Source of the DNA: Simplicispira psychrophila DSM 11588
GTDB taxonomy: Bacteria > Pseudomonadota > Gammaproteobacteria > Burkholderiales > Burkholderiaceae_C
Direction: 5' to 3'
Length of the DNA stretch: 64,000 bases
Assembly (NCBI RefSeq): GCF_000688255.1
Contig: NZ_JHYS01000005.1
Span: forward strand, 124,001-188,000
Of this stretch, positions 1 through 64,000 are shown piece by piece (within the stretch, counting starts at the first letter, position 1; each line of letters opens with the position of its first letter). Position numbers and translations under genes: made by a program. The notes below the pieces were generated by a model. The model was not told the origin of the DNA, did not search any database, and saw nothing but the letters and a program-made list of their open reading frames with translations.

Positions 1-1444
1 CGGACATCCTGCGCTCGGTCTCCTCACCTTCGACGAAAGCGCGCAACAGTTCGACATGGCGTTGGCGAAAATGGGGCGGCAGCAGCAGGTGCACCGACAT
101 ACCGATCAATTCATCCTCGGCGTAGCCAAACATCTGGCAAGCGCTGCGATTGGCTTCGGCAATGAGGCCGTTGGCGTCGGTGGCGAGGATCGCCATGTCG
201 GCCACGGTCAGAATCTGCTGCGCTGTCCCGAGCTTGCGTCGGGCGGCCCCGACCTCGGCCGCCAGCCGCGCTGTCACCTCCGGCGTCAGCGGTGATTCGT
301 GCAATTGGGCTGCCTGCATCTGTTTGCGGTAGCGCTCGGGGATCTGCGGCGGATGGCGGCCAAAGCGCTCGATGATGGTGAAAGTGCCGTCCGCATTGCA
401 ACGCGACAGGTAGGTGTTGACACTGGCGTGGTGGGTGGCGGCGTCCATCTCGACCGCCCCTTGCGGGCCGACGACGCGCACCCGCTCCAGCGCATTGATC
501 AGCGCCTCAGCCTCGACCGTGCCAGCGGCTTGTGCGGCGTTGGCAAAGGCATGGACGCAGAGATAAGTGCCCTCGCCAAAATTTGTCAGCACGCCGTTGC
601 CGTGCGGCCAGATGCCATCGACGCCAGGTTGGCGGGCCAGGCGCTGCAGGTACTGGTGGTTCTCCAGGGTGTCCAGCGACATGAAGTAGGTGTTGCTGGA
701 ATAGAACCCCTCGCGCACGTGCGGTGGCAGACGGCTCACCAGCATCTCGTCGTAATGGCCCATGACCACGGCCATGCGTTTCTTCAGTCCCATCTCGCTA
801 AAACGGGTCAGCAACGTGATCTGGTCGTTGCCGGCGAAATAGGGCACGAACACATCGGCACCGGAGCGGGCGACCTGCTCCAACAAGCGGTCGATATTGG
901 CCACCGCAGCGCCGATATCCAGATATTCCTCGCCGACGCAATTGCCATCGAGCTGCTGCAGGGTGCGCTTGGCCGCATCAATTGAGCCGCGCGGCCACTC
1001 GTAGTTGTTGCCAGCAAAGAACATTTTGAGTCCATAGCGCTGCGCTATAAACGGAATCATCTGATCAATCTGCTGGTTGGGCAGCGCCGCAAAATGAAAG
1101 AAATAGCGGCTGCTGATGCTGCCCTCAGAGAACGAGAAATTGAGCAGCGGAATCTGCTTGGGTTCGGCCACCTGCGCGGCGACGGCGATACGCGAATTGG
1201 ACAGCAGGTTGCCGATGAGAGCGACGCAGCCGTGCTCATCGATCAGGCGCCGCGCCGCCGGTACCGCCGTGCCGGGCAGACTGCCGTCATCCTCGATGAT
1301 CAGTTCCAGCGGCCGACCCAGCACGCCCCCGCGTTCATTGATTTCATCGCAGGCGATGCGCGCCGCCCAAATGATCTCGGGGCCATAAATTTCTACTAGC
1401 CCGGTCAGTGGGGGCATCAAGCCGATGCGAATGGTTTGGGTCAT
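1..1444 (-). CDS. sensor protein with cytoplasmic AmiC/FmdD-like binding domain and PAS domain (5' part; runs off window)
   Basis: The minus-strand frame is open from the ATG at 1444 to base 1, giving at least 481 residues with no stop. Residues 1 to about 365 resemble the type I periplasmic-binding fold of branched-chain amino acid, amide and urea ABC transporters (start MTQTIRIGLMPPLTG, then an INERGGVLGRPLELIIEDD stretch). There is no signal peptide, so this binding domain is probably cytoplasmic, as in AmiC and NasR-type sensors. Residues about 410-480 look like a PAS domain (ILATDANGLIAEANRSA, then FGYAEDELIG). The missing C terminus is likely an output domain such as GGDEF or a histidine kinase; that part is inference. 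No ABC permease or ATPase gene lies beside it in the window, which argues for a signalling rather than a transport role. Confidence 0.75.
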   Translation of the reverse strand, partial: MTQTIRIGLMPPLTGLVEIYGPEIIWAARIACDEINERGGVLGRPLELIIEDDGSLPGTAVPAARRLIDEHGCVALIGNLLSNSRIAVAAQVAEPKQIPLLNFSFSEGSISSRYFFHFAALPNQQIDQMIPFIAQRYGLKMFFAGNNYEWPRGSIDAAKRTLQQLDGNCVGEEYLDIGAAVANIDRLLEQVARSGADVFVPYFAGNDQITLLTRFSEMGLKKRMAVVMGHYDEMLVSRLPPHVREGFYSSNTYFMSLDTLENHQYLQRLARQPGVDGIWPHGNGVLTNFGEGTYLCVHAFANAAQAAGTVEAEALINALERVRVVGPQGAVEMDAATHHASVNTYLSRCNADGTFTIIERFGRHPPQIPERYRKQMQAAQLHESPLTPEVTARLAAEVGAARRKLGTAQQILTVADMAILATDANGLIAEANRSACQMFGYAEDELIGMSVHLLLPPHFRQRHVELLRAFVEGEETERRMS

Positions 1445-1626
1445 GGCGGTATCGGCAACAGGGAAGCAAATATGGGGCGGATTAAAAAATTTTTAGCAGT
1501 TTATCTCTAAACGTAACTGATCAAATCCGGCCACGAATCTTATTTCCATATATATCAATGACTTACATCAGTATTAGAGCGCTTTCACGCTAAGTAGCCA
1601 TCACCGCAGCCTGCGGTGAAAATTTA

Positions 1627-1678
1627 TGCTATTTTTGGCTTCTAGCCCTTTAAATACGTGCGCTATCAGCTATCAACT
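1627..1678 (-). repeat. dispersed ATAGCT/GGGCTAGAGGCC-type repeat, copy 1
   Basis: Read on the minus strand this copy has GATAGCTGATAGCGCACGT followed by TTTAAAGGGCTAGAAGCC. It is nearly identical over about 45 bases to the copy at 61129-61184, although the two lie 59 kb apart. It is intergenic here. Confidence 0.75.
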
Positions 1679-1698
1679 TTGACACGCCACATTCGTAG

Positions 1699-1720
1699 GT
1701 TGGGTTGTACTCAACCCAAC
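1699..1720. repeat. perfect hairpin GTTGGGTTG / CAACCCAAC
   Basis: A 9-bp perfect inverted repeat with a 4-base loop. The sequence around it (GTAGGTTGGGTTG) resembles a GTAGGTTGGGTT...AACCCAAC element that I recall as dispersed in many bacterial genomes. There is no T-run beside it, so it is probably a small dispersed element and not a terminator. Confidence 0.5.
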
Positions 1721-1792
1721 ATCAGGCTCTGTCAGCGCTATGGTTTTTGTATTCCAACCCCGTGATCTACCGCTGTGGTTTATCTGAAAAAT

Positions 1793-1822
1793 AAAAAAGG
1801 CCGTATCAAACGGCCTTTTTTA
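1793..1822 (-). terminator. bidirectional rho-independent terminator
   Basis: The stem GGCCG/CGGCC (1799-1803 and 1811-1815) is flanked by six A's on the left and six T's on the right, so it can end transcription on either strand. It lies 28 bases beyond the stop of the last gene of the minus-strand beta-oxidation operon. Confidence 0.8.
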
Positions 1823-1849
1823 TTAGCGGGGCGCAACCAGCGCCTGCGT

Positions 1850-2629
1850 TCAACAGCCGCTGAAATCGGGCTTGCGCTTTTCCATGAAGGCGGTAAAGGC
1901 TTCTCGGGCGGCGGGTTCGGTCAGCATCCGAGCAAAGATGGCGCCTTCTTCGGCGATGCGCTCCAGCACCGGTTCGACCAGGCCTTGTTTCATCAGGCGC
2001 TTAGTTTCCAGCAGCGAGGCCAGCGGCTTGGCGGCCAGTTTGCGGGCTTGCATCTGGGCGATGGCGTTGCATTCGGTCGGCGGCACGATACGGTTGACCA
2101 AGCCCACTTCCAACGCTGCTTCGGCCATGAAGGGCTCGCCCAGCAGCAGTGCTTCCGCCGCGCGGTGGTAGCCCAGCAGGCGCGGCACCAGCAGGCTGGA
2201 CGCGGCCTCGGGGCACAGGCCCAAGTTAACGAACGGCAGTGAGAACGCCGCGTTGTCACCGGCATAGACCAGGTCGCAGTGCAGCAGCATGGTGGTACCA
2301 ATGCCGACGGCCGGGCCGCACACCGCCGCCACCAACGGTTTGGGGAAGGCAGCGATGGTGCGCAGAAAGCGGTACACCGGTGCGGACGGGTCGGTCGGCG
2401 GGCGCTCCAAAAAGTCGGCAATGTCATTGCCGGCACTGAACACCGCCACGTCGCCTTGCAGCAGCACGGCGCGTACGGCGCCATCAGCCTGGGCCTGCTC
2501 CAGCGCATCGGCCAAGGCGGCGTACATGGCGCGGGTGAGCGAGTTTTTCTTGTCTACCCGGTTCAGCGTCAGGGTGGTGACGCCAGCTTCGGTGTGCACC
2601 AGGATGTCTTGTGTGGGGGGGGCACTCAT
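1850..2629 (-). CDS. enoyl-CoA hydratase/isomerase family protein
   Basis: This is a 259-residue crotonase-fold protein of usual length. The oxyanion-hole segments are visible as FSAGNDIADF and CGPAVGIGTT, followed by NLGLCPEAAS, where a catalytic Glu would sit. The start at 2629 (MSAPPTQ) is chosen because AAGGAA precedes it at good spacing; the frame stays open upstream to 2710 but that part does not look like a crotonase. It is the last gene of the beta-oxidation operon, 34 bases after the thiolase gene. The SAGNDI motif is common in enoyl-CoA isomerases, so isomerase activity is a real alternative to hydratase. Confidence 0.88.
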   Translation of the reverse strand: MSAPPTQDILVHTEAGVTTLTLNRVDKKNSLTRAMYAALADALEQAQADGAVRAVLLQGDVAVFSAGNDIADFLERPPTDPSAPVYRFLRTIAAFPKPLVAAVCGPAVGIGTTMLLHCDLVYAGDNAAFSLPFVNLGLCPEAASSLLVPRLLGYHRAAEALLLGEPFMAEAALEVGLVNRIVPPTECNAIAQMQARKLAAKPLASLLETKRLMKQGLVEPVLERIAEEGAIFARMLTEPAAREAFTAFMEKRKPDFSGC

Positions 2630-2663
2630 GCGCGCGATTCCTTGAAAAAAGAGACAGCCTGCA

Positions 2664-3860
2664 TTACACCGCCTCAAAGATACCGGCAGCGCCTTGACCC
2701 ATGCCAACACACATCGTCACCATGCCGTACTTGAGTTTATTGCGTTTGAGCGCGTGGATCACGGTGGCGGCGCGGATAGCGCCGGTCGCGCCCAGGGGAT
2801 GGCCCAGCGCAATCGCGCCGCCCATCGGGTTGACCTTGGCCGGGTCCAGGCCCAGCTGGCCCATCACCGCCAACGACTGCGCGGCAAAGGCTTCGTTCAG
2901 CTCGAACCAGTCGATGTCGTTTTGCGTCAGACCGGCATTGCGCAGCGCCGCCGGAATGGCTTCGATCGGGCCGATGCCCATGATGTGCGGCGGCACGCCC
3001 TTGCTGGCAAAGCTGACGAAGCGCGCCAGCGGCGTCAGGCCAAAGCGCTGCACGGCGGCGCCGCTGGCCAAAATCAGCGCGCCAGCGCCGTCGCTGGTCT
3101 GCGAGCTGTTGCCGGCCGTGACCGAGCCGCGCGCAGCAAACACCGTGCGCAGCTTGCCCAAGCCTTCCAGCGTGGTGTCGGCGCGCGCGCCTTCGTCCAC
3201 GCTGACGGTGCGAGTCTTGCTGATGGTTTCGCCAGTTTCCAAGTTGGCGCTGCGGTCGGTCACTGCAACCGGCGTGGTCTCGTCGGCAAAGTAGCCGGCC
3301 TGCTGCGCCGCCAGAGCGCGCTGGTGCGATTGCACGGCAAAAGCATCCTGCGCCTCGCGCGAGACTTTCCATTGCTGAGCCACTTTCTCGGCGGTCAGGC
3401 CCATGCCATAGGCAATGCCGACATCACCGTCGCGCTCGAACATGCTGGGCGAGAGGCTGGGGCTGTTGCCCATCATCGGCACCATGCTCATGCTCTCGAC
3501 GCCGGCGGCAATCATCACCTCGGCCTCACCGACGCGGATGCGGTCAGCCGCCATTTGGATGGCCGACAGGCCCGAAGCGCAAAAGCGGTTGACGGTGATG
3601 CCGCCAACGCTGGTCGGCAAACCGGCCAACACCGCGCCAATGCGCGCCACGTTCAGGCCTTGCTGTGCTTCAGGGATGGCACAGCCGCAAATGATGTCTT
3701 CAATCGCTGCCGGGTCGAGATTAGGCACCTGGGCGATGGCGGCTTTCAGAATGGTGGACAGCAGGTCGTCCGGCCGGGTATTGCGGAAAAACCCGCGGTG
3801 CGAGCGCCCGATGGGCGTACGCGTGGCGGCAACGATGTAGGCGTCTTGAATTTGTTTCAT
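2664..3860 (-). CDS. acetyl-CoA C-acyltransferase (3-ketoacyl-CoA thiolase)
   Basis: A 398-residue thiolase that would cleave 3-ketoacyl-CoA in the last step of beta-oxidation. The nucleophilic cysteine is in NRFCASGLSA (Cys94), the catalytic His is in GGAIALGHPLG (His354), and the second catalytic Cys is in TMCVGMGQG (Cys384). The NEAFAAQ motif is also present, so the active site looks complete. The gene sits 41 bases after the FadB-like multifunctional gene, which suggests the two products form the usual FadA/FadB-type partnership. Confidence 0.93.
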   Translation of the reverse strand: MKQIQDAYIVAATRTPIGRSHRGFFRNTRPDDLLSTILKAAIAQVPNLDPAAIEDIICGCAIPEAQQGLNVARIGAVLAGLPTSVGGITVNRFCASGLSAIQMAADRIRVGEAEVMIAAGVESMSMVPMMGNSPSLSPSMFERDGDVGIAYGMGLTAEKVAQQWKVSREAQDAFAVQSHQRALAAQQAGYFADETTPVAVTDRSANLETGETISKTRTVSVDEGARADTTLEGLGKLRTVFAARGSVTAGNSSQTSDGAGALILASGAAVQRFGLTPLARFVSFASKGVPPHIMGIGPIEAIPAALRNAGLTQNDIDWFELNEAFAAQSLAVMGQLGLDPAKVNPMGGAIALGHPLGATGAIRAATVIHALKRNKLKYGMVTMCVGMGQGAAGIFEAV

Positions 3861-3901
3861 GGGAAATCCTGTATTCGGGTGGGAGGCGGGCCAGCAGTGC
3901 G

Positions 3902-6334
3902 TCAGTTGCGCACCGGTTTACCCGTGGACAACATCCCCAAAATGCGCTCCTGCGTCTTGGGATGGACGATGAGCGCACAGAAGGCTTGGCGCTCCAGCGT
4001 CATCAGGTATTCCTCGCTGACCAGCGTGCCCGCGTCCACGTCACCGCCGCACACCACTTCGGCGATCAAGCTGGCGATGTGGAAGTCGTGCGCGCTGATG
4101 AAGCCGCCGTCGCGCATATTGACCAGCGAACCTTTCATGGTGGCGGTGCCGCTGCGCCCGGCGACCGGGAACAGGCGCTTATGCGGCGCGCGCCAGCCGC
4201 CAATCGCCATGGCCTTGGCCTCGTTGATTGCCACAAACAGCAGCTCGTCCTTGTGCGGCACGATGACGTCGGATTCCAGCAGAAAGCCCAACTGGCGCGA
4301 TTCCAGCGCGCTCATGCCGACCTTGGCCATGGCTGCGGCAGTGAAGCCTTCGGTCAGGAACGGCAGCAGGTCTTTGCCGGTCGAGGTGGCAGCGTTTTCC
4401 GCCGCACGGCGGGCGATGTAGGTCAAGCCGCCGGCACCGGGCACCAGGCCCACGCCGACTTCGACCAAGCCAACATAGCTTTCCATGTGCGCCACGCGGC
4501 GGGCCGAATGCACCGCCAGCTCGCAGCCACCGCCCAACGCCAGCCCACGGATGGCGGACACCACCGGCACGCCGGCATAGCGGATGCGCAGCATGGCGTT
4601 TTGCAGTTCTTGCTCGGCCCCTTCGATGGCGCTAACGCCAGCCACCATAAACGCTGGCAGCATGGCTTGCAGGTCAGCACCGGCGCTGAACGGCTCGTCA
4701 CCCGACCAAATCACCAAGGCGGCAAAGCGCTTCTCCGCCAGCTCTACGCCCATCACCAAACCGTCGGCCACATCGGGGCTGATGGCGTGCATTTTGGTCT
4801 TGATGCTGGCGATCAGCACGGCGCTGCTGGCGGGGCACGCAGGGCCGTCCAGCGTCCACAGGCGGATGGCGTCGTCTTCGTGCAGCGTGGTGCCCGCCGT
4901 CTTGAAGTCAGGCAAGGCCTCGCCCAGCAATTTTTCAGGAAAATACTGCTTTTCGTACACGGGTAGTGTGCGACGCGCTACAAATTTATTAGCAGAGGCA
5001 CTCCACGAACCGGCGGCGGTGTGCACGCCACCGGCCTCGGCCACCGGGCCATTGAAGACCCAATCGGGCAGCGGTGCGTTGGACAAGGCTTTGCCGGCAT
5101 CGATGTCTTCTTGGATCATCTTGGCGACATTCAACCAGCCGGCGTCTTGCCACAGCTCGAACGGGCCTTGCTGCATACCAAAGCCCCAGCGCATCGCCTG
5201 ATCGACGTCGCGGGCGTTGTCGGCAATGGCGCCCAAGTGCAGCGCGGCGTAATGGAAGCTGTTGCGCAAGATGGCCCACAGAAACTGGCCCTGCGCGCCT
5301 TCAGCATTGCGCAGCAATTGCAGGCGCTCGGCGGCGGGCTTTTTCAGCATCCGGCCATAGACCTCATCGGCCTTTTGGCCGCCGGGCACGTAGTCTTGCG
5401 CTTCCAAGTCAAAGCGCAGCACATCGCGGCCGACTTTTTTGAAGAAACCAGCCTTGGTTTTTTGTCCCAACTGGCCCAGCTCCAACAGCTTTTGCACCAC
5501 GGCGGGGGTGCCGTAGCTGCCGTAAAACGGATCGGTGGTGGCGTCGAGGTTGTCTTGCAGCGTCTTGATGACGTGCGCCATGGTGTCCAAGCCGACCACG
5601 TCGGCGGTGCGGAAGGTGCCGCTGCTGGCACGGCCCAGCTTTTTGCCGGTCAGGTCATCGACCACGTCGTAGGTCAGGCCAAAGTTGTCGGCCTCTTGCA
5701 TAGTGGACAACATGCCGGCAATGCCGACGCGGTTGGCGACGAAGTTGGGCGTGTCGTGCGCGCGCACCACGCCCTTGCCCAGGCCGCTGGTGGCAAAGGC
5801 TTCGAGTTGGTCCAGCACTTCCGGCGTGGTGGTCGGGGTGTTGATCAACTCCACCAAGTGCATGTAGCGCGGTGGGTTGAAGAAGTGGATGCCGCAAAAA
5901 CGCGGCTTGATGGCGTCGGGCAGGGCTTCAGACAGTTGGGTGATCGACAGGCCCGAGGTGTTGCTGGCGACGATGGCGTGCGCGCTGATGAACGGCGCGA
6001 TTTGGTGGTACAGGTCGGTCTTCCAGTCCATGCGCTCGGCAATGGCCTCGATGATCAGGTCGCAGTCACGCAACTGCTCTAGGTGCTGTTCGTAGTTGGC
6101 TTGGCCGATGAGGGCTGCGTCTTGCGCCACGCCGAGCGGTGCCGGCTTGAGCTTTTTCAGGCCATCAATGGCGCGGCTGACGATGCCGTTTTTCGGGCCT
6201 TCTTTGGCTGGCAAATCAAACAACACCACCGGAATTTTGCAGTTGACGAGGTGGGCGGCAATTTGCGCACCCATCACGCCGGCGCCAAGCACGGCGACTT
6301 TTTTCACTTGGAATCTGGAGGGAGATTGGGACAT
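3902..6334 (-). CDS. 3-hydroxyacyl-CoA dehydrogenase / enoyl-CoA hydratase (FadB-like, reversed domain order)
   Basis: An 810-residue two-function beta-oxidation enzyme. The NAD-binding 3-hydroxyacyl-CoA dehydrogenase domain comes first (VAVLGAGVMGAQIA at about 14-27, then HFFNPPRYMHLVELI), followed by its C-terminal domain. The crotonase domain is at the C-terminal end (EPFSAGADLQAM, RGLALGGGCELAVHS, VGVGLVPGAGG). This order is the reverse of E. coli FadB and matches the FadN-like class. The start at 6334 (MSQSPSRF) follows AGGAAA; an in-frame ATG at 6361 has no such site. It lies between the DUF2147 gene and the thiolase gene in one operon. Confidence 0.92.
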   Translation of the reverse strand: MSQSPSRFQVKKVAVLGAGVMGAQIAAHLVNCKIPVVLFDLPAKEGPKNGIVSRAIDGLKKLKPAPLGVAQDAALIGQANYEQHLEQLRDCDLIIEAIAERMDWKTDLYHQIAPFISAHAIVASNTSGLSITQLSEALPDAIKPRFCGIHFFNPPRYMHLVELINTPTTTPEVLDQLEAFATSGLGKGVVRAHDTPNFVANRVGIAGMLSTMQEADNFGLTYDVVDDLTGKKLGRASSGTFRTADVVGLDTMAHVIKTLQDNLDATTDPFYGSYGTPAVVQKLLELGQLGQKTKAGFFKKVGRDVLRFDLEAQDYVPGGQKADEVYGRMLKKPAAERLQLLRNAEGAQGQFLWAILRNSFHYAALHLGAIADNARDVDQAMRWGFGMQQGPFELWQDAGWLNVAKMIQEDIDAGKALSNAPLPDWVFNGPVAEAGGVHTAAGSWSASANKFVARRTLPVYEKQYFPEKLLGEALPDFKTAGTTLHEDDAIRLWTLDGPACPASSAVLIASIKTKMHAISPDVADGLVMGVELAEKRFAALVIWSGDEPFSAGADLQAMLPAFMVAGVSAIEGAEQELQNAMLRIRYAGVPVVSAIRGLALGGGCELAVHSARRVAHMESYVGLVEVGVGLVPGAGGLTYIARRAAENAATSTGKDLLPFLTEGFTAAAMAKVGMSALESRQLGFLLESDVIVPHKDELLFVAINEAKAMAIGGWRAPHKRLFPVAGRSGTATMKGSLVNMRDGGFISAHDFHIASLIAEVVCGGDVDAGTLVSEEYLMTLERQAFCALIVHPKTQERILGMLSTGKPVRN

Positions 6335-6393
6335 GGATTTTTCCTGCGAAGGCAGCAGCACGCCCCGTGGGCGGCCACTGCGAGGGGAGAGAG

Positions 6394-6822
6394 TTACTGC
6401 ACGCGCAGCCAGGTTTGCGTACGGCCAAAGGGACCAAAGGAGCCACGGACTTCGAGCTTTTTGCCCTCTTCGATCGGCGTCAGGCGCAGGCTGTATTCAC
6501 GGCCGTTTTCCGGATCGAGAATCTTGCCGCCTTCCCAGACGTCTTTGTCCTGGGCTTTTTTCGCACCACGAATGACTTCCATGCCCAGCTTGGGCTGGTT
6601 CTTGCGCTCATCGCTGCACTGGATGCACAGCGGCTCATGGCTGGGTTGCAGCGAGCGTTCGATGGTGCCAACCAAGCCGGCAGGCTGGGCGGCAATACGG
6701 ATTTCTGCCTTGGGCTGGCCCGACTTGTCGTCGATGCTGCGCCACAGCCCCTCGGGCGTCATCTGGGCCCACGCGGGGGCACCAGCCACAGCAAAAATCA
6801 TAGCTAATAGCGCTTTATTCAT
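6394..6822 (-). CDS. DUF2147 family exported protein
   Basis: A 142-residue protein with a cleavable signal peptide (MNKALLAMIFAVAGAPAWA, then QMTPEGLW). The mature part matches the DUF2147 pattern: GLWRSIDDKSG at its start, LCIQCSDERKNQP in the middle and a C-terminal RTQTWLRV. Members are small periplasmic proteins of unknown biochemical role, often next to lipid metabolism genes. The signal-peptide coding DNA overlaps a degenerate copy of the dispersed repeat (6793-6848). It lies inside the beta-oxidation operon between the acyl-CoA dehydrogenase and the FadB-like gene. Confidence 0.8.
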   Translation of the reverse strand: MNKALLAMIFAVAGAPAWAQMTPEGLWRSIDDKSGQPKAEIRIAAQPAGLVGTIERSLQPSHEPLCIQCSDERKNQPKLGMEVIRGAKKAQDKDVWEGGKILDPENGREYSLRLTPIEEGKKLEVRGSFGPFGRTQTWLRVQ

Positions 6823-6848
6823 AAGGCTTTCAGTGCAAAAAGGCTTGA
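6793..6848 (+). repeat. dispersed ATAGCT-type repeat, degenerate copy 2
   Basis: It contains AAAATCATAGCTAATAGCGCTT and a distal AAAGGCTTGAA box. It spans the start codon and signal-peptide codons of the DUF2147 gene. It is more degenerate than the other copies, so this call is tentative. Confidence 0.4.
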
Positions 6849-6864
6849 AGATTACCGCCACTAT

Positions 6865-8670
6865 TCAGACCAGCGCAGCGTCCGTGTCCATCAGCGTGCG
6901 GCTGCCGGCGCGGGCGGTGCGCATCAACGAGGCGGTCTCGGGGAACAGCTTGGCAAAGTAAAAGCGCGCGGTTTGCAGCTTGCCCAGGTAGAACGGATCG
7001 CTGTTGCCCGCGGCCACTTCGCGCAGCGCGACCTGGGCCATGCGGGCAAAGAAGTAGCCAAACACCAGGTGACCAGCGACGCGCAGGTAGTCCACCGAGG
7101 CGGCACCCACTTCATCGGGGTTTTGCAGGCCCCGGAAACCCAGCTCGGTGGTGAACTTGGTCATCTGGTCGGCCAAACCCGCCAGCGGGTTGATGAACTC
7201 GGCCATCTTCTCGTTCACGCCTTCTTGCTGCACCAATGCGCCGACCAGCTTGCCAAATTTCTTCAGCGAGGCGCCGTTGTTGCCCAGGATCTTGCGGCCC
7301 AGCAAGTCGAGTGCCTGAATACCGTTGGTGCCTTCATAAATCATGTTGATGCGCGCATCGCGCACAAACTGCTCCATGCCCCATTCCTTGATGTAGCCAT
7401 GGCCGCCATAGACCTGCTGGCACAGGGTGGTGGCTTCCCAGCCGTTGTCGGTCAGGAAGGCTTTGACGATCGGTGTCAGCAGCGCCACCAGGTCGGCCGA
7501 GTCCTTACGCACTTTCTCGTCGGGGTGGTGCAGTTCTTTGTCAATCAGCACGGCGCAGAACGTCGCCAGCGCACGCCCGCCTTCGGCGTAGGCCTTGGCA
7601 GTCAGCAACATGCGGCGCACATCGGGGTGGACGATGATCGGATCGGCCGGCTTGTCTTTGGCCTTGGTGCCGGTCAGGCTGCGCATTTGCAGGCGGTCCT
7701 TGGCGTAAGCCAGCGCATTTTGGTAAGCCACTTCGGTCAGGCCCAGCGACTGGTTGCCCACACCCAGGCGGGCAGCGTTCATCATCACAAACATCGCCTG
7801 CAAGCCCTTGTGTGGCTGGCCGACCAGCGTGCCAATGGCGCCGTCGATGTTGATCTGCGCCGTGGCGTTGCCGTGGATACCCATCTTGTGCTCCAGCGCG
7901 CCGCAGAAAATCGGGTTGCGCTCGCCCAATGAACCGTCGGCGTTCACCTTGAACTTGGGCACGACAAACAGGCTGATGCCTTTGCTGCCGGCCGGCGCAT
8001 CGGGCAGACGCCCCAGCACCAGGTGCAGGATATTGGCGGCCATGCTGTGCTCGCCGGCGCTGATAAAAATCTTGTTGCCGGTCAAGGCGTAGGTCCCTTC
8101 CGGGGCGCCGGCCACGGGCTCGGCCTTGGTGCGCAGCAGACCCAGGTCGGTGCCGCAGTGCGACTCGGTCAGGCACATGGTGCCGGTCCACTCGCCGCTG
8201 GTCAGCTTGGGCAGGTACAGACGTTTTTGCTCGTCGGTGCCGTGCGCATGCAGGGCCTCATAGGCGCCGTGCGACAGGCCGGGGTACATCGTCCAGGCCT
8301 GGTTGGCGCTGTTGAGCATTTCGTACAGACACTGGTTCAGCACAAACGGCAGGCCCTGGCCGCCGTATTCGGTCTCGCACGACAACGCTGCCCAGCCGCC
8401 TTCAACGTACTGCGCATAAGCCTCCTTGAAGCCCTTGGGCGTGGTGACTTCGTGCGTTTCGGTGTTCAGCTGGCAGCCTTCCTCGTCGCCGCTGATGTTC
8501 AGCGGAAATGCGACCCCGGTAGCAAATTTGCCGGCTTCTTCCAGCACCGCATTGACGGTATCTACATCCAAATCCGCATATTTGGGCAAGGCCTTGAGTT
8601 CTTCAGTGACGTTGAGAACCTCATGCATCACAAAGTGCATGTCGCGCAGGGGGGGCGTGTAAGTAGGCAT
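6865..8670 (-). CDS. acyl-CoA dehydrogenase, ~600-residue class with extra C-terminal domain
   Basis: A 601-residue acyl-CoA dehydrogenase, longer than the classic 380-residue type because it belongs to the class with an additional C-terminal domain. Visible landmarks are CLTESHCGTDLGLLRTKA in the central FAD/substrate region, GGHGYIKEWGMEQFVRDARI, and YEGTNGIQALDLLGRKIL near residue 440, which carries the expected catalytic base Glu. It would introduce the first double bond of beta-oxidation. Only 3 bases separate it from the upstream TetR gene, so the two are co-transcribed. The chain-length preference cannot be read from sequence. Confidence 0.92.
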   Translation of the reverse strand: MPTYTPPLRDMHFVMHEVLNVTEELKALPKYADLDVDTVNAVLEEAGKFATGVAFPLNISGDEEGCQLNTETHEVTTPKGFKEAYAQYVEGGWAALSCETEYGGQGLPFVLNQCLYEMLNSANQAWTMYPGLSHGAYEALHAHGTDEQKRLYLPKLTSGEWTGTMCLTESHCGTDLGLLRTKAEPVAGAPEGTYALTGNKIFISAGEHSMAANILHLVLGRLPDAPAGSKGISLFVVPKFKVNADGSLGERNPIFCGALEHKMGIHGNATAQINIDGAIGTLVGQPHKGLQAMFVMMNAARLGVGNQSLGLTEVAYQNALAYAKDRLQMRSLTGTKAKDKPADPIIVHPDVRRMLLTAKAYAEGGRALATFCAVLIDKELHHPDEKVRKDSADLVALLTPIVKAFLTDNGWEATTLCQQVYGGHGYIKEWGMEQFVRDARINMIYEGTNGIQALDLLGRKILGNNGASLKKFGKLVGALVQQEGVNEKMAEFINPLAGLADQMTKFTTELGFRGLQNPDEVGAASVDYLRVAGHLVFGYFFARMAQVALREVAAGNSDPFYLGKLQTARFYFAKLFPETASLMRTARAGSRTLMDTDAALV

Positions 8671-8673
8671 GGA

Positions 8674-9408
8674 TTACTCCTTGGAGGTAGAAAGGGAAGC
8701 GGGGTTGACAGGGGCAGAAACAGGGACAACGGGCACTGCGGCGTCCGCACTGAAGCGCGCCAGGATGTTGCTGAAGCCGGTGGTGGCGTGCTCCAGCGAG
8801 CCAGGATTTTTCAGAAAGCGAGCGGCGTAATGCAGCGCCAGAATCAGGCCATGGATCTCAAACAGCATCTGATCGGGATCGACATCGGCGCGCAATTCAC
8901 CACGCTCTTTGGCCTGCACGATGGAGCGGCGCAGGGCGCTGTGCCAGACCATGACCGATTGCGCCAGCGCGTCGCGCACCGGGCCGGTACGCTCATCAAA
9001 CTCGACAGCGCCACTGATGTAAATGCAGCCCGAGTCGATCTCCACCGAGCTGCGCTGCATCCAGTTGGCAAACAGCGCGCACAGCCGTGCCAAGCCGCGC
9101 TCGGCCGCTAGGGCCGGGTAAAACACCTCTTGCTCAAAGCGTGCGTGGTATTCGTGGATGACGGAAATCTGCAGCTCTTCACGCGAGCCAAAGTGGGCAA
9201 ACACGCCCGACTTGCTCATGCCGGTGACATCGGCCAACACGCCGATGGACAGACCTTCCAGACCAATGTGCGTGGCCAGACCCAAGGCCGCATCAATGAT
9301 GGCGGCCTTGGTTTGCTGGCCTTTTGGCAGGGAGCGCCCACTGCGCGGGCGCGGTGCGGCCAATGGAGGCAGCAGTGCAGCAACAGGAAAATCAGGGGCT
9401 GAAGACAT
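8674..9408 (-). CDS. TetR family regulator heading the beta-oxidation operon
   Basis: A 244-residue protein with an N-terminal TetR helix-turn-helix at about residues 30-80 (AAIIDAALGLATHIGLEGLS, then ADVTGMSKSGVFAHFGSREE) and a C-terminal ligand-binding region. It is the first gene of the operon that continues with the acyl-CoA dehydrogenase, DUF2147, FadB-like, thiolase and crotonase genes. This position, together with a perfect 12-bp palindrome just upstream of its start, suggests an autoregulated acyl-CoA-responsive repressor similar in role to PsrA or FadP. The ligand is inference. Confidence 0.85.
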   Translation of the reverse strand: MSSAPDFPVAALLPPLAAPRPRSGRSLPKGQQTKAAIIDAALGLATHIGLEGLSIGVLADVTGMSKSGVFAHFGSREELQISVIHEYHARFEQEVFYPALAAERGLARLCALFANWMQRSSVEIDSGCIYISGAVEFDERTGPVRDALAQSVMVWHSALRRSIVQAKERGELRADVDPDQMLFEIHGLILALHYAARFLKNPGSLEHATTGFSNILARFSADAAVPVVPVSAPVNPASLSTSKE

Positions 9409-9424
9409 TGCAAAGGCAAAAAGT

Positions 9425-9436
9425 GAACGATCGTTC
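9425..9436. promoter_or_regulatory. candidate TetR operator GAACGATCGTTC
   Basis: A perfect 12-bp palindrome whose near edge is 17 bases upstream of the ATG of the TetR gene that heads the beta-oxidation operon. Position and symmetry fit an autoregulatory TetR-family operator. No binding evidence is available from sequence alone. Confidence 0.55.
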
Positions 9437-9544
9437 TATTTTGCAGCAAATAGTCTGTACTGGGAACCCAAAAAAAGAAAATCACCGCACGCAGCCAACC
9501 CACCGGCGTGCCAGCGCAAGTGCTTTAAAAATGAAGAAAAACGC

Positions 9545-9600
9545 CTGTAACCATTGTTTTACAAGCGGATTAAGCTATATATTTAATAGCGATAAATCAG
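9545..9600 (-). repeat. dispersed ATAGCT-type repeat, degenerate copy 3
   Basis: On the minus strand it reads CTATTAAATATATAGCTTAA, then CGCTTGTAAAAC and a distal GTTACAGGCG box, the same box order as the better copies. It is intergenic, between slmA and the TetR gene. Confidence 0.5.
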
Positions 9601-9682
9601 AGGAAATCGCAGCGCGTGTACGCTGCCAGCAGGGTAAACACGGGGGTCAGAGGCCCCCTCGGCGCGGGTGGACCGCGCGCGT

Positions 9683-10360
9683 TTACAACACCAACGCCAA
9701 GCTGGCGTCGAGGTGCTCGGTCGGCAGGCGGTGAAAACTCGAGCGGGCAAAACGCTGCAGCCGCCCGATGGCAAAAGCGGTCAACACGCTGGCCGCAACC
9801 TTGGCATCGACGCTGGGCGTGGCCGATCCAGCGGCACCCGCAGCGGGGCGCAAACATTGGCGCAGCACCGACTCGATGCGCTCAAAAAACTGGTTCATGC
9901 GCTGCTGCAGACGCTCGTGTTCCAGTACCAGCGCATCGCCCACCATGACGCGCACCATGCCGGGGTTGCGCTCACCAAACTGCAGCACTAGGGCCACCAC
10001 ACGCCGCGCCTGGTGCACGCCCATACCGGGCGCCAGTTCGGCGTCGGACTCGGGCAGCGCCGGACCGACGATCTGCGTCACCAAAGTGAAGATCGATTCC
10101 TCAATGAAATCAATCAGCGCTTCAAACATTTGCGCCTTGCTGGCAAAGTGCCGGTACAGCGCGGCTTCGCTTACCGACAGGCGTGCGGCCAACGCGGCGG
10201 TGGTGATGCGTTCGCCGCCGGGCTGTTCCAGCATGGTGGCCAGCGCCTGCAGGATTTGTGCGCGCCGCTCACCGGGTTTAGGGCGCTTGCGCGCCACCCG
10301 CGGTTCGACTGCAGAGGCGTCAATGCCATCAGATTCGGGAAAGAGAGCAAGTTCGGACAT
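9683..10360 (-). CDS. slmA: nucleoid occlusion factor SlmA
   Basis: A 225-residue TetR-fold protein with the features of SlmA: RRAQILQALATMLE, RITTAALAARLSVSEAALYR and a following FIEESIF segment. SlmA binds specific chromosomal sites and blocks FtsZ ring assembly over the nucleoid; it does not act as a classical repressor. Its place downstream of argB fits a gene order I recall from related Burkholderiales. The C-terminal part differs more from enterobacterial SlmA, as expected at this distance. Confidence 0.88.
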   Translation of the reverse strand: MSELALFPESDGIDASAVEPRVARKRPKPGERRAQILQALATMLEQPGGERITTAALAARLSVSEAALYRHFASKAQMFEALIDFIEESIFTLVTQIVGPALPESDAELAPGMGVHQARRVVALVLQFGERNPGMVRVMVGDALVLEHERLQQRMNQFFERIESVLRQCLRPAAGAAGSATPSVDAKVAASVLTAFAIGRLQRFARSSFHRLPTEHLDASLALVL

Positions 10361-10417
10361 AGGTAAAAGATGTGTGCAATTGATTTTCGCACAGCAGCTG
10401 CAGCCTCCAGGCGACCG

Positions 10418-11914
10418 TCATGTGCGGACAAAAACCGTTGTCACGCGCAGTCCGTGCCCGGCTCCTTGTTCCTGTTCTAGTCCCTGTGCGGCAGTCGCGC
10501 TGTCCAGCACCAGGATCGCGCCGTGCACGCGGGCGATTTCATCGGCAATCGCCAAGCCCAGGCCGGTGCCTTCACCGGTGCTACCGGGCAAGCGGTAAAA
10601 ACGCTGCAGCACCCGCGCCTGCTCAGACACGGGCACGCCCGGGCCGTCGTCCTCGACCTGCAAAAAGGCACCTCCCAGGCTGCCGGCAGTGCCAGCATTG
10701 CCTTGGATGCCACAGCGGATGGTCACGCTGCCACCCGCCGGCGTGTACTGGATGGCGTTATCGATCAAATTGGACAGCAACTCGCGCAGCAACCAGCCAT
10801 GGCCGGTGACCTGGGCCGGCGCCACCTCCAGACCCAGATCAAGGCCTTTGCCAGTGGCCGCGTCCAGGAACTGCTCCAGCAAGTTTTCGCACAAGTCCTG
10901 CAAGTCCACCCGCTGGGGCGACTGCGCCTGCAGACTGCGCGCATCCGCGCGCGAGAGCGCCAGCAACTGGTGCGCCAACTGCGAGGTGCGGCGTGTCGCA
11001 TCGCGCAGTTTTTCAATCTCATCAACTCCTAGAGTAATAGCTGCATGCGCTTTATCTACAGGCGCTACAGCCTGATTCGGCTGATATTTTTGCCCTTGCA
11101 GCGGAGATTGGCTAGCGGCCCGCGCAATCAGCGCCCAAGCCTCCACCTGCGCCTGCAGCCCCGCCAGAGGCGTGCGCAACTGGTGCGCGGCGTCGGCCAC
11201 AAAACGGCGTTGGCTTTCGGCCTGCGCGTTCACCAGCCCAAACAGGCGATTGAGCGAGTGCACCAGTGGACGTACTTCCAGGGGCGAGGTGAGTTCGTCA
11301 ATGGCGCTCAAGTCGCGCGGCGAGCGCCGTTCGACGGCTTCGGCCAGCTCCAGCAGCGGCTTGAAGGCGCGCCGCACTGCCCAGTGGATGGCCAGCGCCG
11401 CGCCCGCCACCAGCACTAGGTTGGGCAGCAGCACGCGCCACAGCAATTGCTGCGCCCACTGCTGGCGCGGATCAGACCCGTCGGCCAGTGCAACCACCAG
11501 TTCGCCCATGCCCGGGCTGGCCTGGCTGCGCTGCACGGCAATGCGGTAGGTGATACCGCCCTCTTCTTTGCTGAAAAATTCTGGCGCGTGCGTGCTTGGC
11601 AAGGCGCCACCGACCCAGGCGTCGCCGAGCAGCAGGCGCCCATCAACGTCGCGCACGCTGTAGCCGGCGTAGCCCGCGTTCTGGCGCAAAAATTCGCCCA
11701 CGATGGGCGCCAGCAGCAGCAGTGGCGCCTCGCCCTCCTGGGGGGGTGCCAGCACCGAGTCGGCCAGCGCCGGCAGCAGGCGCTGCAGCCGCTGGTCATG
11801 CTGGGTGGCCGCCTCGGCTGCCGAACGCCAGTCCATCCAGGCACCTGCCAGCGCCAGCGCACACAGCGGCAGCACCAGCAGCAACAACAGCCGATTGCGC
11901 AGATTCGATGTCAT
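10418..11914 (-). CDS. TctE/QseC-like sensor histidine kinase with repeat-derived insertion
   Basis: A 498-residue inner-membrane kinase. A transmembrane segment lies at about 8-27 and a second at about 161-180, enclosing a periplasmic sensor region of the TctE type. The phospho-accepting His is His244 in AHQLRTPL. The ATP-binding domain shows the N box (LLSNLIDNAIQYTP) and G boxes (DDGPGVP and GTGLGLAIADEIARVHG). Residues about 274-295, between the phospho-helix and the RRTSQLAHQLLALSRAD segment, are encoded by an antisense copy of the dispersed repeat and have no equivalent in the relatives I recall. It follows its response regulator by 63 bases. Confidence 0.9.
   Translation of the reverse strand: MTSNLRNRLLLLLVLPLCALALAGAWMDWRSAAEAATQHDQRLQRLLPALADSVLAPPQEGEAPLLLLAPIVGEFLRQNAGYAGYSVRDVDGRLLLGDAWVGGALPSTHAPEFFSKEEGGITYRIAVQRSQASPGMGELVVALADGSDPRQQWAQQLLWRVLLPNLVLVAGAALAIHWAVRRAFKPLLELAEAVERRSPRDLSAIDELTSPLEVRPLVHSLNRLFGLVNAQAESQRRFVADAAHQLRTPLAGLQAQVEAWALIARAASQSPLQGQKYQPNQAVAPVDKAHAAITLGVDEIEKLRDATRRTSQLAHQLLALSRADARSLQAQSPQRVDLQDLCENLLEQFLDAATGKGLDLGLEVAPAQVTGHGWLLRELLSNLIDNAIQYTPAGGSVTIRCGIQGNAGTAGSLGGAFLQVEDDGPGVPVSEQARVLQRFYRLPGSTGEGTGLGLAIADEIARVHGAILVLDSATAAQGLEQEQGAGHGLRVTTVFVRT
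11031..11092 (+). repeat. dispersed ATAGCT-type repeat, copy 4, inside the kinase gene
   Basis: It contains TAATAGCTGCATGCGC, then GGCGCTACAGCCTGATTCGG and TGATATTTTT, matching the box order of the other copies. It is translated antisense as residues about 274-295 of the histidine kinase and preserves the frame. Confidence 0.65.
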
Positions 11915-11977
11915 GGCAGGGGGCTCCTCGATGCAATAGGGAAATGTGCCAACCCGAGGCCACGGGGCGCCGGGAAA

Positions 11978-12682
11978 TCAGGACACCTGCAGCTCCAGCC
12001 GATAGCCAAAGCCGCGGATCGAGCGCAGCGCCACGCCGTGGGGTTCGAGCTTGCCGCGCAGGCGCGACACATAGACCTCGACCGCATTGGGCGTAATTTC
12101 CTTGTCCCAGCCGGTCAGCGCCTGTAACAGCTTGTCCTTGCTGGCCGGCTTGGGAGCATGGATGAGCAGGTATTCCAGCACCGTCCACTCACGCGGCCCC
12201 AGCTCGATCGGCTGCAGCCGGGCCTGAATTCCCTCACCACAGCGGATACCGGCGCAGTGGTTGGCCGTGTCCAGTTCCAGCGGACCAAACATCAGCACGG
12301 CCGTGGTGGCCGCCTGCGAGCGGCGGAGCAACGCACGCAAGCGCGCCAGCAGCTCGGGCAGCTGAAACGGCTTGAGCATGTAATCGTCTGCCCCCAGATC
12401 CAACCCCTGCACACGGTCTTGCAGGGCATCGCGCGCGGTCAGCATCAGCACCGGCATGGCCGCACAGTCCATGCCCGGGCGGCGCAGGCAACGCAGCAAC
12501 TCCAGCCCGTCCATCCCCGGCAGACCAATATCAACCACGGCAATGTCAAACGACTCCTGTTGCAGCACTTCTAGCGCCCGCTCACCACTGCCGACCCAGT
12601 CGACTGCGTAGCCCGCTTCACTCAAGCCCAGCTTGATGCCACTGGCCACCATCACATCGTCTTCCACCAGCAGCAGGCGCAT
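11978..12682 (-). CDS. OmpR-family response regulator (TctD/QseB-like)
   Basis: A 234-residue two-domain regulator. The receiver has the acidic pair EDD at 7-9, the phospho-accepting Asp51 (VVDIGLPGMDG) and Lys104 (YMLKPF). The C-terminal winged-helix DNA-binding domain ends in VSRLRGKLEPHGVALRSIRG. It is followed by the cognate kinase, so the pair forms one two-component system. TctD/TctE systems usually control tricarboxylate uptake, but no such transporter is in the window, so the signal is not assigned. Confidence 0.93.
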   Translation of the reverse strand: MRLLLVEDDVMVASGIKLGLSEAGYAVDWVGSGERALEVLQQESFDIAVVDIGLPGMDGLELLRCLRRPGMDCAAMPVLMLTARDALQDRVQGLDLGADDYMLKPFQLPELLARLRALLRRSQAATTAVLMFGPLELDTANHCAGIRCGEGIQARLQPIELGPREWTVLEYLLIHAPKPASKDKLLQALTGWDKEITPNAVEVYVSRLRGKLEPHGVALRSIRGFGYRLELQVS

Positions 12683-12697
12683 GGGATTCCTCCGTAT

Positions 12698-14776
<2,079 letters not shown>

Positions 14777-14780
<4 letters not shown>

Positions 14781-15571
14781 GAGGCGCCGATGGTACCGGT
14801 GTGCTGCACCTCAGCACGTAACAATTGGCGCGCCTGGCGATACACTGGCGAGCGCCACAGGCGCAGCAAACTATACAGATGCCAGCGCAAATGTGCCCAA
14901 CACCGATGGCTGGCGCGCTGCCCTCCATGCTCTATCTGCACTGGCGCGCGTACCAGCGTCAGCCCCGCCAAGCGCATGCGCAGGCACAGATCCACGTCCT
15001 CGCAGTACATGAAGTAAGACTCATCAAAACCGCCCAGCGCCTGCCACACTGGCTGGGGCAAGACCAAGCACGCAGCGTTGACCCAATCCACCCGCACCTC
15101 GCGCTGTCCCAAGGCACGGCGACGCCACAACGCCTTGGGCGTGGGCAATGCGCGCTCACTGTCCTGCAGTTGGCCTTGGGCATCGACCTGCACCGGATAA
15201 GCGCATCCGATACCCGGCGCTGCCGCCGCCTGCACTAGCGCAGCAAAAGGATCGCCATCGGCCAGCACCACATCCGGATTCAGGACACATACAAAAGGCT
15301 CAACTGCGCGGGCCAGCGCCCGGTTGTGGTTGGCACCAAAACCGGCCGGCCGGGCATTGTGGATGATTTGCAACACAAACGGCCACCCCTCCGGCGGCGG
15401 CACAGGCGCAGATTCCGGCAGATTCAAGGTCAGCACCACACGCTGCACAACGCTGGTGCCCGCCTGCACGCCAGCCACCAACGCATACAGCAAGGGCTGC
15501 ACCGTCGGGCCATGCCCATGGCTGACCACGGAAACAACCACAGCGCCCGAAAAGGGATCAGGAAATGTCAT
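14777..15571 (-). CDS. glycosyltransferase family 2 (rhamnosyltransferase-like)
   Basis: A 264-residue GT-A protein. It starts with a VVVSVVSHGHGP nucleotide-binding strand, has NARPAGFGANHNRALA, and carries a CVLNPDVVLADGDPF segment where the DXD-like metal site is replaced by NPD, as in many rhamnosyltransferases. A later YFMYCEDVDLCLRMRLAG segment is typical of the same class. The start at 15571 (MTFPDP) is chosen over upstream in-frame codons because the fold begins there. It is coupled to the WecA-like gene and diverges from the large fused glycosyltransferase gene; rhamnose as donor sugar is inference supported by rfbBDAC at 40-44 kb. Confidence 0.82.
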
Positions 15572-15647
15572 AAAGAGGGCTATTGTCGCCGCTGACACAA
15601 GCTCCAAGGCTTACAGCCACGGCAAAGCGCCGGTCATAATTCAAGGG

Positions 15648-18600
15648 ATGACGTATTCAATTGAGGATTTGCACGTATATCTGCGCAGCATCACACAGGA
15701 TGAGCGCACGTCGCTATCGGTACTGGCCCATCTGATTCCTGCGCGCGCGCGCGTGCTCGACCTGGGTTGCGGCAGTGGCGCCCTAGGACAGCATCTGGTC
15801 CAAAACAAGGGCTGTAGCGTTGATGGTGTCACCCTGAACGAAGCCGAAGCCGCACACGCCCACCCGTACTACAGCCGCATCGTGGTCGACAATCTCGAAA
15901 CCTGCGACCTGCTTGCCACCTTTGCCGGACAGCGCTATGACGCCATCGTCTGTGCTGACGTCCTGGAGCACCTCAGCCGCCCTGAACGCATCCTCGCCGC
16001 CTGCCGTGAATTGCTCAAACCCGATGGCCAACTACTGATATCGGTACCCAACGCCGGCTATTGCGGCCTGATTGCAGAGTTGTTGCAAGGCGAGTTTTGC
16101 TACCGCGAAGAAGGTCTGCTCGACCGCACCCACCTGCGATTTTTTACGCGCCGATCGCTCACCCGCTTTCTAGGCGAACAGCGTTGGGCTATCGACTCAC
16201 TCGACACCATCTGTCGCGAACTGCCTGAATCTGAGTTTAAAGTGGCCTTTGACAGCCTGCCCCCTGCCGCTGCCCGGCACCTGCTGGGCATTCCGGATGC
16301 GCTAACTTACCAATTCATCACTGTCGCCCGCCCTGTCTCCGACATACCTGTTTTGGCGCTGACTCCTGCCACCGCCCCGAGTGCGCCAGCGCAGGCCCGC
16401 TTCACTGTGCAGCTCTATTTGGGTTATGAAGGCACATACGCGGAGGACAGCAAACTCACCACTACTGGTGTCATTGGCCAAGAACGCCAGACCCTGTGTT
16501 TTACACTGCCGCCGCACAGCACGCCCCTTACCCGTCTGCGCCTCGACCCGGCTGACCGGGCTGGTTTTTTGCACCTCTACCGCCTCACGCTGCGCACGCC
16601 AGACAGCGCACCAACATGGCAATGGTCATCTGATATCTACCCGCGCGCCTCGCTGGCGCAGACACCGCACAACCAAATTGTCTGGCAGACGCCGCTAGCA
16701 TCTGCGTCGAGTGCAACCTTACTGCTGCTCACAGGCGACGACCCCTGGTTTGAGCTGCCGATCGCACCCGATACCCTGATGCGCAGCGTCCCCCACGGCG
16801 CCATCCTAGAGATAGAGCTAGGTTGGCCTATGTCCGCCGATTACTTAGCCTTATCCAATACCGTGCGCCCGCTACAAGAGCGCATCGAACAGATCGAAAG
16901 CAGCGCACAAACGCAATTGCAGCAAGCGCAAGAACAACTGCAACAGACACAAGGACAGCTGCGACAGCAGCTTCAGCAGGCCCAAACGCTACTGAGCGCC
17001 GTACAACATCGCAACATCGCTCTAGAAGAAAAGGCCGCCACACTCACGGTCCAACGTGCTGAGCTACAACGCAGCGCAATCCATCTTCAGCTCAACTTTG
17101 ACCAACTGGCACAGTACCTGCGCACCATCGAAGCCTCCACCGTGTTCCGCGCCGCCCGCCCCCTGGTACACACCAAAATGGCTATCGACCGCCTATTAGG
17201 TAGGGGCACACGCCACAACACAGCTACTAGTGCTGTGCCTACTCCTATATCCATGGCGCCCACACCGCATCCGGTGGACATCATCGTACCCATCTACCGC
17301 GGCTTGGCTGACACCCAGTTGTGCATCAACTCGGTGTTGTCCAGCCCCTGCACCAAGTCCTACCGCCTGATCGCTATCAACGACGCCAGCCCCGAACCCG
17401 AAGTCACTGAATGGCTGCGCGCCCGCGCCGCACAAGACAGCCGCATCACTTTGCTGGAAAACACCAACAATCTGGGTTTTGTCGGTACTGTCAACCGTGG
17501 CATGGCGCTCTCCAATAGCAATGATGTGTTGCTACTCAACAGCGACACTGAAGTCGCCAACGACTGGCTCGACCGCATCCACCGCGCCGCCTATAGCAAC
17601 AGCCGCATCGCCTCGGTCACACCGCTGTCCAACAACGCCACCATCTGCAGCTACCCGCAGTTTTGCAAAGACAACGAACTGCCTGCTGGCTACGACACCG
17701 CCCAGCTGGACGCTTTGTGCGCGCGCACCAACCCCGGCGCTGCTGTGGACGTGCCCACCGGTGTGGGCTTTTGCATGTACATCCGGCGTGACTGCCTGGC
17801 ACAGGTGGGGCTGTTTGATACCGACAACTTCGGCAAAGGCTACGGCGAAGAAAACGACTTTTGCCAACGCGCCCTCCAAGCTGGCTGGCGCAACCTGCAC
17901 CTACTGGACACCTTTGTGCTGCACACCGGCGGCGTCAGCTTTGGTGACAGCAAAAGCCCGCGCGAAAAAGCCGCCATGGAAACCCTGCGCCGCCTGCACC
18001 CGCTCTACGAGCGCGACGTCATGGCCTTTGTGCAACAAGACCCAGCCCGACCCTACCGATTGGCACTGGACTTGGCGCGTATCGCAGAGGCCCACCTGCC
18101 GGTGGTGCTGGCCGTACTGCATGACCGGGGCGGCGGCACTCTGCGCCACGTGCAAGAACTGGCACAGCATTTGGCCGCACACGCCACCGTACTGACCCTG
18201 ACACCAGCCCCCGGCCACAGCGTCAGCCTGCGCATGGCCGGTACGCACGAAGGCTTTGAAGTGGTGTTTCGCTTGGCCGACCAATATGAAGACCTGCTGC
18301 AAGCACTGCGCCACATCGGCGTACGCCACCTGCACTACCACCACCTGCTAGGCCACGGCCCCCTCATCCTCGAACTGCCGCAGCAACTGGGCCTGGCCTA
18401 CGACTTCACTGCGCACGACTTTTATAGCTACTGCACCCACATCTCCCTGACCGGTAACAACAACCGTTACGCCGACGAACCCGCCCCCGGCCAGTGCGGC
18501 TGCTGCCAGCCATACGACGCCGCACCCACGGGCAGCGGCACCGTGGCCGACTGGCGCCAACACAACCAGCGCTTTCTGACTGGCGCACGTCAAGTACTGA

Positions 18601-19490
18601 CCCCCAGCCACGACACCGCCCAGCGCATCGCCGCTTTCGCCCCTGGCGCCCGCGTGCGCATGGCGACACACACCGACATCGCTGCTTACTTGGCCGAGCA
18701 CCCGGCTCTGCACGGCGCTCTTCCTACACCCGCACCACAACCACACGGTGGCGCACTGAAAGTCGTCGTCTTGGGCGCCCTGAGCGCCATCAAAGGCGCC
18801 GACCTACTGGAAGCGGTGGCGCAAGAGGCGGCGCGGCGCGGCGCCCCGGTTGAATTCCATCTACTTGGCTATGGCTATCGCCACCTGCAAACGCAGCCCC
18901 GCGCCCAGCTCACCGTACACGGCGCCTATGAAGAAATTGACCTGCCCCGCCTGCTGCAATGGCTGCAGCCAGACTTGGTATGGTTTCCGGCGCAATGGCC
19001 TGAAACCTACAGTTACACCCTGAGCGCCTGCCTGCAAGCCGGACTGCCTGTACTCGCCCCCGACTTGGGCGCCTTCACCGAACGGCTGGCCGGACGCCCC
19101 TGGAGCTGGGTACAGCCCTGGGATTTATCAGCCAAAGAATGGCTGGACACCTTGCTCCATCTGCGCGATTCACACTTCACCACCGGGCAAGCACCCATAC
19201 CCATTCCGACGCCTATTTACATCACCAGCGCAGCCGATGCGGAAAATCCGTCTTGGAGCTACCGTACCGACTATTTGCACCAGCTGCCGCCCGCCTGCGC
19301 AGAGGCTGCCACTCCTTTGGCGCTGGCATTTCTGACCACACATCAACCCGTAGCGCCCTACGCCACCGGCGCCAAATCTTTAATGCTGACTACTGTGCTA
19401 CGCCTGCGCTCTTTGCCGCTGCTGCGCGGCGTGGCCCAGCGCATACCTCAACACTGGCAAACTCAGGTCAAAAACTGGCTCAGCGCCTGA
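15648..19490 (+). CDS. large fused methyltransferase / coiled-coil / GT2 / GT-B glycan assembly protein
   Basis: A 1280-residue multi-domain protein. Residues 1-220 are a class I SAM methyltransferase (VLDLGCGSGALG at about 34, CADVLEHLSRPERIL, RTHLRFFTRRSL). Residues 225-400 look like a beta-rich domain (LRLDPADRAGFLHLY). Residues 405-490 are a Gln-rich coiled coil. Residues 540-780 are a GT2 domain (VDIIVPIYRG, NNLGFVGTVNRGM, LLNSDTEV, GEENDFCQRALQAGW). Residues 815-1280 are a GT-B-like domain (VVVLGALSAIKGADLLEAV, then APDLGAFTERLAG). The start at 15648 is where the methyltransferase fold begins; AAGGG is closer than ideal. The combination suggests a cytoplasmic polymer-building and capping enzyme with the coiled coil as ruler or scaffold; the roles are inference. 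Confidence 0.82.
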   Translation: MTYSIEDLHVYLRSITQDERTSLSVLAHLIPARARVLDLGCGSGALGQHLVQNKGCSVDGVTLNEAEAAHAHPYYSRIVVDNLETCDLLATFAGQRYDAIVCADVLEHLSRPERILAACRELLKPDGQLLISVPNAGYCGLIAELLQGEFCYREEGLLDRTHLRFFTRRSLTRFLGEQRWAIDSLDTICRELPESEFKVAFDSLPPAAARHLLGIPDALTYQFITVARPVSDIPVLALTPATAPSAPAQARFTVQLYLGYEGTYAEDSKLTTTGVIGQERQTLCFTLPPHSTPLTRLRLDPADRAGFLHLYRLTLRTPDSAPTWQWSSDIYPRASLAQTPHNQIVWQTPLASASSATLLLLTGDDPWFELPIAPDTLMRSVPHGAILEIELGWPMSADYLALSNTVRPLQERIEQIESSAQTQLQQAQEQLQQTQGQLRQQLQQAQTLLSAVQHRNIALEEKAATLTVQRAELQRSAIHLQLNFDQLAQYLRTIEASTVFRAARPLVHTKMAIDRLLGRGTRHNTATSAVPTPISMAPTPHPVDIIVPIYRGLADTQLCINSVLSSPCTKSYRLIAINDASPEPEVTEWLRARAAQDSRITLLENTNNLGFVGTVNRGMALSNSNDVLLLNSDTEVANDWLDRIHRAAYSNSRIASVTPLSNNATICSYPQFCKDNELPAGYDTAQLDALCARTNPGAAVDVPTGVGFCMYIRRDCLAQVGLFDTDNFGKGYGEENDFCQRALQAGWRNLHLLDTFVLHTGGVSFGDSKSPREKAAMETLRRLHPLYERDVMAFVQQDPARPYRLALDLARIAEAHLPVVLAVLHDRGGGTLRHVQELAQHLAAHATVLTLTPAPGHSVSLRMAGTHEGFEVVFRLADQYEDLLQALRHIGVRHLHYHHLLGHGPLILELPQQLGLAYDFTAHDFYSYCTHISLTGNNNRYADEPAPGQCGCCQPYDAAPTGSGTVADWRQHNQRFLTGARQVLTPSHDTAQRIAAFAPGARVRMATHTDIAAYLAEHPALHGALPTPAPQPHGGALKVVVLGALSAIKGADLLEAVAQEAARRGAPVEFHLLGYGYRHLQTQPRAQLTVHGAYEEIDLPRLLQWLQPDLVWFPAQWPETYSYTLSACLQAGLPVLAPDLGAFTERLAGRPWSWVQPWDLSAKEWLDTLLHLRDSHFTTGQAPIPIPTPIYITSAADAENPSWSYRTDYLHQLPPACAEAATPLALAFLTTHQPVAPYATGAKSLMLTTVLRLRSLPLLRGVAQRIPQHWQTQVKNWLSA

Positions 19491-19610
19491 ATAGACACCA
19501 GGAAAAAATAAAAGAGTGAGCTACAACCGCTTATCAGCAGATACTTTGAAAGCAATTAACCCCTGATGATCTTATCAATCGTGCGATAGTTGCTCCTTTT
19601 TTATGACCCC

Positions 19611-20675
19611 CTACTTTGAATTAATTCTGTGCAGCCAGCGCTGGGCAGCACGCATACAGGGCTGCTCCACGCCAAACCACGACAGCCAGGCCAGCAACAC
19701 AATCGGAACCAGAGATACCAGCAGACACACCGCGAAAGACCAGCCCCGTGCCAAGCACAGTGCAGTGACAGCCTGCTGAACGGGAAAAGCGTAGATGTAC
19801 ACGCCGTAAGACAAATCAACGCGCCCATGGCCAGCACTGGCTGCACTGGCCACACTGGAATAGCGAACGTGCGCCAGATAAAACGTGCCGCACACCATCA
19901 GCACCCACACCGCCATTTGGCGCAGCAACGCAGACTCGGCGTACAGCCCTCCCACCACCGCCAACAGCGCCACCACCGCCATCCACTGACGCGGACGAAC
20001 GGCATAAACAGCAAAAGTACTGCCAGCAAAAAATGGCACGCCAAAACCACAAAAATCGCTCCAACGGAACAACTCCGCCATAGGCCCACCAGTTGCCTCC
20101 AGCGCTGCATCCCAGGCACCCATGCGCGCCAGTTGCCATAAGCAGGCCAGCACCAAGGCCGTCGCCGGATACACCCAGCGGCGCCCGCGCATTCCCCACG
20201 ACAGCGCAGACAAAACGCCATACATGGCCAATTCATAGCGAATCGTCCACAGTGAACCATTCACCGCGCGTGCGAACGGATTGGACTCAAACACTCCCGG
20301 CAAAGTCTGCACCGTAGCCAGCCCTACCGCGTTATTGACAAAATTAAGCCAAGTACTCGATGCTTGCCAATATGCTGCAGATGGCAACGTTGTCACCGCC
20401 CAGCCCAGCACAAAGACGGAAAATGCCACCGCTACCACCAAGCCCGGAAAGACCCGCGTCAGACGCTTGACCCAAAAAACCCGCCAAGTCGGTTTCCGGA
20501 TCCAACTTTGGCACACCAAATAGCCGCTGATAAAGAAAAATACAGATACCGCCAAAGAGCCCAGGCTGTGTCCCGGAAATGGCACCGGCAAATGCAAACG
20601 GTACAGAAAATCACCATGTGCAAAAAACACAGCTAGCGCAGCAGCCAAGCGCAGCAAGTCAAAACTATTTCCCAT
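19611..20675 (-). CDS. acyltransferase family 3 (OafA/YrhL-like) membrane protein
   Basis: A 354-residue protein with about ten transmembrane segments. The N-terminal MGNSFDLLRLAAALAVFFAH with a following GDFLYRL fits the conserved His region of acyltransferase 3 proteins, and FFFISGYLV and VKRLTRVFPGL are further family features. Such enzymes O-acetylate or otherwise acylate surface glycans. The start at 20675 is chosen because the family begins with this segment; the upstream open frame to 20831 is not hydrophobic and looks non-coding. It converges with the large fused glycosyltransferase gene and probably decorates the same polysaccharide. Confidence 0.85.
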   Translation of the reverse strand: MGNSFDLLRLAAALAVFFAHGDFLYRLHLPVPFPGHSLGSLAVSVFFFISGYLVCQSWIRKPTWRVFWVKRLTRVFPGLVVAVAFSVFVLGWAVTTLPSAAYWQASSTWLNFVNNAVGLATVQTLPGVFESNPFARAVNGSLWTIRYELAMYGVLSALSWGMRGRRWVYPATALVLACLWQLARMGAWDAALEATGGPMAELFRWSDFCGFGVPFFAGSTFAVYAVRPRQWMAVVALLAVVGGLYAESALLRQMAVWVLMVCGTFYLAHVRYSSVASAASAGHGRVDLSYGVYIYAFPVQQAVTALCLARGWSFAVCLLVSLVPIVLLAWLSWFGVEQPCMRAAQRWLHRINSK

Positions 20676-20884
20676 GTTTGATGAAATTCTTATCGAAATG
20701 CTCGCACGCAGACTGAAACAATGCCGGCAGCGGCAGCCACCAACCCCCACGCCGTAGGAAGTGTGCAAAAACCACAAATTGCACCCCATACGTCCGCACA
20801 CCTTCAGCAAACTAAGCTCTCTCCACAGCAATTCGATTAAACTTTACCGACCCGCCCCGGAGCACTGGCTTTCGCCGTGTGACT

Positions 20885-20922
20885 GCCCTTGTCAGGGCTT
20901 TCAACATAGAATGTTGTTTTTT
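20885..20922 (+). terminator. tandem hairpins with T-run (terminator or attenuator-like)
   Basis: The first hairpin is GCCCT-TGTC-AGGGC (20885-20898). The second is CAACAT-AGA-ATGTTG (20902-20916), followed by six T's. On the plus strand this looks like a rho-independent terminator, yet no plus-strand gene ends just before it. It may shield the downstream gene from read-through. Confidence 0.45.
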
Positions 20923-20955
20923 CGAAACAGCGTCTTTGTTGGGAGAGAACGGGCC

Positions 20956-20983
20956 TTGTTGCCTCTAGGGGCTGTGCTAACAT
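20956..20983 (+). promoter_or_regulatory. candidate sigma-70 promoter of the exported protein gene
   Basis: TTGTTG and TAACAT are separated by 16 bases, giving a leader of roughly 50 bases before the ATG at 21041. The match is moderate and unverified. Confidence 0.35.
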
Positions 20984-21040
20984 TCAAAAGCGTAATCAAT
21001 CTTGGTAGTTGCGCTTTCAACTTTTTACTGGAGTTCATAA

Positions 21041-22558
21041 ATGCGAAAAAATCTTCTCGCCCTGAGCATTGCTGCCATGGTTGGTGGCCTGTCTGGCGCG
21101 GCTAACGCAGCTGTTTTTGTCAACACCGTTGGCGCTGCTGCCAACGGCTTGCCAGCAATCAGCGCTGCTGCACCTTTGGCAACCCAGCTGACGTCAACGA
21201 CGACTGGCATCGGTCACATCCTGGTGGTGCCTTACTTCAGCACGCAACAAAACAATAACACCCTGTTGAACCTGGTCAACACCGATACCGTCAACGGTAA
21301 GGCGGTCAAACTGCGCTTCCGTGGCGCAGCCAACTCTGACGACGTGTTTGACATCTCGATTTTCCTCTCGCCTGGCGACATGTGGACAGCAAACGTCTCT
21401 GCCGATGGCGATCTCTCGCGTCTCGCGACCAGCGACACCAGCTGCACATTGCCTAGCGCACAAGACATCAAAGACTTGGGCGGCAAGTTCAAGACCAACC
21501 GCGTGCGCAATGCTGACCCACTGCAAACACGCGAAGGCTATGTTGAAATCCTGAACATGGCTGACGTTCCTCCTGGAACAGGTACTGCTGGTGCCAACAG
21601 CGCCCTGTACACTGCCATCAAGCACGTCAACGGCGTGGCTCCTTGCACGCAAGCCTTGATGGATCTGCAAGAGAACGATCTGGTTGCTATTGATGGCGAC
21701 GTCAATTCGCCTGTACGTCGCGGTTACTCGTGGCCCACCGGCGGCCTGATGGCCAACTGGGTGATCGTGAACGTCGGTGACAGCGCTTCGTTCTCCGGCG
21801 AAGCAGTGGCATTGCGCGCAACGCCTAGCGGTACGATTGACACCAGTGGTTCGGGCAACCTGGTGTGGTTCCCACAGACCACTGCAACTCCTACAATGGC
21901 TGCAAACCTCCTGACAGCAGATCCATTGTTGTCAAGCGGTGCTGTGATTGCAGCCAGCTACGACTTCCCCGATCTGTCGACGCCTTACGTCAGCGGAGCA
22001 TTGGGCGCTTCTCCAGCCGCACAAGCGAGTGAGCTTGCTAGCACCTTGGCAGTCCGCTCAGTCACCAACGAATACCTGACCAACAAGTCGGTGAACTTCG
22101 CTACCGACTGGGTGTTCTCCATGCCTACGCGCCGTTACGCTGCGGCCTACAACTACGGCGCTACCGGTTCAGCTCAGCGCGTGCTGAATCCTCTGGTTTC
22201 CGCTCACTTTAACAGCGACAACGTCACCCTGGATGCAGCCAAGGGCCAGCTGTGCATTAGCACAGGCACCATGCGCGCCTTTGACCGTGAAGAAAACACC
22301 CGCACTACGTTCGTGATCTCGCCTGCCTCGGCAGTGAGCTTCTGCGGCGAAACCAGCGTGTTGAGCTTCAACAGCGCAGCGTACTCGGTGCTGGGCGCCA
22401 AGATCGCTCAGCAAAACATCGAAACGAAGTTTGCTGACGGCTGGTTCTCTATCAACACCCCTGGCGTTGGTAACGGTCTGCCTGTGATCGGCTTCGCAGC
22501 TGCCAAGACCCGTGGTACCAACCTGGGTGGCACCTGGAAGCACCGCTACAGCCGTTAA
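21041..22558 (+). CDS. exported 505-residue protein, candidate surface-array (S-layer-like) protein
   Basis: A clear signal peptide (MRKNLLALSIAAMVGGLSGA, cleavage after ANA near residue 23) precedes a mature protein of about 480 residues. It is rich in Ala, Thr, Ser, Asn and Val, with no transmembrane segments after the signal. There are four cysteines (in TSCTLP, APCTQA, QLCIST and SFCGET) that could make two disulphides. I do not recognise an enzymatic domain. It is monocistronic, with its own candidate promoter, a TGGAG ribosome site and a strong terminator, and its codon choice is noticeably more uniform than its neighbours, which suggests high expression. The setting among O-polysaccharide export and type II secretion genes makes a surface-layer protein, for example of the NpdA kind in Delftia, a hypothesis to test. 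Confidence 0.6.
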   Translation: MRKNLLALSIAAMVGGLSGAANAAVFVNTVGAAANGLPAISAAAPLATQLTSTTTGIGHILVVPYFSTQQNNNTLLNLVNTDTVNGKAVKLRFRGAANSDDVFDISIFLSPGDMWTANVSADGDLSRLATSDTSCTLPSAQDIKDLGGKFKTNRVRNADPLQTREGYVEILNMADVPPGTGTAGANSALYTAIKHVNGVAPCTQALMDLQENDLVAIDGDVNSPVRRGYSWPTGGLMANWVIVNVGDSASFSGEAVALRATPSGTIDTSGSGNLVWFPQTTATPTMAANLLTADPLLSSGAVIAASYDFPDLSTPYVSGALGASPAAQASELASTLAVRSVTNEYLTNKSVNFATDWVFSMPTRRYAAAYNYGATGSAQRVLNPLVSAHFNSDNVTLDAAKGQLCISTGTMRAFDREENTRTTFVISPASAVSFCGETSVLSFNSAAYSVLGAKIAQQNIETKFADGWFSINTPGVGNGLPVIGFAAAKTRGTNLGGTWKHRYSR

Positions 22559-22583
22559 TCGGCACTAGTTGCTGTAATGCAGT

Positions 22584-22613
22584 AAAAGGCGGGGAACCTT
22601 CCCCGCCTTTTTT
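22584..22613 (+). terminator. strong rho-independent terminator
   Basis: The 13-bp stem AAAAGGCGGGGAA / TTCCCCGCCTTTT with a 2-base CC gap is followed by further T's. It lies 25 bases after the stop of the exported protein gene. Confidence 0.9.
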
Positions 22614-22761
22614 ACGTCTCTACTTTGCTGCATCTTTTGGGTGGCCAATATATCCACGGATCTTCCTATTTTGGATGATCATCGTGCACCCCAACGATGC
22701 GCCATTGCGCCGGGTGACCACACACTATTTTTAATTTACTTTCCCTGAGATCTGAGACTGC

Positions 22762-23733
22762 ATGATGCTTTCGCTTTGTTCCCCTCTTGTTTCCCGCTCT
22801 CTGTCCTCGCTGCACCGCAACGCCCTGGTGTGTGCCGCCCTGCCTGTGCTGCTGACCCTGGGATCTGTCAACAGCTACGCGGCAGACACGCCGTTGATGC
22901 AAGGGGCCCATGTGGCCATCACCAGCGACGACGTGGTGAAAAACATCGAGAACATGCCCACGCAAGTGCGCCAGGACATCCTTTCTGACCCCGCAAAGCT
23001 GCGCCAGCTGGTCGGCAACCTGTATCTGCGCCGCGCCTTGGCCACACAAGCCGAGCACGATGGCCTGACAAAAAACCGCGAAGTACAGTTCAAGCTCGAT
23101 ACCGCACGCGAAAGCGTACTGGCAGAAGCCCAGGTGGAGCGTATTGCCAACGCCGCCACACCCAACGCCGCTGCCGTGGACAAACTGGTGCAAAGCATCT
23201 ACAAGGCAGAGCCAGAGCGCTTCAGCACCCCCACACAAACCCAGGCGCGCCACATTCTGATCAAAGGCACGGACGCCAGCTCCCGCGCGCAGGCAGAAAA
23301 ATTGCTAGCCGAACTGAAAACTGGAGCCAATTTTGAAGACTTGGCACGTCAATATTCTGCCGATCCTGGCAGTGCCGCCAAAGGCGGAGATTTGGGGTTC
23401 TTTCCCAAGGGCCGTATGGTTCAACCCTTCGAAAAAGCCCTTGATGCCCTGGTAAATCCAGGCGATCTGAGTCCTGTCGTGGAAAGCAGTTTTGGCTTCC
23501 ATATCATCCGTCTGGAAGCCCGCAAGTCCGCCACTCTCCAGCCATTTGAAGAAGTGCAAGCACAATTGCACGCTGAAATTGTGGCCAAAATTCAGCAAGA
23601 TGCACGCCTGAAAGAAGTCAAGCGTCTGCAAGACCAAGCCACGGGGGATCACGATGCACTAGAGGCCTTCATGGCAGCACAAAAGCAAGCCACGTCCTCT
23701 ACAACCCCTGCTCCCACCGCTGCTGTCAAGTAA
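22762..23733 (+). CDS. parvulin-type peptidyl-prolyl cis-trans isomerase (periplasmic)
   Basis: A 323-residue protein with an N-terminal signal sequence (hydrophobic stretch LVCAALPVLLTLGSVNSYA, cleavage near residue 41). The parvulin domain lies at about 159-255: ARHILIKG at its start, ANFEDLARQYSADPGSA, GGDLGFFPKGRMVQPFE and SSFGFHIIRLE at its end. Upstream is a helical region as in SurA and PpiD relatives; the C terminus is Ala/Thr/Pro-rich. It would help fold exported proteins in the periplasm. It sits between the exported surface protein and the Wzm gene, so the surface protein is an attractive client, though that is inference. Confidence 0.88.
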   Translation: MMLSLCSPLVSRSLSSLHRNALVCAALPVLLTLGSVNSYAADTPLMQGAHVAITSDDVVKNIENMPTQVRQDILSDPAKLRQLVGNLYLRRALATQAEHDGLTKNREVQFKLDTARESVLAEAQVERIANAATPNAAAVDKLVQSIYKAEPERFSTPTQTQARHILIKGTDASSRAQAEKLLAELKTGANFEDLARQYSADPGSAAKGGDLGFFPKGRMVQPFEKALDALVNPGDLSPVVESSFGFHIIRLEARKSATLQPFEEVQAQLHAEIVAKIQQDARLKEVKRLQDQATGDHDALEAFMAAQKQATSSTTPAPTAAVK

Positions 23734-23784
23734 ATTTTCCATGCCTTTCATTTTTGCAAATGCATTGGCAACAACACTCTGTCA

Positions 23785-24585
23785 ATGAGCACACTCGTCA
23801 GTGAAGCCGCGGCCTTGTGGCACGCTCGCAGTTTATGCTGGGTACTGACCCAACGCGAGGTTGCAGCCCGCTATGCCGGCACCGCCTTGGGCATTGCCTG
23901 GGCCTATGTGCAGCCCTTACTAACAATTGCGGCCTACTACTTGGTGTTTGATGTGGTGTTTGCCATGCGCTTGGGCGATGGCGCACCCACGCGGGCTGTG
24001 GGCGCTTATCTGATCGTTGGAATGCTTCCGTGGATGGCGTTTTGCGATGCGGTCACGCGTGGCATGGGCAGTCTGGTGGAGGCGGGCGGTGTACTGCAAA
24101 AAAATGCCTTACCACCCATGCTATTTCCAGTGCGCGCAGTGCTGGCCAGCGGCGTGGTGTTTGCGCCACTATTGCTGCTATTAGTTTTCGCCTACATACC
24201 GCAACACCATTTTTCTCTGGCGTTGCTGTCTTTGCCGCTGCTGCTGCTGCTGCAGTGGTTACTCTGTACTGTGTGGGGCGCTGCCTTGGCAGTTTTAGCC
24301 GCTGCGCTGCGCGACACCATTCAGGTGGTGGGCTTTTCCTTGTCGATTGGCATTTTTCTCTCACCGGTGCTGTTTCCCGTCCACCTATTTCCTGCCGACT
24401 GGCGCTGGGTGCTGTGGCTCAACCCGATGACGGCTTGGGTCAGTGGTTATCAGGCGGTATTGTTGCAAGGCGCCTGGCCAACTTGGTCAGTATGGCTAGG
24501 TTGTGTGGTTTGGCTAGCACTGGGTGCTGGTTTACTAGAACTGGTGCTGCAGCGCAGCCGCGATCAGCTGGTGGATTGGCTTTAA
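23785..24585 (+). CDS. wzm: polysaccharide ABC exporter, permease (Wzm-like)
   Basis: A 266-residue protein with six predicted membrane segments, matching the ABC-2 permease family of O-antigen and capsule exporters. The cytoplasmic N-terminal segment LTQREVAARYAGTALGIAWA is typical, as is the MRLGDGAPTRAVGAYLIVG region. It forms the channel moving the lipid-linked polysaccharide across the inner membrane. The ATPase partner follows after 91 bases that contain a copy of the dispersed repeat, so the intergenic gap was probably widened by it. Confidence 0.9.
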   Translation: MSTLVSEAAALWHARSLCWVLTQREVAARYAGTALGIAWAYVQPLLTIAAYYLVFDVVFAMRLGDGAPTRAVGAYLIVGMLPWMAFCDAVTRGMGSLVEAGGVLQKNALPPMLFPVRAVLASGVVFAPLLLLLVFAYIPQHHFSLALLSLPLLLLLQWLLCTVWGAALAVLAAALRDTIQVVGFSLSIGIFLSPVLFPVHLFPADWRWVLWLNPMTAWVSGYQAVLLQGAWPTWSVWLGCVVWLALGAGLLELVLQRSRDQLVDWL

Positions 24586-24610
24586 ACCTGCATTTAATTG
24601 GCTCCAATTC

Positions 24611-24665
24611 ACTATTAAAATAATAGCTGCTACCGCATACATCTAGAGCGTTAGAGCCACATTTC
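24611..24665 (+). repeat. dispersed ATAGCT-type repeat, copy 5
   Basis: It reads AAAATAATAGCTGCTACCGC, then TCTAGAGCGTTAGAGCCACA. It is intergenic, between the exporter permease and ATPase genes. Confidence 0.7.
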
Positions 24666-24676
24666 ATACTAATTCT

Positions 24677-25948
24677 GTGCCAGATATACCTTCTCCTGAC
24701 CTGATGGCGGCGCAGCCTGTGACCTTGCAGGTACAACACTTGGGCAAGGAATACCGCTTGTACGATTCGCCACGCCAGCGGCTCAAAGCGTTGCTCACCG
24801 GTCGCCACCTGCACCACAGCCACTGGGCTTTGCAAGATGTGTCTTTCACACTGTACCGAGGCCAGTGCCTAGGGGTGATTGGCGACAACGGTGCAGGCAA
24901 AAGTTCGCTCCTTAAGCTGCTGGCCGCTACGTTGCAGCCCAGCACTGGATCCATCACGCGGGCAGGCCGTTTGACGGCTATTTTGGAGCTGGGTGCAGGT
25001 TTTCACCCCGACTTCACGGGGCGGCAAAACCTGTATTTTGGCGGTAGTCTGATTGGTATTTCAGCCTCTGAAATGACCCGACTCGAGCCGGAGATCATTG
25101 AATTTTGCGAGCTCGGCGCGGCCATGGACAGGCCGGTAAAAACCTATTCTTCCGGCATGACGGTGCGACTGGCATTTGCCTTGATCACCGCTGTGGAGCC
25201 GCAGTTGCTCATCATTGATGAGGCGCTGGCAGTGGGAGATCAGCACTTTCAGAAAAAATGCGTGGAGCGTATTGAGCAATTTCGCAACAATGGCTGCACC
25301 ATTTTGTTTTGTTCACACAGTCTCTACCACGTGCAACAGTTATGCGATACGTCACTGTGGCTCAAGGGCGGCAAGATGCAGGCTTATGGCCCCACACCCG
25401 AGGTGTTGGCTGGCTACGAAGCCCATGTGCGTGCACAAGAAGCATCGGCCCCTAGCGGCTCAATATCAATTGCGCCCACGGCACACATAGTGTCCACAAT
25501 ATTAACGGATGCTGCAGTTGATTTATCCACTGCACCTACGCTGGCACGATTCGAATCAGTAGATCTACCTGATCTGCTCCCCCCGGTGGGCCACTCACCA
25601 CCCCGGTTGGGATCACCGCATTTGCGTGTGATGCTGCGCGCGCACTTGCCACAGGGCCAACAGCCACACTTTGGCGTCATGCTAGAGCAGGCGCATGGTG
25701 TTGGCATCACTTCAGCAGGCACTCATACCGATGGTGTCACACCAGTGCAAGACGCCAGCGGTATCTGGTGTGCCACACTGACATTCACCGATTTGCCATT
25801 ACACACGGGGGAGTACAGCCTAAGCGTATTTTTATTCGACTCACAGGGGCTGGTAGTGTATGAGGAGCGCAAAAATTGCGCATATTTTCAACACATTTTT
25901 ATCCATTCCACGCCGGGATTAGTGCGTCTGCCGCACGTTTGGAGTTGA
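24677..25948 (+). CDS. wzt: polysaccharide ABC exporter, ATPase with C-terminal glycan-binding domain (Wzt-like)
   Basis: A 423-residue ATPase. Walker A is GDNGAGKSSLLKLLA, the signature loop is the degenerate YSSGMTVRLAFAL typical of this subfamily, Walker B is QLLIIDEALAVGD, and the switch His is in FCSHS. Residues about 260-423 form an added beta-rich domain as in Wzt proteins that recognise the terminal modification of their O-polysaccharide, here ending in FQHIFIHSTPGLVRLPHVW. The start is a GTG at 24677; an ATG at 24704 would also leave a complete ATPase. Such a domain implies a capped polymer, which fits the methyltransferase module of the fused protein at 15.6 kb. Confidence 0.9.
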   Translation: MPDIPSPDLMAAQPVTLQVQHLGKEYRLYDSPRQRLKALLTGRHLHHSHWALQDVSFTLYRGQCLGVIGDNGAGKSSLLKLLAATLQPSTGSITRAGRLTAILELGAGFHPDFTGRQNLYFGGSLIGISASEMTRLEPEIIEFCELGAAMDRPVKTYSSGMTVRLAFALITAVEPQLLIIDEALAVGDQHFQKKCVERIEQFRNNGCTILFCSHSLYHVQQLCDTSLWLKGGKMQAYGPTPEVLAGYEAHVRAQEASAPSGSISIAPTAHIVSTILTDAAVDLSTAPTLARFESVDLPDLLPPVGHSPPRLGSPHLRVMLRAHLPQGQQPHFGVMLEQAHGVGITSAGTHTDGVTPVQDASGIWCATLTFTDLPLHTGEYSLSVFLFDSQGLVVYEERKNCAYFQHIFIHSTPGLVRLPHVWS

Positions 25949-25953
25949 TCTAC

Positions 25954-26862
25954 ATGAGGCAATGGCTGCCCCCGCGTCTACGCCGCGAGGGACGTGATCT
26001 GATTGAGCTGGTGCTGGTACCAGGGCTGGCAGCGGTAATGCCCTGGCGTTGGTGTTTTGCTATTTTCAAGCGTTTGGCGCAAGTGCAGTGGTTGTATAGT
26101 GCTGCCTGCTCGCAGGCGCTGGCGCAAGCGCAAGAACACGGCCAAGTGACTCCGGCAGATGCCGTCCGCTGGTTGGCAACGCGTCGATTGGTGACGCTGG
26201 TAGACCATGCCGACCATTACTTGGCCGTAACGCGCTCAGACGTCTGGATGCAGCGCCATCTTCAGGTGCAGGGGCACTGGCCCAAAATCGATTCAGCAGG
26301 TATTTTTTGCACTTTTCATTGGGGAGCTGGCATGTGGGGCTTGCGCCATGCCCACAGCGTAGGACTACAAGGCCATGCGTTGGTGGCGGCTATGGAGGGC
26401 AATCCTTTCGCCGGTCGCCGAGTGCTGCACTGGTATGTGCGTGCCCGCACCCGCAGCGTGGGGCGTGCACTAGGGCGCGCACCGCTAGTGGTATCAGGCA
26501 GTCTGCGCCCGGTGATTCAAGCACTACGCCGCAATGAGCAGGTGCTAGCAGCAGTAGATGTTCCTTCAGACCAAGTTGATTCAAGTGTCGAAGTGCGTCT
26601 ACTGGGAATGCCTGTACGCATGCCTAAGGGTTTGCTGCGCCTAGCAGTTACACATGGAATACCAGTCGCGGTGTATGTGACAGGGTTGGATATACACACT
26701 GGTCAGCGTTATCTGCGCATTACCCCGTTGGGCGTGTGGCAAGACTTAGATGCTTTGGCTGCAGCTGTCTTTAGCCATTTAGAAGCCGCACTGCGACAAG
26801 ATGCCGCCGCTTGGCATTTTTGGGCTGAGGCACCGCGTTTTTTCAGCGCCCCACCACCTTAA
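25954..26862 (+). CDS. LpxL/HtrB-like lipid acyltransferase, possibly atypical
   Basis: A 302-residue protein resembling late acyltransferases of lipid A. The fold landmarks are FCTFHWGAGMWG, where the catalytic His would be, and later AAVDVPSDQVDSSVEVRLLG, PVRMPKGLLRLAVTHGIPV. In LpxL the His is normally followed four residues later by an acidic residue (HX4D/E), but here it reads H-W-G-A-G-M, so the acid is missing or displaced. The start at 25954 has GGAG upstream and lies 6 bases after the wzt stop, so it is the last gene of the exporter operon. It might acylate a glycolipid carrier or lipid A; the activity is uncertain. Confidence 0.72.
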   Translation: MRQWLPPRLRREGRDLIELVLVPGLAAVMPWRWCFAIFKRLAQVQWLYSAACSQALAQAQEHGQVTPADAVRWLATRRLVTLVDHADHYLAVTRSDVWMQRHLQVQGHWPKIDSAGIFCTFHWGAGMWGLRHAHSVGLQGHALVAAMEGNPFAGRRVLHWYVRARTRSVGRALGRAPLVVSGSLRPVIQALRRNEQVLAAVDVPSDQVDSSVEVRLLGMPVRMPKGLLRLAVTHGIPVAVYVTGLDIHTGQRYLRITPLGVWQDLDALAAAVFSHLEAALRQDAAAWHFWAEAPRFFSAPPP

Positions 26863-26905
26863 ATTTTCAGCCTGCTTCCAGACAACTCCATACTAGGCTT
26901 GTCAG

Positions 26906-27334
26906 TTAGTACTGGTAATACCACCACTGTCCATCTTCCTTAAGCCAAGTTTCGCTCATATTCGAATCAATAGGTTTGCCAAAACCGCGCGCCACTACCA
27001 AAACCTTCAATTTCACCTTGACGACGCAGCGATCTTCAGTTGGGCATTCGACATTAGCCACTTTTGGGTCTATCCATTTGGCACCGTCACCAAACCTGCC
27101 ACGATAGCTCTCGACACTGTTCAGTGCGCGGTAAGAAGGGGCGAGATATTCATAGGCTTGATCATATTTACGATCCAATAGCAAATCGACACGTTGCTGC
27201 GCACGCTGGCTGACCAGATCTTCTGCCGCGACTGGGGCAAAAGTGTTAGCACAACCTGTCAGCAAGCTTATGGCAAGTGCCATAGAAGTAATCAGGCTGT
27301 ATTTTTTGGTCAGCTTTTGCAGAGAATTTTGCAT
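26906..27334 (-). CDS. small lipoprotein at the end of the type II secretion operon
   Basis: A 142-residue protein with a lipoprotein signal: a hydrophobic run then LLTGCANTF, with the lipidated Cys at about residue 28. The mature part has about 115 residues with two cysteines (ECPTEDRC), and ends WLKEDGQWWYYQY. I do not recognise a named family with certainty; the C-terminal pattern resembles small nuclear-transport-factor-2-like domains. It begins 24 bases after the gspD stop, so it is probably co-transcribed with the secretion genes. A role as pilotin for the GspD secretin is possible but unproven. Confidence 0.75.
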   Translation of the reverse strand: MQNSLQKLTKKYSLITSMALAISLLTGCANTFAPVAAEDLVSQRAQQRVDLLLDRKYDQAYEYLAPSYRALNSVESYRGRFGDGAKWIDPKVANVECPTEDRCVVKVKLKVLVVARGFGKPIDSNMSETWLKEDGQWWYYQY

Positions 27335-27358
27335 AGATTATAAATCTCCTTGACTAGA

Positions 27359-29683
27359 TTATTGAGGGGGAAGCGGTTGTAGCAGCGCAGGTGCCATGGG
27401 AAGAGCTACATCTTTGACATCAAAGCGTGGCAAGCCTTTCATTCGGTCGCGCAACTCTTCACTCACGCTGCGAATATCAATATCAGAGCGCACCACACGG
27501 GGAGTGATAACGACCAATAGTTCGGTGCGTCCGCCATTGCTGGTATTGGTGCCAAATAGATTACCCACCACCGGCATGTCCTGCAAATACGGGATACCAG
27601 ACTTGCCGGTGGTTTTGCCATCCTTGATCAGCCCCCCCAACACGATGGTCTCGCCCGATCGGACAGCCACTTTACTGCTGATCTGACGTTGCAAAAAGGA
27701 GGGCTGCCCACCTGCAGTCTCTTGGGGCGGGCCGACGTCGGTGACGGTTTGATCCACTTGCATGGTGACAATGTTACCGGCATTGACCGAGGGCGTAACT
27801 ACAAGGTGCACCCCGGTATCCTTGTATTGAATAGTGCTGGTGCTGGCATCCAGGTTGTTGGAAAAATTGGTGATACTGGTCTGGATAGGTTGCTGGTTGC
27901 CCACGTTGATGGTGGCGGTGTGGTTGTCCAGCACCATCAGGGAGGGACTGGAGATCACATTGATCAAGGACTTGGTGGCCAACGCACTGAGGACTGCGCG
28001 CACCTTCCCCAAGGGGTTGCTCAAGGTGTAGGTAAAGCCTTGGGTGATAGCGCTTCCCAGAATGCCGCCTGATACTTTGTCACCGCTGATCTGTCCTTGG
28101 CCGGTATAACCGGTGTTGGCACGACTGTCACTGAAGGCCCATTGCAGACCATACTTCAAGTCGTCATTCAGGGTAACTTCCACAATGGTGGCTTCGATCA
28201 ACACTTGCGTCAGTGGCAAATCGAGCCGTTTGAGGGTAGATTCAATTTTGGAATATTCGGCTTTGGTGCTCCAAATGAGCACGGAGTTGTTGAGCGCGTC
28301 TGCCATAACACGCACGCCCCCCAAGTTAGCCACCACCGGAGCTTGTGTGCCTCCCGCCTGCGGATTGGTATTGGCGCCAGCCGTTTGTCCACCAGCTCGC
28401 ATTCCCAGCCCCCCAGTGCTGGCGCCAAATGGGTTGTTACTGCCAAAACCGCTAGTGTTACCAAATGGGCTGCCCGTGCCGCTTTGCCCGAAGGACGCAC
28501 CTGTGGCGCTGTTCAGACCCGGCGCAACACCACTGCTGGCGCTGGTTACGCCAGTCGTTGGGCCACCAAAAATACCGCTGAGCACACTGGCCAAGTGCTG
28601 GGCATTGACGTTTTGCACCTGATAGATGAACAGTTGCGCTTCACCGGCGTTATCGCTGGGGCGATCCAGGCGCTCGATCCAGCGACGCGCCTCATCCAGA
28701 TAGGAAGCGCGCGGCGTAACCACCAGCACGCTGTTGATACGCTCAATGGGCATGATGCGCAGAGCGCCAAACAACGGGTTGCCCTCACCCAATACTACTG
28801 GCGCTGCTGTGCCGCCAACCGGCGCGCGAGCAACCCCTGCGGCTACAGGCGCAGAGGCGCTATTACCACCTGTGCTCATGAGTTGCAAGGCATTTTCAAC
28901 TTCTTTGACGGATGCGTACTTCAGCGGAAATACACCGACCGACATGCCTTTGAGCAGATCCACGTCAAAAGTATCGATCAAATCCTGCCAACCTTCGGCC
29001 TGGGTGCGGGTCCCGGTCAGCACAAGCAGGTTGCGCACGGTATCTACACGCACCAAACCATCGGGGGGCAGCAAGGGGCGCAAGATGGACGCCATCTCTG
29101 CCGCGCCAATGTATTGCAACGGCACCACGATCACACCTGAGCCCGGCTGTAAAGGCGCTTTGCCTACTTGGCGCACGACAGAACCGATACCTTTCAAAGC
29201 ATCAGGGCGGCCGACGTGGTAATTACCTCGGGCATCGCGCACCAATGCCAAGCCGTTGGCATAGAGGGCGCTTTCGAGCAAAAACACGGCCTGATCGGGC
29301 GACACAGGTGCCCGCGTGACCAAGGTAACAGTGCCTGCCAGCGGCGGATGCAAAACGTAACTGGTCTTGAGAATATCTCCCAAAATGGTACGCACCACTT
29401 CAGCAATGGGGGCTTCTTCAAAATTCAACGTGACTGGTGCACCATCGAGACCAAGCGCGAATTTGGCGGGAGCAATAACTTGGTCGTTACCACGAATGAT
29501 GCGCGGCTCGTTGACACTGGCATCAGGCGTTGGCCCCATTACAGCAGCGCTGTTGAGCACAGCCGCGTCAACGCCGACTGAGGAAGCAACGGGAGGCGCA
29601 GACCCATGATCGAGGCTCTGGGCTGTAGCAATTTGGCATATCGCCAAGGCAAATGCAGTGAGCGCGTAAGAATGAATTTTCAT
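27359..29683 (-). CDS. gspD: type II secretion outer-membrane secretin GspD
   Basis: A 774-residue secretin. An N-terminal signal peptide (ending near ICQIATA) is followed by the N0 domain and several N domains, then the pore-forming secretin domain (QVLIEATIVEVTLNDD, SSPSLMVLDNHTATINVG, ELLVVITPRVV). Residues about 385-455 are an insertion rich in Gly, Asn, Ser and Thr inside the third repeated N domain, which is common in betaproteobacterial GspD. Unlike the usual order, gspD is near the end of this operon and not at its start. Confidence 0.95.
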   Translation of the reverse strand: MKIHSYALTAFALAICQIATAQSLDHGSAPPVASSVGVDAAVLNSAAVMGPTPDASVNEPRIIRGNDQVIAPAKFALGLDGAPVTLNFEEAPIAEVVRTILGDILKTSYVLHPPLAGTVTLVTRAPVSPDQAVFLLESALYANGLALVRDARGNYHVGRPDALKGIGSVVRQVGKAPLQPGSGVIVVPLQYIGAAEMASILRPLLPPDGLVRVDTVRNLLVLTGTRTQAEGWQDLIDTFDVDLLKGMSVGVFPLKYASVKEVENALQLMSTGGNSASAPVAAGVARAPVGGTAAPVVLGEGNPLFGALRIMPIERINSVLVVTPRASYLDEARRWIERLDRPSDNAGEAQLFIYQVQNVNAQHLASVLSGIFGGPTTGVTSASSGVAPGLNSATGASFGQSGTGSPFGNTSGFGSNNPFGASTGGLGMRAGGQTAGANTNPQAGGTQAPVVANLGGVRVMADALNNSVLIWSTKAEYSKIESTLKRLDLPLTQVLIEATIVEVTLNDDLKYGLQWAFSDSRANTGYTGQGQISGDKVSGGILGSAITQGFTYTLSNPLGKVRAVLSALATKSLINVISSPSLMVLDNHTATINVGNQQPIQTSITNFSNNLDASTSTIQYKDTGVHLVVTPSVNAGNIVTMQVDQTVTDVGPPQETAGGQPSFLQRQISSKVAVRSGETIVLGGLIKDGKTTGKSGIPYLQDMPVVGNLFGTNTSNGGRTELLVVITPRVVRSDIDIRSVSEELRDRMKGLPRFDVKDVALPMAPALLQPLPPQ

Positions 29684-29722
29684 GGCGACGAATAAAGAGG
29701 CAATGGGGAACCAGACACGTAC

Positions 29723-30373
29723 TTATGGTCCAAAGCGCGGTCGGCGAGGTGGCTTTGGCGCAGCAAGCGCAGCGTCCGGGGCTGTAAGTACGGCAGCCTG
29801 TGCAGGTGGTGCAGACGCCGGTGATGCAACCTTTGCAGACGGTGCAGGCGGTGCAGGCATAGTCAGGGCTGCACCAGAAAAAGTAGCCACAGCAGCGCGC
29901 GTTAGTTGCAGCACCCGGGTTTGTCCACCGCCGGCAAAGGTCACGCTGCGCCCTTGAATACTTTGCAGCGTCCAGCCATCCAGGGATTCGTTCAAGCGTA
30001 GACGTCGGGCTTTGCCAGCCACAGTAATGATGATGCTGGCGGTATGCTCGCCAGTGACCACACCAGAGAGCTGAGCCGTGCTCAAGGTATCCACAGGCGC
30101 TTCAACCACGGCACTGGGGGGCGGTGGAGGCGGTGGGGGGCGACGTGTGGGCTGAAACAGTGGACGTTCCAATAAAGCAAGAAAGCGATTGGTATCGACC
30201 GGCTTGCGTTCAGGTAATGCCGGCAGCATTTGCAAATAGTCGTTTTTAATCGCTGCCGGCGCTATCCAGTGCACGTTGCGCAGGCTACCGTTCGAGTTGA
30301 ACCACAAAGCAGCCAACACCGCAATCAGTGCCACATTGATCAACGCCAGAGCGGTCAATACATGGCGCTTCAT
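29723..30373 (-). CDS. GspC/GspN-like inner-membrane type II secretion protein
   Basis: A 216-residue protein with one N-terminal transmembrane segment (about 5-25), a Pro-rich linker with eight consecutive prolines near residue 87, and a small domain (LSGVVTGEHTASIIITVAG, then DGWTLQSIQG) that looks like the homology region of GspC. The C-terminal third is Ala/Pro-rich and low complexity. It is shorter than classical GspC and has no visible PDZ domain. It lies between gspM and gspD, overlapping gspM by 4 bases, so a linker between the platform and the secretin is likely. Confidence 0.72.
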   Translation of the reverse strand: MKRHVLTALALINVALIAVLAALWFNSNGSLRNVHWIAPAAIKNDYLQMLPALPERKPVDTNRFLALLERPLFQPTRRPPPPPPPPSAVVEAPVDTLSTAQLSGVVTGEHTASIIITVAGKARRLRLNESLDGWTLQSIQGRSVTFAGGGQTRVLQLTRAAVATFSGAALTMPAPPAPSAKVASPASAPPAQAAVLTAPDAALAAPKPPRRPRFGP

Positions 30374-30921
30374 GAGTGTCTCCGCAACACTACCAGACTC
30401 AGTTGTACTGATAAACGCTGAACACCGCCTTTGGTGGGTGCGCCGTAGCCTTGCACCAGAACAGTATCGATAAGGATCGCTGGCGCTTCTGCAACCAGTC
30501 CTGCCAGTGCCGCTTGTAAAGCGACCATTTCACCTTCCGCGCGCACCGACAAAGGGATGCGATCAAAGCCTTTGTCTTCTTTGACAGGCAGCACTTGGCT
30601 GCTAGCAATATCCAGGCCTGCCGCCACCAAAATGCTGCGTATACGCTGCTGCGCGTCATTACCTGTCTGATTGATATCCTGCCCTTGCGGGTACACATAT
30701 TGGGCTAGAGAAGCCTGTCCCTGGGCATTGGCTTGAACCAGGGTCTCACGACTGTCTTCTAATCCCAATAGACGGGCATAGCGTGGCTCCAATTCATCGA
30801 GACGCTTTTCCGCCCATTGATGCTTTTGGTAGATATAAATGCCTGCAGCCATAAAAGGCAAGGCAAGCAGCGCCAACATGATGACTACGATGGCACTTTC
30901 ACGGCGAACGATGGATTTCAT
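30370..30921 (-). CDS. gspM: type II secretion protein GspM (PilO-like)
   Basis: A 183-residue bitopic protein with a transmembrane segment at about 12-32 followed by a short coiled region (RLDELEPRYARLLGLED) and a ferredoxin-like domain (IPLSVRAEGEMVALQAALA and ILIDTVLVQG). This is the usual layout of GspM and PilO proteins, which form the inner-membrane platform with GspL. Its start overlaps the stop of gspL (ATGA), and its end overlaps the start of the GspC/N-like gene. Confidence 0.82.
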   Translation of the reverse strand: MKSIVRRESAIVVIMLALLALPFMAAGIYIYQKHQWAEKRLDELEPRYARLLGLEDSRETLVQANAQGQASLAQYVYPQGQDINQTGNDAQQRIRSILVAAGLDIASSQVLPVKEDKGFDRIPLSVRAEGEMVALQAALAGLVAEAPAILIDTVLVQGYGAPTKGGVQRLSVQLSLVVLRRHS

Positions 30922-32183
30922 GGTACTGCCTTGCGCCCGGCCAGCGGAGCGCTAAGCACAGGAGGGGGGGGTGTACTCTCGGGTCCTGAAGAAAAACGGC
31001 TCTTTTTTCGGGGTGGCGCGGCGCTGGCTGCATTGGCTGCAGGAGGCGCTGGCATGGTAGCTATAGATGTTGCGGCACCAACCGAAGCAGCAGCATTGGG
31101 TGCAAGCTGCTTCACAGACGGGATAGTCGTATCCACGGGTGCAGACGCAGTAATGGAAAACACGGCAGGGTCCAATTGAAATTCAATAATGAAATTTTCA
31201 GCTGTGGCACCAGGATTACGGGTTGCCGCTGAAGGCGCACGAACGTCTTTAAAGCCATTTTTGGTCCCCAGCAGTTGCATAAGCGTGGCAGCGTTCGAAG
31301 TCAGACCATTGATCGTGACTTTCAAACCCTGGATCTGCAGACTTTGCAATGAAGTGTCGTCTGGCAGCACCTGGGTGATAGCTTCAAGCAGCGGCAGAAA
31401 ATCGACGCGCTCGGCCAAGAGACTGCGAAGGTTTTCCATTTCTCCAGTGGTGCGTACAAAAGCTTCGCGTTGGCCTAACAGGGGGGCAGTGCGCACCTGC
31501 ACAGCATCGTAGGCATGAACCGCCTCTATGGCACGCAATCGCAATTGCATGGTTGGCGTAATAGCCATGGCGCCCGCAACACATAACGCGCTACCTAGCA
31601 TTCCGTAAGCCATGTGGCGACGTCTGGCGCCAGACTGTGCTCGCCGCGCCTCACCCCAACCGGCCAGGAGAATGGGAGTGCCATTGGGCGTGAAGGACCA
31701 CACTTCTGGATCTGCCGCGGTGGCCAGACGATGCTGCTGGGTGCTGATGTATTGCACAGCTTGTTTGCGCGAGATCAGAACAGCATCTATTTGCAGCCCA
31801 CCCGCTTCCACCAACTGCGCACTGTAGCCCCACACCATATCGGCAGCAGCAAACGGACTGACACTGCGCAGATCAAGCTCTACTGCCTGGGCTATTTGTG
31901 TCTGCGACATGGCGGGCACGTGCAAGGTGCGGCGCAAAAGTATGTCTTCGGGCAGCTCGATGGCCTCAAAACGCTCGGTACTACTCCCTTCTCCCTTGGC
32001 CCGTTGCCCACCCAGCCAAGTAGTTTCACGCCCATCGGCGTGCAAGACGCGCACAGGAAAGTCTGGCGTCAGCCAAGCTAACGCCGGAGTCCGATGCAGT
32101 CCCTGCCAAGAGCGGCGTATTTCTGGCCAAAGCGTACCGAGGTCTAACCCGAAGAAGCGTGAAGGAGATGCAGCTGTGGACAT
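30918..32183 (-). CDS. gspL: type II secretion protein GspL (with PilN-like region)
   Basis: A 421-residue protein. The N-terminal 190 residues resemble the actin-like cytoplasmic domain of GspL/PilM (FFGLDLGTLW, then QIAQAVELDLRSVSPF). A transmembrane segment lies at about 193-213 (AYGMLGSALCVAGAMAIT), followed by a coiled coil and a PilN-like periplasmic domain (SLQSLQIQGLKVTINGLTSN). The last 70 residues are Ala/Pro-rich and contain a run of eight C in the coding strand that encodes prolines. It connects the GspE ATPase to the periplasmic platform. Confidence 0.83.
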   Translation of the reverse strand: MSTAASPSRFFGLDLGTLWPEIRRSWQGLHRTPALAWLTPDFPVRVLHADGRETTWLGGQRAKGEGSSTERFEAIELPEDILLRRTLHVPAMSQTQIAQAVELDLRSVSPFAAADMVWGYSAQLVEAGGLQIDAVLISRKQAVQYISTQQHRLATAADPEVWSFTPNGTPILLAGWGEARRAQSGARRRHMAYGMLGSALCVAGAMAITPTMQLRLRAIEAVHAYDAVQVRTAPLLGQREAFVRTTGEMENLRSLLAERVDFLPLLEAITQVLPDDTSLQSLQIQGLKVTINGLTSNAATLMQLLGTKNGFKDVRAPSAATRNPGATAENFIIEFQLDPAVFSITASAPVDTTIPSVKQLAPNAAASVGAATSIATMPAPPAANAASAAPPRKKSRFSSGPESTPPPPVLSAPLAGRKAVP

Positions 32184-32192
32184 GTTGTATGG

Positions 32193-33065
32193 TCAAACGC
32201 CAGCCATCGGCACGGCTTGTGTCCAATATTCGGCGTTAAAAATCCGCCAAGGCAGGCCGGAGCGGGAGTCGGGACGAACATCAACACTGCGCGACACGAC
32301 CACTTGCATGCCATCGGCAAGCGCGACGCGGGCGTGTAGTTTGTAGCGTGAAGATGCAAAGCTTCCGATGAATGGAGCGTTCAGGCCAGTGGTATCCATG
32401 GCAGCAGCCCCGTTTGCGCGCTGCGCGGCCAAATCGGCGGCCAAGGCAAGATTGCCCTGGGCAAGAACTGCAAGCACTTCTTTCGAAGCAGCTTGGGGAT
32501 TTACTCGGCCCCCTGCCCCCTGCGCCTCGGCGGTAATAAGCGGAGAAAGTCTAGCATAGAGGTCAAAGTCAAACCCCGGCACACGCAGTAGATCTTGCGT
32601 GGCTTCAAAGCCTTTTTCACGGCCCCGTGTGTCACGCTCGCTGCGCACCTGCACCGTGGCCTCTGCCAACGCTGCAGCGGCAGCAGCGTCCTTGGCACCG
32701 GCAACGGTGTACAAGCTTGTCAATAGGGGCCCTGGCGCGGTATTGATGTCAATCAGGCCCGTCAAAGGCATGATTTCTACCTGCATCGCATGACCCAAAT
32801 ACACCACATCGATTTTCATCAGCTGCAGGGGCCGCTCTGGGCGTACGCTGATGTCCTGCAATGCCAGAGCAATCGCCGCCTCGCCCAAGGCCATGCCTTC
32901 GACGGCTTGTCTGGTGTGGTTAATCAAACGGACTTCACTGCGGACAGAATGCACTACGCCGGTCACGATGATGCTCAGCGCGGCGACAATCCACAACACA
33001 GCGATCAAGGCAATACCTTGATCACTGTGTCGGTAGCACTGAGGGTGTAAATATCTCTTTTTCAC
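32193..33065 (-). CDS. gspK: type II secretion minor pseudopilin GspK
   Basis: A 290-residue protein with a pseudopilin N terminus (GIALIAVLWIVAALSIIVTG) and the large globular domain typical of GspK, including LTGLIDINTAPGPLLTSL and LLRVPGFDFDLYARLSPLIT. The GTG at 33065 is taken as start because it overlaps the gspJ stop as GTGA and places the hydrophobic helix near the N terminus; the frame is open further upstream to 33218 but that part is non-pseudopilin sequence. As in other GspK proteins, the Glu at position 5 of the helix is replaced. Confidence 0.87.
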   Translation of the reverse strand: MKKRYLHPQCYRHSDQGIALIAVLWIVAALSIIVTGVVHSVRSEVRLINHTRQAVEGMALGEAAIALALQDISVRPERPLQLMKIDVVYLGHAMQVEIMPLTGLIDINTAPGPLLTSLYTVAGAKDAAAAAALAEATVQVRSERDTRGREKGFEATQDLLRVPGFDFDLYARLSPLITAEAQGAGGRVNPQAASKEVLAVLAQGNLALAADLAAQRANGAAAMDTTGLNAPFIGSFASSRYKLHARVALADGMQVVVSRSVDVRPDSRSGLPWRIFNAEYWTQAVPMAGV

Positions 33066-33739
33066 TCTGGCCCCGCAGAAAAACGCCCGGAGCCACGCTC
33101 GCTGGCAGGCAGGCTGCGCATGGCGGCCACCCACAGCGGCCACGGTCCGGTGTCTGTTTGCAGTTCGATGCGCACGCGCTCGGGCAGACTGTCGGTGCGC
33201 TTCCATGCATTGACCCATAGCGGTTGTGTCTGGCGCGCATCTTCATAGGCCAGCGCAAAAGAAGTCACCCCATGCACAAGCACGCGGCTTTCGGCCAGCC
33301 CCCAGTCGGGAAATTCGGCGCTGTCTGTCCATGGCAAAAACCGGATCACTAGGGCTGGCGCTCCCTGCACAGGTTCCACTGCCAAATGAAAGAAATTGCG
33401 CCCCCCCGCGCCGTAGCGGGCCGGCATAATACCGACCCAGGAGAGGGCTGTTGGCGTGCCCATGAATAGATAGGGGCTGGCGCCTTGTGTGATGGGTGCA
33501 GGGTTCTTGCGGGCAGAAATGCGCCCCACAATAGAGCGTAAAAAACCTGTCGCAATACGAAATTCATCTGCCTTGGCGAGACGGGCATCGACCCGCTCTT
33601 CAGTTTGTGCCATGGTGCGCAGCGCCGAAGCCATGCCCAGCATCAGCAAGGACAGCAAAGCCATGGTGACCAAAAGTTCAACCAAGGTAAAACCCCGTGG
33701 CAAGCTGCGCACAGATCTTTGCGGACTGCGCACACTCAT
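33062..33739 (-). CDS. gspJ: type II secretion minor pseudopilin GspJ
   Basis: A 225-residue pseudopilin with a prepilin peptidase site (LPRGFTLVELLVTMALLSL), where cleavage falls before Phe and Glu5 is present. The mature domain is consistent with GspJ in length and in its FLRSIVGRIS segment. It overlaps gspI by 4 bases and gspK by 4 bases. Confidence 0.9.
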   Translation of the reverse strand: MSVRSPQRSVRSLPRGFTLVELLVTMALLSLLMLGMASALRTMAQTEERVDARLAKADEFRIATGFLRSIVGRISARKNPAPITQGASPYLFMGTPTALSWVGIMPARYGAGGRNFFHLAVEPVQGAPALVIRFLPWTDSAEFPDWGLAESRVLVHGVTSFALAYEDARQTQPLWVNAWKRTDSLPERVRIELQTDTGPWPLWVAAMRSLPASERGSGRFSAGPE

Positions 33740-34155
33740 GGCCGCACTCCGGTTCCTGCGGGAAGATTGCGCTGGGGCCGCAATGTGTGCAGCTCAATGT
33801 AGCGCCGGCGATCGCTCTCACTCCACTCCACCACCATATCCACAGCCTGCAGCAAGGGCGCTGCCGTGTTGCCTTGGCTGGCAGGTGTGGTGTAGGGCTG
33901 AGAATTCACTTTCCAGGAAAACTGGGCCGACTGGCCCGTCTCATTCCAGCCTTCAGCCGGCACCGCATCGCGCATAGCCAACAAAGATTCAGCCAGCGAC
34001 ATGGCGCGCTGGTAACTGGCGACCTCCCCAACGCTGCGCGCACTACTGCCGCTGGCTTTATAAAGCATCCCCAGAGCAATGGCCATGATGACGAAAGCCA
34101 CCAAGAGCTCCAGCAATGACAGACCGCGCTGCCGCAAGCGCCGAGGGCGGATCAT
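33736..34155 (-). CDS. gspI: type II secretion minor pseudopilin GspI
   Basis: A 139-residue pseudopilin with the prepilin motif RGLSLLELLVAFVIMAIALG, including Glu5, and a short globular domain starting at AMSLAESLLAMRD, as in GspI. It overlaps gspH and gspJ by 4 bases each, so the four minor pseudopilins are translationally coupled. Confidence 0.9.
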   Translation of the reverse strand: MIRPRRLRQRGLSLLELLVAFVIMAIALGMLYKASGSSARSVGEVASYQRAMSLAESLLAMRDAVPAEGWNETGQSAQFSWKVNSQPYTTPASQGNTAAPLLQAVDMVVEWSESDRRRYIELHTLRPQRNLPAGTGVRP

Positions 34156-34601
34156 GGGGACAGAGCTTCCTGACTCACTTGCCCGGACAACCAGTCCACG
34201 CGCAGACGGGTACCCACACCGGAGGGGCGCAAGATATCCACGCTGCCGCCGGTCGCACCGCCACTGGACAAAAATCGGATCGATGCCACACCTTGGCCCT
34301 GCATTTCTGTGCCAGCTACGGTAGCACGTATTTCCAGGGGAGCCGGAATCAGTTTGGCCGAATGCCCGTCGGACTGGTAGAGCCGATTGCCCAAATTGAC
34401 TGAGAAACGCACCTCTGTGTGTCCAAGCAACGCCTGCTGTCTGGCAAAACGAATCTCAGAGATCATGCCGCGCAGCACATCGCGGTATTGCGCTGCGTCG
34501 CGCATCTTGTCAAAGGCCATCGGAACCAAACCCATCAGCAGCGCCATGATGGCAAATACTACCAACAATTCGATGAGCGTAAAGCCGCGCTCACGCTGCA
34601 T
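34152..34601 (-). CDS. gspH: type II secretion minor pseudopilin GspH
   Basis: A 149-residue pseudopilin starting MQRERGFTLIELLVVFAIMA, with cleavage before Phe and Glu5 present. The RFARQQALLG segment and the C-terminal beta-rich part fit GspH. It follows gspG after 26 bases. Confidence 0.9.
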   Translation of the reverse strand: MQRERGFTLIELLVVFAIMALLMGLVPMAFDKMRDAAQYRDVLRGMISEIRFARQQALLGHTEVRFSVNLGNRLYQSDGHSAKLIPAPLEIRATVAGTEMQGQGVASIRFLSSGGATGGSVDILRPSGVGTRLRVDWLSGQVSQEALSP

Positions 34602-34627
34602 GGTGCATGTGCCAAAGGGAGCTGCGT

Positions 34628-35083
34628 TCAGGGCGTATTGCGGACGTCTGCGTTTTCACCGTCGCCGCCAGGGGCGCCGTCGGCACCCAGAGACAAGATT
34701 TCGATACCGCCATTCGGGCCGGGATTGGCATAGCGGTAGGGATGGCCCCATGGATCGGTGGGCACACCGCCCTTGAGGTAAGGGCCGGTCCAGCCGTTCA
34801 CCGAGCCGGGCTTGGCGACCAGTGCGTTGAGGCCTTCTTCAGTGGTCGGGTAACGGCCCACATCGAGCTTGAAGAGTTCCAGCGATTTATCAAGATCAGC
34901 GATCTGCACACCGGCGGTTTTCGACTTGGCACCGCCCAACTGGTTGAGTACGCGCGGGCCGACCAAGCCGGCCAGCAGCGTCAGGATGGCCAGCACCACC
35001 AGCAATTCGATCAAGGTAAAGCCACGCGCAGAGGAGCGGGCAGAGGAGGCGGCGCAGGCGCGGCGGGCACGAATACTCACCAT
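34628..35083 (-). CDS. gspG: type II secretion major pseudopilin GspG
   Basis: A 151-residue pseudopilin. The N terminus has SARGFTLIELLVVLAILTLL with the peptidase site, and the C-terminal part is characteristic of GspG: DVGRYPTTEEGLNALVAKPG, then GWTGPYLKGGVPTDPWGHPY and a calcium-site-like DGAPGGDGENADV. The start at 35083 (MVSIRARR) is used because it gives a normal prepilin leader. It builds the pseudopilus that pushes substrates through the secretin. Confidence 0.95.
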   Translation of the reverse strand: MVSIRARRACAASSARSSARGFTLIELLVVLAILTLLAGLVGPRVLNQLGGAKSKTAGVQIADLDKSLELFKLDVGRYPTTEEGLNALVAKPGSVNGWTGPYLKGGVPTDPWGHPYRYANPGPNGGIEILSLGADGAPGGDGENADVRNTP

Positions 35084-35111
35084 GGGAGACGGTTCCTTGG
35101 GCAAACAAAAA

Positions 35112-36368
35112 TTATACGGCGAGGTCATTGATAGACAGAATTCCCAGCAGGATGGAGACGATGATGGAGGCAATCAGCATGCCCAGCACCAAGATGAGCA
35201 CTGGCTCGACCAGCGTCAAAAGGCGTTTGATGCCGGTTTCGACCTCGCGGTTCAATATATTCGCCAGTTCCAGCATCATCGGGCCGATGCGGCCGGTTTC
35301 TTCGCCGACGCGAATCAGGTTGATCGCCAACGGTTCAAAGATGCCGGTGGCCGACAAGGCCTGCACTACCCGGCCACCCTCTTTGACAATCGGCGCAACG
35401 CGTGCCAGCGCTTGCTGCAATACGGTATTGCCGACGGTTTCGGTGGCAATGTGCAGCGCGGTCAGCATGGGCACACCATTGCCGAGCAAGGTACCCATCG
35501 AACGCGAAAACAGCGTCAACTGATACTTGAGTGCCAGCGGCCCCATCAGCGGCAGACGCAGTACCAAGGTCTGCCACCAGCGCCGCCCTGCGGACGACTT
35601 GAACCAGCGCATCAGCAACATGCTGCCGCCCACTGCAATCACGCCGATGAACAGGCCATAGCGCGTAAACGCCTGCCCTAGTCCCATCACCAAGCGTGTT
35701 GGCAAAGGCAGCGCATCGCCCATATCGGTAAACAGTTTTTCAAACTGCGGCACAACAAAACCGAGCATGGCAATCAAGGACAGCACCGCCACCGCCAACA
35801 AAATGGCTGGGTAAATGGTGGCAGAAATGACGTTGTCGCGCAGCGCCCGCTGGCGCTCCATGTGCTCAACCAAGCGATCCAGCACGGCAGACATCTGCCC
35901 GCTGGCCTCGCCTGAGCGAATCATGTTGATATAGAAATCACCAAATAACTCACGGTGCACAACCAATGCGCGACTGAGCGGCGTGCCACCTTTGACGGCG
36001 TCCAAAATACCTTGCATCAGCGTAGCGATGCTGGGTTTATGGCTCATGTCGATCAGTACGCGCAAGGCGTTGTCCAGCGCCAAACCGGCGCGCAGCATGA
36101 TAGCCAGCTCGGAGGTGATGGCCAGCACATCCGGCGCCGTCACCGGACCCTTGGCTTGGCGCACTTTGGGCTGGGCAAAGCCGCCGAGGCTCGGGGCGGC
36201 ACCAGCGCCTGTCGCCGCAGCGCCAGCCGCCCCCGCCTCTTCCAAACTGAGCGGCGTCAAACCTTGGCTGCGCAACTGTTTCATTGCCGCACCGATGCTG
36301 ACCGCCGTGATCCGCCCCTCTTCGACCTTGCCGGAAGCAGCGGCAGCGCGCCAGATGAACTCAGGCAT
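35112..36368 (-). CDS. gspF: type II secretion inner-membrane protein GspF
   Basis: A 418-residue platform protein with two repeated cytoplasmic domains and three membrane segments. Family motifs include RSGEASGQMSAVLDRLVEHM, and its second-half counterpart RVGEETGRIGPMMLELANIL. The Ala-rich stretch at about 47-60 is a low-complexity linker. It overlaps the end of gspE by 8 bases. Confidence 0.95.
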   Translation of the reverse strand: MPEFIWRAAAASGKVEEGRITAVSIGAAMKQLRSQGLTPLSLEEAGAAGAAATGAGAAPSLGGFAQPKVRQAKGPVTAPDVLAITSELAIMLRAGLALDNALRVLIDMSHKPSIATLMQGILDAVKGGTPLSRALVVHRELFGDFYINMIRSGEASGQMSAVLDRLVEHMERQRALRDNVISATIYPAILLAVAVLSLIAMLGFVVPQFEKLFTDMGDALPLPTRLVMGLGQAFTRYGLFIGVIAVGGSMLLMRWFKSSAGRRWWQTLVLRLPLMGPLALKYQLTLFSRSMGTLLGNGVPMLTALHIATETVGNTVLQQALARVAPIVKEGGRVVQALSATGIFEPLAINLIRVGEETGRIGPMMLELANILNREVETGIKRLLTLVEPVLILVLGMLIASIIVSILLGILSINDLAV

Positions 36369-38103
36369 CGGACTGATCCTGCGTGACGCGCGCCAGCTCG
36401 TCCAGCGTAGTGTGGCCAGCCGCTACTTTGCGCAGGCCATCGTCGTGCAAGCTCAACATGCCGCTTTGTGTGGCGATGGCGTTGAGCGTGCCAGCATCGC
36501 GCCCGTCAATGATGGCGCGGCGCATCGGCTCATCCAGCACCAGCAATTCGTGGATACCGGTGCGGCCCCGGTAGCCCGACTGGCGGCAGTGCTCGCAGCC
36601 CACCGCGCGGTAGATCAGCTGGGTCGGCGCACAAAAACGCGACAGCCCGGTGCTCTCGCGCACTTCAGGCCCCAGTTCGTAGGCTTCTTTGCAATGCCCG
36701 CACAGCGTGCGTACCAAGCGCTGCGCCAACACGCCGTTGACGGCAGAGGTAATCAAATACGGCTCGACGCCCATGTCCTGCATCCGAATCACCGCGCCGG
36801 CAGCGGTGTTGGTATGCAAAGTTGATAGCACCAAGTGCCCGGTTAATGCCGACTGCACGGCGATTTGTGCTGTTTCGCCGTCGCGCATCTCACCAATCAT
36901 GATGATGTCCGGGTCTTGGCGCAGGATGGAGCGCAGCGCATTGGCAAAGGTCAGGTTGATTTGCGCGTGCACCTGAATTTGGTTGATGCCTTCGAGCTGG
37001 TATTCCACCGGGTCTTCGACGGTAATGATTTTTTGCGCTGAAGCATCGATTTTGGCCAGCGCGGCATACAGCGTAGTGGTTTTGCCCGAGCCAGTCGGCC
37101 CGGTGACCAACAAGATCCCATGCGGACGCGCCAGCAGGCTGTTAAAGCGCGCTAGCGTATCTTTCTCAAACCCCATTTTTTCTAATTCCAGCCGCACGCT
37201 GGCACGATCCAGTACGCGCATCACCACGCTTTCGCCATGCACTGTCGGCACGGTCGAAACGCGCAAATCCAGCTCGCGCCCTTTGACGCGGGTCTTGATG
37301 CGCCCGTCTTGTGGCAACCGCCGCTCGGCAATATCGAGGTGCGCCAGCAGCTTGACGCGCGAATTAACGGCAGCGCTCAAACGCGGCGGCACCAGTTCGC
37401 CGGGATGGATCACGCCATCAACGCGGTAGCGTACGTGCAGGCCGTCGTCGAAGGGTTCGAGGTGGATATCCGAGGCGCGCAAGTCGATCACGCGGCCAAT
37501 GATGGTGTTGACCAAGCGGATCACCGGTGCCTCGCTGGCCAAGTCTTTCAGGTGCTCGACAAAATCGCCGCCATCCGAGCCGTCGCCAAAGCCATCGTCG
37601 GACTCGTCCTGCGCTTCTTCTTCGGGCTCGGCCAAGGCTTTTTCAATATCGCTTTCTAGCGCCAAGTGGGGCCGAATGGTGCAGCCGGTCGCCAAGCGCA
37701 AGGCTTTGACGACAAAGGCGTCTTGCGGCACCGCCATCGCCATGTGCAACTCGTTGCCATCCAGGCGCAGCGGATACAGGTTGTTAGCGTGTAAAAACTC
37801 GGGCAACAGCCCTTCGACTTCGGGCATCAGCTCAGGAAAGCCCTGTGCCGTCACCAGTGGAATACCCAGCTGCAGCGACAGCGCCTGCGCCACATCGGCA
37901 TCCGACACCAGCCCCAAGCGCACCAGCACGCGGCCAATCATGCTGCCCATTTCCTGTTGGGCCGACAGGGCTCGCTCCAAGTCGCGGGCGCTGAGCTTGC
38001 CGGCTTGCACCAGCAAGTCGCCCAAGCGCGGGCGCTGCGCGGCAACGTCGGCCAGCAGCTCGCCAGTGGGCTCGATCAGGGCGGAAAATGTGTGTGTCGT
38101 CAT
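36361..38103 (-). CDS. gspE: type II secretion ATPase GspE
   Basis: A 580-residue hexameric ATPase. The N-terminal domain fits the GspE/MshE N domain (LLVQAGKLSARDLERAL). The ATPase domain has Walker A GPTGSGKTTTLYAAL, a VEDPVEYQLEGINQIQV Asp box, Walker B region DPDIIMIGEMRD and a His box. The zinc-binding tetracysteine appears as LCGHCKEAYEL and GCEHCRQSGY. The start at 38103 (MTTHTF) is where homologues begin, but it has no Shine-Dalgarno sequence; the DNA before it is C-rich and the frame is open to 38208. It is the first gene of the secretion operon. Confidence 0.95.
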   Translation of the reverse strand: MTTHTFSALIEPTGELLADVAAQRPRLGDLLVQAGKLSARDLERALSAQQEMGSMIGRVLVRLGLVSDADVAQALSLQLGIPLVTAQGFPELMPEVEGLLPEFLHANNLYPLRLDGNELHMAMAVPQDAFVVKALRLATGCTIRPHLALESDIEKALAEPEEEAQDESDDGFGDGSDGGDFVEHLKDLASEAPVIRLVNTIIGRVIDLRASDIHLEPFDDGLHVRYRVDGVIHPGELVPPRLSAAVNSRVKLLAHLDIAERRLPQDGRIKTRVKGRELDLRVSTVPTVHGESVVMRVLDRASVRLELEKMGFEKDTLARFNSLLARPHGILLVTGPTGSGKTTTLYAALAKIDASAQKIITVEDPVEYQLEGINQIQVHAQINLTFANALRSILRQDPDIIMIGEMRDGETAQIAVQSALTGHLVLSTLHTNTAAGAVIRMQDMGVEPYLITSAVNGVLAQRLVRTLCGHCKEAYELGPEVRESTGLSRFCAPTQLIYRAVGCEHCRQSGYRGRTGIHELLVLDEPMRRAIIDGRDAGTLNAIATQSGMLSLHDDGLRKVAAGHTTLDELARVTQDQSDA

Positions 38104-38200
38104 GGAGGGGGGGAGGAGGCGGGCGGCGGCGAAAAATGGAAAGCAGTGTAGCCGGGGGCCAATTGTCACTACTGCCCTTTGACTGATACATCGCTTTTTT

Positions 38201-38262
38201 ACTATCATTTTAATAGCTTAAGACGCTTATAATACGCCGGCTCAAGCCCTATTTGATGCAAA
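38201..38262 (+). repeat. dispersed ATAGCT-type repeat, copy 6
   Basis: It reads ATTTTAATAGCTTAAGACGC, then CGGCTCAAGCCCTATTTGAT. It lies in the divergent promoter region between gspE and the glycoside-hydrolase-like gene and could influence either. Confidence 0.65.
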
Positions 38263-38344
38263 AATGGGCTTTCCTTTACATTTTTGGCGGCTGCTGCGCT
38301 GTTTTTCGTCCCCGGTGTTCCCCCCACACGCCCTCCTATTTGCT

Positions 38345-40234
38345 ATGCCTTCTTCTACCGCCCCCCGTCCCGCCACGCTGATGGCTACTTTGGCGGCCTG
38401 CGCCGTGCTGGCCGCTGGCGCGGGCGGGCTGGCGCTGTGGCACAGCCAGTTTCCCGCCACTGCGCGAACCACCGGCCCGCTGCTGCTGGCGCCGATGATC
38501 GGCGTGATTGACAGCTGTGTGCTGGAGCCCAGCGCTACCGCCGCCCCCAGCCCGTCCGATTTGCGCGCTAGCTGCTCCGGGCCCGAGGGCTCCGCCGCAG
38601 CGCTACTCAAAGCCACCCTGTCACCGCTACAGCCACAGGGCCGCGCGGCAGCCGCTTACACCTTGGGCTACACCCTGCCAGTGCCGCTGCTACAGCTATT
38701 TCGCCACAGTCCTGAGGGCTGGGTCATTGATCAAGACACCGTTGGGCGATTGGTACGCACCGTGCGCGATAACTCTCGTCCCTTGATTCTGTATTTGTTC
38801 TCCACGCACTTCGCCACCGATGCCCCGTTAGAAAAAGAGCTGGCACTTAATCCCGCTAATCTGGCGCAGACCCGTGATGGCCCGCTGGCGCAAAGTCGCT
38901 ATTACGACTCAGCTATCAACAATTGGTCGCTGGCCAGCACCCAGACCGAGCTGACTGCCCGCCGCGTACAGGCGGCGCAAGCCGTACTAGAGGCTATATG
39001 CCGCTTGCCAGCGCCAGACATCGCCAAAATTAAAGGCGTAACGCTGCTGGGCGAGCTGCACCATTTGTTTCCCAATTTTGAGGCTGGTATGGGTTTTGAT
39101 GCGCCCTACCGCGTGACCGATTACAGTCCTGCCTCCGTAGCGGGGTTTCAGCAGTTTTTGCGCCAGCAATTTGCGGGCATTGAGCAACTCAACCGCGTGC
39201 TGGGTGCTGATTACGCAGCATTTGACGCGGTACAGCCACCGTCACGTGATATTCGCACCGAGCCTTTGCAGCGCTTTACCGAACACATCGACTCCTTCGC
39301 CCACGGCAGCTTGCCCATCAGCGGCTGGGCCTATGTCAAGCCAACGCGAGGCGCAGCGCCGGCGTGGGTGCATATCTACCGCAATGGCGTATTCGTCGGC
39401 AAAACCCCAGTCAACCAAGGCCGCCAAGATGTATTGGCCGCCAAGCCTGAGTTGGGTGATGCCAACACCGGCTGGCGACTGGACATGGATTTTCGGCACC
39501 TGCCGGTGGGCCAGTACCGCATCGATGCCTTTTTGGAAGCCACACCGGGCCGCTTGACGCATCTGGGCACGCGTCATATTGCCCTGATGGGCCGAGATCA
39601 AAGCGCGCCGCCGCTCCTGCCACAACAAGCGCTGCCCGCCAGCGCGGCAGCAGATGCGGCGCAGCAGGCCCACATCGACCTGCCCGCCGAGCAGTCTTCG
39701 TATTACTACAACCCACTGGTGCCGCTGTGGCACCGCTTTCGCCAGCAGCAGGTGGTGGACTATCTACAGTTCTTTAATGGCGTGGTGAACCAGTCGTGTC
39801 TGGCCGACACGCCGCACTACACGCACCAGATCATCCCGTTCAGCAACCCCAGTTGGGATGCCAACAAATACGCTATTCAGGCATCGCTGCAGCCGATGAA
39901 AAATATCCGGCTGGGCGTCAGCCTGTATGGCAATGCCGCTTATGGCGAGGTGTTTTCGCGCTGGTATGGCGGCAGCGGCCACGCGGGCTATGGCGTGACG
40001 GAATTCCATCCGCTCAAAGCCATGGACGCCCCGGCGGTGCAGCACATGCTGGGCCAGCACGCGCAGCGGGGCGCGCAATTTGTCTCGTTCTTTCTGGAGC
40101 CGCGCTGGCAAGGCGCGCTGGTGCAGCGTGGCCACAACACGTTCTCGCTTGACCCAGAGAACGCGCAGTTTGGTGCAGCCGCGCTATATCAATCGGTGCA
40201 GCAGGTGCTGACGGCGCCTGCCACCGCACCGTAA
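38345..40234 (+). CDS. membrane-anchored protein with glycoside hydrolase (GH42-like) features
   Basis: A 629-residue protein with an N-terminal hydrophobic anchor (ATLAACAVLAAGAGGLALW). The rest is exported. Segments look like a TIM-barrel hydrolase: VTLLGELHHLFPNF, with a Glu where GH42-type enzymes have the acid/base, and GVTEFHPLKAM, with a Glu at the nucleophile position. Between them, residues about 305-405 look like an inserted beta-sandwich (ISGWAYVKPTRG, then VHIYRNGVFVGKTPVNQG). I cannot name the family with certainty. The start is uncertain: 38264 is also possible but lies against the dispersed repeat. The gene diverges from gspE and converges with rfbC, so a role in surface polysaccharide turnover is plausible. 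Confidence 0.55.
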   Translation: MPSSTAPRPATLMATLAACAVLAAGAGGLALWHSQFPATARTTGPLLLAPMIGVIDSCVLEPSATAAPSPSDLRASCSGPEGSAAALLKATLSPLQPQGRAAAAYTLGYTLPVPLLQLFRHSPEGWVIDQDTVGRLVRTVRDNSRPLILYLFSTHFATDAPLEKELALNPANLAQTRDGPLAQSRYYDSAINNWSLASTQTELTARRVQAAQAVLEAICRLPAPDIAKIKGVTLLGELHHLFPNFEAGMGFDAPYRVTDYSPASVAGFQQFLRQQFAGIEQLNRVLGADYAAFDAVQPPSRDIRTEPLQRFTEHIDSFAHGSLPISGWAYVKPTRGAAPAWVHIYRNGVFVGKTPVNQGRQDVLAAKPELGDANTGWRLDMDFRHLPVGQYRIDAFLEATPGRLTHLGTRHIALMGRDQSAPPLLPQQALPASAAADAAQQAHIDLPAEQSSYYYNPLVPLWHRFRQQQVVDYLQFFNGVVNQSCLADTPHYTHQIIPFSNPSWDANKYAIQASLQPMKNIRLGVSLYGNAAYGEVFSRWYGGSGHAGYGVTEFHPLKAMDAPAVQHMLGQHAQRGAQFVSFFLEPRWQGALVQRGHNTFSLDPENAQFGAAALYQSVQQVLTAPATAP

Positions 40235-40238
40235 AACT

Positions 40239-40784
40239 TCAGGCAAACACCTCGGCCTGCGCCAAAGGCCGGCCTTGCGCGTCTTTGGCGGACAAGTTGG
40301 GCGCCCCCTGAAAATGCCAGTCAATCGCCAGCGTGGCGTCGTTCCAAGCAATACAGCGCTCATATTCGGGCGCGTAGTAATCGGTGGTTTTGTATAAAAA
40401 CTCTGCCGTCTCACTGAGCACCACAAAGCCATGCGCAAAACCGGGCGGCACCCACAGTTGGCGGTGATTGTCGGCGCTCAGTTCCGCGCCGACCCATTGG
40501 CAAAACGTCGGCGAACTTTTGCGGATGTCCACCGCCACATCAAACACCGCCCCCTGCACCACGCGCACTAGCTTGCCTTGGGGTTGCTGGATTTGGTAGT
40601 GCAAGCCGCGCAGCACGCCTTTGCTACTGCGGCTGTGGTTGTCTTGCACAAACGCGTAATCCGTGCCAGTGGCGGCGTTGAAGGCGCGTTGGTTGAAGCT
40701 CTCAAAAAAGAAACCGCGTGCGTCGCCAAACACTTTGGGCTCGATCAGCACGACGTCAGGAATGGCAAGGCGGGTGGTTTGCAT
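40239..40784 (-). CDS. rfbC: dTDP-4-dehydrorhamnose 3,5-epimerase
   Basis: A 181-residue cupin-fold epimerase of usual length. The motifs DARGFFFESFNQ, QDNHSRSSKGVLRGLHYQ (with the catalytic His) and WVPPGFAHGFVVLSE are diagnostic, and a Tyr follows in FLYKTTDYY. It carries out the third step in dTDP-L-rhamnose synthesis. The start at 40784 (MQTTRL) is where the fold begins. It is the last gene of the rfbBDAC operon and ends 4 bases from the convergent hydrolase-like gene. Confidence 0.95.
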   Translation of the reverse strand: MQTTRLAIPDVVLIEPKVFGDARGFFFESFNQRAFNAATGTDYAFVQDNHSRSSKGVLRGLHYQIQQPQGKLVRVVQGAVFDVAVDIRKSSPTFCQWVGAELSADNHRQLWVPPGFAHGFVVLSETAEFLYKTTDYYAPEYERCIAWNDATLAIDWHFQGAPNLSAKDAQGRPLAQAEVFA

Positions 40785-40804
40785 GGCAGCGCTTTCGTCG
40801 ATTT

Positions 40805-41701
40805 TCAGTAGATTTTTTCGTTCAGCACGCGCAGCAGATATTGGCCGTAACCATTCTTGGCCAGTGGCTGGGCCAGTTGCTTTAGCTGCGCGGCGTCGAT
40901 CCAGTGCTGACGCCAGGCGATTTCTTCCGGGCAGGCAATTTTCAGGCCTTGGCGGCGCTCCAGCGTGGCGATGAACTGGCCGGCGTCGAGCAGGCTGTCG
41001 TGCGTGCCGGTGTCCAGCCAAGCGTAGCCACGGCCCATGATTTCGACGTTGAGCTGGCCTTGCTCCAAATACAGGCGATTGAGGTCGGTGATTTCCAGCT
41101 CACCACGCGGTGAGGGCTGGAGATTTTTGGCCAGCTCGACCACGCTGGCATCGTAAAAATACAGGCCGGTGACGGCGTAGTTGCTTTTAGGCTGGCTGGG
41201 TTTTTCTTCGAGTGACAGCACTTTGCCGGTCGCATCAAACTCGGCCACACCATAGCGCTCAGGGTCTTGCACGTGGTAGGCAAACACCGTGGCACCGCTG
41301 CGCCGTTGGTCGGCTTGGGCCAGCAGTTCGTGGATGTCGTGGCCGTAAAAGATGTTGTCGCCCAGCACTAAGGCGCTCGGGCTGCCAGCCAAAAATTCTT
41401 CGCCAATCACAAACGCCTGCGCCAGTCCGTCCGGGCTGGGCTGCACTGCGTATTGCAGGCGGATGCCCCACTGGCTGCCGTCGCCAAGCAGTTGCTCAAA
41501 ACGCGGCGTGTCTTGCGGCGTGCTGATGATGAGAATGTCGCGAATACCCGCCAGCATCAAAGCGCTGAGCGGGTAATAAATCATCGGCTTGTCGTACACC
41601 GGCAGCAGTTGCTTGCTGATGGCGAGCGTGGCCGGGTGCAGGCGGGTGCCGGAGCCGCCGGCGAGGATGATGCCTTTGCGGGCGCTGTCGGGTGCGGTCA
41701 T
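40805..41701 (-). CDS. rfbA: glucose-1-phosphate thymidylyltransferase
   Basis: A 298-residue nucleotidyltransferase. [20 protein letters not shown] is the activating-nucleotide motif, followed by [20 protein letters not shown] and [12 protein letters not shown]. It makes dTDP-glucose, the first step towards dTDP-L-rhamnose. The start could be the ATG at 41701 or a GTG at 41716; neither has a clear ribosome site. Confidence 0.96.
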
Positions 41702-41727
41702 AAAGCGGTGGGTCACAAGGTCACAGG

Positions 41728-42618
41728 TCAGAGAATTTCAGCCACCATGCGTGCCACGCCTTGCTGCCATGGCGGCAGGGTCAGGCCAAAGGTGGTTTGC
41801 AGTTGGCGTGTATCGAGGCGCGAATTGTGCGGGCGCACGGCGGGCGTGGGGAAATCGCTGGTCGGTACAGCCGCCACTTCAGTTGCTTTTATTTTGATAG
41901 CTGCTTGCGCTTGCTGCGCTTGGGCTAGAACGTATTTTGCATACAAATTCCAATTTGTCTCCCCCCCAGCGGCCATGTGGTACAGGCCAGCGTCTTGCGG
42001 ACGTGCTTGCAAGTGGCGAATGGCATGGGCGGTGACGTCGGCCAGCAGATCGGCACCAGTGGGCGCGCCCCATTGGTCGTCAATCACCGTCAGGCGTTCG
42101 CGCTCTTGCGCTAGGCGCAGCATGGTCTTGGCAAAGTTGCCGCCGCGCGAGGCATAGACCCAGCTGGTGCGCAAAATCAAATGCTGGACGCCGCTTTCTT
42201 GGATCAGGCGCTCCCCCTCCCACTTAGTGTGGCCATAGACGCTGAGTGGTGCCGGCGCATCCGTCTCTGACCACGGGCGGCTGCCGCTGCCGTCAAAGAC
42301 GTAGTCGGTGCTGTAGTGGATGAGCCAAGCGCCCATTTTTGCCGCCTCTTGGGCCAGCGCGCCGGGCGTGGTGGCGTTGAGCAGGCGGGCCAAGTCCGGC
42401 TCGCTCTCGGCCTTGTCCACGCCGGTGTGTGCTGCGGCATTGACGATGACGTCCGGACGCAGCGCGCGCACGGTGTCGGCAATGCCCGCCGGGTTGCTGA
42501 AGTCACCGCAGTGGGTGGTGCTGTCAAAGTCCAGCGCGGTGACTTGGCCCAACACCGCCAAGCTGCGTTGCAGCTCCCAGCCGACTTGGCCGTTTTTGCC
42601 AAACAACAGGATGTTCAT
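41728..42618 (-). CDS. rfbD: dTDP-4-dehydrorhamnose reductase with repeat-derived insertion
   Basis: A 296-residue extended SDR enzyme with [20 protein letters not shown] at its N terminus, the Tyr-Lys pair in [10 protein letters not shown] and [13 protein letters not shown]. It makes dTDP-L-rhamnose. Residues about 226-244 are rich in Ala, Gln and Lys ([16 protein letters not shown]) and are encoded by a copy of the dispersed repeat in antisense. The start at 42618 overlaps the rfbB stop (ATGA). Activity may be unaffected because the insertion falls in a variable loop; this needs testing. Confidence 0.94.
41887..41940 (+). repeat. dispersed ATAGCT-type repeat, copy 7, inside rfbD
   Basis: It reads TTTTGATAGCTGCTTGCGCT, then TTGGGCTAGAACGTATTTTG. 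It is in frame within rfbD and is translated antisense. Confidence 0.7.
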
Positions 42619-43694
42619 GCTTTGATCTCTGCACCGGTATCGGCATATTGCGTCTGCAACCATTCCCGGTAGGCGCCGCTTTGCACGTTGGCCGCCCATT
42701 CGGCGTTATCCAAGTACCACTGCACGGTTTTGCGGATGCCAGTGTCGAAGGTTTCTGCCGGCGTCCAACCCAGCTCGCGTTCGATTTTGCGGGCGTCGAT
42801 GGCGTAGCGGCGGTCGTGGCCGGGGCGGTCTTTGACGTAGGTGATTTGCGCGGCATAGCCTTGACCGTCAGCGCGCGGGCGCAACTCATCCAGTAGGCGG
42901 CAGACGGTGTGGACGATATCGATGTTGGGTTTTTCGTTCCAGCCGCCAATGTTGTAGGTCTCGCCCAAGCGTCCGGCGTCGAGCACACGGCGGATGGCGC
43001 TGCAGTGGTCGCCCACATACAGCCAGTCGCGCACCTGCATTCCGTCGCCATAAATCGGCAGTGGCTTGCCAGCCAGGGCGTTAACGATGATCAGCGGAAT
43101 CAGCTTTTCAGGAAAATGCAGCGGGCCGTAGTTGTTGCTGCAATTGGTGGTCAGCACCGGCAGGCCGTAGGTGTGGTGCCAAGCGCGCACCAAGTGATCA
43201 CTGGCGGCTTTGCTGGCCGAGTACGGGCTATTCGGTTCGTAGACATGGTCTTCGGTGAACGCTGGCGCATCGGCGGACAGCGTGCCGTAGACCTCATCGG
43301 TACTGACGTGCAAGAAGCGAAACGCTTCTTTTTTGATAGCTGGTAGCGCTTGCCAGTAGTGCCTTACAGCCTCTAAAAGCCTAAAACTGCCGACCACATT
43401 GGTCTGGATGAAGTCTTCTGGGCCGTGGATGGAGCGATCGACGTGCGACTCAGCCGCAAAGTTGACGACGGCGCGCGGCTGGTGCTGGGCCAGCAGGCGC
43501 GCCACCAAGGCGCTATCACCTATGTCGCCCTGCACAAAAACGTGGCGCGCATCGCCTTGCAGGCTGGCCAGGTTGTGCAGGTTGCCGGCGTAGGTGAGTT
43601 TGTCGAGGTTGAGCACGCTCTCGGAATGGGCGCGCAGCCAGTCGAGAACAAAATTGGCACCAATGAAGCCAGCGCCGCCGGTGACAAGAATCAT
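42615..43694 (-). CDS. rfbB: dTDP-glucose 4,6-dehydratase
   Basis: A 359-residue extended SDR enzyme with the NAD motif [12 protein letters not shown] at 5-16 and the catalytic STDEVYG and [11 protein letters not shown] (Tyr and Lys near residue 160). It makes dTDP-4-keto-6-deoxyglucose in rhamnose synthesis. Residues about 103-122 ([20 protein letters not shown]) are encoded by DNA that matches the dispersed repeat in antisense, yet the protein length stays normal for the family. It is the first gene of the rfbB-D-A-C operon. Confidence 0.96.
43329..43387 (+). repeat. dispersed ATAGCT-type repeat, copy 8, inside rfbB
   Basis: It reads TTTTTTGATAGCTGGTAGCG, then ACAGCCTCTAAAAGCCTAAA. It is in frame within rfbB. 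Because the protein keeps family length, this may be chance resemblance or replacement instead of simple insertion. Confidence 0.5.
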
Positions 43695-43804
43695 GGGAAA
43701 GTCCGTAAAAGCTGCCTGCAGGCAAAGCCGACGATTATCCCATTCCCCTGGGGCGCAGGCCCTTACGCTCTACTGCAAGCCGCCCAGCGAAGCCGCAGCA
43801 AGAT

Positions 43805-45790
43805 TCAGAAATGAATGCCGCGCAGCATCTGCTGTAAAGCCAGCGCTTCTGCCGACAGCTGCGGTTTATCGCTCTGGCCGCCTTGTGCGGCGCTGGAGTC
43901 GGGAAACATGCGAAAACTGGTGTTCATGCCAATCTGCGCCACACGCGGCAGCAGCGCGTGCAGTATTTGGCCCAGGATGCCCAGCCGTGTGGCAATGCGC
44001 ACCGGTTTGAAGATGCAAGCCTGCGCGACCATATCGGCGGCTTCGTCAGGGCTCAGTGTGGGCACGTTTTTATAGAGGTGCGTCGGCGCAATCATCGGCG
44101 TGCGCACCAGCGGCATGTTGATGGTGGTGAAGGTCACACCCTGGTCGGCGTATTCGCTGGCTGCGCATTGCGTCCAGGCGTCCAGCGCCGCCTTGCTGGC
44201 GACATAGGCAGAAAAGCGCGGCGCGTTGGTCAGCACCCCAATCGAGCTGATGTTGACAACGTGCCCTGCGCGCCGGGACACCATGCCGGGCAGCAGCCCC
44301 ATGGTGACGCGCAAGGCGGCAAAGTAGTTCAGCTGCATGGTGCGCTCGTAGTCGTGCAGGCGCTCGTAGCTGGCCTCGATGGCGCGGCGAATGGAGCGGC
44401 CGGCGTTGTTGATGAGAAAGTCCACCCCGCCGTGCTCGGCCAGCACCTGTTGCACAAAACGCTCGCACTCTGCCGCGTCGGCCAGATCCACGGCGTAGGC
44501 GTGCAGCGCATGGCCTTGCGCCTGCGCCTCGGCACAGGCGGCATCGAGCTTGCCCTGGTCACGCCCGCAAATCAGCGTGGTGGCACCGGCCTGGGCCAAT
44601 TTGTGCGCAGTCGCTAGGCCAATGCCCGAGCTGCCGCCAGTGACCAGCACCACCTTGCCGGCCACGGTGCCGCGCAGGCTGCGATCAAGGTGCAGTGCCG
44701 GGTCAAGGTGGCGCTCCCAATAGTCCCACAGGCGCCAAGCGTAGTCCTTGAGATTCGGGCATTGCACGCCCGAGCCTTCGAGTGCGGCCAGAGTCTGGCG
44801 GCAGTCAAAGCGCGTCGGGTAGTTGATGAAGCTGAACAGGTCTTCGGGCAGACCCAGGTCTTTCATGACGGCGCTGCGCACGCGGCGCACCGGCGCCAGC
44901 GCCAGCAGGCCTTTTTTGACGCTCTTGGGAATAAAACCCAGCAGCGCTGCATTGACAAACAGCCCCATGCGCGGTGCATGGGCGGCGCGGCTGAAGATGT
45001 CCAGCACATCACCGACGCGGTAGCCGACCGGGTCTACCAAGTGGTAGCACTTTTGCGCAATGCCGCTTTGGTGGCTGAGGGTGTGCAGCGCCTGGACGAC
45101 AAAATCGACCGGCACGATGTTGATGCGCCCACCCTCCAGGCCAATGCTGGGCATCCAGGGCGGCAGCAGCTGGCGCAGTCGCTGGATCAGCTTGAAAAAG
45201 TAGTACGGGCCGTCGATCTTGTCCATCTCCCCGCTCTGGCTGTCGCCCACCACCATGGCCGGGCGGTACACCGTCCAGGGGAGTTTGCTGTCCTGGCGGA
45301 CGATTCTTTCGCTCTCATGCTTGGTCTGGAAGTACGGGTGCTCCAGCCCCTCGGCCTCCTCGAACATGTCTTCCCGAAACACCCCCTCGTACAAGCCGGC
45401 CGCCGCAATCGACGACATGTGGTGAAAGTGTCCGGCGGCGATGGCATGGGCCAGCTCCAGCGTATGGCGCGTGCCATCGACGTTGACAGCCACCTGGGTG
45501 GCCGCGTCGGCCGCCAGGTCGTACACGGCAGCGAGGTGATAAAAATGATCGATCTGGCCCTTGAGTTTCTTCAGCGCGACCGGGGCCACGCCGAGTTCTT
45601 TGTGCAGCAGATCGCCCCACACCGGCAGCGCACGCGTGGCACTCACACCCCAATAACGGCGCAGCTCAGCGAGCTTGGCAGCACTGTCGGGACGAATGAG
45701 AAAGTGCACCACTGTGCCTTTGCGCTGCAGGAGTTTTTTGACCAGTCGCTTGCCAATGAACCCCGTCGCCCCTGTCACAAAATACTGCAT
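43805..45790 (-). CDS. fatty acyl-CoA reductase, Marinobacter type (two fused Rossmann domains)
   Basis: A 661-residue protein, the same length as the NADPH-dependent fatty acyl-CoA/aldehyde reductase of Marinobacter aquaeolei, to which it looks closely similar. The N-terminal male-sterility-type NAD(P) domain starts MQYFVTGATGFIG and has HVVDC-like surroundings replaced by HHMSSIAAAGLYEGVFREDM. The C-terminal short-chain dehydrogenase resembles Acr1 (VVLVTGGSSGIGLATA near residue 385, and YVASKAALDAW with Tyr and Lys near 530). Family members reduce acyl-CoA to fatty alcohol. A GGGAG site precedes the ATG at 45790. It diverges from the phasin gene. Confidence 0.88.
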   Translation of the reverse strand: MQYFVTGATGFIGKRLVKKLLQRKGTVVHFLIRPDSAAKLAELRRYWGVSATRALPVWGDLLHKELGVAPVALKKLKGQIDHFYHLAAVYDLAADAATQVAVNVDGTRHTLELAHAIAAGHFHHMSSIAAAGLYEGVFREDMFEEAEGLEHPYFQTKHESERIVRQDSKLPWTVYRPAMVVGDSQSGEMDKIDGPYYFFKLIQRLRQLLPPWMPSIGLEGGRINIVPVDFVVQALHTLSHQSGIAQKCYHLVDPVGYRVGDVLDIFSRAAHAPRMGLFVNAALLGFIPKSVKKGLLALAPVRRVRSAVMKDLGLPEDLFSFINYPTRFDCRQTLAALEGSGVQCPNLKDYAWRLWDYWERHLDPALHLDRSLRGTVAGKVVLVTGGSSGIGLATAHKLAQAGATTLICGRDQGKLDAACAEAQAQGHALHAYAVDLADAAECERFVQQVLAEHGGVDFLINNAGRSIRRAIEASYERLHDYERTMQLNYFAALRVTMGLLPGMVSRRAGHVVNISSIGVLTNAPRFSAYVASKAALDAWTQCAASEYADQGVTFTTINMPLVRTPMIAPTHLYKNVPTLSPDEAADMVAQACIFKPVRIATRLGILGQILHALLPRVAQIGMNTSFRMFPDSSAAQGGQSDKPQLSAEALALQQMLRGIHF

Positions 45791-46005
45791 GAAAACTCCC
45801 GTGGAATGCACTCATTCTTGTCCATATCGGCCACAGACAGATTGCGCAAAAACCCGTGCCAAGACAGGTTTGGTGATAGGGCCTGCGCTCTGTTTTTTGG
45901 AACCGCACACCTACACACTGCGCGGCCTACGGCGTAAAGTGCATCCCTATGCCAAGGATTTTTCAGCATGGCATTTTTATCCACCATCCCTGATTGGAGG
46001 CTCCC

Positions 46006-46626
46006 ATGGTCAAGAAGCTGCAAAAACTCAGTCCCGACAAAAATAAAACCGGCACCCTGTTGTCTGGCGCCGTGAAGGACTCGGCACAGCAAATCTGGCT
46101 GGCTGGCCTGGGCGCCTTCTCCCGAGCGCAGGAAGAAGGTAGCAAAGTATTCGAGTCCCTGGTCAAGGAGGGCATGGCAGTGCAACGCAAAACGCAGACG
46201 GCAGCCGAAGAAAAAATGACCGAGGCCACCAGTCGCATGACCAGTATGGCCAGCGACATCGGCGCACGGGCGGCGGGCAAATGGGACAAACTGGAAAGCA
46301 TTTTTGAAGACCGCGTCGCCAAGGCCATGGCCACGTTGGGCGTGCCCTCGGCGCACGACCTGCAGGCCTTGACTGACCGCTTGGACGCGCTGGAAAAAAG
46401 CCTGAACCTGGTGCCTGCCACCGACTACACGCGCGCCAAGCCAGCAGCCAAGACACAGGTCAGCGCCGCGCCTCCACCAGCAACCAAGGCGGGCGCACGC
46501 AAGACCGCCGTACCAGCCACGGTCCGGACAGCTGTGAAGGCCGCACCGAAAAAACGCGCCACCAAAGCCGAGCGCCAGGCCAACACAGGGCTGACTCCAG
46601 AGGCCAGCGGCACCAGCGCAGTCTGA
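46006..46626 (+). CDS. phasin / PHA granule-associated protein (PhaF/PhaI-like)
   Basis: A 206-residue protein. Residues 1-130 form the amphipathic helical phasin domain (QQIWLAGLGAFSRAQEEGSK, then LVKEGMAVQRKTQ and a coiled stretch DDL-like DLQALTDRLDALEKSLNL). The C-terminal 70 residues are rich in Ala, Lys and Pro with AAPKKRATK-type DNA-binding-like motifs, as in PhaF. It coats polyhydroxyalkanoate granules and may link them to the nucleoid. GGAGG precedes the ATG at 46006. A 14-bp hairpin follows at 46647-46680. Confidence 0.88.
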   Translation: MVKKLQKLSPDKNKTGTLLSGAVKDSAQQIWLAGLGAFSRAQEEGSKVFESLVKEGMAVQRKTQTAAEEKMTEATSRMTSMASDIGARAAGKWDKLESIFEDRVAKAMATLGVPSAHDLQALTDRLDALEKSLNLVPATDYTRAKPAAKTQVSAAPPPATKAGARKTAVPATVRTAVKAAPKKRATKAERQANTGLTPEASGTSAV

Positions 46627-46646
46627 GCCTGCACCAGCACTTTCAG

Positions 46647-46680
46647 AACGGCTGCCACGCATTAGCGCGTGACAGCCGTT
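46647..46680 (+). terminator. 14-bp hairpin after the phasin gene
   Basis: AACGGCTGCCACGC and GCGTGACAGCCGTT pair with one mismatch around a 6-base loop. There is only a weak T-rich tail, so it may act as a terminator or a transcript-stabilising structure. Confidence 0.5.
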
Positions 46681-46702
46681 AGTGCTTTCAACCCCCGAAA
46701 AA

Positions 46703-46719
46703 ATGCCGCAGTGCAGCAT
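46703..46719. promoter_or_regulatory. candidate PhaR-like operator ATGCCGCAGTGCAGCAT
   Basis: A 17-bp imperfect palindrome of TGC-rich type lying between the phasin gene and the PhaD-like gene. It resembles the TGCNGCA-type sites bound by PhaR upstream of phasin genes. This is a motif resemblance only. Confidence 0.4.
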
Positions 46720-46792
46720 TCTGTACCCCTGGAGGCCTCGGTTACAGTAGCAAGAAAGCCGCCCATCACTTGACGCAAGGGAGTCCGCCCAC

Positions 46793-47455
46793 ATGGTGAA
46801 AAAAGCGCCACGCCGCACTGCCGAACGCATCCTTGAAGTGGCACTGGAGCTGTTCAATCGATTTGGCGAACCCAATGTATCGACCACGTTGATTTCAGCT
46901 GAATTGCGCATCAGTCCGGGCAATCTCTACTACCACTATCCGGCCAAGGACGCGCTGATCAATGCACTGTTTGACCGCTACGAACAGGCACTGCATGAGT
47001 TGCTCGGCGCCAGCGACAGCGTGCACAACGTGGAAGACGCATGGTTTTTCATGCACACCCTGTTTGAACTGATATGGCAACACCGCTTTTTGTACCGCGA
47101 CCTCAACGACCTACTATCGAACAACCGCCACGTGGAGACACGTTTTCAGGCGGTGCTGGAGCACAAGACGCGCGCCATACACACCCTGCTCGACGGCATG
47201 ACCCATACCGGCGCTCTACAGATGGATGCCCGCGAACGCGAACCCACCACAACCAGCATGGTAGTGCTGTTGACTTATTGGCTCAGCTTTGAATACGTGC
47301 GCGCGCCGCGCCGTGCCCTGGAGCCCGGCAGCGCCCAGGCAGCGCAGCTGCGCGGCGCGCACCAAGTACTGAGCCTGCTCATGCCCTACCTGCAAAGCAG
47401 TCAGCGCACGCATTTGGTGGGCCTGATCCATACCTATCACGGGCACACCGCCTAA
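46793..47455 (+). CDS. TetR family regulator, PhaD-like
   Basis: A 220-residue protein with an N-terminal helix-turn-helix (RILEVALELFNRFGEPNVST, then ELRISPGNLYYHYPAKDAL) that closely matches PhaD of the pseudomonad PHA cluster, including the LYYHY recognition helix. The C-terminal domain shows FLYRDLNDLLSNNRHVE, also PhaD-like. PhaD in Pseudomonas is an activator responding to a PHA-related metabolite. Its place directly after the phasin gene supports the same role here. Confidence 0.82.
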   Translation: MVKKAPRRTAERILEVALELFNRFGEPNVSTTLISAELRISPGNLYYHYPAKDALINALFDRYEQALHELLGASDSVHNVEDAWFFMHTLFELIWQHRFLYRDLNDLLSNNRHVETRFQAVLEHKTRAIHTLLDGMTHTGALQMDAREREPTTTSMVVLLTYWLSFEYVRAPRRALEPGSAQAAQLRGAHQVLSLLMPYLQSSQRTHLVGLIHTYHGHTA

Positions 47456-47558
47456 TTTCATTTCCAGATCAATCATGTCGAGCCAGATCAAAGGAACACA
47501 CGTTGGATATGGAATTGGAATAAGTCGTCCCGCCCCACAACCTCCCAGGAGACATCCC

Positions 47559-48332
47559 ATGGCGAAATGGACACCTTTTGCGTACCCCAGCGACTACCAC
47601 TTCACTGCAGCCAGTCTGAAAAACCACTGGGCGCGCCTGCACATAGGTGATATCGAGCCGCTACCGACAGTGCCTGCAGTGTTGCAAGCGTGGGCACTGT
47701 TTCACAACGGTAACTTTCAGGCCGCTGCCGAGGCCGGCCTGAAGGTTGGCACCGCGGGCGCCATCGTGGCCGCCAAGGCCACCGCCATTTACGCCACCTA
47801 TCTGGAAACCACAGAAAAGACACGCCTGGATCTGTTCCTGCAGGTGGCTGAACGCGCCAAAGCCCTGGCGGTCGCCGAGCCCGACAACCCCAACGCCTGG
47901 TATTGGCATGCCTACGCGCTGGGCCGTTACAGCCAGGCCATCAGCGTGGCCAAAGCACTGGCCCAGGGGCTGGGCACCAAGGTCAAGGAATCACTGGAAA
48001 AAACCATTGCCCTGGCGCCCCAACATGCCGATGCACGCATTGCGCTGGGTGCCTTTCATGCCGAAGTGATTGACAAGGTGGGTGCACTGATTGGCGGCAT
48101 GACCTACGGCGCCAAAAAAGACAAGAGCCTGAACCTCTTTCAGGAAGCACTGCAGCTCAACCCAGGCTCAGCTATTGCACGCATTGAGTACGCCAACGCC
48201 TTGGTGATGTTGGAAGGCGAGCGAAAAATGAAGGAAGCCACGGCGTTGTATGAGCAGGCGGCAGCCAGTGAGGCCGCCGATGCCATGGAGCGCCTGGATG
48301 TGGAAATGGCCCGCACCGAGCTGCAAGACTGA
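47559..48332 (+). CDS. TPR-like repeat protein of unknown function
   Basis: A 257-residue protein of mainly helical character. Tetratricopeptide-like pairs can be seen at about 95-140 (AKALAVAEPDNPNAWYWHAY), 160-180 (SLEKTIALAPQHADARIALG) and 205-225 (LFQEALQLNPGSAIARIEYA). No signal peptide is seen, so it is probably cytoplasmic. AGGAGA precedes the ATG at 47559. It follows the PhaD-like gene after about 100 bases, but a link to PHA metabolism is not shown. It converges with coaX. Confidence 0.75.
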   Translation: MAKWTPFAYPSDYHFTAASLKNHWARLHIGDIEPLPTVPAVLQAWALFHNGNFQAAAEAGLKVGTAGAIVAAKATAIYATYLETTEKTRLDLFLQVAERAKALAVAEPDNPNAWYWHAYALGRYSQAISVAKALAQGLGTKVKESLEKTIALAPQHADARIALGAFHAEVIDKVGALIGGMTYGAKKDKSLNLFQEALQLNPGSAIARIEYANALVMLEGERKMKEATALYEQAAASEAADAMERLDVEMARTELQD

Positions 48333-48361
48333 GGGCCATCCCCAGCCGTCCGCGAGGCCTC

Positions 48362-49129
48362 TCAGGACGCAAAGCGCCGTGCAGCGATCTCGATCAGGCC
48401 GTCAAAAATCAGGTTATCCATCAGCTCGAATGAGCGCCCCATGCTAGGCGCCATCTTCCAGCCCGCGCCGCCGGTCATCATGCACATCGGCTCGGCGCCG
48501 CAATGCTGCGCCAGATGCTGCACCATGCGCTCGACTGCACCGGCAATGGCATAGGTGCCGCCGCTGGTCAGGGCATCGCTGGTATTGGTCGGGAACAGTC
48601 GCACCTCGCCGGTAGGCACATGCAGTCCAGCCGTACCCGATTCGAGGGCGCGCAGCATGATGCCGTGGCCCGGCAGGATCAGCCCGCCCAAAAACGTGCC
48701 CTGTACATCAATCGCTTCCACGGTGACCGCCGTGCCGACCATGACCACGATCAGCGGGCGCGCCGGGCCACGTGCCAGCAGGTGCTGGCGCGCGCCGATC
48801 ATAGCGACCCAGCGGTCGCACCCCAAGCGAGAGGGATGGTCATACCCATTGCGCAAGCCAGCCTCTTGCGCCGACGCCACCACCCAGTTGGCGGATACAT
48901 CCCACAACTCCATCTGCTCTTCCACGCGCCGCTTGACGGCATCGCCTGCCACCACGCAACCCACCATGCGCGTGGGCACAGGCAAGGACGCCCAGGCCCC
49001 TTCAGCCAGGCGATCGATGTGGTCCAGAAACTCTGCCCCCTGCGCAAGCAATGCTGCCCCGGGTTGAGGCGCCTCATACAGCGCCCACTTGAGGCGGGTG
49101 TTGCCGACGTCGATGGCCAAAAATGTCAT
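48362..49129 (-). CDS. coaX: type III pantothenate kinase
   Basis: A 255-residue CoaX of normal length. The ATP-binding motif [19 protein letters not shown] opens the protein, and [20 protein letters not shown] and [12 protein letters not shown] are the other family blocks. It phosphorylates pantothenate in the first step of coenzyme A synthesis. In many betaproteobacteria it follows birA, but here it diverges from the kbp gene with no birA nearby. Confidence 0.94.
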
Positions 49130-49241
49130 GCGGCGAATTATCCTGAGTTTTGCAAGCGCTTTGCGCTGTTGCCTGACAATGCGCAGCCAGTTTTGACGCT
49201 ACAGTGGTCTTTTATTTTTCAACCACGCAAGGGAGATGCAC

Positions 49242-49721
49242 ATGGGTCTGTTCAGTTTCATCAAGGATGCCGGCGAAAAATTGTTTGGCGGTAAAGAGGC
49301 CCATGCTGCCACGGTTGCCGCACCCTCGCCAGACGAGCTCAATGCCAAGGCTGCCAAAGCCATCGAAACCTACATCACCGCGCAAAACCTCGGTGTCAGC
49401 GCTCTGCAAGTGGCCTATGACGGCGCACAAGGCAAGGTCACCGTCCAGGGTACGGCGCCCACCCAGTCAGCCAAAGAAAAAATCACGCTGTGCTGCGGCA
49501 ATGTGGCCAGCGTGACCAGCGTCGAAAACCTGATGAGCGTCACCAACCCCGAGCCTGAAGCGCAATACCACGACGTGGTCAGCGGCGATACGCTCTCGGC
49601 GATTGCTAAAAAATACTACGGCGACGCCAACAAATACCCGAAAATTTTTGAAGCCAACAAGCCGATGTTGAGTAACCCCGACAAAATTTACCCCGGCCAG
49701 AAGCTACGCATTCCCGCCTAG
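49242..49721 (+). CDS. kbp: BON and LysM domain protein (Kbp/YgaU-like)
   Basis: A 159-residue protein with MGLFSFIKDAGEKLFG at its N terminus, a BON domain at about 30-100 (VSALQVAYDGAQGKVTVQG, then VTSVENLMSV) and a LysM domain at about 110-158 (YHDVVSGDTLSAIAKKYYG, then IYPGQKLRIP). It is the same length and layout as the cytoplasmic potassium-binding protein Kbp of E. coli. The ATG at 49242 is chosen because GGGAG at 49231 is 6 bases upstream; the ATG at 49236 sits on that site. Confidence 0.92.
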   Translation: MGLFSFIKDAGEKLFGGKEAHAATVAAPSPDELNAKAAKAIETYITAQNLGVSALQVAYDGAQGKVTVQGTAPTQSAKEKITLCCGNVASVTSVENLMSVTNPEPEAQYHDVVSGDTLSAIAKKYYGDANKYPKIFEANKPMLSNPDKIYPGQKLRIPA

Positions 49722-49748
49722 TAAAGCCAGCGGTTACACGCCCAACCC

Positions 49749-49775
49749 AAAAACGGACCTGCGGGTCCATTTTTG
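49749..49775 (+). terminator. rho-independent terminator after kbp
   Basis: The stem GGACC-TGCG-GGTCC (49755-49768) is followed by ATTTTTG and preceded by several A's. It lies about 30 bases after the stop of kbp and may also serve the convergent rhodanese gene. Confidence 0.75.
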
Positions 49776-49807
49776 TATCTGTGCGATCGTGAACGCTGCG
49801 CCGGGTC

Positions 49808-50227
49808 TCAGCCCTGGCGCCAGGGCAGGCCGTGCCAGCGCCAGCCACTCACCCGTCCGCGCTGCCCTTGGTCATTGAGCGTGCCCTCGAAGCCCTCCAG
49901 GATGTTGTAGGCCTCCAACCCCAGCTCGGTGGCACGGCGCGCTGCCGCCACCGAGCGCACGCCGCTGCGGCACAGCAGCAGCACCTTGCTGCCGGGCGGC
50001 ACGGCGGTGCGCAGTTGGGCATCAAAACTGGCATTCATCACCATGCCTGGCCATTGCTTCCAGGCCACCGCCACCGCACCGGGCACGCTGCCCACCCATT
50101 CGCGCTCGGCATCGGTACGCACATCCACCAGCACCGCCGCCCCGCTGCACATCCATTGCCAAGCTACCTGTGGCGTGACATCGCCGGCATAACCTTCGGC
50201 GGCAGTCAGCGGTTGAAAAGGGGTCAT
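49808..50227 (-). CDS. single-domain rhodanese-like protein
   Basis: A 139-residue protein with one rhodanese domain: VLVDVRTDAEREWVG, then the active-site loop LLCRSGVRSVAAARRATELG, in which the nucleophilic Cys is present. It could act as a sulphurtransferase or redox protein. It lies 7 bases after the exonuclease gene, so it is the last gene of a three-gene operon. Confidence 0.88.
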   Translation of the reverse strand: MTPFQPLTAAEGYAGDVTPQVAWQWMCSGAAVLVDVRTDAEREWVGSVPGAVAVAWKQWPGMVMNASFDAQLRTAVPPGSKVLLLCRSGVRSVAAARRATELGLEAYNILEGFEGTLNDQGQRGRVSGWRWHGLPWRQG

Positions 50228-50234
50228 GGTGGCC

Positions 50235-50903
50235 TCAGACAGCGCTCAGATGGCGCAGTTTGATAAATGCCATGGCTGCCATCACAGCATCGTTCATGGC
50301 GTCGTGTGCGTCGCGCACGGGCAATTGCAAATCGGCCATCAGGGTGGCAAAGCGCAAATCAAGATCGGCATTGCCCTGCTGGTGTGAAGGCGGCAGTTGC
50401 TTGAACTTGTAGTCGTAGTACAGGGACGATACCTCCAGCTTGGGCTGGGGCAGGCCCATGCCGATCAGCGGCGCAATCGCGCGGTTGAGCATGGCCACGT
50501 CAAATTCCAGGTAATACCCCACCAAAGGCCGGCTACCAATGAAGTGCAGCAACTGGTGCATCGCCTGCGCCAGCGGCAGGCCGTTGGCGACGTCCTGCTC
50601 GCGCAGGCGGTGGATGCGCACGCTTTGCCCGGGCACACCTTTGTCAGGGCGCACCAGCAACTCCAGCCGCTCGCTGGTCATGATGCAGTCGCCGACGATG
50701 CGCACGGCGCCGACCGAGATGATTTCGTCGCTGCGGCGGTTCAGGCCCGTGGTTTCGCAGTCCAGCGACACCCATTCATTGGGCGGCGGCGGCTCCAGCA
50801 AAAAGGCGTAGGCCGGATCGCTCAGGTGGTGCTGTTGCCAGGCGCGCTTGGCCTGTGCCAACCAATGGCGCGGGCCGGAGGAAGGGGGCGTCAAGGCGGA
50901 CAT
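50235..50903 (-). CDS. 3'-5' exonuclease, DNA polymerase III epsilon-like
   Basis: A 222-residue DEDD-family exonuclease. Exo I is VSLDCETTGLNRRSDEIIS, Exo II is VGYYLEFDVAMLNRA and Exo III has DAHDAMNDAVMAAMAF with the catalytic His and Asp. The start at 50903 is 1 base after the stop of the cNMP/CBS/DUF294 gene. The pairing of this exonuclease with a DUF294 protein is frequent in proteobacteria and suggests a joint role, possibly in nucleotide metabolism or signalling. Confidence 0.88.
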   Translation of the reverse strand: MSALTPPSSGPRHWLAQAKRAWQQHHLSDPAYAFLLEPPPPNEWVSLDCETTGLNRRSDEIISVGAVRIVGDCIMTSERLELLVRPDKGVPGQSVRIHRLREQDVANGLPLAQAMHQLLHFIGSRPLVGYYLEFDVAMLNRAIAPLIGMGLPQPKLEVSSLYYDYKFKQLPPSHQQGNADLDLRFATLMADLQLPVRDAHDAMNDAVMAAMAFIKLRHLSAV

Positions 50904-50904
50904 A

Positions 50905-52722
50905 TCACACCAGATCCAGCCGCAAGCGTAGACGCAGCAGTATTTTGAAGCGTTTGACCACCGAGAGCGCATCTTTGAGCAGGTCGCGCTCCAGGCTGCT
51001 CAGGCGTTCGGGAATGACATTGCCGGTGACCGGGCGGCCGGTATCGATTTCAGCCAGCCCGGCGGTCAGGCGCAGACCCATCAAGAAATGCAGGCTTTCA
51101 ATCAGCTCCTGACCCAGTCCGGCATCCAGCACCCCCTCGGTCACCAGCGCAGTAATGCGCTCGGCGGTACTGGTGGCGCTGACGCGCCGCGCCAGTGCCA
51201 GACTGCGCACACCGTGCACGATGGGGAAGATGCCCGCTTTTTTCAAGCTGACATGGCGCATCTCTTCGCCTATGCCCAACAGCCGATTCCACCAGCCGGC
51301 AGCCATTTCAAATTGTTCAATGGCAGCGGCAAAGCGCGCCACCACGGCGTCGTTGTCGGTGGCCAGCGCCATCAGGCCATTGCGCACCGTAGCCAACAGC
51401 GCCCTGTCGCCGGCGACAGCATGGGCATCGAGAAAAATCGCCAAGTGCATCAACCCCTCGGCATCGGGCAACAGCAGCCACTGGCGCACCCGTTGGCCAA
51501 ACACTGTCACCGTGCCGCGCCAGGTCGGGTTGTTCAACATGATGCGGCCGGGGCATTCGGGGTAGCCAAAGCTGCTCAACACATCCGAAAAGCGCTGGCA
51601 AAGGGCCTGCAGATCGGGCGGCGGCGTGTAGTCGTCGCGCAGCAGCAGGCCATTGTCCTGATCGGTCTTGAGCAGTTGCTCGCCGCGCCCTTCGCTGCCC
51701 ATCACGAACAGACAGCTGTTGGCCAACAATTCAGGCGGCGCCACCATGGCCCAGGCGCGCTCGAACAGGCGCGCATTGAGCTGCTGCACCAGTGTCGCCA
51801 TCAGGCCTATGCGTGTGCCACCCCGGTGTAACGCGGCAATCAGTCGGGTGATTTGTACCGCCGCCTGCGCCAGGTCTTCGACATTGCGCGCCTGCTCGAT
51901 CTGCACCGTGATCAGGTGCGAGTGGTTGGCCAGGAAGCTGAACAGGTCCAGCGCCTCCAGGATGCCCAGCACCTTATCGCCGTCCATCACCACCAGGCGG
52001 TGCACGCGCTCGCGCAGCAGCAGCGCCATGGCATCACCCAATTGGTCGGCGGCGCGCACAGTGACCACCGGGCTGCTGGTCAATTCGCCGACGGACAATT
52101 GATCGAGTGGTCGGCCATCCAGAATGGCGCGCTGCAGTGTGGTGTTGGTAAAAATGCCCAGTTGGCCATCCGGCATCCCGGTGACCAGCACGCTGGTGGT
52201 GTGCTGCTCCTGGAACAGCCGCACCACCGAGACGATGTCGATACTGGCATCGACCACATGCGCCGGGCGCAGATAGGCTTCATCCACCCGCGCCAGCGTC
52301 AGTGACTGGCGCTCGTGCTTATCCGTGCGCTGCGCCAGCGCACTGAGTTTGTTGCCCAGGTCAGAAAACAGCAACGAACCAAAGGTGGCGTTGCGTGCAA
52401 TCAGCTCATTGACCGCTTCGCGCGCCAGCTGGTAGGCCACCACTTCTTCCACCGCCACAAAACGGCTGCTGACGCGCCCGGCCACCAAACCCCGGCCATC
52501 AAAAGTGTCGTCCGGGCCATAGGTGGCCAGCACCTCGTCGCCTTCGGTTTGCGTGACGTAGCCTTTGATGAGCACGAACAGGTGCGTCGGCACCGTGCCC
52601 ACGTCCAGCACCACGGTGCCCTCACGGAAGTAGGCCACATCGACGCTGTCGCGCACCAGGCGCTGCTCGTCCGGGTTCAGGCAGTCAAAGGGCGAAGCAG
52701 CAAAGTTGAAGGCACTGGGCAT
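50905..52722 (-). CDS. cyclic-nucleotide-binding / CBS / DUF294 nucleotidyltransferase-like protein
   Basis: A 605-residue cytoplasmic protein with four parts. Residues 15-125 are a cyclic-nucleotide-binding fold (YFREGTVVLDVGTVPTHLFV). Residues 155-275 are two CBS domains (TTSVLVTGMPDGQLGIFTN and HRLVVMDGDKVLGILEALDL). Residues 310-450 are the DUF294 nucleotidyltransferase-like domain (GSEGRGEQLLKTDQDNGLLL, with the GS and DQD catalytic pattern intact). The rest is the DUF294 C-terminal helical domain. It is a relative of the GlnD-type family and is transcribed with the exonuclease. Confidence 0.88.
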   Translation of the reverse strand: MPSAFNFAASPFDCLNPDEQRLVRDSVDVAYFREGTVVLDVGTVPTHLFVLIKGYVTQTEGDEVLATYGPDDTFDGRGLVAGRVSSRFVAVEEVVAYQLAREAVNELIARNATFGSLLFSDLGNKLSALAQRTDKHERQSLTLARVDEAYLRPAHVVDASIDIVSVVRLFQEQHTTSVLVTGMPDGQLGIFTNTTLQRAILDGRPLDQLSVGELTSSPVVTVRAADQLGDAMALLLRERVHRLVVMDGDKVLGILEALDLFSFLANHSHLITVQIEQARNVEDLAQAAVQITRLIAALHRGGTRIGLMATLVQQLNARLFERAWAMVAPPELLANSCLFVMGSEGRGEQLLKTDQDNGLLLRDDYTPPPDLQALCQRFSDVLSSFGYPECPGRIMLNNPTWRGTVTVFGQRVRQWLLLPDAEGLMHLAIFLDAHAVAGDRALLATVRNGLMALATDNDAVVARFAAAIEQFEMAAGWWNRLLGIGEEMRHVSLKKAGIFPIVHGVRSLALARRVSATSTAERITALVTEGVLDAGLGQELIESLHFLMGLRLTAGLAEIDTGRPVTGNVIPERLSSLERDLLKDALSVVKRFKILLRLRLRLDLV

Positions 52723-52766
52723 GGCGAACTCACGGGGTGCAGCGGCATCAAGCCGCGTTCACAGGG

Positions 52767-52792
52767 CTTGCCCGGGTTAAAAACCGGGCAAG
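52767..52792. terminator. 9-bp GC-rich hairpin between two minus-strand genes
   Basis: CTTGCCCGG (52767-52775) pairs with CCGGGCAAG (52784-52792). It lies between the HCCA-isomerase-like gene and the DUF294 gene on the minus strand. There is no T-run, so termination is uncertain. Confidence 0.4.
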
Positions 52793-52808
52793 GTGACTAG
52801 CGCCCCAT

Positions 52809-53447
52809 TCAACCCGGCAGTCCTTGCACCACGCTTGCAGCAGTGGCTCCTTCGGTAGCAAACCACGCATCACCTTGCAGATAAGCGCGCAGCATCGGCA
52901 GGCTGTCCAGGCCCCAAAACAACCGGTCATCGACGGCAAATGCCGGCACGCCAAACACGCCGCGCGCCGCCGCTGCATCGGTGTTGGCGCGCAGCAGTGC
53001 TTTGACCGCATCGCTGTCGCTGCCCGGCTGCCGCTGCGCTGCCAGTTCCAGCTCCAAGGCCTCCAGCCGAGGCACGTCCAGCGCACCCTGCCCGCCGACC
53101 CACACGTGGCGCAGCAGCGTCTCAGCGACAAAGCGGTTGATGCGGCCATCACTGCTGCAAGCCAGCGCTTGGCGCAGCAGCACCAGCGGGTTAAACGGGT
53201 GCTGCGTCGGCATTTGCAGCGGCACGCCGAGCTGGTGGCCCAGCCACAGGACATGGCGATAGGTCCAGTCGCGCTTGGGCGCAATGCCCGCCGGCCCGGG
53301 GTTGCCGTGCTGCTGCAGCAGCGCGCCCAGCAATACCGGGCGGTATTCGACGCTGTAGCTCAGTCCATCCAACTCCTCGGGCAGGCGCTGAAACGCCAGC
53401 CAGGCATAGGGCGAGACAAAATCGAGATAGAACGTGATGTGCTTCAT
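52809..53447 (-). CDS. 2-hydroxychromene-2-carboxylate isomerase family (DsbA-fold) protein
   Basis: A 212-residue protein with the DsbA-like thioredoxin fold of the kappa glutathione transferase family. The N terminus has ITFYLDFVSPYAWLAFQRLP, with Ser in place of the redox Cys as usual for this family, and the C-terminal half has GVFGVPAFAVDDRLFWGLD. It may isomerise an aromatic degradation intermediate or act in glutathione-dependent detoxification; the substrate is unknown. Its ATG overlaps the stop of the DUF1289 gene. Confidence 0.85.
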   Translation of the reverse strand: MKHITFYLDFVSPYAWLAFQRLPEELDGLSYSVEYRPVLLGALLQQHGNPGPAGIAPKRDWTYRHVLWLGHQLGVPLQMPTQHPFNPLVLLRQALACSSDGRINRFVAETLLRHVWVGGQGALDVPRLEALELELAAQRQPGSDSDAVKALLRANTDAAAARGVFGVPAFAVDDRLFWGLDSLPMLRAYLQGDAWFATEGATAASVVQGLPG

Positions 53448-53725
53448 GGCTGCACAGCTTCTTGAGCGGCTGGTGCAGGCGGAAATACCATCCCCGCGCG
53501 CTCGGCCAGTTGCGCCCAAATGGACAAACGCTGCGCCGCATCGGCACCCGCCCAAGCCCGAATCTCGGGGATGGAACGAAAGCAGCCCTCGCAGTAGCTG
53601 CGGTCTTGGTTCATCTTGCAGACCGAAATGCACGGCGAGGGGATGTCTTCGTCCGAGTTTTGGTCAAAATAGCCCGCAGCGCACAGCAGGCTTGCGCGAG
53701 CAGCTATAGGTTTAATAGTATCCAT
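53444..53725 (-). CDS. DUF1289 family protein with repeat-derived N terminus
   Basis: A 93-residue protein. The Cys-rich DUF1289 motif is SPCISVCKMNQDRSYCEGCF, with four cysteines that probably bind metal, followed by EIRAWAGADAAQRLSIWAQL. The first 20 residues are encoded by a copy of the dispersed repeat in the sense direction. The start at 53725 depends on that repeat; homologues may begin nearer the Cys motif. The function is unknown. Confidence 0.82.
   Translation of the reverse strand: MDTIKPIAARASLLCAAGYFDQNSDEDIPSPCISVCKMNQDRSYCEGCFRSIPEIRAWAGADAAQRLSIWAQLAERAGMVFPPAPAAQEAVQP
53664..53720 (-). repeat. dispersed ATAGCT-type repeat, copy 9, encoding the DUF1289 N terminus
   Basis: On the minus strand it reads TACTATTAAACCTATAGCTG, then CTCGCGCAAGC and GCTGCGGGCTATTTTG. 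It is coding sequence for the first residues of the DUF1289 protein. Confidence 0.7.
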
Positions 53726-53745
53726 AGCCCTATTCTCGCCTCGAC

Positions 53746-54660
53746 TCAGCCAGCGCGCTTATTCAGAATCGCCATGGCCGCACGCGAGTGGGGTTTACGT
53801 CCCAGAAAATCGCTGATGTAGGCGCCGGCGTCGATCAACTTGTCCAGATCAATGCCGGTCTCTATGCCCATGCCGTGCAGCATGTAAACCATGTCTTCCG
53901 TCGCCACATTACCGGTGGCGCCTTTGGCGTAAGGACAGCCGCCCAAACCAGCGACGGAAGATTGGAAATTCCACACCCCCAGCTCCAGCGCCGCCAAGGT
54001 GTTGGACAGCGCTTGGCCGTAGGTGTCGTGAAAGTGGCCAGAGATGGCGTCGATGGGGTAGTGCTGCAAAGTGGCTTCCATCGCCGCCTGAATTTTGCGC
54101 GGCGTGCCGACACCAATGGTGTCGGCCACGTCCACGCGCTGCACCCCAATTTGCTTCAGCAAACCAGCCAAATAGGCCACGCGCTCGGGCGCAATCTCAC
54201 CCTCATACGGGCAACCGACGGTGCAGCTCATGGCGGCGCGCACCGCAATACCGGCGGCCAGCGCGGCTTCGACCACGGGGGCAAAGCGCTCGATGCTCTC
54301 GGCAATGCTGCAATTGATATTCTTTTGGCTGAAGGCTTCACTGGCCGCGCCAAACACGACGATTTCGTCCGGTGTGTCTTGCAGCGCGGCTTGAAAGCCT
54401 TGCAAATTGGGCGTCAGCACTGAATAGCGCACGCCAGCACGCCTCGCCATGCCTTGCATCACTGCATGGTTGTCGGCCATTTGCGGCACCCATTTGGGCG
54501 AGACGTAGCTGGTGACTTCAATCTCTTGCAGACCGGCGTCTTGCAGGCGCTGCACCAAGCCGATTTTGACGTCGGCTGGCACCGGCGTTTTTTCGTTTTG
54601 CAGCCCGTCACGCGGGCCAACGTCGATGATGCGGACGCGGGCAGGGAGGTTCAATGCCAT
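53746..54660 (-). CDS. hydroxymethylglutaryl-CoA lyase
   Basis: A 304-residue TIM-barrel lyase that splits HMG-CoA into acetoacetate and acetyl-CoA, the last step of leucine degradation. The motifs VRIIDVGPRDGLQNEKTPVP, SCTVGCPYEGEI and GLGGCPYAKGATGNVATED are diagnostic, and the last contains the catalytic Cys. A GGAGC site precedes the ATG at 54660. It follows the methylcrotonyl-CoA carboxylase alpha gene after 20 bases. Confidence 0.95.
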   Translation of the reverse strand: MALNLPARVRIIDVGPRDGLQNEKTPVPADVKIGLVQRLQDAGLQEIEVTSYVSPKWVPQMADNHAVMQGMARRAGVRYSVLTPNLQGFQAALQDTPDEIVVFGAASEAFSQKNINCSIAESIERFAPVVEAALAAGIAVRAAMSCTVGCPYEGEIAPERVAYLAGLLKQIGVQRVDVADTIGVGTPRKIQAAMEATLQHYPIDAISGHFHDTYGQALSNTLAALELGVWNFQSSVAGLGGCPYAKGATGNVATEDMVYMLHGMGIETGIDLDKLIDAGAYISDFLGRKPHSRAAMAILNKRAG

Positions 54661-54680
54661 GTTCTTAGCTCCATTCACAC

Positions 54681-56702
54681 TCAGGCAGCGGCAGTGGCCA
54701 GCGTCAACGTCAGGAGCTCAGCGCCTTCGGTCACCTGGTCGCCGGGGGCGTACAGCAACTCGGCCACCACGCCATCGGCGGGTGCGGCAATGGTGTGCTC
54801 CATCTTCATGGCTTCCATCACCGCCAGCGGCTGCCCCTTGGTGACGGTATCGCCGGCCTTGACAGCAAACGACACCACCTTGCCCGGCATCGGCGCGGTC
54901 AGGCGACCGCCTTCGGCCGGTGCTTCGCCGGAGTGCGCCAACAGGTCGATTTCGATGATGTCGGTCGCGCCGTGGGCGGCAAAGATGTATTGCGCCTCGC
55001 CTTGGGAATACACGCTGACCCCTTGGCGCTGGCCGGCAAATTGCAGGTCGATGCACTGGGCGCCTTGCGACTGGAATGCCAGCACGCCAGCCACTTGCGC
55101 CTCGCCCTCACCCACCGACAAATGCAGCGCGCCGTCATGTTGGTAGGTCAGCAGCGCTTGCGCCGGCACGCCGTGGAAGTCAAAGGCAAAGCGGCGCTGC
55201 ACCACACCGTGCGAGCGCCAGCCATCGCGGCGGCTGAACGGATCGTTGCCAGCGGCTGCGGCTTCGGTCAGCAGCGTTTGCGCCACGGCCGAGGCTACCG
55301 CCAGCGGCAGACCGACTGGCTCTTGGTCAAACAAACGGTCAGCTTCGCGTGGAATCAAACCCGTGTCCAAGTCGGCCTTGGCAAACGAGGGCGTCGCAGC
55401 CACGCGGCGCAAAAACTGCACGTTGGTCGGCAAACCGACAATGTGCGTCTGCGCCAGCGTGGCATCCAAACGTGCCAGCGCCTGCTCGCGTGTATCGCCG
55501 TGGACGATGACTTTGGCCACCATCGAATCGTAAAACGGGCTGATGGCATCGCCTTGGCGCACGCCGGAATCGACGCGCACCACGCCGCGCTCAAAGGTCA
55601 CGCACTCGGGCAGGCCATAGACGTGCAGCGTGCCAGTGGCGGGCAGGAAGTTGTTGTCCGGGTTCTCGGCGCAAATGCGCGCTTCGATGGCGTGGCCGAT
55701 GATGCGCAGCTCGTCTTGGCGGCGCGGCAGTGGCTGGCCGCTGGCCACGCGCAGTTGCCATTCGACCAAGTCTTCGCCGGTGATGGCTTCGGTGACCGGG
55801 TGCTCGACTTGCAGGCGGGTGTTCATCTCCATGAAGAAGAAGGTCATCTCGCCGCCATCGCGCTGCTCAACGATGAATTCGACCGTGCCGGCGCCAACGT
55901 AGTTGACGGCGCGGGCAGCGGCCACAGCGGCCTCGCCCATTTGCTGGCGCATTTCGGGGGTCATGCCGGGGGCGGGGGCTTCTTCCAGCACCTTTTGGTG
56001 GCGGCGCTGCACTGAGCAATCGCGCTCAAACAAATAAACGTAGTTGCCCAGTGTGTCGCCAAACACCTGGATTTCAATGTGGCGCGGGCGCTGCACGTAC
56101 TTTTCAATCAGCACCGCATCGTCGCCAAAGCTGTTGATGGCTTCGCGCTGGCACGAGGCCAAGGCGGCGGCAAAGTCTTCGGATTTTTCGACGATACGCA
56201 TTCCCTTGCCGCCACCGCCAGCGCTGGCTTTGATCAGCGCCGGGTAGCCAATGCGGTCGGCTTCGCGTTGCAGCAGCGCCGGGTCTTGGTCCGCGCCGTG
56301 GTAGCCGGGCACCAAGCGCACACCGGCTTTTTCCATCAATTGCTTGGATTCAGACTTCAAGCCCATCGCCAAGATGGCTGAGGCGGGGGGGCCGATAAAC
56401 ACCAAACCCGCGTCCGCGCAGGCTTGGGCAAATGCGTCGTTCTCACTCAAAAAACCGTAGCCGGGGTGGATGGCCTGCGCGCCGGTGGCTTTAGCGGCTT
56501 CGATGATGGCCTGCCAGCGCAGGTAGCTCTCCTTGGGTGCGCTGCCACCGATATGCACGGCCTCGTCGCAGACGGCGACGTGCTTGGCATGGGCGTCCGC
56601 ATCGGAATACACGGCCACGGTCTTGATGCCCATGCGGCGGGCAGTAGCAGCCACACGGCAGGCAATTTCACCGCGGTTGGCAATCAGGATTTTGTTAAAC
56701 AT
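54681..56702 (-). CDS. methylcrotonyl-CoA carboxylase, biotin-containing alpha subunit
   Basis: A 673-residue biotin-dependent carboxylase subunit. The biotin carboxylase part is at residues 1-450 (FNKILIANRGEIACRV, then SAGGGGKGMRIV and EMNTRLQVEHPVTE). A middle linker follows, and the C-terminal biotinyl domain has EAMKMEHTI with the modified Lys near residue 634. It carboxylates biotin for 3-methylcrotonyl-CoA in leucine degradation, assigned by partnership with the beta subunit at 58.3-59.9 kb. Its ATG adjoins the stop of the DUF4126 gene. Confidence 0.92.
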   Translation of the reverse strand: MFNKILIANRGEIACRVAATARRMGIKTVAVYSDADAHAKHVAVCDEAVHIGGSAPKESYLRWQAIIEAAKATGAQAIHPGYGFLSENDAFAQACADAGLVFIGPPASAILAMGLKSESKQLMEKAGVRLVPGYHGADQDPALLQREADRIGYPALIKASAGGGGKGMRIVEKSEDFAAALASCQREAINSFGDDAVLIEKYVQRPRHIEIQVFGDTLGNYVYLFERDCSVQRRHQKVLEEAPAPGMTPEMRQQMGEAAVAAARAVNYVGAGTVEFIVEQRDGGEMTFFFMEMNTRLQVEHPVTEAITGEDLVEWQLRVASGQPLPRRQDELRIIGHAIEARICAENPDNNFLPATGTLHVYGLPECVTFERGVVRVDSGVRQGDAISPFYDSMVAKVIVHGDTREQALARLDATLAQTHIVGLPTNVQFLRRVAATPSFAKADLDTGLIPREADRLFDQEPVGLPLAVASAVAQTLLTEAAAAGNDPFSRRDGWRSHGVVQRRFAFDFHGVPAQALLTYQHDGALHLSVGEGEAQVAGVLAFQSQGAQCIDLQFAGQRQGVSVYSQGEAQYIFAAHGATDIIEIDLLAHSGEAPAEGGRLTAPMPGKVVSFAVKAGDTVTKGQPLAVMEAMKMEHTIAAPADGVVAELLYAPGDQVTEGAELLTLTLATAAA

Positions 56703-57422
56703 TTAAACCACCTTGGCAGAGCCAGAGAAAAGAGAAGAAGTGCGCCGCAACACTGCGCGCAAGAATTTAAATAACATCACCAGCAGCAGCGCTGACAGCA
56801 GCAACATCACCAGCAGCGCCACGCCAAACCACAGCGGGTGCTGCGTTGCCAGCCAGACCACGGCGACCACCAAACCATCCTCGAACAGCGACACCAGCCC
56901 GTTGGAAAACGGCTCGGGCGAGGTGTTCACCGCCGCGCGCGTTGCCATCTTGGTGGCCAGCGAAGTAGCAGCCAGCGAGCCGCCCAGCAGCCCCGCCACC
57001 ACGCCCATGGTGGCGTTGTCGGCACCAAACACGCCCGCCGCCAGCAGCGCACCGCCGGGGATGCGGATAAAGGCGTGCACGGTGTCCCACGCGCTGTCGA
57101 GCAGCGGCACTTTGTCGGCAAAAAACTCCACCGACAGCATGAAACCGCTGACCAACAACACCGCCGGGTGCTGCAACACCTGTAAACCCAGCGGCAGCGC
57201 CAGCCAGTCCAGCGCGCCCATGCCGCCGACCAAAAACACCACCGCATATAACCGAAAGCCACTCGCCCAACCCAGCGCTGCTGCCAGCGCCAGCAAGGCC
57301 GGCATATCTAGCTTTTGCGTCACCTGCGCTGCGCCCTCGGCCACGCCCTGCGCTACGCCGGCATCCACGTGCAGACCGGCGCGGTGCAGCCATTGAACGA
57401 ATTGCAGCCAAAGGGTGTCCAC
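56703..57422 (-). CDS. DUF4126 family integral membrane protein
   Basis: A 239-residue membrane protein with about five hydrophobic segments. It fits DUF4126: GWASGFRLYAVVFLVGGMG, SGFMLSVEFFADKVPLLDSA, then GGALLAAGVFGADN. The function of this family is unknown. It sits inside the leucine degradation operon between the hydratase and carboxylase alpha genes, immediately before the latter, so it is co-transcribed with it. Confidence 0.82.
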   Translation of the reverse strand: MDTLWLQFVQWLHRAGLHVDAGVAQGVAEGAAQVTQKLDMPALLALAAALGWASGFRLYAVVFLVGGMGALDWLALPLGLQVLQHPAVLLVSGFMLSVEFFADKVPLLDSAWDTVHAFIRIPGGALLAAGVFGADNATMGVVAGLLGGSLAATSLATKMATRAAVNTSPEPFSNGLVSLFEDGLVVAVVWLATQHPLWFGVALLVMLLLSALLLVMLFKFLRAVLRRTSSLFSGSAKVV

Positions 57423-57471
57423 GGGTCGGCTCCACGGTGGGGTTAACGGCGAGGTTTAGCGCTAGGCCAGA

Positions 57472-58266
57472 TCAGCCCAGCAACCACGCCGGCTTGCGCT
57501 TGTTCAAAAAGGACTGCACGCCCTCCTTGCCCTCGGCGCTGGCGCGGATGTCGGCAATGCCTTCGACGGTGGCGGCAATCAGCCCGGCGTTGATTTCGCG
57601 CTCCGCCACATCCAGCACCAGCTTTTTGCAGGCGCGCACGGCGTTCGGGCTGGCGCTGATCAGCGCTTTCAGCAGCTCATCGACCTTGGCATCCAACGCG
57701 TCCGCTGCCACCAGCGCATGGACGAAGCCGATGCGCAGTGCCTCGGGCGCATCAAAGCGCTCCGCCGTCAAAAAGTAGCGGTGCGCGGCGCGGGCACCCA
57801 TGGCGCGGATGACGTACGGGCTGATGGTGGCCGGAATCAGCCCCAGCTTGACTTCGCTCAGGCAAAAACCAGCCGTGTCCACACTGACCGCCATGTCGCA
57901 GGCAGCCACCAAGCCCATGCCACCGGCATACACATCGCCCTGCACACGGGCAATGGTCGGCTTGGGGCACGCGTAAATCACGCGCAGCATCTCGGCCAGC
58001 TTGCCGGCGTCGCTGATGTTTTCGTCGCGCGTGTAGTCCGCCATGCGCCGCATCCAGTTCAGATTGGCACCGGCGCAAAACGCGGGCCCTTCGGCGGCCA
58101 ACACCACGGCGCGCACTTCGGGGCGCGCGCCGACTTCCAAAAAGGCGGCGGTGATTTCGGCAATCACCACGTCACTGAAGGCGTTGCGCACCTCCGGCTG
58201 GGTCAGGGTGATGCGGGCGACTGAGCCGCCGTAGCTGTCGTAGTTAATAGAAAGGGCTGTGCTCAT
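57472..58266 (-). CDS. methylglutaconyl-CoA hydratase (enoyl-CoA hydratase family)
   Basis: A 264-residue crotonase with oxyanion-hole motifs FCAGANLNWMRRMADY and GDVYAGGMGLVAACDMAV, and SEVKLGLIPATISPYVI, where family members have the catalytic loop. The NLNWM and RRM features and the gene position between carboxylase subunits indicate methylglutaconyl-CoA hydratase of leucine degradation. The start could be 58275 or 58266; the second leaves better spacing from AAAGG. The gene follows the beta subunit after 19 bases. Confidence 0.9.
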   Translation of the reverse strand: MSTALSINYDSYGGSVARITLTQPEVRNAFSDVVIAEITAAFLEVGARPEVRAVVLAAEGPAFCAGANLNWMRRMADYTRDENISDAGKLAEMLRVIYACPKPTIARVQGDVYAGGMGLVAACDMAVSVDTAGFCLSEVKLGLIPATISPYVIRAMGARAAHRYFLTAERFDAPEALRIGFVHALVAADALDAKVDELLKALISASPNAVRACKKLVLDVAEREINAGLIAATVEGIADIRASAEGKEGVQSFLNKRKPAWLLG

Positions 58267-58285
58267 AGTGCTCATCACCTTTGGT

Positions 58286-59893
58286 TTACATGCGGAACAG
58301 GCCGAATTGGGTGTCTTCAATCGGTGCGTTGCGCGCCGCCGACAAGCCCAGCGCCAGCACGCGGCGCGTGTCAGCCGGGTCGATGACGCCGTCATCCCAC
58401 AGGCGCGCGCTGGCGTAGTAGGGGTGGCCTTGGTCTTCGTACTGGCGGCGAATCGGCGCTTTGAAGGCTTCTTCTTCCTCCATGCTCCACTGGCCGCCCT
58501 TGGCTTCGATACCGTCGCGCTTCACGGTGGCCAGCACGCCAGCGGCTTGGTCGCCGCCCATCACCGAGATGCGCGCGTTCGGCCACATCCACAAGAAGCG
58601 CGGCGAGAAGCCCCGGCCGCACATACCGTAGTTGCCCGCGCCAAAACTGCCGCCAATGATGATGGTGAACTTGGGCACCTTGGCCGTCGCCACCGCCGTG
58701 ACCATCTTCGCGCCGTTGCGCGCAATGCCTTCGTTCTCGTACTTGCGCCCGACCATAAAGCCGGTGATGTTCTGCAAGAACACCAGCGGAATCTTGCGCT
58801 GGCAGCACAGCTCGATAAAGTGCGTCGCCTTCAAGGCCGACTCGCTGAACAAGATGCCGTTGTTGGCAATGATGCCGACAGCCATGCCTTCGATGCGGGC
58901 AAAGCCAGTCACCAGCGTGGTGCCGTAGCGCGACTTGAACTCGTCAAACTCGCTGCCATCAACGATGCGGGCGATGATTTCGCGCACGTCAAACGGCTTG
59001 CGCGTATCGACCGGAATCACGCCATACAGCTCTTCTGCTGCAAAAAGCGGAGCTACTGGCGCACTGTCGGCGGGGGCTGGCGCCTTGTTGTTGTTCAAAT
59101 TGCGAATCGCGGTGCGCGCCAATTGCAGCGCGTGCATGTCGTTCTGCGCCAAATGGTCGGCCACGCCAGACAAGCGCGTGTGCACATCGCCACCGCCCAA
59201 GTCTTCCGCCGTCACCACTTCGCCGGTAGCGGCTTTGACCAGCGGCGGGCCACCCAAGAAGATGGTGCCTTGGTTCTTGACGATGATGGATTCATCGCTC
59301 ATCGCCGGCACATACGCGCCGCCGGCGGTGCAACTGCCCATGACCACGGCAATTTGCGCAATGCCCATGGAGCTCATCTGCGCTTGGTTGTAGAAGATGC
59401 GGCCAAAGTGGTCGCGGTCGGGAAAGACTTCGTCTTGATTCGGCAAGTTAGCGCCGCCCGAATCGACCAAGTAAATGCACGGCAGGTGGTTTTGCTGCGC
59501 CACTTCTTGCGCCCGCAAATGCTTTTTGACGGTGAGCGGGTAGTAGGTGCCGCCCTTCACCGTGGCGTCGTTGCAGACAATCATGCAATCAATGCCACTG
59601 ACGCGGCCAATGCCGGCAATCAGGCCGGCGCCGGGCGCGGCGTTGTCGTACATGTTCAGCGCGGCCAGCGGGGACAGCTCCAAAAACGGCGTGCCGGGGT
59701 CAAGCAACATTTGCACCCGGTCGCGCGGCAGCAGCTTGCCGCGTGCGAGGTGCTTGGCGCGGGCCGCTTCGCCGCCGCCTTCAAAGATCTTGGCGATTTG
59801 CGCCTTCAGGTCATCGACCACAGTGCGCATGGCCTGGACGTTGGCTAAAAAATCAGCCGAGCGGGCATTCAATTGGGTAGGCAAAACGGGCAT
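58286..59893 (-). CDS. methylcrotonyl-CoA carboxylase, beta (carboxyltransferase) subunit
   Basis: A 535-residue carboxyltransferase of normal length. Typical blocks are [59 protein letters not shown], and [20 protein letters not shown]. It transfers the carboxyl group from biotin to 3-methylcrotonyl-CoA. An AGGAAAGACCTCC leader precedes the ATG at 59893. It is the first gene of the leucine degradation operon; no isovaleryl-CoA dehydrogenase gene lies upstream in the window. Confidence 0.95.
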
Positions 59894-60058
59894 GGAGGTC
59901 TTTCCTGAAGCACGAAAAATAGGGGGGTAGACACTCGTGCGCAGCAGCACGGTTCTTCTCTGAAGAATACGCGCCCCGGCGGTGATAAGGTAGCCACTGT
60001 GGTTGCAAATGGCGCCACCTTCTGCGCTCTCGCACCCCTCTTTTGCCCAAGGCCAGTC

Positions 60059-61126
60059 ATGCCCTCACGCACCGTCCTCAGCGCTCCCCTTCCCGCCCTC
60101 ACGCCCCAAGCTCCTGCCGCTACGCCGATGGCGTTTGTGTTGGCCATCGTGCAGGCCTGCGAAAGCGCTGGTGTGGCCCCGCAGCCGCTGCTGCAACAGG
60201 CACAAATTGCGCCAGACACGGTGGCAAACCCCGAGGCCCGCGTCACCGCGTGGCAATTCGAGCGCCTCTCGGGGCTGGCGATGCAGGCACTGGACGACGA
60301 AGCGCTGGGCTGGTTCAGCCGGCGCCTGCCGTGGGGCAGCTACGGCATGTTGGCGCGCGCGTCCATCAGCGCGCCGCATTTGCAGTTGGCGATTGCCCGC
60401 TGGTGCCGCCACCACGGCCTGCTGACGCAAGACATCACGCTGGCGCTGGCGGTGCGCGGCGAGATGGCCGAAATCACCGTCACCGAGCACCGCGACTTGG
60501 GGCCGCTGCGCGAGTTTTGTTTGGTCTCGGTGCTGCGCAACATCCACGGGCTGGCGTGCTGGTGGATTGATTCGCGCATCCCGCTGCAAGGCGCGCAGTT
60601 TCCGTTTGCCGCGCCGGCGCACCACGGGGCGTACAGCGTGCTGTTTTCTGGCAGTACCCGTTTTGGCACCAGCCCGGCGACGCTGCGTTTTGATGCGCGT
60701 TATCTGGCGCTGCCGCTGCAACGCGACGAAGCCGCGCTGTGCCAAATGCTAGAGCGCGCTCTACCGCTCACCGTGCTGCAATACCGGCGCGACCGCCTGC
60801 TGGTGCAGCGCGTGCGCCAAGCGCTGGCCAGCGCCCCCGGCGCTGCCCACAGCGCCGACGCCCTGGCCGAGCGCCTGCACCTGTCACCGCGCACATTGCA
60901 CCGCCAGCTGAAAGAAGAAGGTGCCTCGCTGCAAGCACTGAAAGACGAAGTGCGCCGCGAACGCGCCATCGCCCTGCTGCACCGCACCGACCGCGCCATC
61001 AAACAAGTGGCGCACGAGGCCGGTTTTAGCAACGACAAAAGCTTTATCCGCGCCTTTCGCGGCTGGACAGGGCAGTCGCCAGCGGAATTCAGGCGCAATG
61101 CGCGGGTGGGGCAAGTCAGTAGCTAA
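60059..61126 (+). CDS. AraC family transcriptional regulator
   Basis: A 355-residue regulator with an N-terminal ligand-sensing domain of the ArgR/OruR-type (AraC-binding-like; [15 protein letters not shown] and [13 protein letters not shown]) and a C-terminal AraC double helix-turn-helix ([20 protein letters not shown], then [20 protein letters not shown]). AAGG precedes the ATG at 60059. It diverges from the methylcrotonyl-CoA carboxylase operon across 165 bases, so it probably controls it; this differs from the MerR-type LiuR found in many other liu clusters. Confidence 0.88.
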
Positions 61127-61128
61127 TC

Positions 61129-61184
61129 AAAAATAATAGCTGCTAGCGCACGTATTTAAAGGGCTAGAGGCCAATTTTGCTTGA
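61129..61184 (+). repeat. dispersed ATAGCT-type repeat, copy 10
   Basis: It reads AAAATAATAGCTGCTAGCGC, then TTTAAAGGGCTAGAGGCCAA. This is the best-preserved copy in the window and nearly matches copy 1. It fills the gap between two convergent genes. Confidence 0.8.
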
Positions 61185-61186
61185 AA

Positions 61187-61696
61187 TCAATGCTCTACAG
61201 CACTCAAAAACCGCCGCGCGTCCTTCAGCAGCAACAACCATTGCTGCTCTCGCAACGGCGAAGCGATAAAACCAAAGCGGGCATAAAAACGCGCCGCTTC
61301 CTCGTCCAGTGGATGAGTCAGCATCGCGCGGATGCCGGCCTGTTCGGCAATCAACACGGTGCGCCGAATGGCGTCTTGCAACAGACCAAAGCCAATGCCG
61401 CGCCCTTGGTCGGACTGCGACACGGCCAACCGCGCCAAAATTACCACCGGCAGCGGATATTGACCCATGCCTTTGCGGATGCGGTCGGGTGCATCAAAGG
61501 TGTCGATTTGGCCTACGGTCAGGCTGAAATAGCCCACCACGCGCTCGCCCGCAGTCGCCACAAAAGTCTTGGCCGAGCCACTGCTTTGCGCCTGCCGTGC
61601 GTGGCGCAGCAGCCAATCGGTCAACGCTGGTTTACCGCAGTCAAAGCCTTCCAGCCGATGCTGTGGCCCCAGCGGCTGCGGAGCGCCCCAACTCAC
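61187..61696 (-). CDS. GNAT acetyltransferase toxin (TacT-like)
   Basis: A 169-residue GCN5-type acetyltransferase with the acetyl-CoA loop SQSDQGRGIGFGLL and the GFDCGKPALTDWLLRHARQA start that is typical of TacT-type toxins, which acetylate aminoacyl-tRNA. A Tyr in AARFYARFGF is at the usual catalytic position. The start is the GTG at 61696, which overlaps the antitoxin stop as GTGA; homologues begin here. It is coupled to the DUF1778 antitoxin. Confidence 0.87.
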   Translation of the reverse strand: MSWGAPQPLGPQHRLEGFDCGKPALTDWLLRHARQAQSSGSAKTFVATAGERVVGYFSLTVGQIDTFDAPDRIRKGMGQYPLPVVILARLAVSQSDQGRGIGFGLLQDAIRRTVLIAEQAGIRAMLTHPLDEEAARFYARFGFIASPLREQQWLLLLKDARRFLSAVEH

Positions 61697-61986
61697 GCTG
61701 CATCCCAAGGGGCTTTGCGCGAGAACAAATCGCGCAGCCCTTCATTGGGCTGCTCAGGCTGGTCTAGCAAATCCATCAAGGCTTGGTACTGGTCGCCCGA
61801 CACCATGAACAGGCGCTGATCCAGCAGGGTTTGTTCCGCGGCCTGACACGCACTGTCGAGAATGAAATCGGTCAGCGACTTGCGCGCCACCTCGGCAGCG
61901 CGGCGCAGCACCGCCTCTTGCTCGACAGTGGCGCGCAGGCCAAAACGCGCGGAACGGGAGGTGGAGAATGGAGCGGCGACGGTCAT
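61693..61986 (-). CDS. DUF1778 antitoxin (TacA-like, ribbon-helix-helix)
   Basis: A 97-residue protein with an N-terminal ribbon-helix-helix region (ARFGLRATVEQEAVLRRAAE, then SLTDFILDSACQAA) and a C-terminal toxin-binding tail (YQALMDLLDQPEQPNEGLRD). It would neutralise the acetyltransferase and repress its own promoter. Direct GTACAA repeats and a TAACA/TGTTA inverted repeat lie upstream. Confidence 0.88.
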   Translation of the reverse strand: MTVAAPFSTSRSARFGLRATVEQEAVLRRAAEVARKSLTDFILDSACQAAEQTLLDQRLFMVSGDQYQALMDLLDQPEQPNEGLRDLFSRKAPWDAA

Positions 61987-62008
61987 GGGGCACCTCAATA
62001 TATTGGAT

Positions 62009-62042
62009 TAACAGGCCTGATGTTAGTACAAGTGGCGTACAA
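62009..62042. promoter_or_regulatory. candidate antitoxin operator repeats
   Basis: GTACAA occurs at 62026-62031 and 62037-62042, 11 bases apart, which is close to one helical turn. Next to it TAACA (62009-62013) and TGTTA (62021-62025) form an inverted repeat. The location just upstream of the antitoxin gene suits ribbon-helix-helix binding. Confidence 0.45.
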
Positions 62043-62059
62043 ACTCACCCGAAAATCCC

Positions 62060-62761
62060 TTACTTCAACGACCCAAACACCTTCTGCAACAGTGCACTGC
62101 CTGCGGCGGCGGGATTTTGGCGCAGTTTGCGTTCTTCTTCGCCAATCACCGTGAACAGGCCGTCCAGCGTTTTGCTGGTGACGTAGTCCTCGATACGCAC
62201 ATCTTCCTTCTTCACCAAGCCAAAACCAGCGGCTTTTCCGGCGAAGGCGTTGTACTGCTGCGCCAAGCCGACTTGGCTGGTGGCTTGCGTCACCACCGGC
62301 AAGAATTTCTCGCCCAACGGCACGCGGGTTTTGCTGGAGAAAAAATCCGTCACCGAAGTGTCGCCGCCGGTCAGGATGTTTTTGGCGTCGGTGATGCTCA
62401 TGCTTTGCACAGCGCCAATCAGCAGGTCTTTGCCCATCGGCACCGCCATTTCAGCAGCACGGTTGAGGGAGGTCTCCAGCTCTTCAATACGCTTGCCTTG
62501 GCCAAAACGCTTCATCAGCTTGGCGGCATCTGCGAGATAGCCCGGCAGCGGAATCCGCACACTCGGATTGTTCAAAAATCCGCCCGACTGACCCAGCATG
62601 CCAACGGCAGCAATGGCACCTTGCTCTAGCGCCGCTTTCACGCCGCTGCTGGCGTCGGCATTGCTCAAGCCGGACAACGACAGGGCGCGTGCCTGGGTGG
62701 CCGCCAACAGCAAAGCGCCAAATGTACCGATGCCTGCCAGGGTGAAGTCGCGTCGTTGCAT
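62060..62761 (-). CDS. DUF4197 family exported protein
   Basis: A 233-residue protein with a signal sequence (MQRRDFTLAGIGTFGALLLA, cleavage near residue 27) that includes a twin-Arg-like RR. The mature part fits DUF4197: SSGVKAALEQGAIAAVGMLG, NPSVRIPLPGYLADAAKLMK, and DYVTSKTLDGLFTVIGEEER. The function is unknown. It ends a run of minus-strand genes after the HAD phosphatase. Confidence 0.85.
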   Translation of the reverse strand: MQRRDFTLAGIGTFGALLLAATQARALSLSGLSNADASSGVKAALEQGAIAAVGMLGQSGGFLNNPSVRIPLPGYLADAAKLMKRFGQGKRIEELETSLNRAAEMAVPMGKDLLIGAVQSMSITDAKNILTGGDTSVTDFFSSKTRVPLGEKFLPVVTQATSQVGLAQQYNAFAGKAAGFGLVKKEDVRIEDYVTSKTLDGLFTVIGEEERKLRQNPAAAGSALLQKVFGSLK

Positions 62762-62802
62762 GAAAATCCTTGGGTAGAGAGAAATGAGCGCGCCAGTGTG
62801 CA

Positions 62803-63468
62803 TCAGCCGGCCAGCAACGCCGGCAACTCGGCCATGTCGGAAAACACCTGTACCACGCCGGCGGCCCGCAGCGCCTCAGCGCTGCTGTGGCCGGGGCCGC
62901 CAGGGGCGTAGCCGAAGACGATGGCGCCAGCGTCCAAGCCCGCGCGCACGCCGGTCACGCTGTCTTCGACCACCGCGCAGCGCTGCGGCGTGATACCCAA
63001 CGCAGCGGCCGCGGCCAGATACACGTCGGGCGCGGGCTTGGTGCGCGCCAACTCTTGGCCGCTGAAAATGCGCCCGTCAAAAAAGGGCAGCAACCCGACT
63101 TTGGCCAGTTGCAGCGTGACCTTGGCGCGGTCAGCACCCGAGGCGCAGGCAATGCGCCCATCCAGTTGCACATGCAGGGTACTGACGGCCGTGTGTGCGC
63201 CATCGATGATTTGCAAATGCTGCTGCAAAGCCTGGTTGCGGCGTGCATAAAACACGGCCATCCAGTCTTCCGTCAACGGCCGGCCGGTATGGAATTCGAT
63301 GGCCGCGCGCTCGTCGCGCACTGCCTTGCCCAAAAACCGTGCCAGGCAGTCCTGCATCGACATGACCCAGCCGGCCTCGCCCAACATGGCGTGCAAGACG
63401 CCTTGGGTGAGCAGTTCACTATCGACCAGCACGCCGTCGCAGTCAAATAAAACAGCATCAAATTTCAT
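62803..63468 (-). CDS. HAD family phosphatase (beta-phosphoglucomutase-like)
   Basis: A 221-residue HAD hydrolase. Motif I is VLFDCDGVLVDSE with the nucleophile Asp9 and the acid Asp11, motif II is ACASGADRAK, motif III has the Lys in ARTKPAPDVYL, and motif IV is VVEDSVTGVRAGLDAGA. A C1-type cap domain is present at about 16-85. The substrate is not predictable; sugar phosphates are usual. The start lies against a copy of the dispersed repeat. Confidence 0.92.
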   Translation of the reverse strand: MKFDAVLFDCDGVLVDSELLTQGVLHAMLGEAGWVMSMQDCLARFLGKAVRDERAAIEFHTGRPLTEDWMAVFYARRNQALQQHLQIIDGAHTAVSTLHVQLDGRIACASGADRAKVTLQLAKVGLLPFFDGRIFSGQELARTKPAPDVYLAAAAALGITPQRCAVVEDSVTGVRAGLDAGAIVFGYAPGGPGHSSAEALRAAGVVQVFSDMAELPALLAG

Positions 63469-63520
63469 AGCTTATAGCGCTTATCAGGCAATGGTTTGAA
63501 GCCATTTTGGCTATAAATTA
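63461..63520 (+). repeat. dispersed ATAGCT-type repeat, copy 11
   Basis: It reads AATTTCATAGCTTATAGCGC, then TGAAGCCATTTTGGCTATAA. It overlaps the first codons of the HAD gene and fills the gap to the YchJ-like gene. Confidence 0.65.
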
Positions 63521-63527
63521 ACCGTGA

Positions 63528-63947
63528 TCAACACCCATCCCCATCGACGTAATACCAGCGCCCGTCTTCGCAGACAAAGTGGCTGTTCTCGTGCAAGCGC
63601 ACCGCCCGGCCGGCGACGCGGTAGCGGGCAACGAATTCAACTTCGGCATGGGTGGCATCGAGTACACGGCGGCGGCGCACTTCCAAACCGAGCCACTGCG
63701 CGCCGGGCTCAAAGTCCAGCGCGGCCGGACGCTGCGGCGCGTGCCAAGTGGCGAGCAGGTAATTGCGCCGCTGCAGCACAAAGGCGCTGTAGCGCGAGCG
63801 CATCAGCTGCTCGGCGTCGGGCGCCGGAGTGCTGTCAAAGTGCTCCAGATAGCGGCCGCAGCAGTCGGCCAGCGCCAGCGGCTGGCGCCGGAGGGACAGC
63901 CGTCCACAAGGACAAGGAAGAGAACGGTCACAAGGAAGAACAGACAT
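63528..63947 (-). CDS. YchJ-like protein with N-terminal Cys cluster
   Basis: A 139-residue protein of the YchJ family (UPF0225). The N-terminal Cys cluster is PCPCGRL, followed by a CC pair (LADCCGRYLE), then the core APDAEQLMRSRYSAFVLQR and FVARYRV and the C-terminal HENSHFVCEDGRWYYVDGD. It probably binds zinc; the role is unknown. Sixty bases separate it from the HAD gene. Nothing clear can be called between 63948 and the window end. Confidence 0.9.
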   Translation of the reverse strand: MSVLPCDRSLPCPCGRLSLRRQPLALADCCGRYLEHFDSTPAPDAEQLMRSRYSAFVLQRRNYLLATWHAPQRPAALDFEPGAQWLGLEVRRRRVLDATHAEVEFVARYRVAGRAVRLHENSHFVCEDGRWYYVDGDGC

Positions 63948-64000
63948 GGCGCCACGATTGTCGATGATGGCGGTACCAGCGGCGTGTCAGGCGCCGCCTC

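Follow-up and report, generated by a model that had tools for sequence, protein, structure and literature searches.

What kind of protein is encoded by the gene at positions 21041–22558 (+ strand) of the DNA analyzed here, a 64,000-nucleotide stretch of the Simplicispira psychrophila genome that we refer to as the window? A sequence-only reading had proposed a surface-array protein related to NpdA, which is the layer protein in Delftia and Paracidovorax citrulli according to the available parts of two studies (PMC10765051 and PMC3110197). This proposal is supported by end-to-end homology, by the finding of no second copy in the genome, and by a type II secretion neighborhood, array formation being what we infer. 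Our best explanation, to which we give a probability of roughly 0.86, is that this gene is npdA and encodes the structural protein of an NpdA-type surface layer, with the whole scheme for expression, export, and anchoring that is set out below. The earlier observation stood in part: the open reading frame (ORF), terminator, signal peptide, and setting held, whereas the leader length did not, and codon choice turned out to be biased without being extreme.

The window protein and its kinship to NpdA

The gene is a complete ORF with an ATG start and encodes 505 residues. Its N terminus (MRKN, a hydrophobic stretch, and then ANA before the predicted cut, with A after it) was recognized as a signal peptide by eye and by alignment with other family members, with signal peptide codons at 21041–21109 and a mature protein starting at residue 24. 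With the signal peptide cut by eye in this way, the mature protein has 482 residues, a mass of 50.3 kDa, and a pI of 5.4, which agrees with the signal peptide and about 480 mature residues described previously. We found no enzyme domain in Pfam, NCBIfam, or PDB sequence searches, as had also been claimed: there were no Pfam families, no matches among PDB sequences, and a single NCBIfam match far under its cut-off (13 against 546 bits). No membrane anchor was noticed. The strong terminator that had been pointed out is there as well, an intrinsic terminator at about 22584–22613 (+) with a stability of −21.3 kcal/mol and a z of −5.74, which none of 200 shuffles equaled. Codon choice, described as uniform, is biased: with 11 ribosomal genes of the same genome as the reference (their own values being 0.65–0.78), the CAI of npdA is 0.653, above its direct neighbors (0.39–0.58) and 10th among the 46 window genes. 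This rank rules out extreme codon bias, and the bias that is seen fits good expression, being compatible with it and no proof of abundance.

Relatives were collected in a first search of 60 genomes including the window's own, which gave family matches in 12, and in a scan of named genomes, which confirmed 107 relatives. The best 80 of these 107 were retained and correspond to 79 distinct loci, among them those of P. citrulli (L029), Delftia acidovorans (L058), Delftia tsuruhatensis (L050), Simplicispira metamorpha (L018), and Simplicispira hankyongi (L062). The comparison with NpdA that had been suggested gave an end-to-end match: residues 1–505 of the window protein align to residues 1–529 of L029, from P. 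citrulli DSM 17060, with 43% identity, 57% positives, and an E of 9e-119, and identity to D. acidovorans L058 is 40% (E 2e-101). We take L029 to be NpdA because, less 25 residues, it has a mass of 52,399 Da, close to the 52,394 Da given in the available text of PMC10765051 for mature NpdA of P. citrulli AAC00-1, which has a 25-residue signal peptide (the strain differs, DSM 17060 for L029 and AAC00-1 in that paper). With L029 being NpdA, the window protein is therefore an NpdA homolog. These alignments allow the window protein to be assigned to the NpdA family with high confidence. L029 and L058, too, have no Pfam match.

The window protein shares with NpdA of P. citrulli and D. acidovorans its end-to-end homology, its signal peptide, four cysteines, and a gene beside gsp, ppiC, wzm, and wzt. 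It differs from them in its local identity of only about 40–43%, in forming part of a clade of its own, and in having gsp downstream on the opposite strand. In a tree built by a quick method from 76 rows (P0001 and 75 loci, with L034, L037, L083, and L095 left out), the window protein groups with L017–L020 (SH-aLRT 100), and this clade sits on a long branch (0.49), separate from the proven NpdA proteins. NpdA homologs are tabulated for S. metamorpha, S. hankyongi, and S. psychrophila in the part of PMC10765051 available to us (Table 2). These homologs are not all alike, since S. hankyongi L062 falls in a different NpdA clade and has gsp upstream, whereas gsp is inverted at the window gene.

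No second npdA copy was found in the window's own genome, either with the protein as query (E up to 10) or with a 67-row alignment (E up to 0.001). Strong matches, defined by a family E under 1e-100, occur in 52 of 397 family genomes, and more than one near-full-length copy is present in at least 13 of the 397 (scoring covered three candidates per genome, so the true number may be higher). One Comamonadaceae genome contributes four retained copies (L040, L043, L055, and L087), with no gspD, ppiC, or leader nearby; G084, which looks identical to that genome, has a further copy with a leader at a contig edge. An uncultured Acidovorax assembly has two divergent members, L023 and L089, the latter on a very long branch and without a leader. 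Shorter distant relatives of 404–428 residues (L009, L010, L011, and L012) are present in genomes of the same genus or family that have no strong npdA match, and the two that were scanned, L009 and L010, have no Pfam match.

We modeled the structure with AlphaFold from an alignment of 67 sequences, made up of P0001 and 66 of the 79 distinct loci. Four loci were left out as fragments or for broken or misread starts (L034, L037, L083, and L095), and another nine mostly as near duplicates (L044, L049, L056, L061, L076, L078, L084, L085, and L088). The model is mainly beta with few helices and is confident (mean pLDDT 90.3 and pTM 0.91). A Foldseek search against the PDB returned nothing at E 0.001, with a top row at E 0.0096 and probability 0.05, and the best plausible partial match was a weak one to a galectin-like sandwich (E 0.02 and probability 0.84); the viral BFVD database also gave nothing at E 0.001. 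Across the 67 sequences, Cys135 and Cys202 never vary, and conservation of Cys405 and Cys435 is at least 90%, so two disulfides are likely in the window protein.

Secretion and glycan genes around npdA

Upstream of npdA lie an acyltransferase gene and a fusion of methyltransferase and glycosyltransferase domains (15408–19490, +; named from domain matches and with a putative start), whose product likely acts in O-polysaccharide synthesis. Downstream come, in this order, a PpiC-type peptidyl-prolyl isomerase (22762–23733, +; PF13616, E 1e-30) with a signal-peptide-like N terminus by eye, a Wzm-type ABC-2 polysaccharide export permease (23785–24585, +; PF01061), a Wzt-type ATPase with a Wzt_C domain (24677–25948, +; PF00005 and PF14524), a lipid A acyltransferase-like (LpxL-like) protein with a putative start (25876–26862, +; a weak PF03279 match under the cut-off), and an inverted type II secretion cluster (27359–38208, −). 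In this cluster, gspD, C, L, K, J, F, and E were named from Pfam/NCBIfam matches and gene order, leaving aside small genes at about 33.7–35.1 kb of the window. GspD (TIGR02517) and GspE (TIGR02533) are both over the cut-off and GspF was identified by PF00482, while the candidate gspC, J, K, and L were named from weak or sub-cut-off matches plus gene order. The glycan export and type II secretion setting of the sequence-only reading is thus borne out by identified wzm/wzt and gsp genes.

How general is this arrangement? We compared the window proteins by tblastn with the 79 loci, to which all counts in this paragraph refer (the best 80 of 107 relatives). In 70 of 79 loci, the family gene is followed within 1.5 kb by a ppiC homolog in the same orientation, and wzm and wzt are both within 5 kb in 65. 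Homologs of the methyltransferase–glycosyltransferase fusion and of the LpxL-like protein are found in 51 and 29 loci, respectively. The gspD gene is beside the family gene in 67 loci, upstream on the same strand in 64 and downstream on the opposite strand in three; it was not seen in 12 loci, several of them on contigs that are cut short. The three inverted cases all fall within the window gene's clade (SH-aLRT 100), being three of L017–L020, and the contig of the fourth member, L018, ends too early to show gsp. Seven loci have neither ppiC nor the leader described below (L040, L043, L055, L083, L087, L089, and L092), four of which are copies within one genome. The available text of PMC10765051 describes the linkage of npdA to gsp and remarks that gsp is downstream on the opposite strand in two Simplicispira, with which the order in the window agrees. 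A type II system also adjoins the layer gene for VapA of Aeromonas and Slr4 of Pseudoalteromonas, as the same portion of that paper reports; the window npdA is alike in this gene order.

Several further features of this genome touch on secretion and the cell surface. GspE (36361–38208, −) has an MshEN-type domain with a c-di-GMP-binding motif (NF053729, 56.3 against a cut-off of 38 bits), and export of surface proteins may therefore respond to c-di-GMP. Between gspE and rml genes, 38264–40234 (+) encodes a 656-residue protein with no Pfam/NCBIfam match at E 0.001. Two more GspF/PilC-type genes are found elsewhere (G000:C1 at about 281 kb and G000:C6 at about 37 kb), so besides the window cluster the genome may have a second type II system, or these genes may simply reflect type IV pili. 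A 2,732-residue open frame with RTX repeats (L112 and L113, G000:C17 at about 7786–7995) may encode a large surface protein.

A conserved predicted promoter and a probable leader hairpin

The sequence before the start codon is strikingly alike throughout the family. A simple −35/−10 scan of the + strand gave no sigma-70 promoter with a recognizable −35 upstream of npdA. Comparison of upstream regions reveals a predicted extended −10 element, TGCTAACAT, at 20975–20983 (+), with no clear −35. Its pattern, TGnTAnn(A/T)T, is present at a distance of 55–85 nt from the start codon in 63 of the 78 regions compared, against 2.0 ± 1.5 in shuffles (maximum 9), although these 63 are not independent cases because the regions are related. 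The promoter that had been claimed is thus predicted by the comparison and missed by the simple scan, whereas the long leader that had been described is wrong, since the predicted transcription start at about 20989–20991 leaves about 50 nt. The leader (20987–21040, +), which is matched by models R2 and R1 introduced below, has predicted hairpin arms at about 20989–20995 and 21009–21015 and a GGAG ribosome site at 21030–21033. In 46 of the 63, 6 nt lie between the −10 and the GCG/GCA of the first arm, which puts the expected mRNA start at the stem or a few nucleotides from it.

A near-palindrome at so fixed a place after the −10 would also suit an operator in the DNA that covers the start site, or sequence conservation that is read by other means, and we therefore weighed these against an RNA hairpin. 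A stem AGCGTAA/TTGCGCT is present in many family leaders. For 54 distinct leaders, folding of the first 38 nt gave a mean z of −1.9, with 44 below −1 and just 20 below −2; the window hairpin alone (20990–21018) has a z of −2.3, with 2 of 200 shuffles equally stable, and the entire window leader (20989–21043) only −1.0, with 33 of 200. In an alignment of 43 of the 54 leaders (the window and 42 loci), RNAalifold predicted no pairs; pairing at the named stem reaches 83.7% of cells (no more than 50% after sliding it), a value equaled in 16 of 500 shuffles, and the covariation score was reached by 18 of 500. In 15 of these leaders, 93.3% of cells pair, and no shuffle of 500 was as high. The modest folding values, the weak covariation, and the fact that conservation is mostly of sequence all speak for the operator. 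Two observations speak against it. Where the pattern is readable (34 of 54 leaders), GCGTAA and TTGCGC are separated by anything from 8 to 20 nt, a variation that a DNA-binding dimer could scarcely accommodate, and in the 15 leaders the outer pair is A-U in nine and G-C in five. An operator or other non-RNA element is therefore unlikely, if still a serious competitor, and we favor a conserved RNA hairpin whose sequence appears to be constrained as well, with modest evidence for pairing. An Rfam search of 20600–21300 gave no matches up to E 5.

Since a conserved element is most telling if it is rare elsewhere, we scored two models of the leader. R1 was trained on the window leader and 42 of the 79 loci, so training leaders recur in its test sets. 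It scores the window leader at 56 bits and finds a leader directly before the gene in 68 of the 79 loci (best 80 of 107 relatives), with E below 0.01 for 63 and of 0.085–0.44 for the other five, all from Zoogloea; there is one stray match (E 0.81) in 1.5 Mb. R2 is a hold-out model from 15 leaders, all from clades other than the window gene's. In the window's own genome its sole significant site is 20987–21039 (E 6e-8, the next being at 3.8; 150 of 591 first-look candidates scored), and on sources unused in training it found 34 of 38, each directly before the gene, and nothing else up to E 1 in 857 kb. Among 37 held-out loci it misses the Delftia-like L038, L050, L058, and L065. The leader is accordingly the same in P. 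citrulli and diverged in Delftia (R1 E 4e-5, missed by R2).

We also ran R1 on 397 family genomes including the window's own, with E up to 0.01, 14 candidates per genome scored, and strict filters. There were at least 51 matches, 50 of which are directly before an npdA gene: 49 precede a listed npdA by comparison of coordinates, and the one in G084 is followed by an npdA whose start is interrupted by the end of the contig. The odd one, in G340 (E 0.009), precedes a solute-binding-like protein. The leader is present in 50 of the 52 genomes with a strong family match, being absent from G123 and G326, and 12 of the at least 13 multicopy genomes have one copy with a detected leader, which in G084 is the copy at the contig end. 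This coverage is not independent because many of the genomes may share species with the training loci, and what counts more is how few matches there are elsewhere.

Stem-loops of the ompA type at the 5′ end stabilize mRNA. The npdA leader resembles them in that its hairpin, too, would sit at the predicted 5′ end, or very close to it, of an mRNA for an envelope protein. We tentatively suggest, at somewhat less than even odds, that the npdA leader represents a novel family of cis-acting RNAs, with a hairpin starting within the first few nucleotides, a matching promoter, and a long-lived mRNA through which one gene could supply enough protein to tile the whole cell, and that this leader marks the copy that forms the lattice and is missing from the extra copies in the same genomes.

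A proposed scheme for the layer and its meaning

In the scheme that we propose, npdA would be transcribed from the extended −10 promoter to give an mRNA with a short leader, and the hairpin at its 5′ end would probably slow decay or tune translation. The preprotein would exit by Sec, losing its 23-residue signal peptide, and fold in the periplasm around the two likely disulfides, aided by the neighboring PpiC-type isomerase. NpdA would then pass the outer membrane via the adjacent type II system and assemble on LPS, whose O-polysaccharide may be exported by the adjacent Wzm/Wzt pair. The direct support from this analysis consists of homology, the single copy found, gene order, the conserved promoter and leader, and the confident mainly-beta model. 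We infer that the protein forms an array in this organism, how it is exported and anchored, what PpiC does, and how the leader acts; for the lattice, route, and anchor we rely on relatives and gene order. Reconstitution of the Delftia layer protein needs LPS, and an SDS-resistant oligomer is seen in relatives, according to the available portions of PMC10765051 and PMC3110197. Three points count against this best explanation: Paracidovorax valerianellae has an npdA homolog and yet no clear beaded layer, as the available text of PMC10765051 reports, the window gene's clade is on its long branch apart from the proven proteins, and the evidence for pairing in the leader is weak.

Might the window protein instead be an abundant secreted or surface member of the NpdA superfamily that forms no lattice here, such as an adhesin or a vesicle-coat protein? 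The distance of its clade from the tested proteins would allow this, as would the extra copies without a leader in other genomes, which suggest that the superfamily may be wider than the lattice formers. The window copy, on the other hand, has the leader, with no second copy found in its genome, and gsp and ppiC adjoin it as in P. citrulli and Delftia, which makes a nonlattice protein improbable. A periplasmic structural protein, which the signal peptide seen by eye and the lack of a noticed membrane anchor would suit, is far less probable still, since homologs are at the cell surface by immunogold labeling and by layer extraction (PMC3110197 and PMC10765051, respectively, in the parts available).

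We are thus left with an NpdA-type layer as the preferred reading, for which the conserved promoter–leader element and the association with ppiC and wzm/wzt appear to be new, neither having been found in the NpdA literature searched. The words promoter, leader, untranslated, hairpin, isomerase, and LPS are absent from the main text of PMC10765051, and promoter, leader, untranslated, and isomerase from PMC3110197; PMC4572682 lacks promoter, and its two isomerase passages deal with other pathways. Literature searches on Comamonadaceae surface layers with type II secretion found nothing, and those on surface-layer mRNA stability gave papers off topic by title.

Taken together, these findings assign the locus to a family of surface-layer proteins that is already known but has received little study, provide a confident model whose fold has no significant Foldseek match among solved structures, and add parts that can be tested: a candidate folding helper, a candidate exporter of the LPS anchor, and a conserved expression signal. 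By cryo-EM, S. psychrophila has two layers, the inner one being NpdA-like in look, and Simplicispira species can have two layers whose proteins are still unidentified, as stated in the available part of PMC10765051. The window gene is the candidate for the NpdA-like one, and the conserved expression signal may pick out the lattice-forming copy among paralogs.
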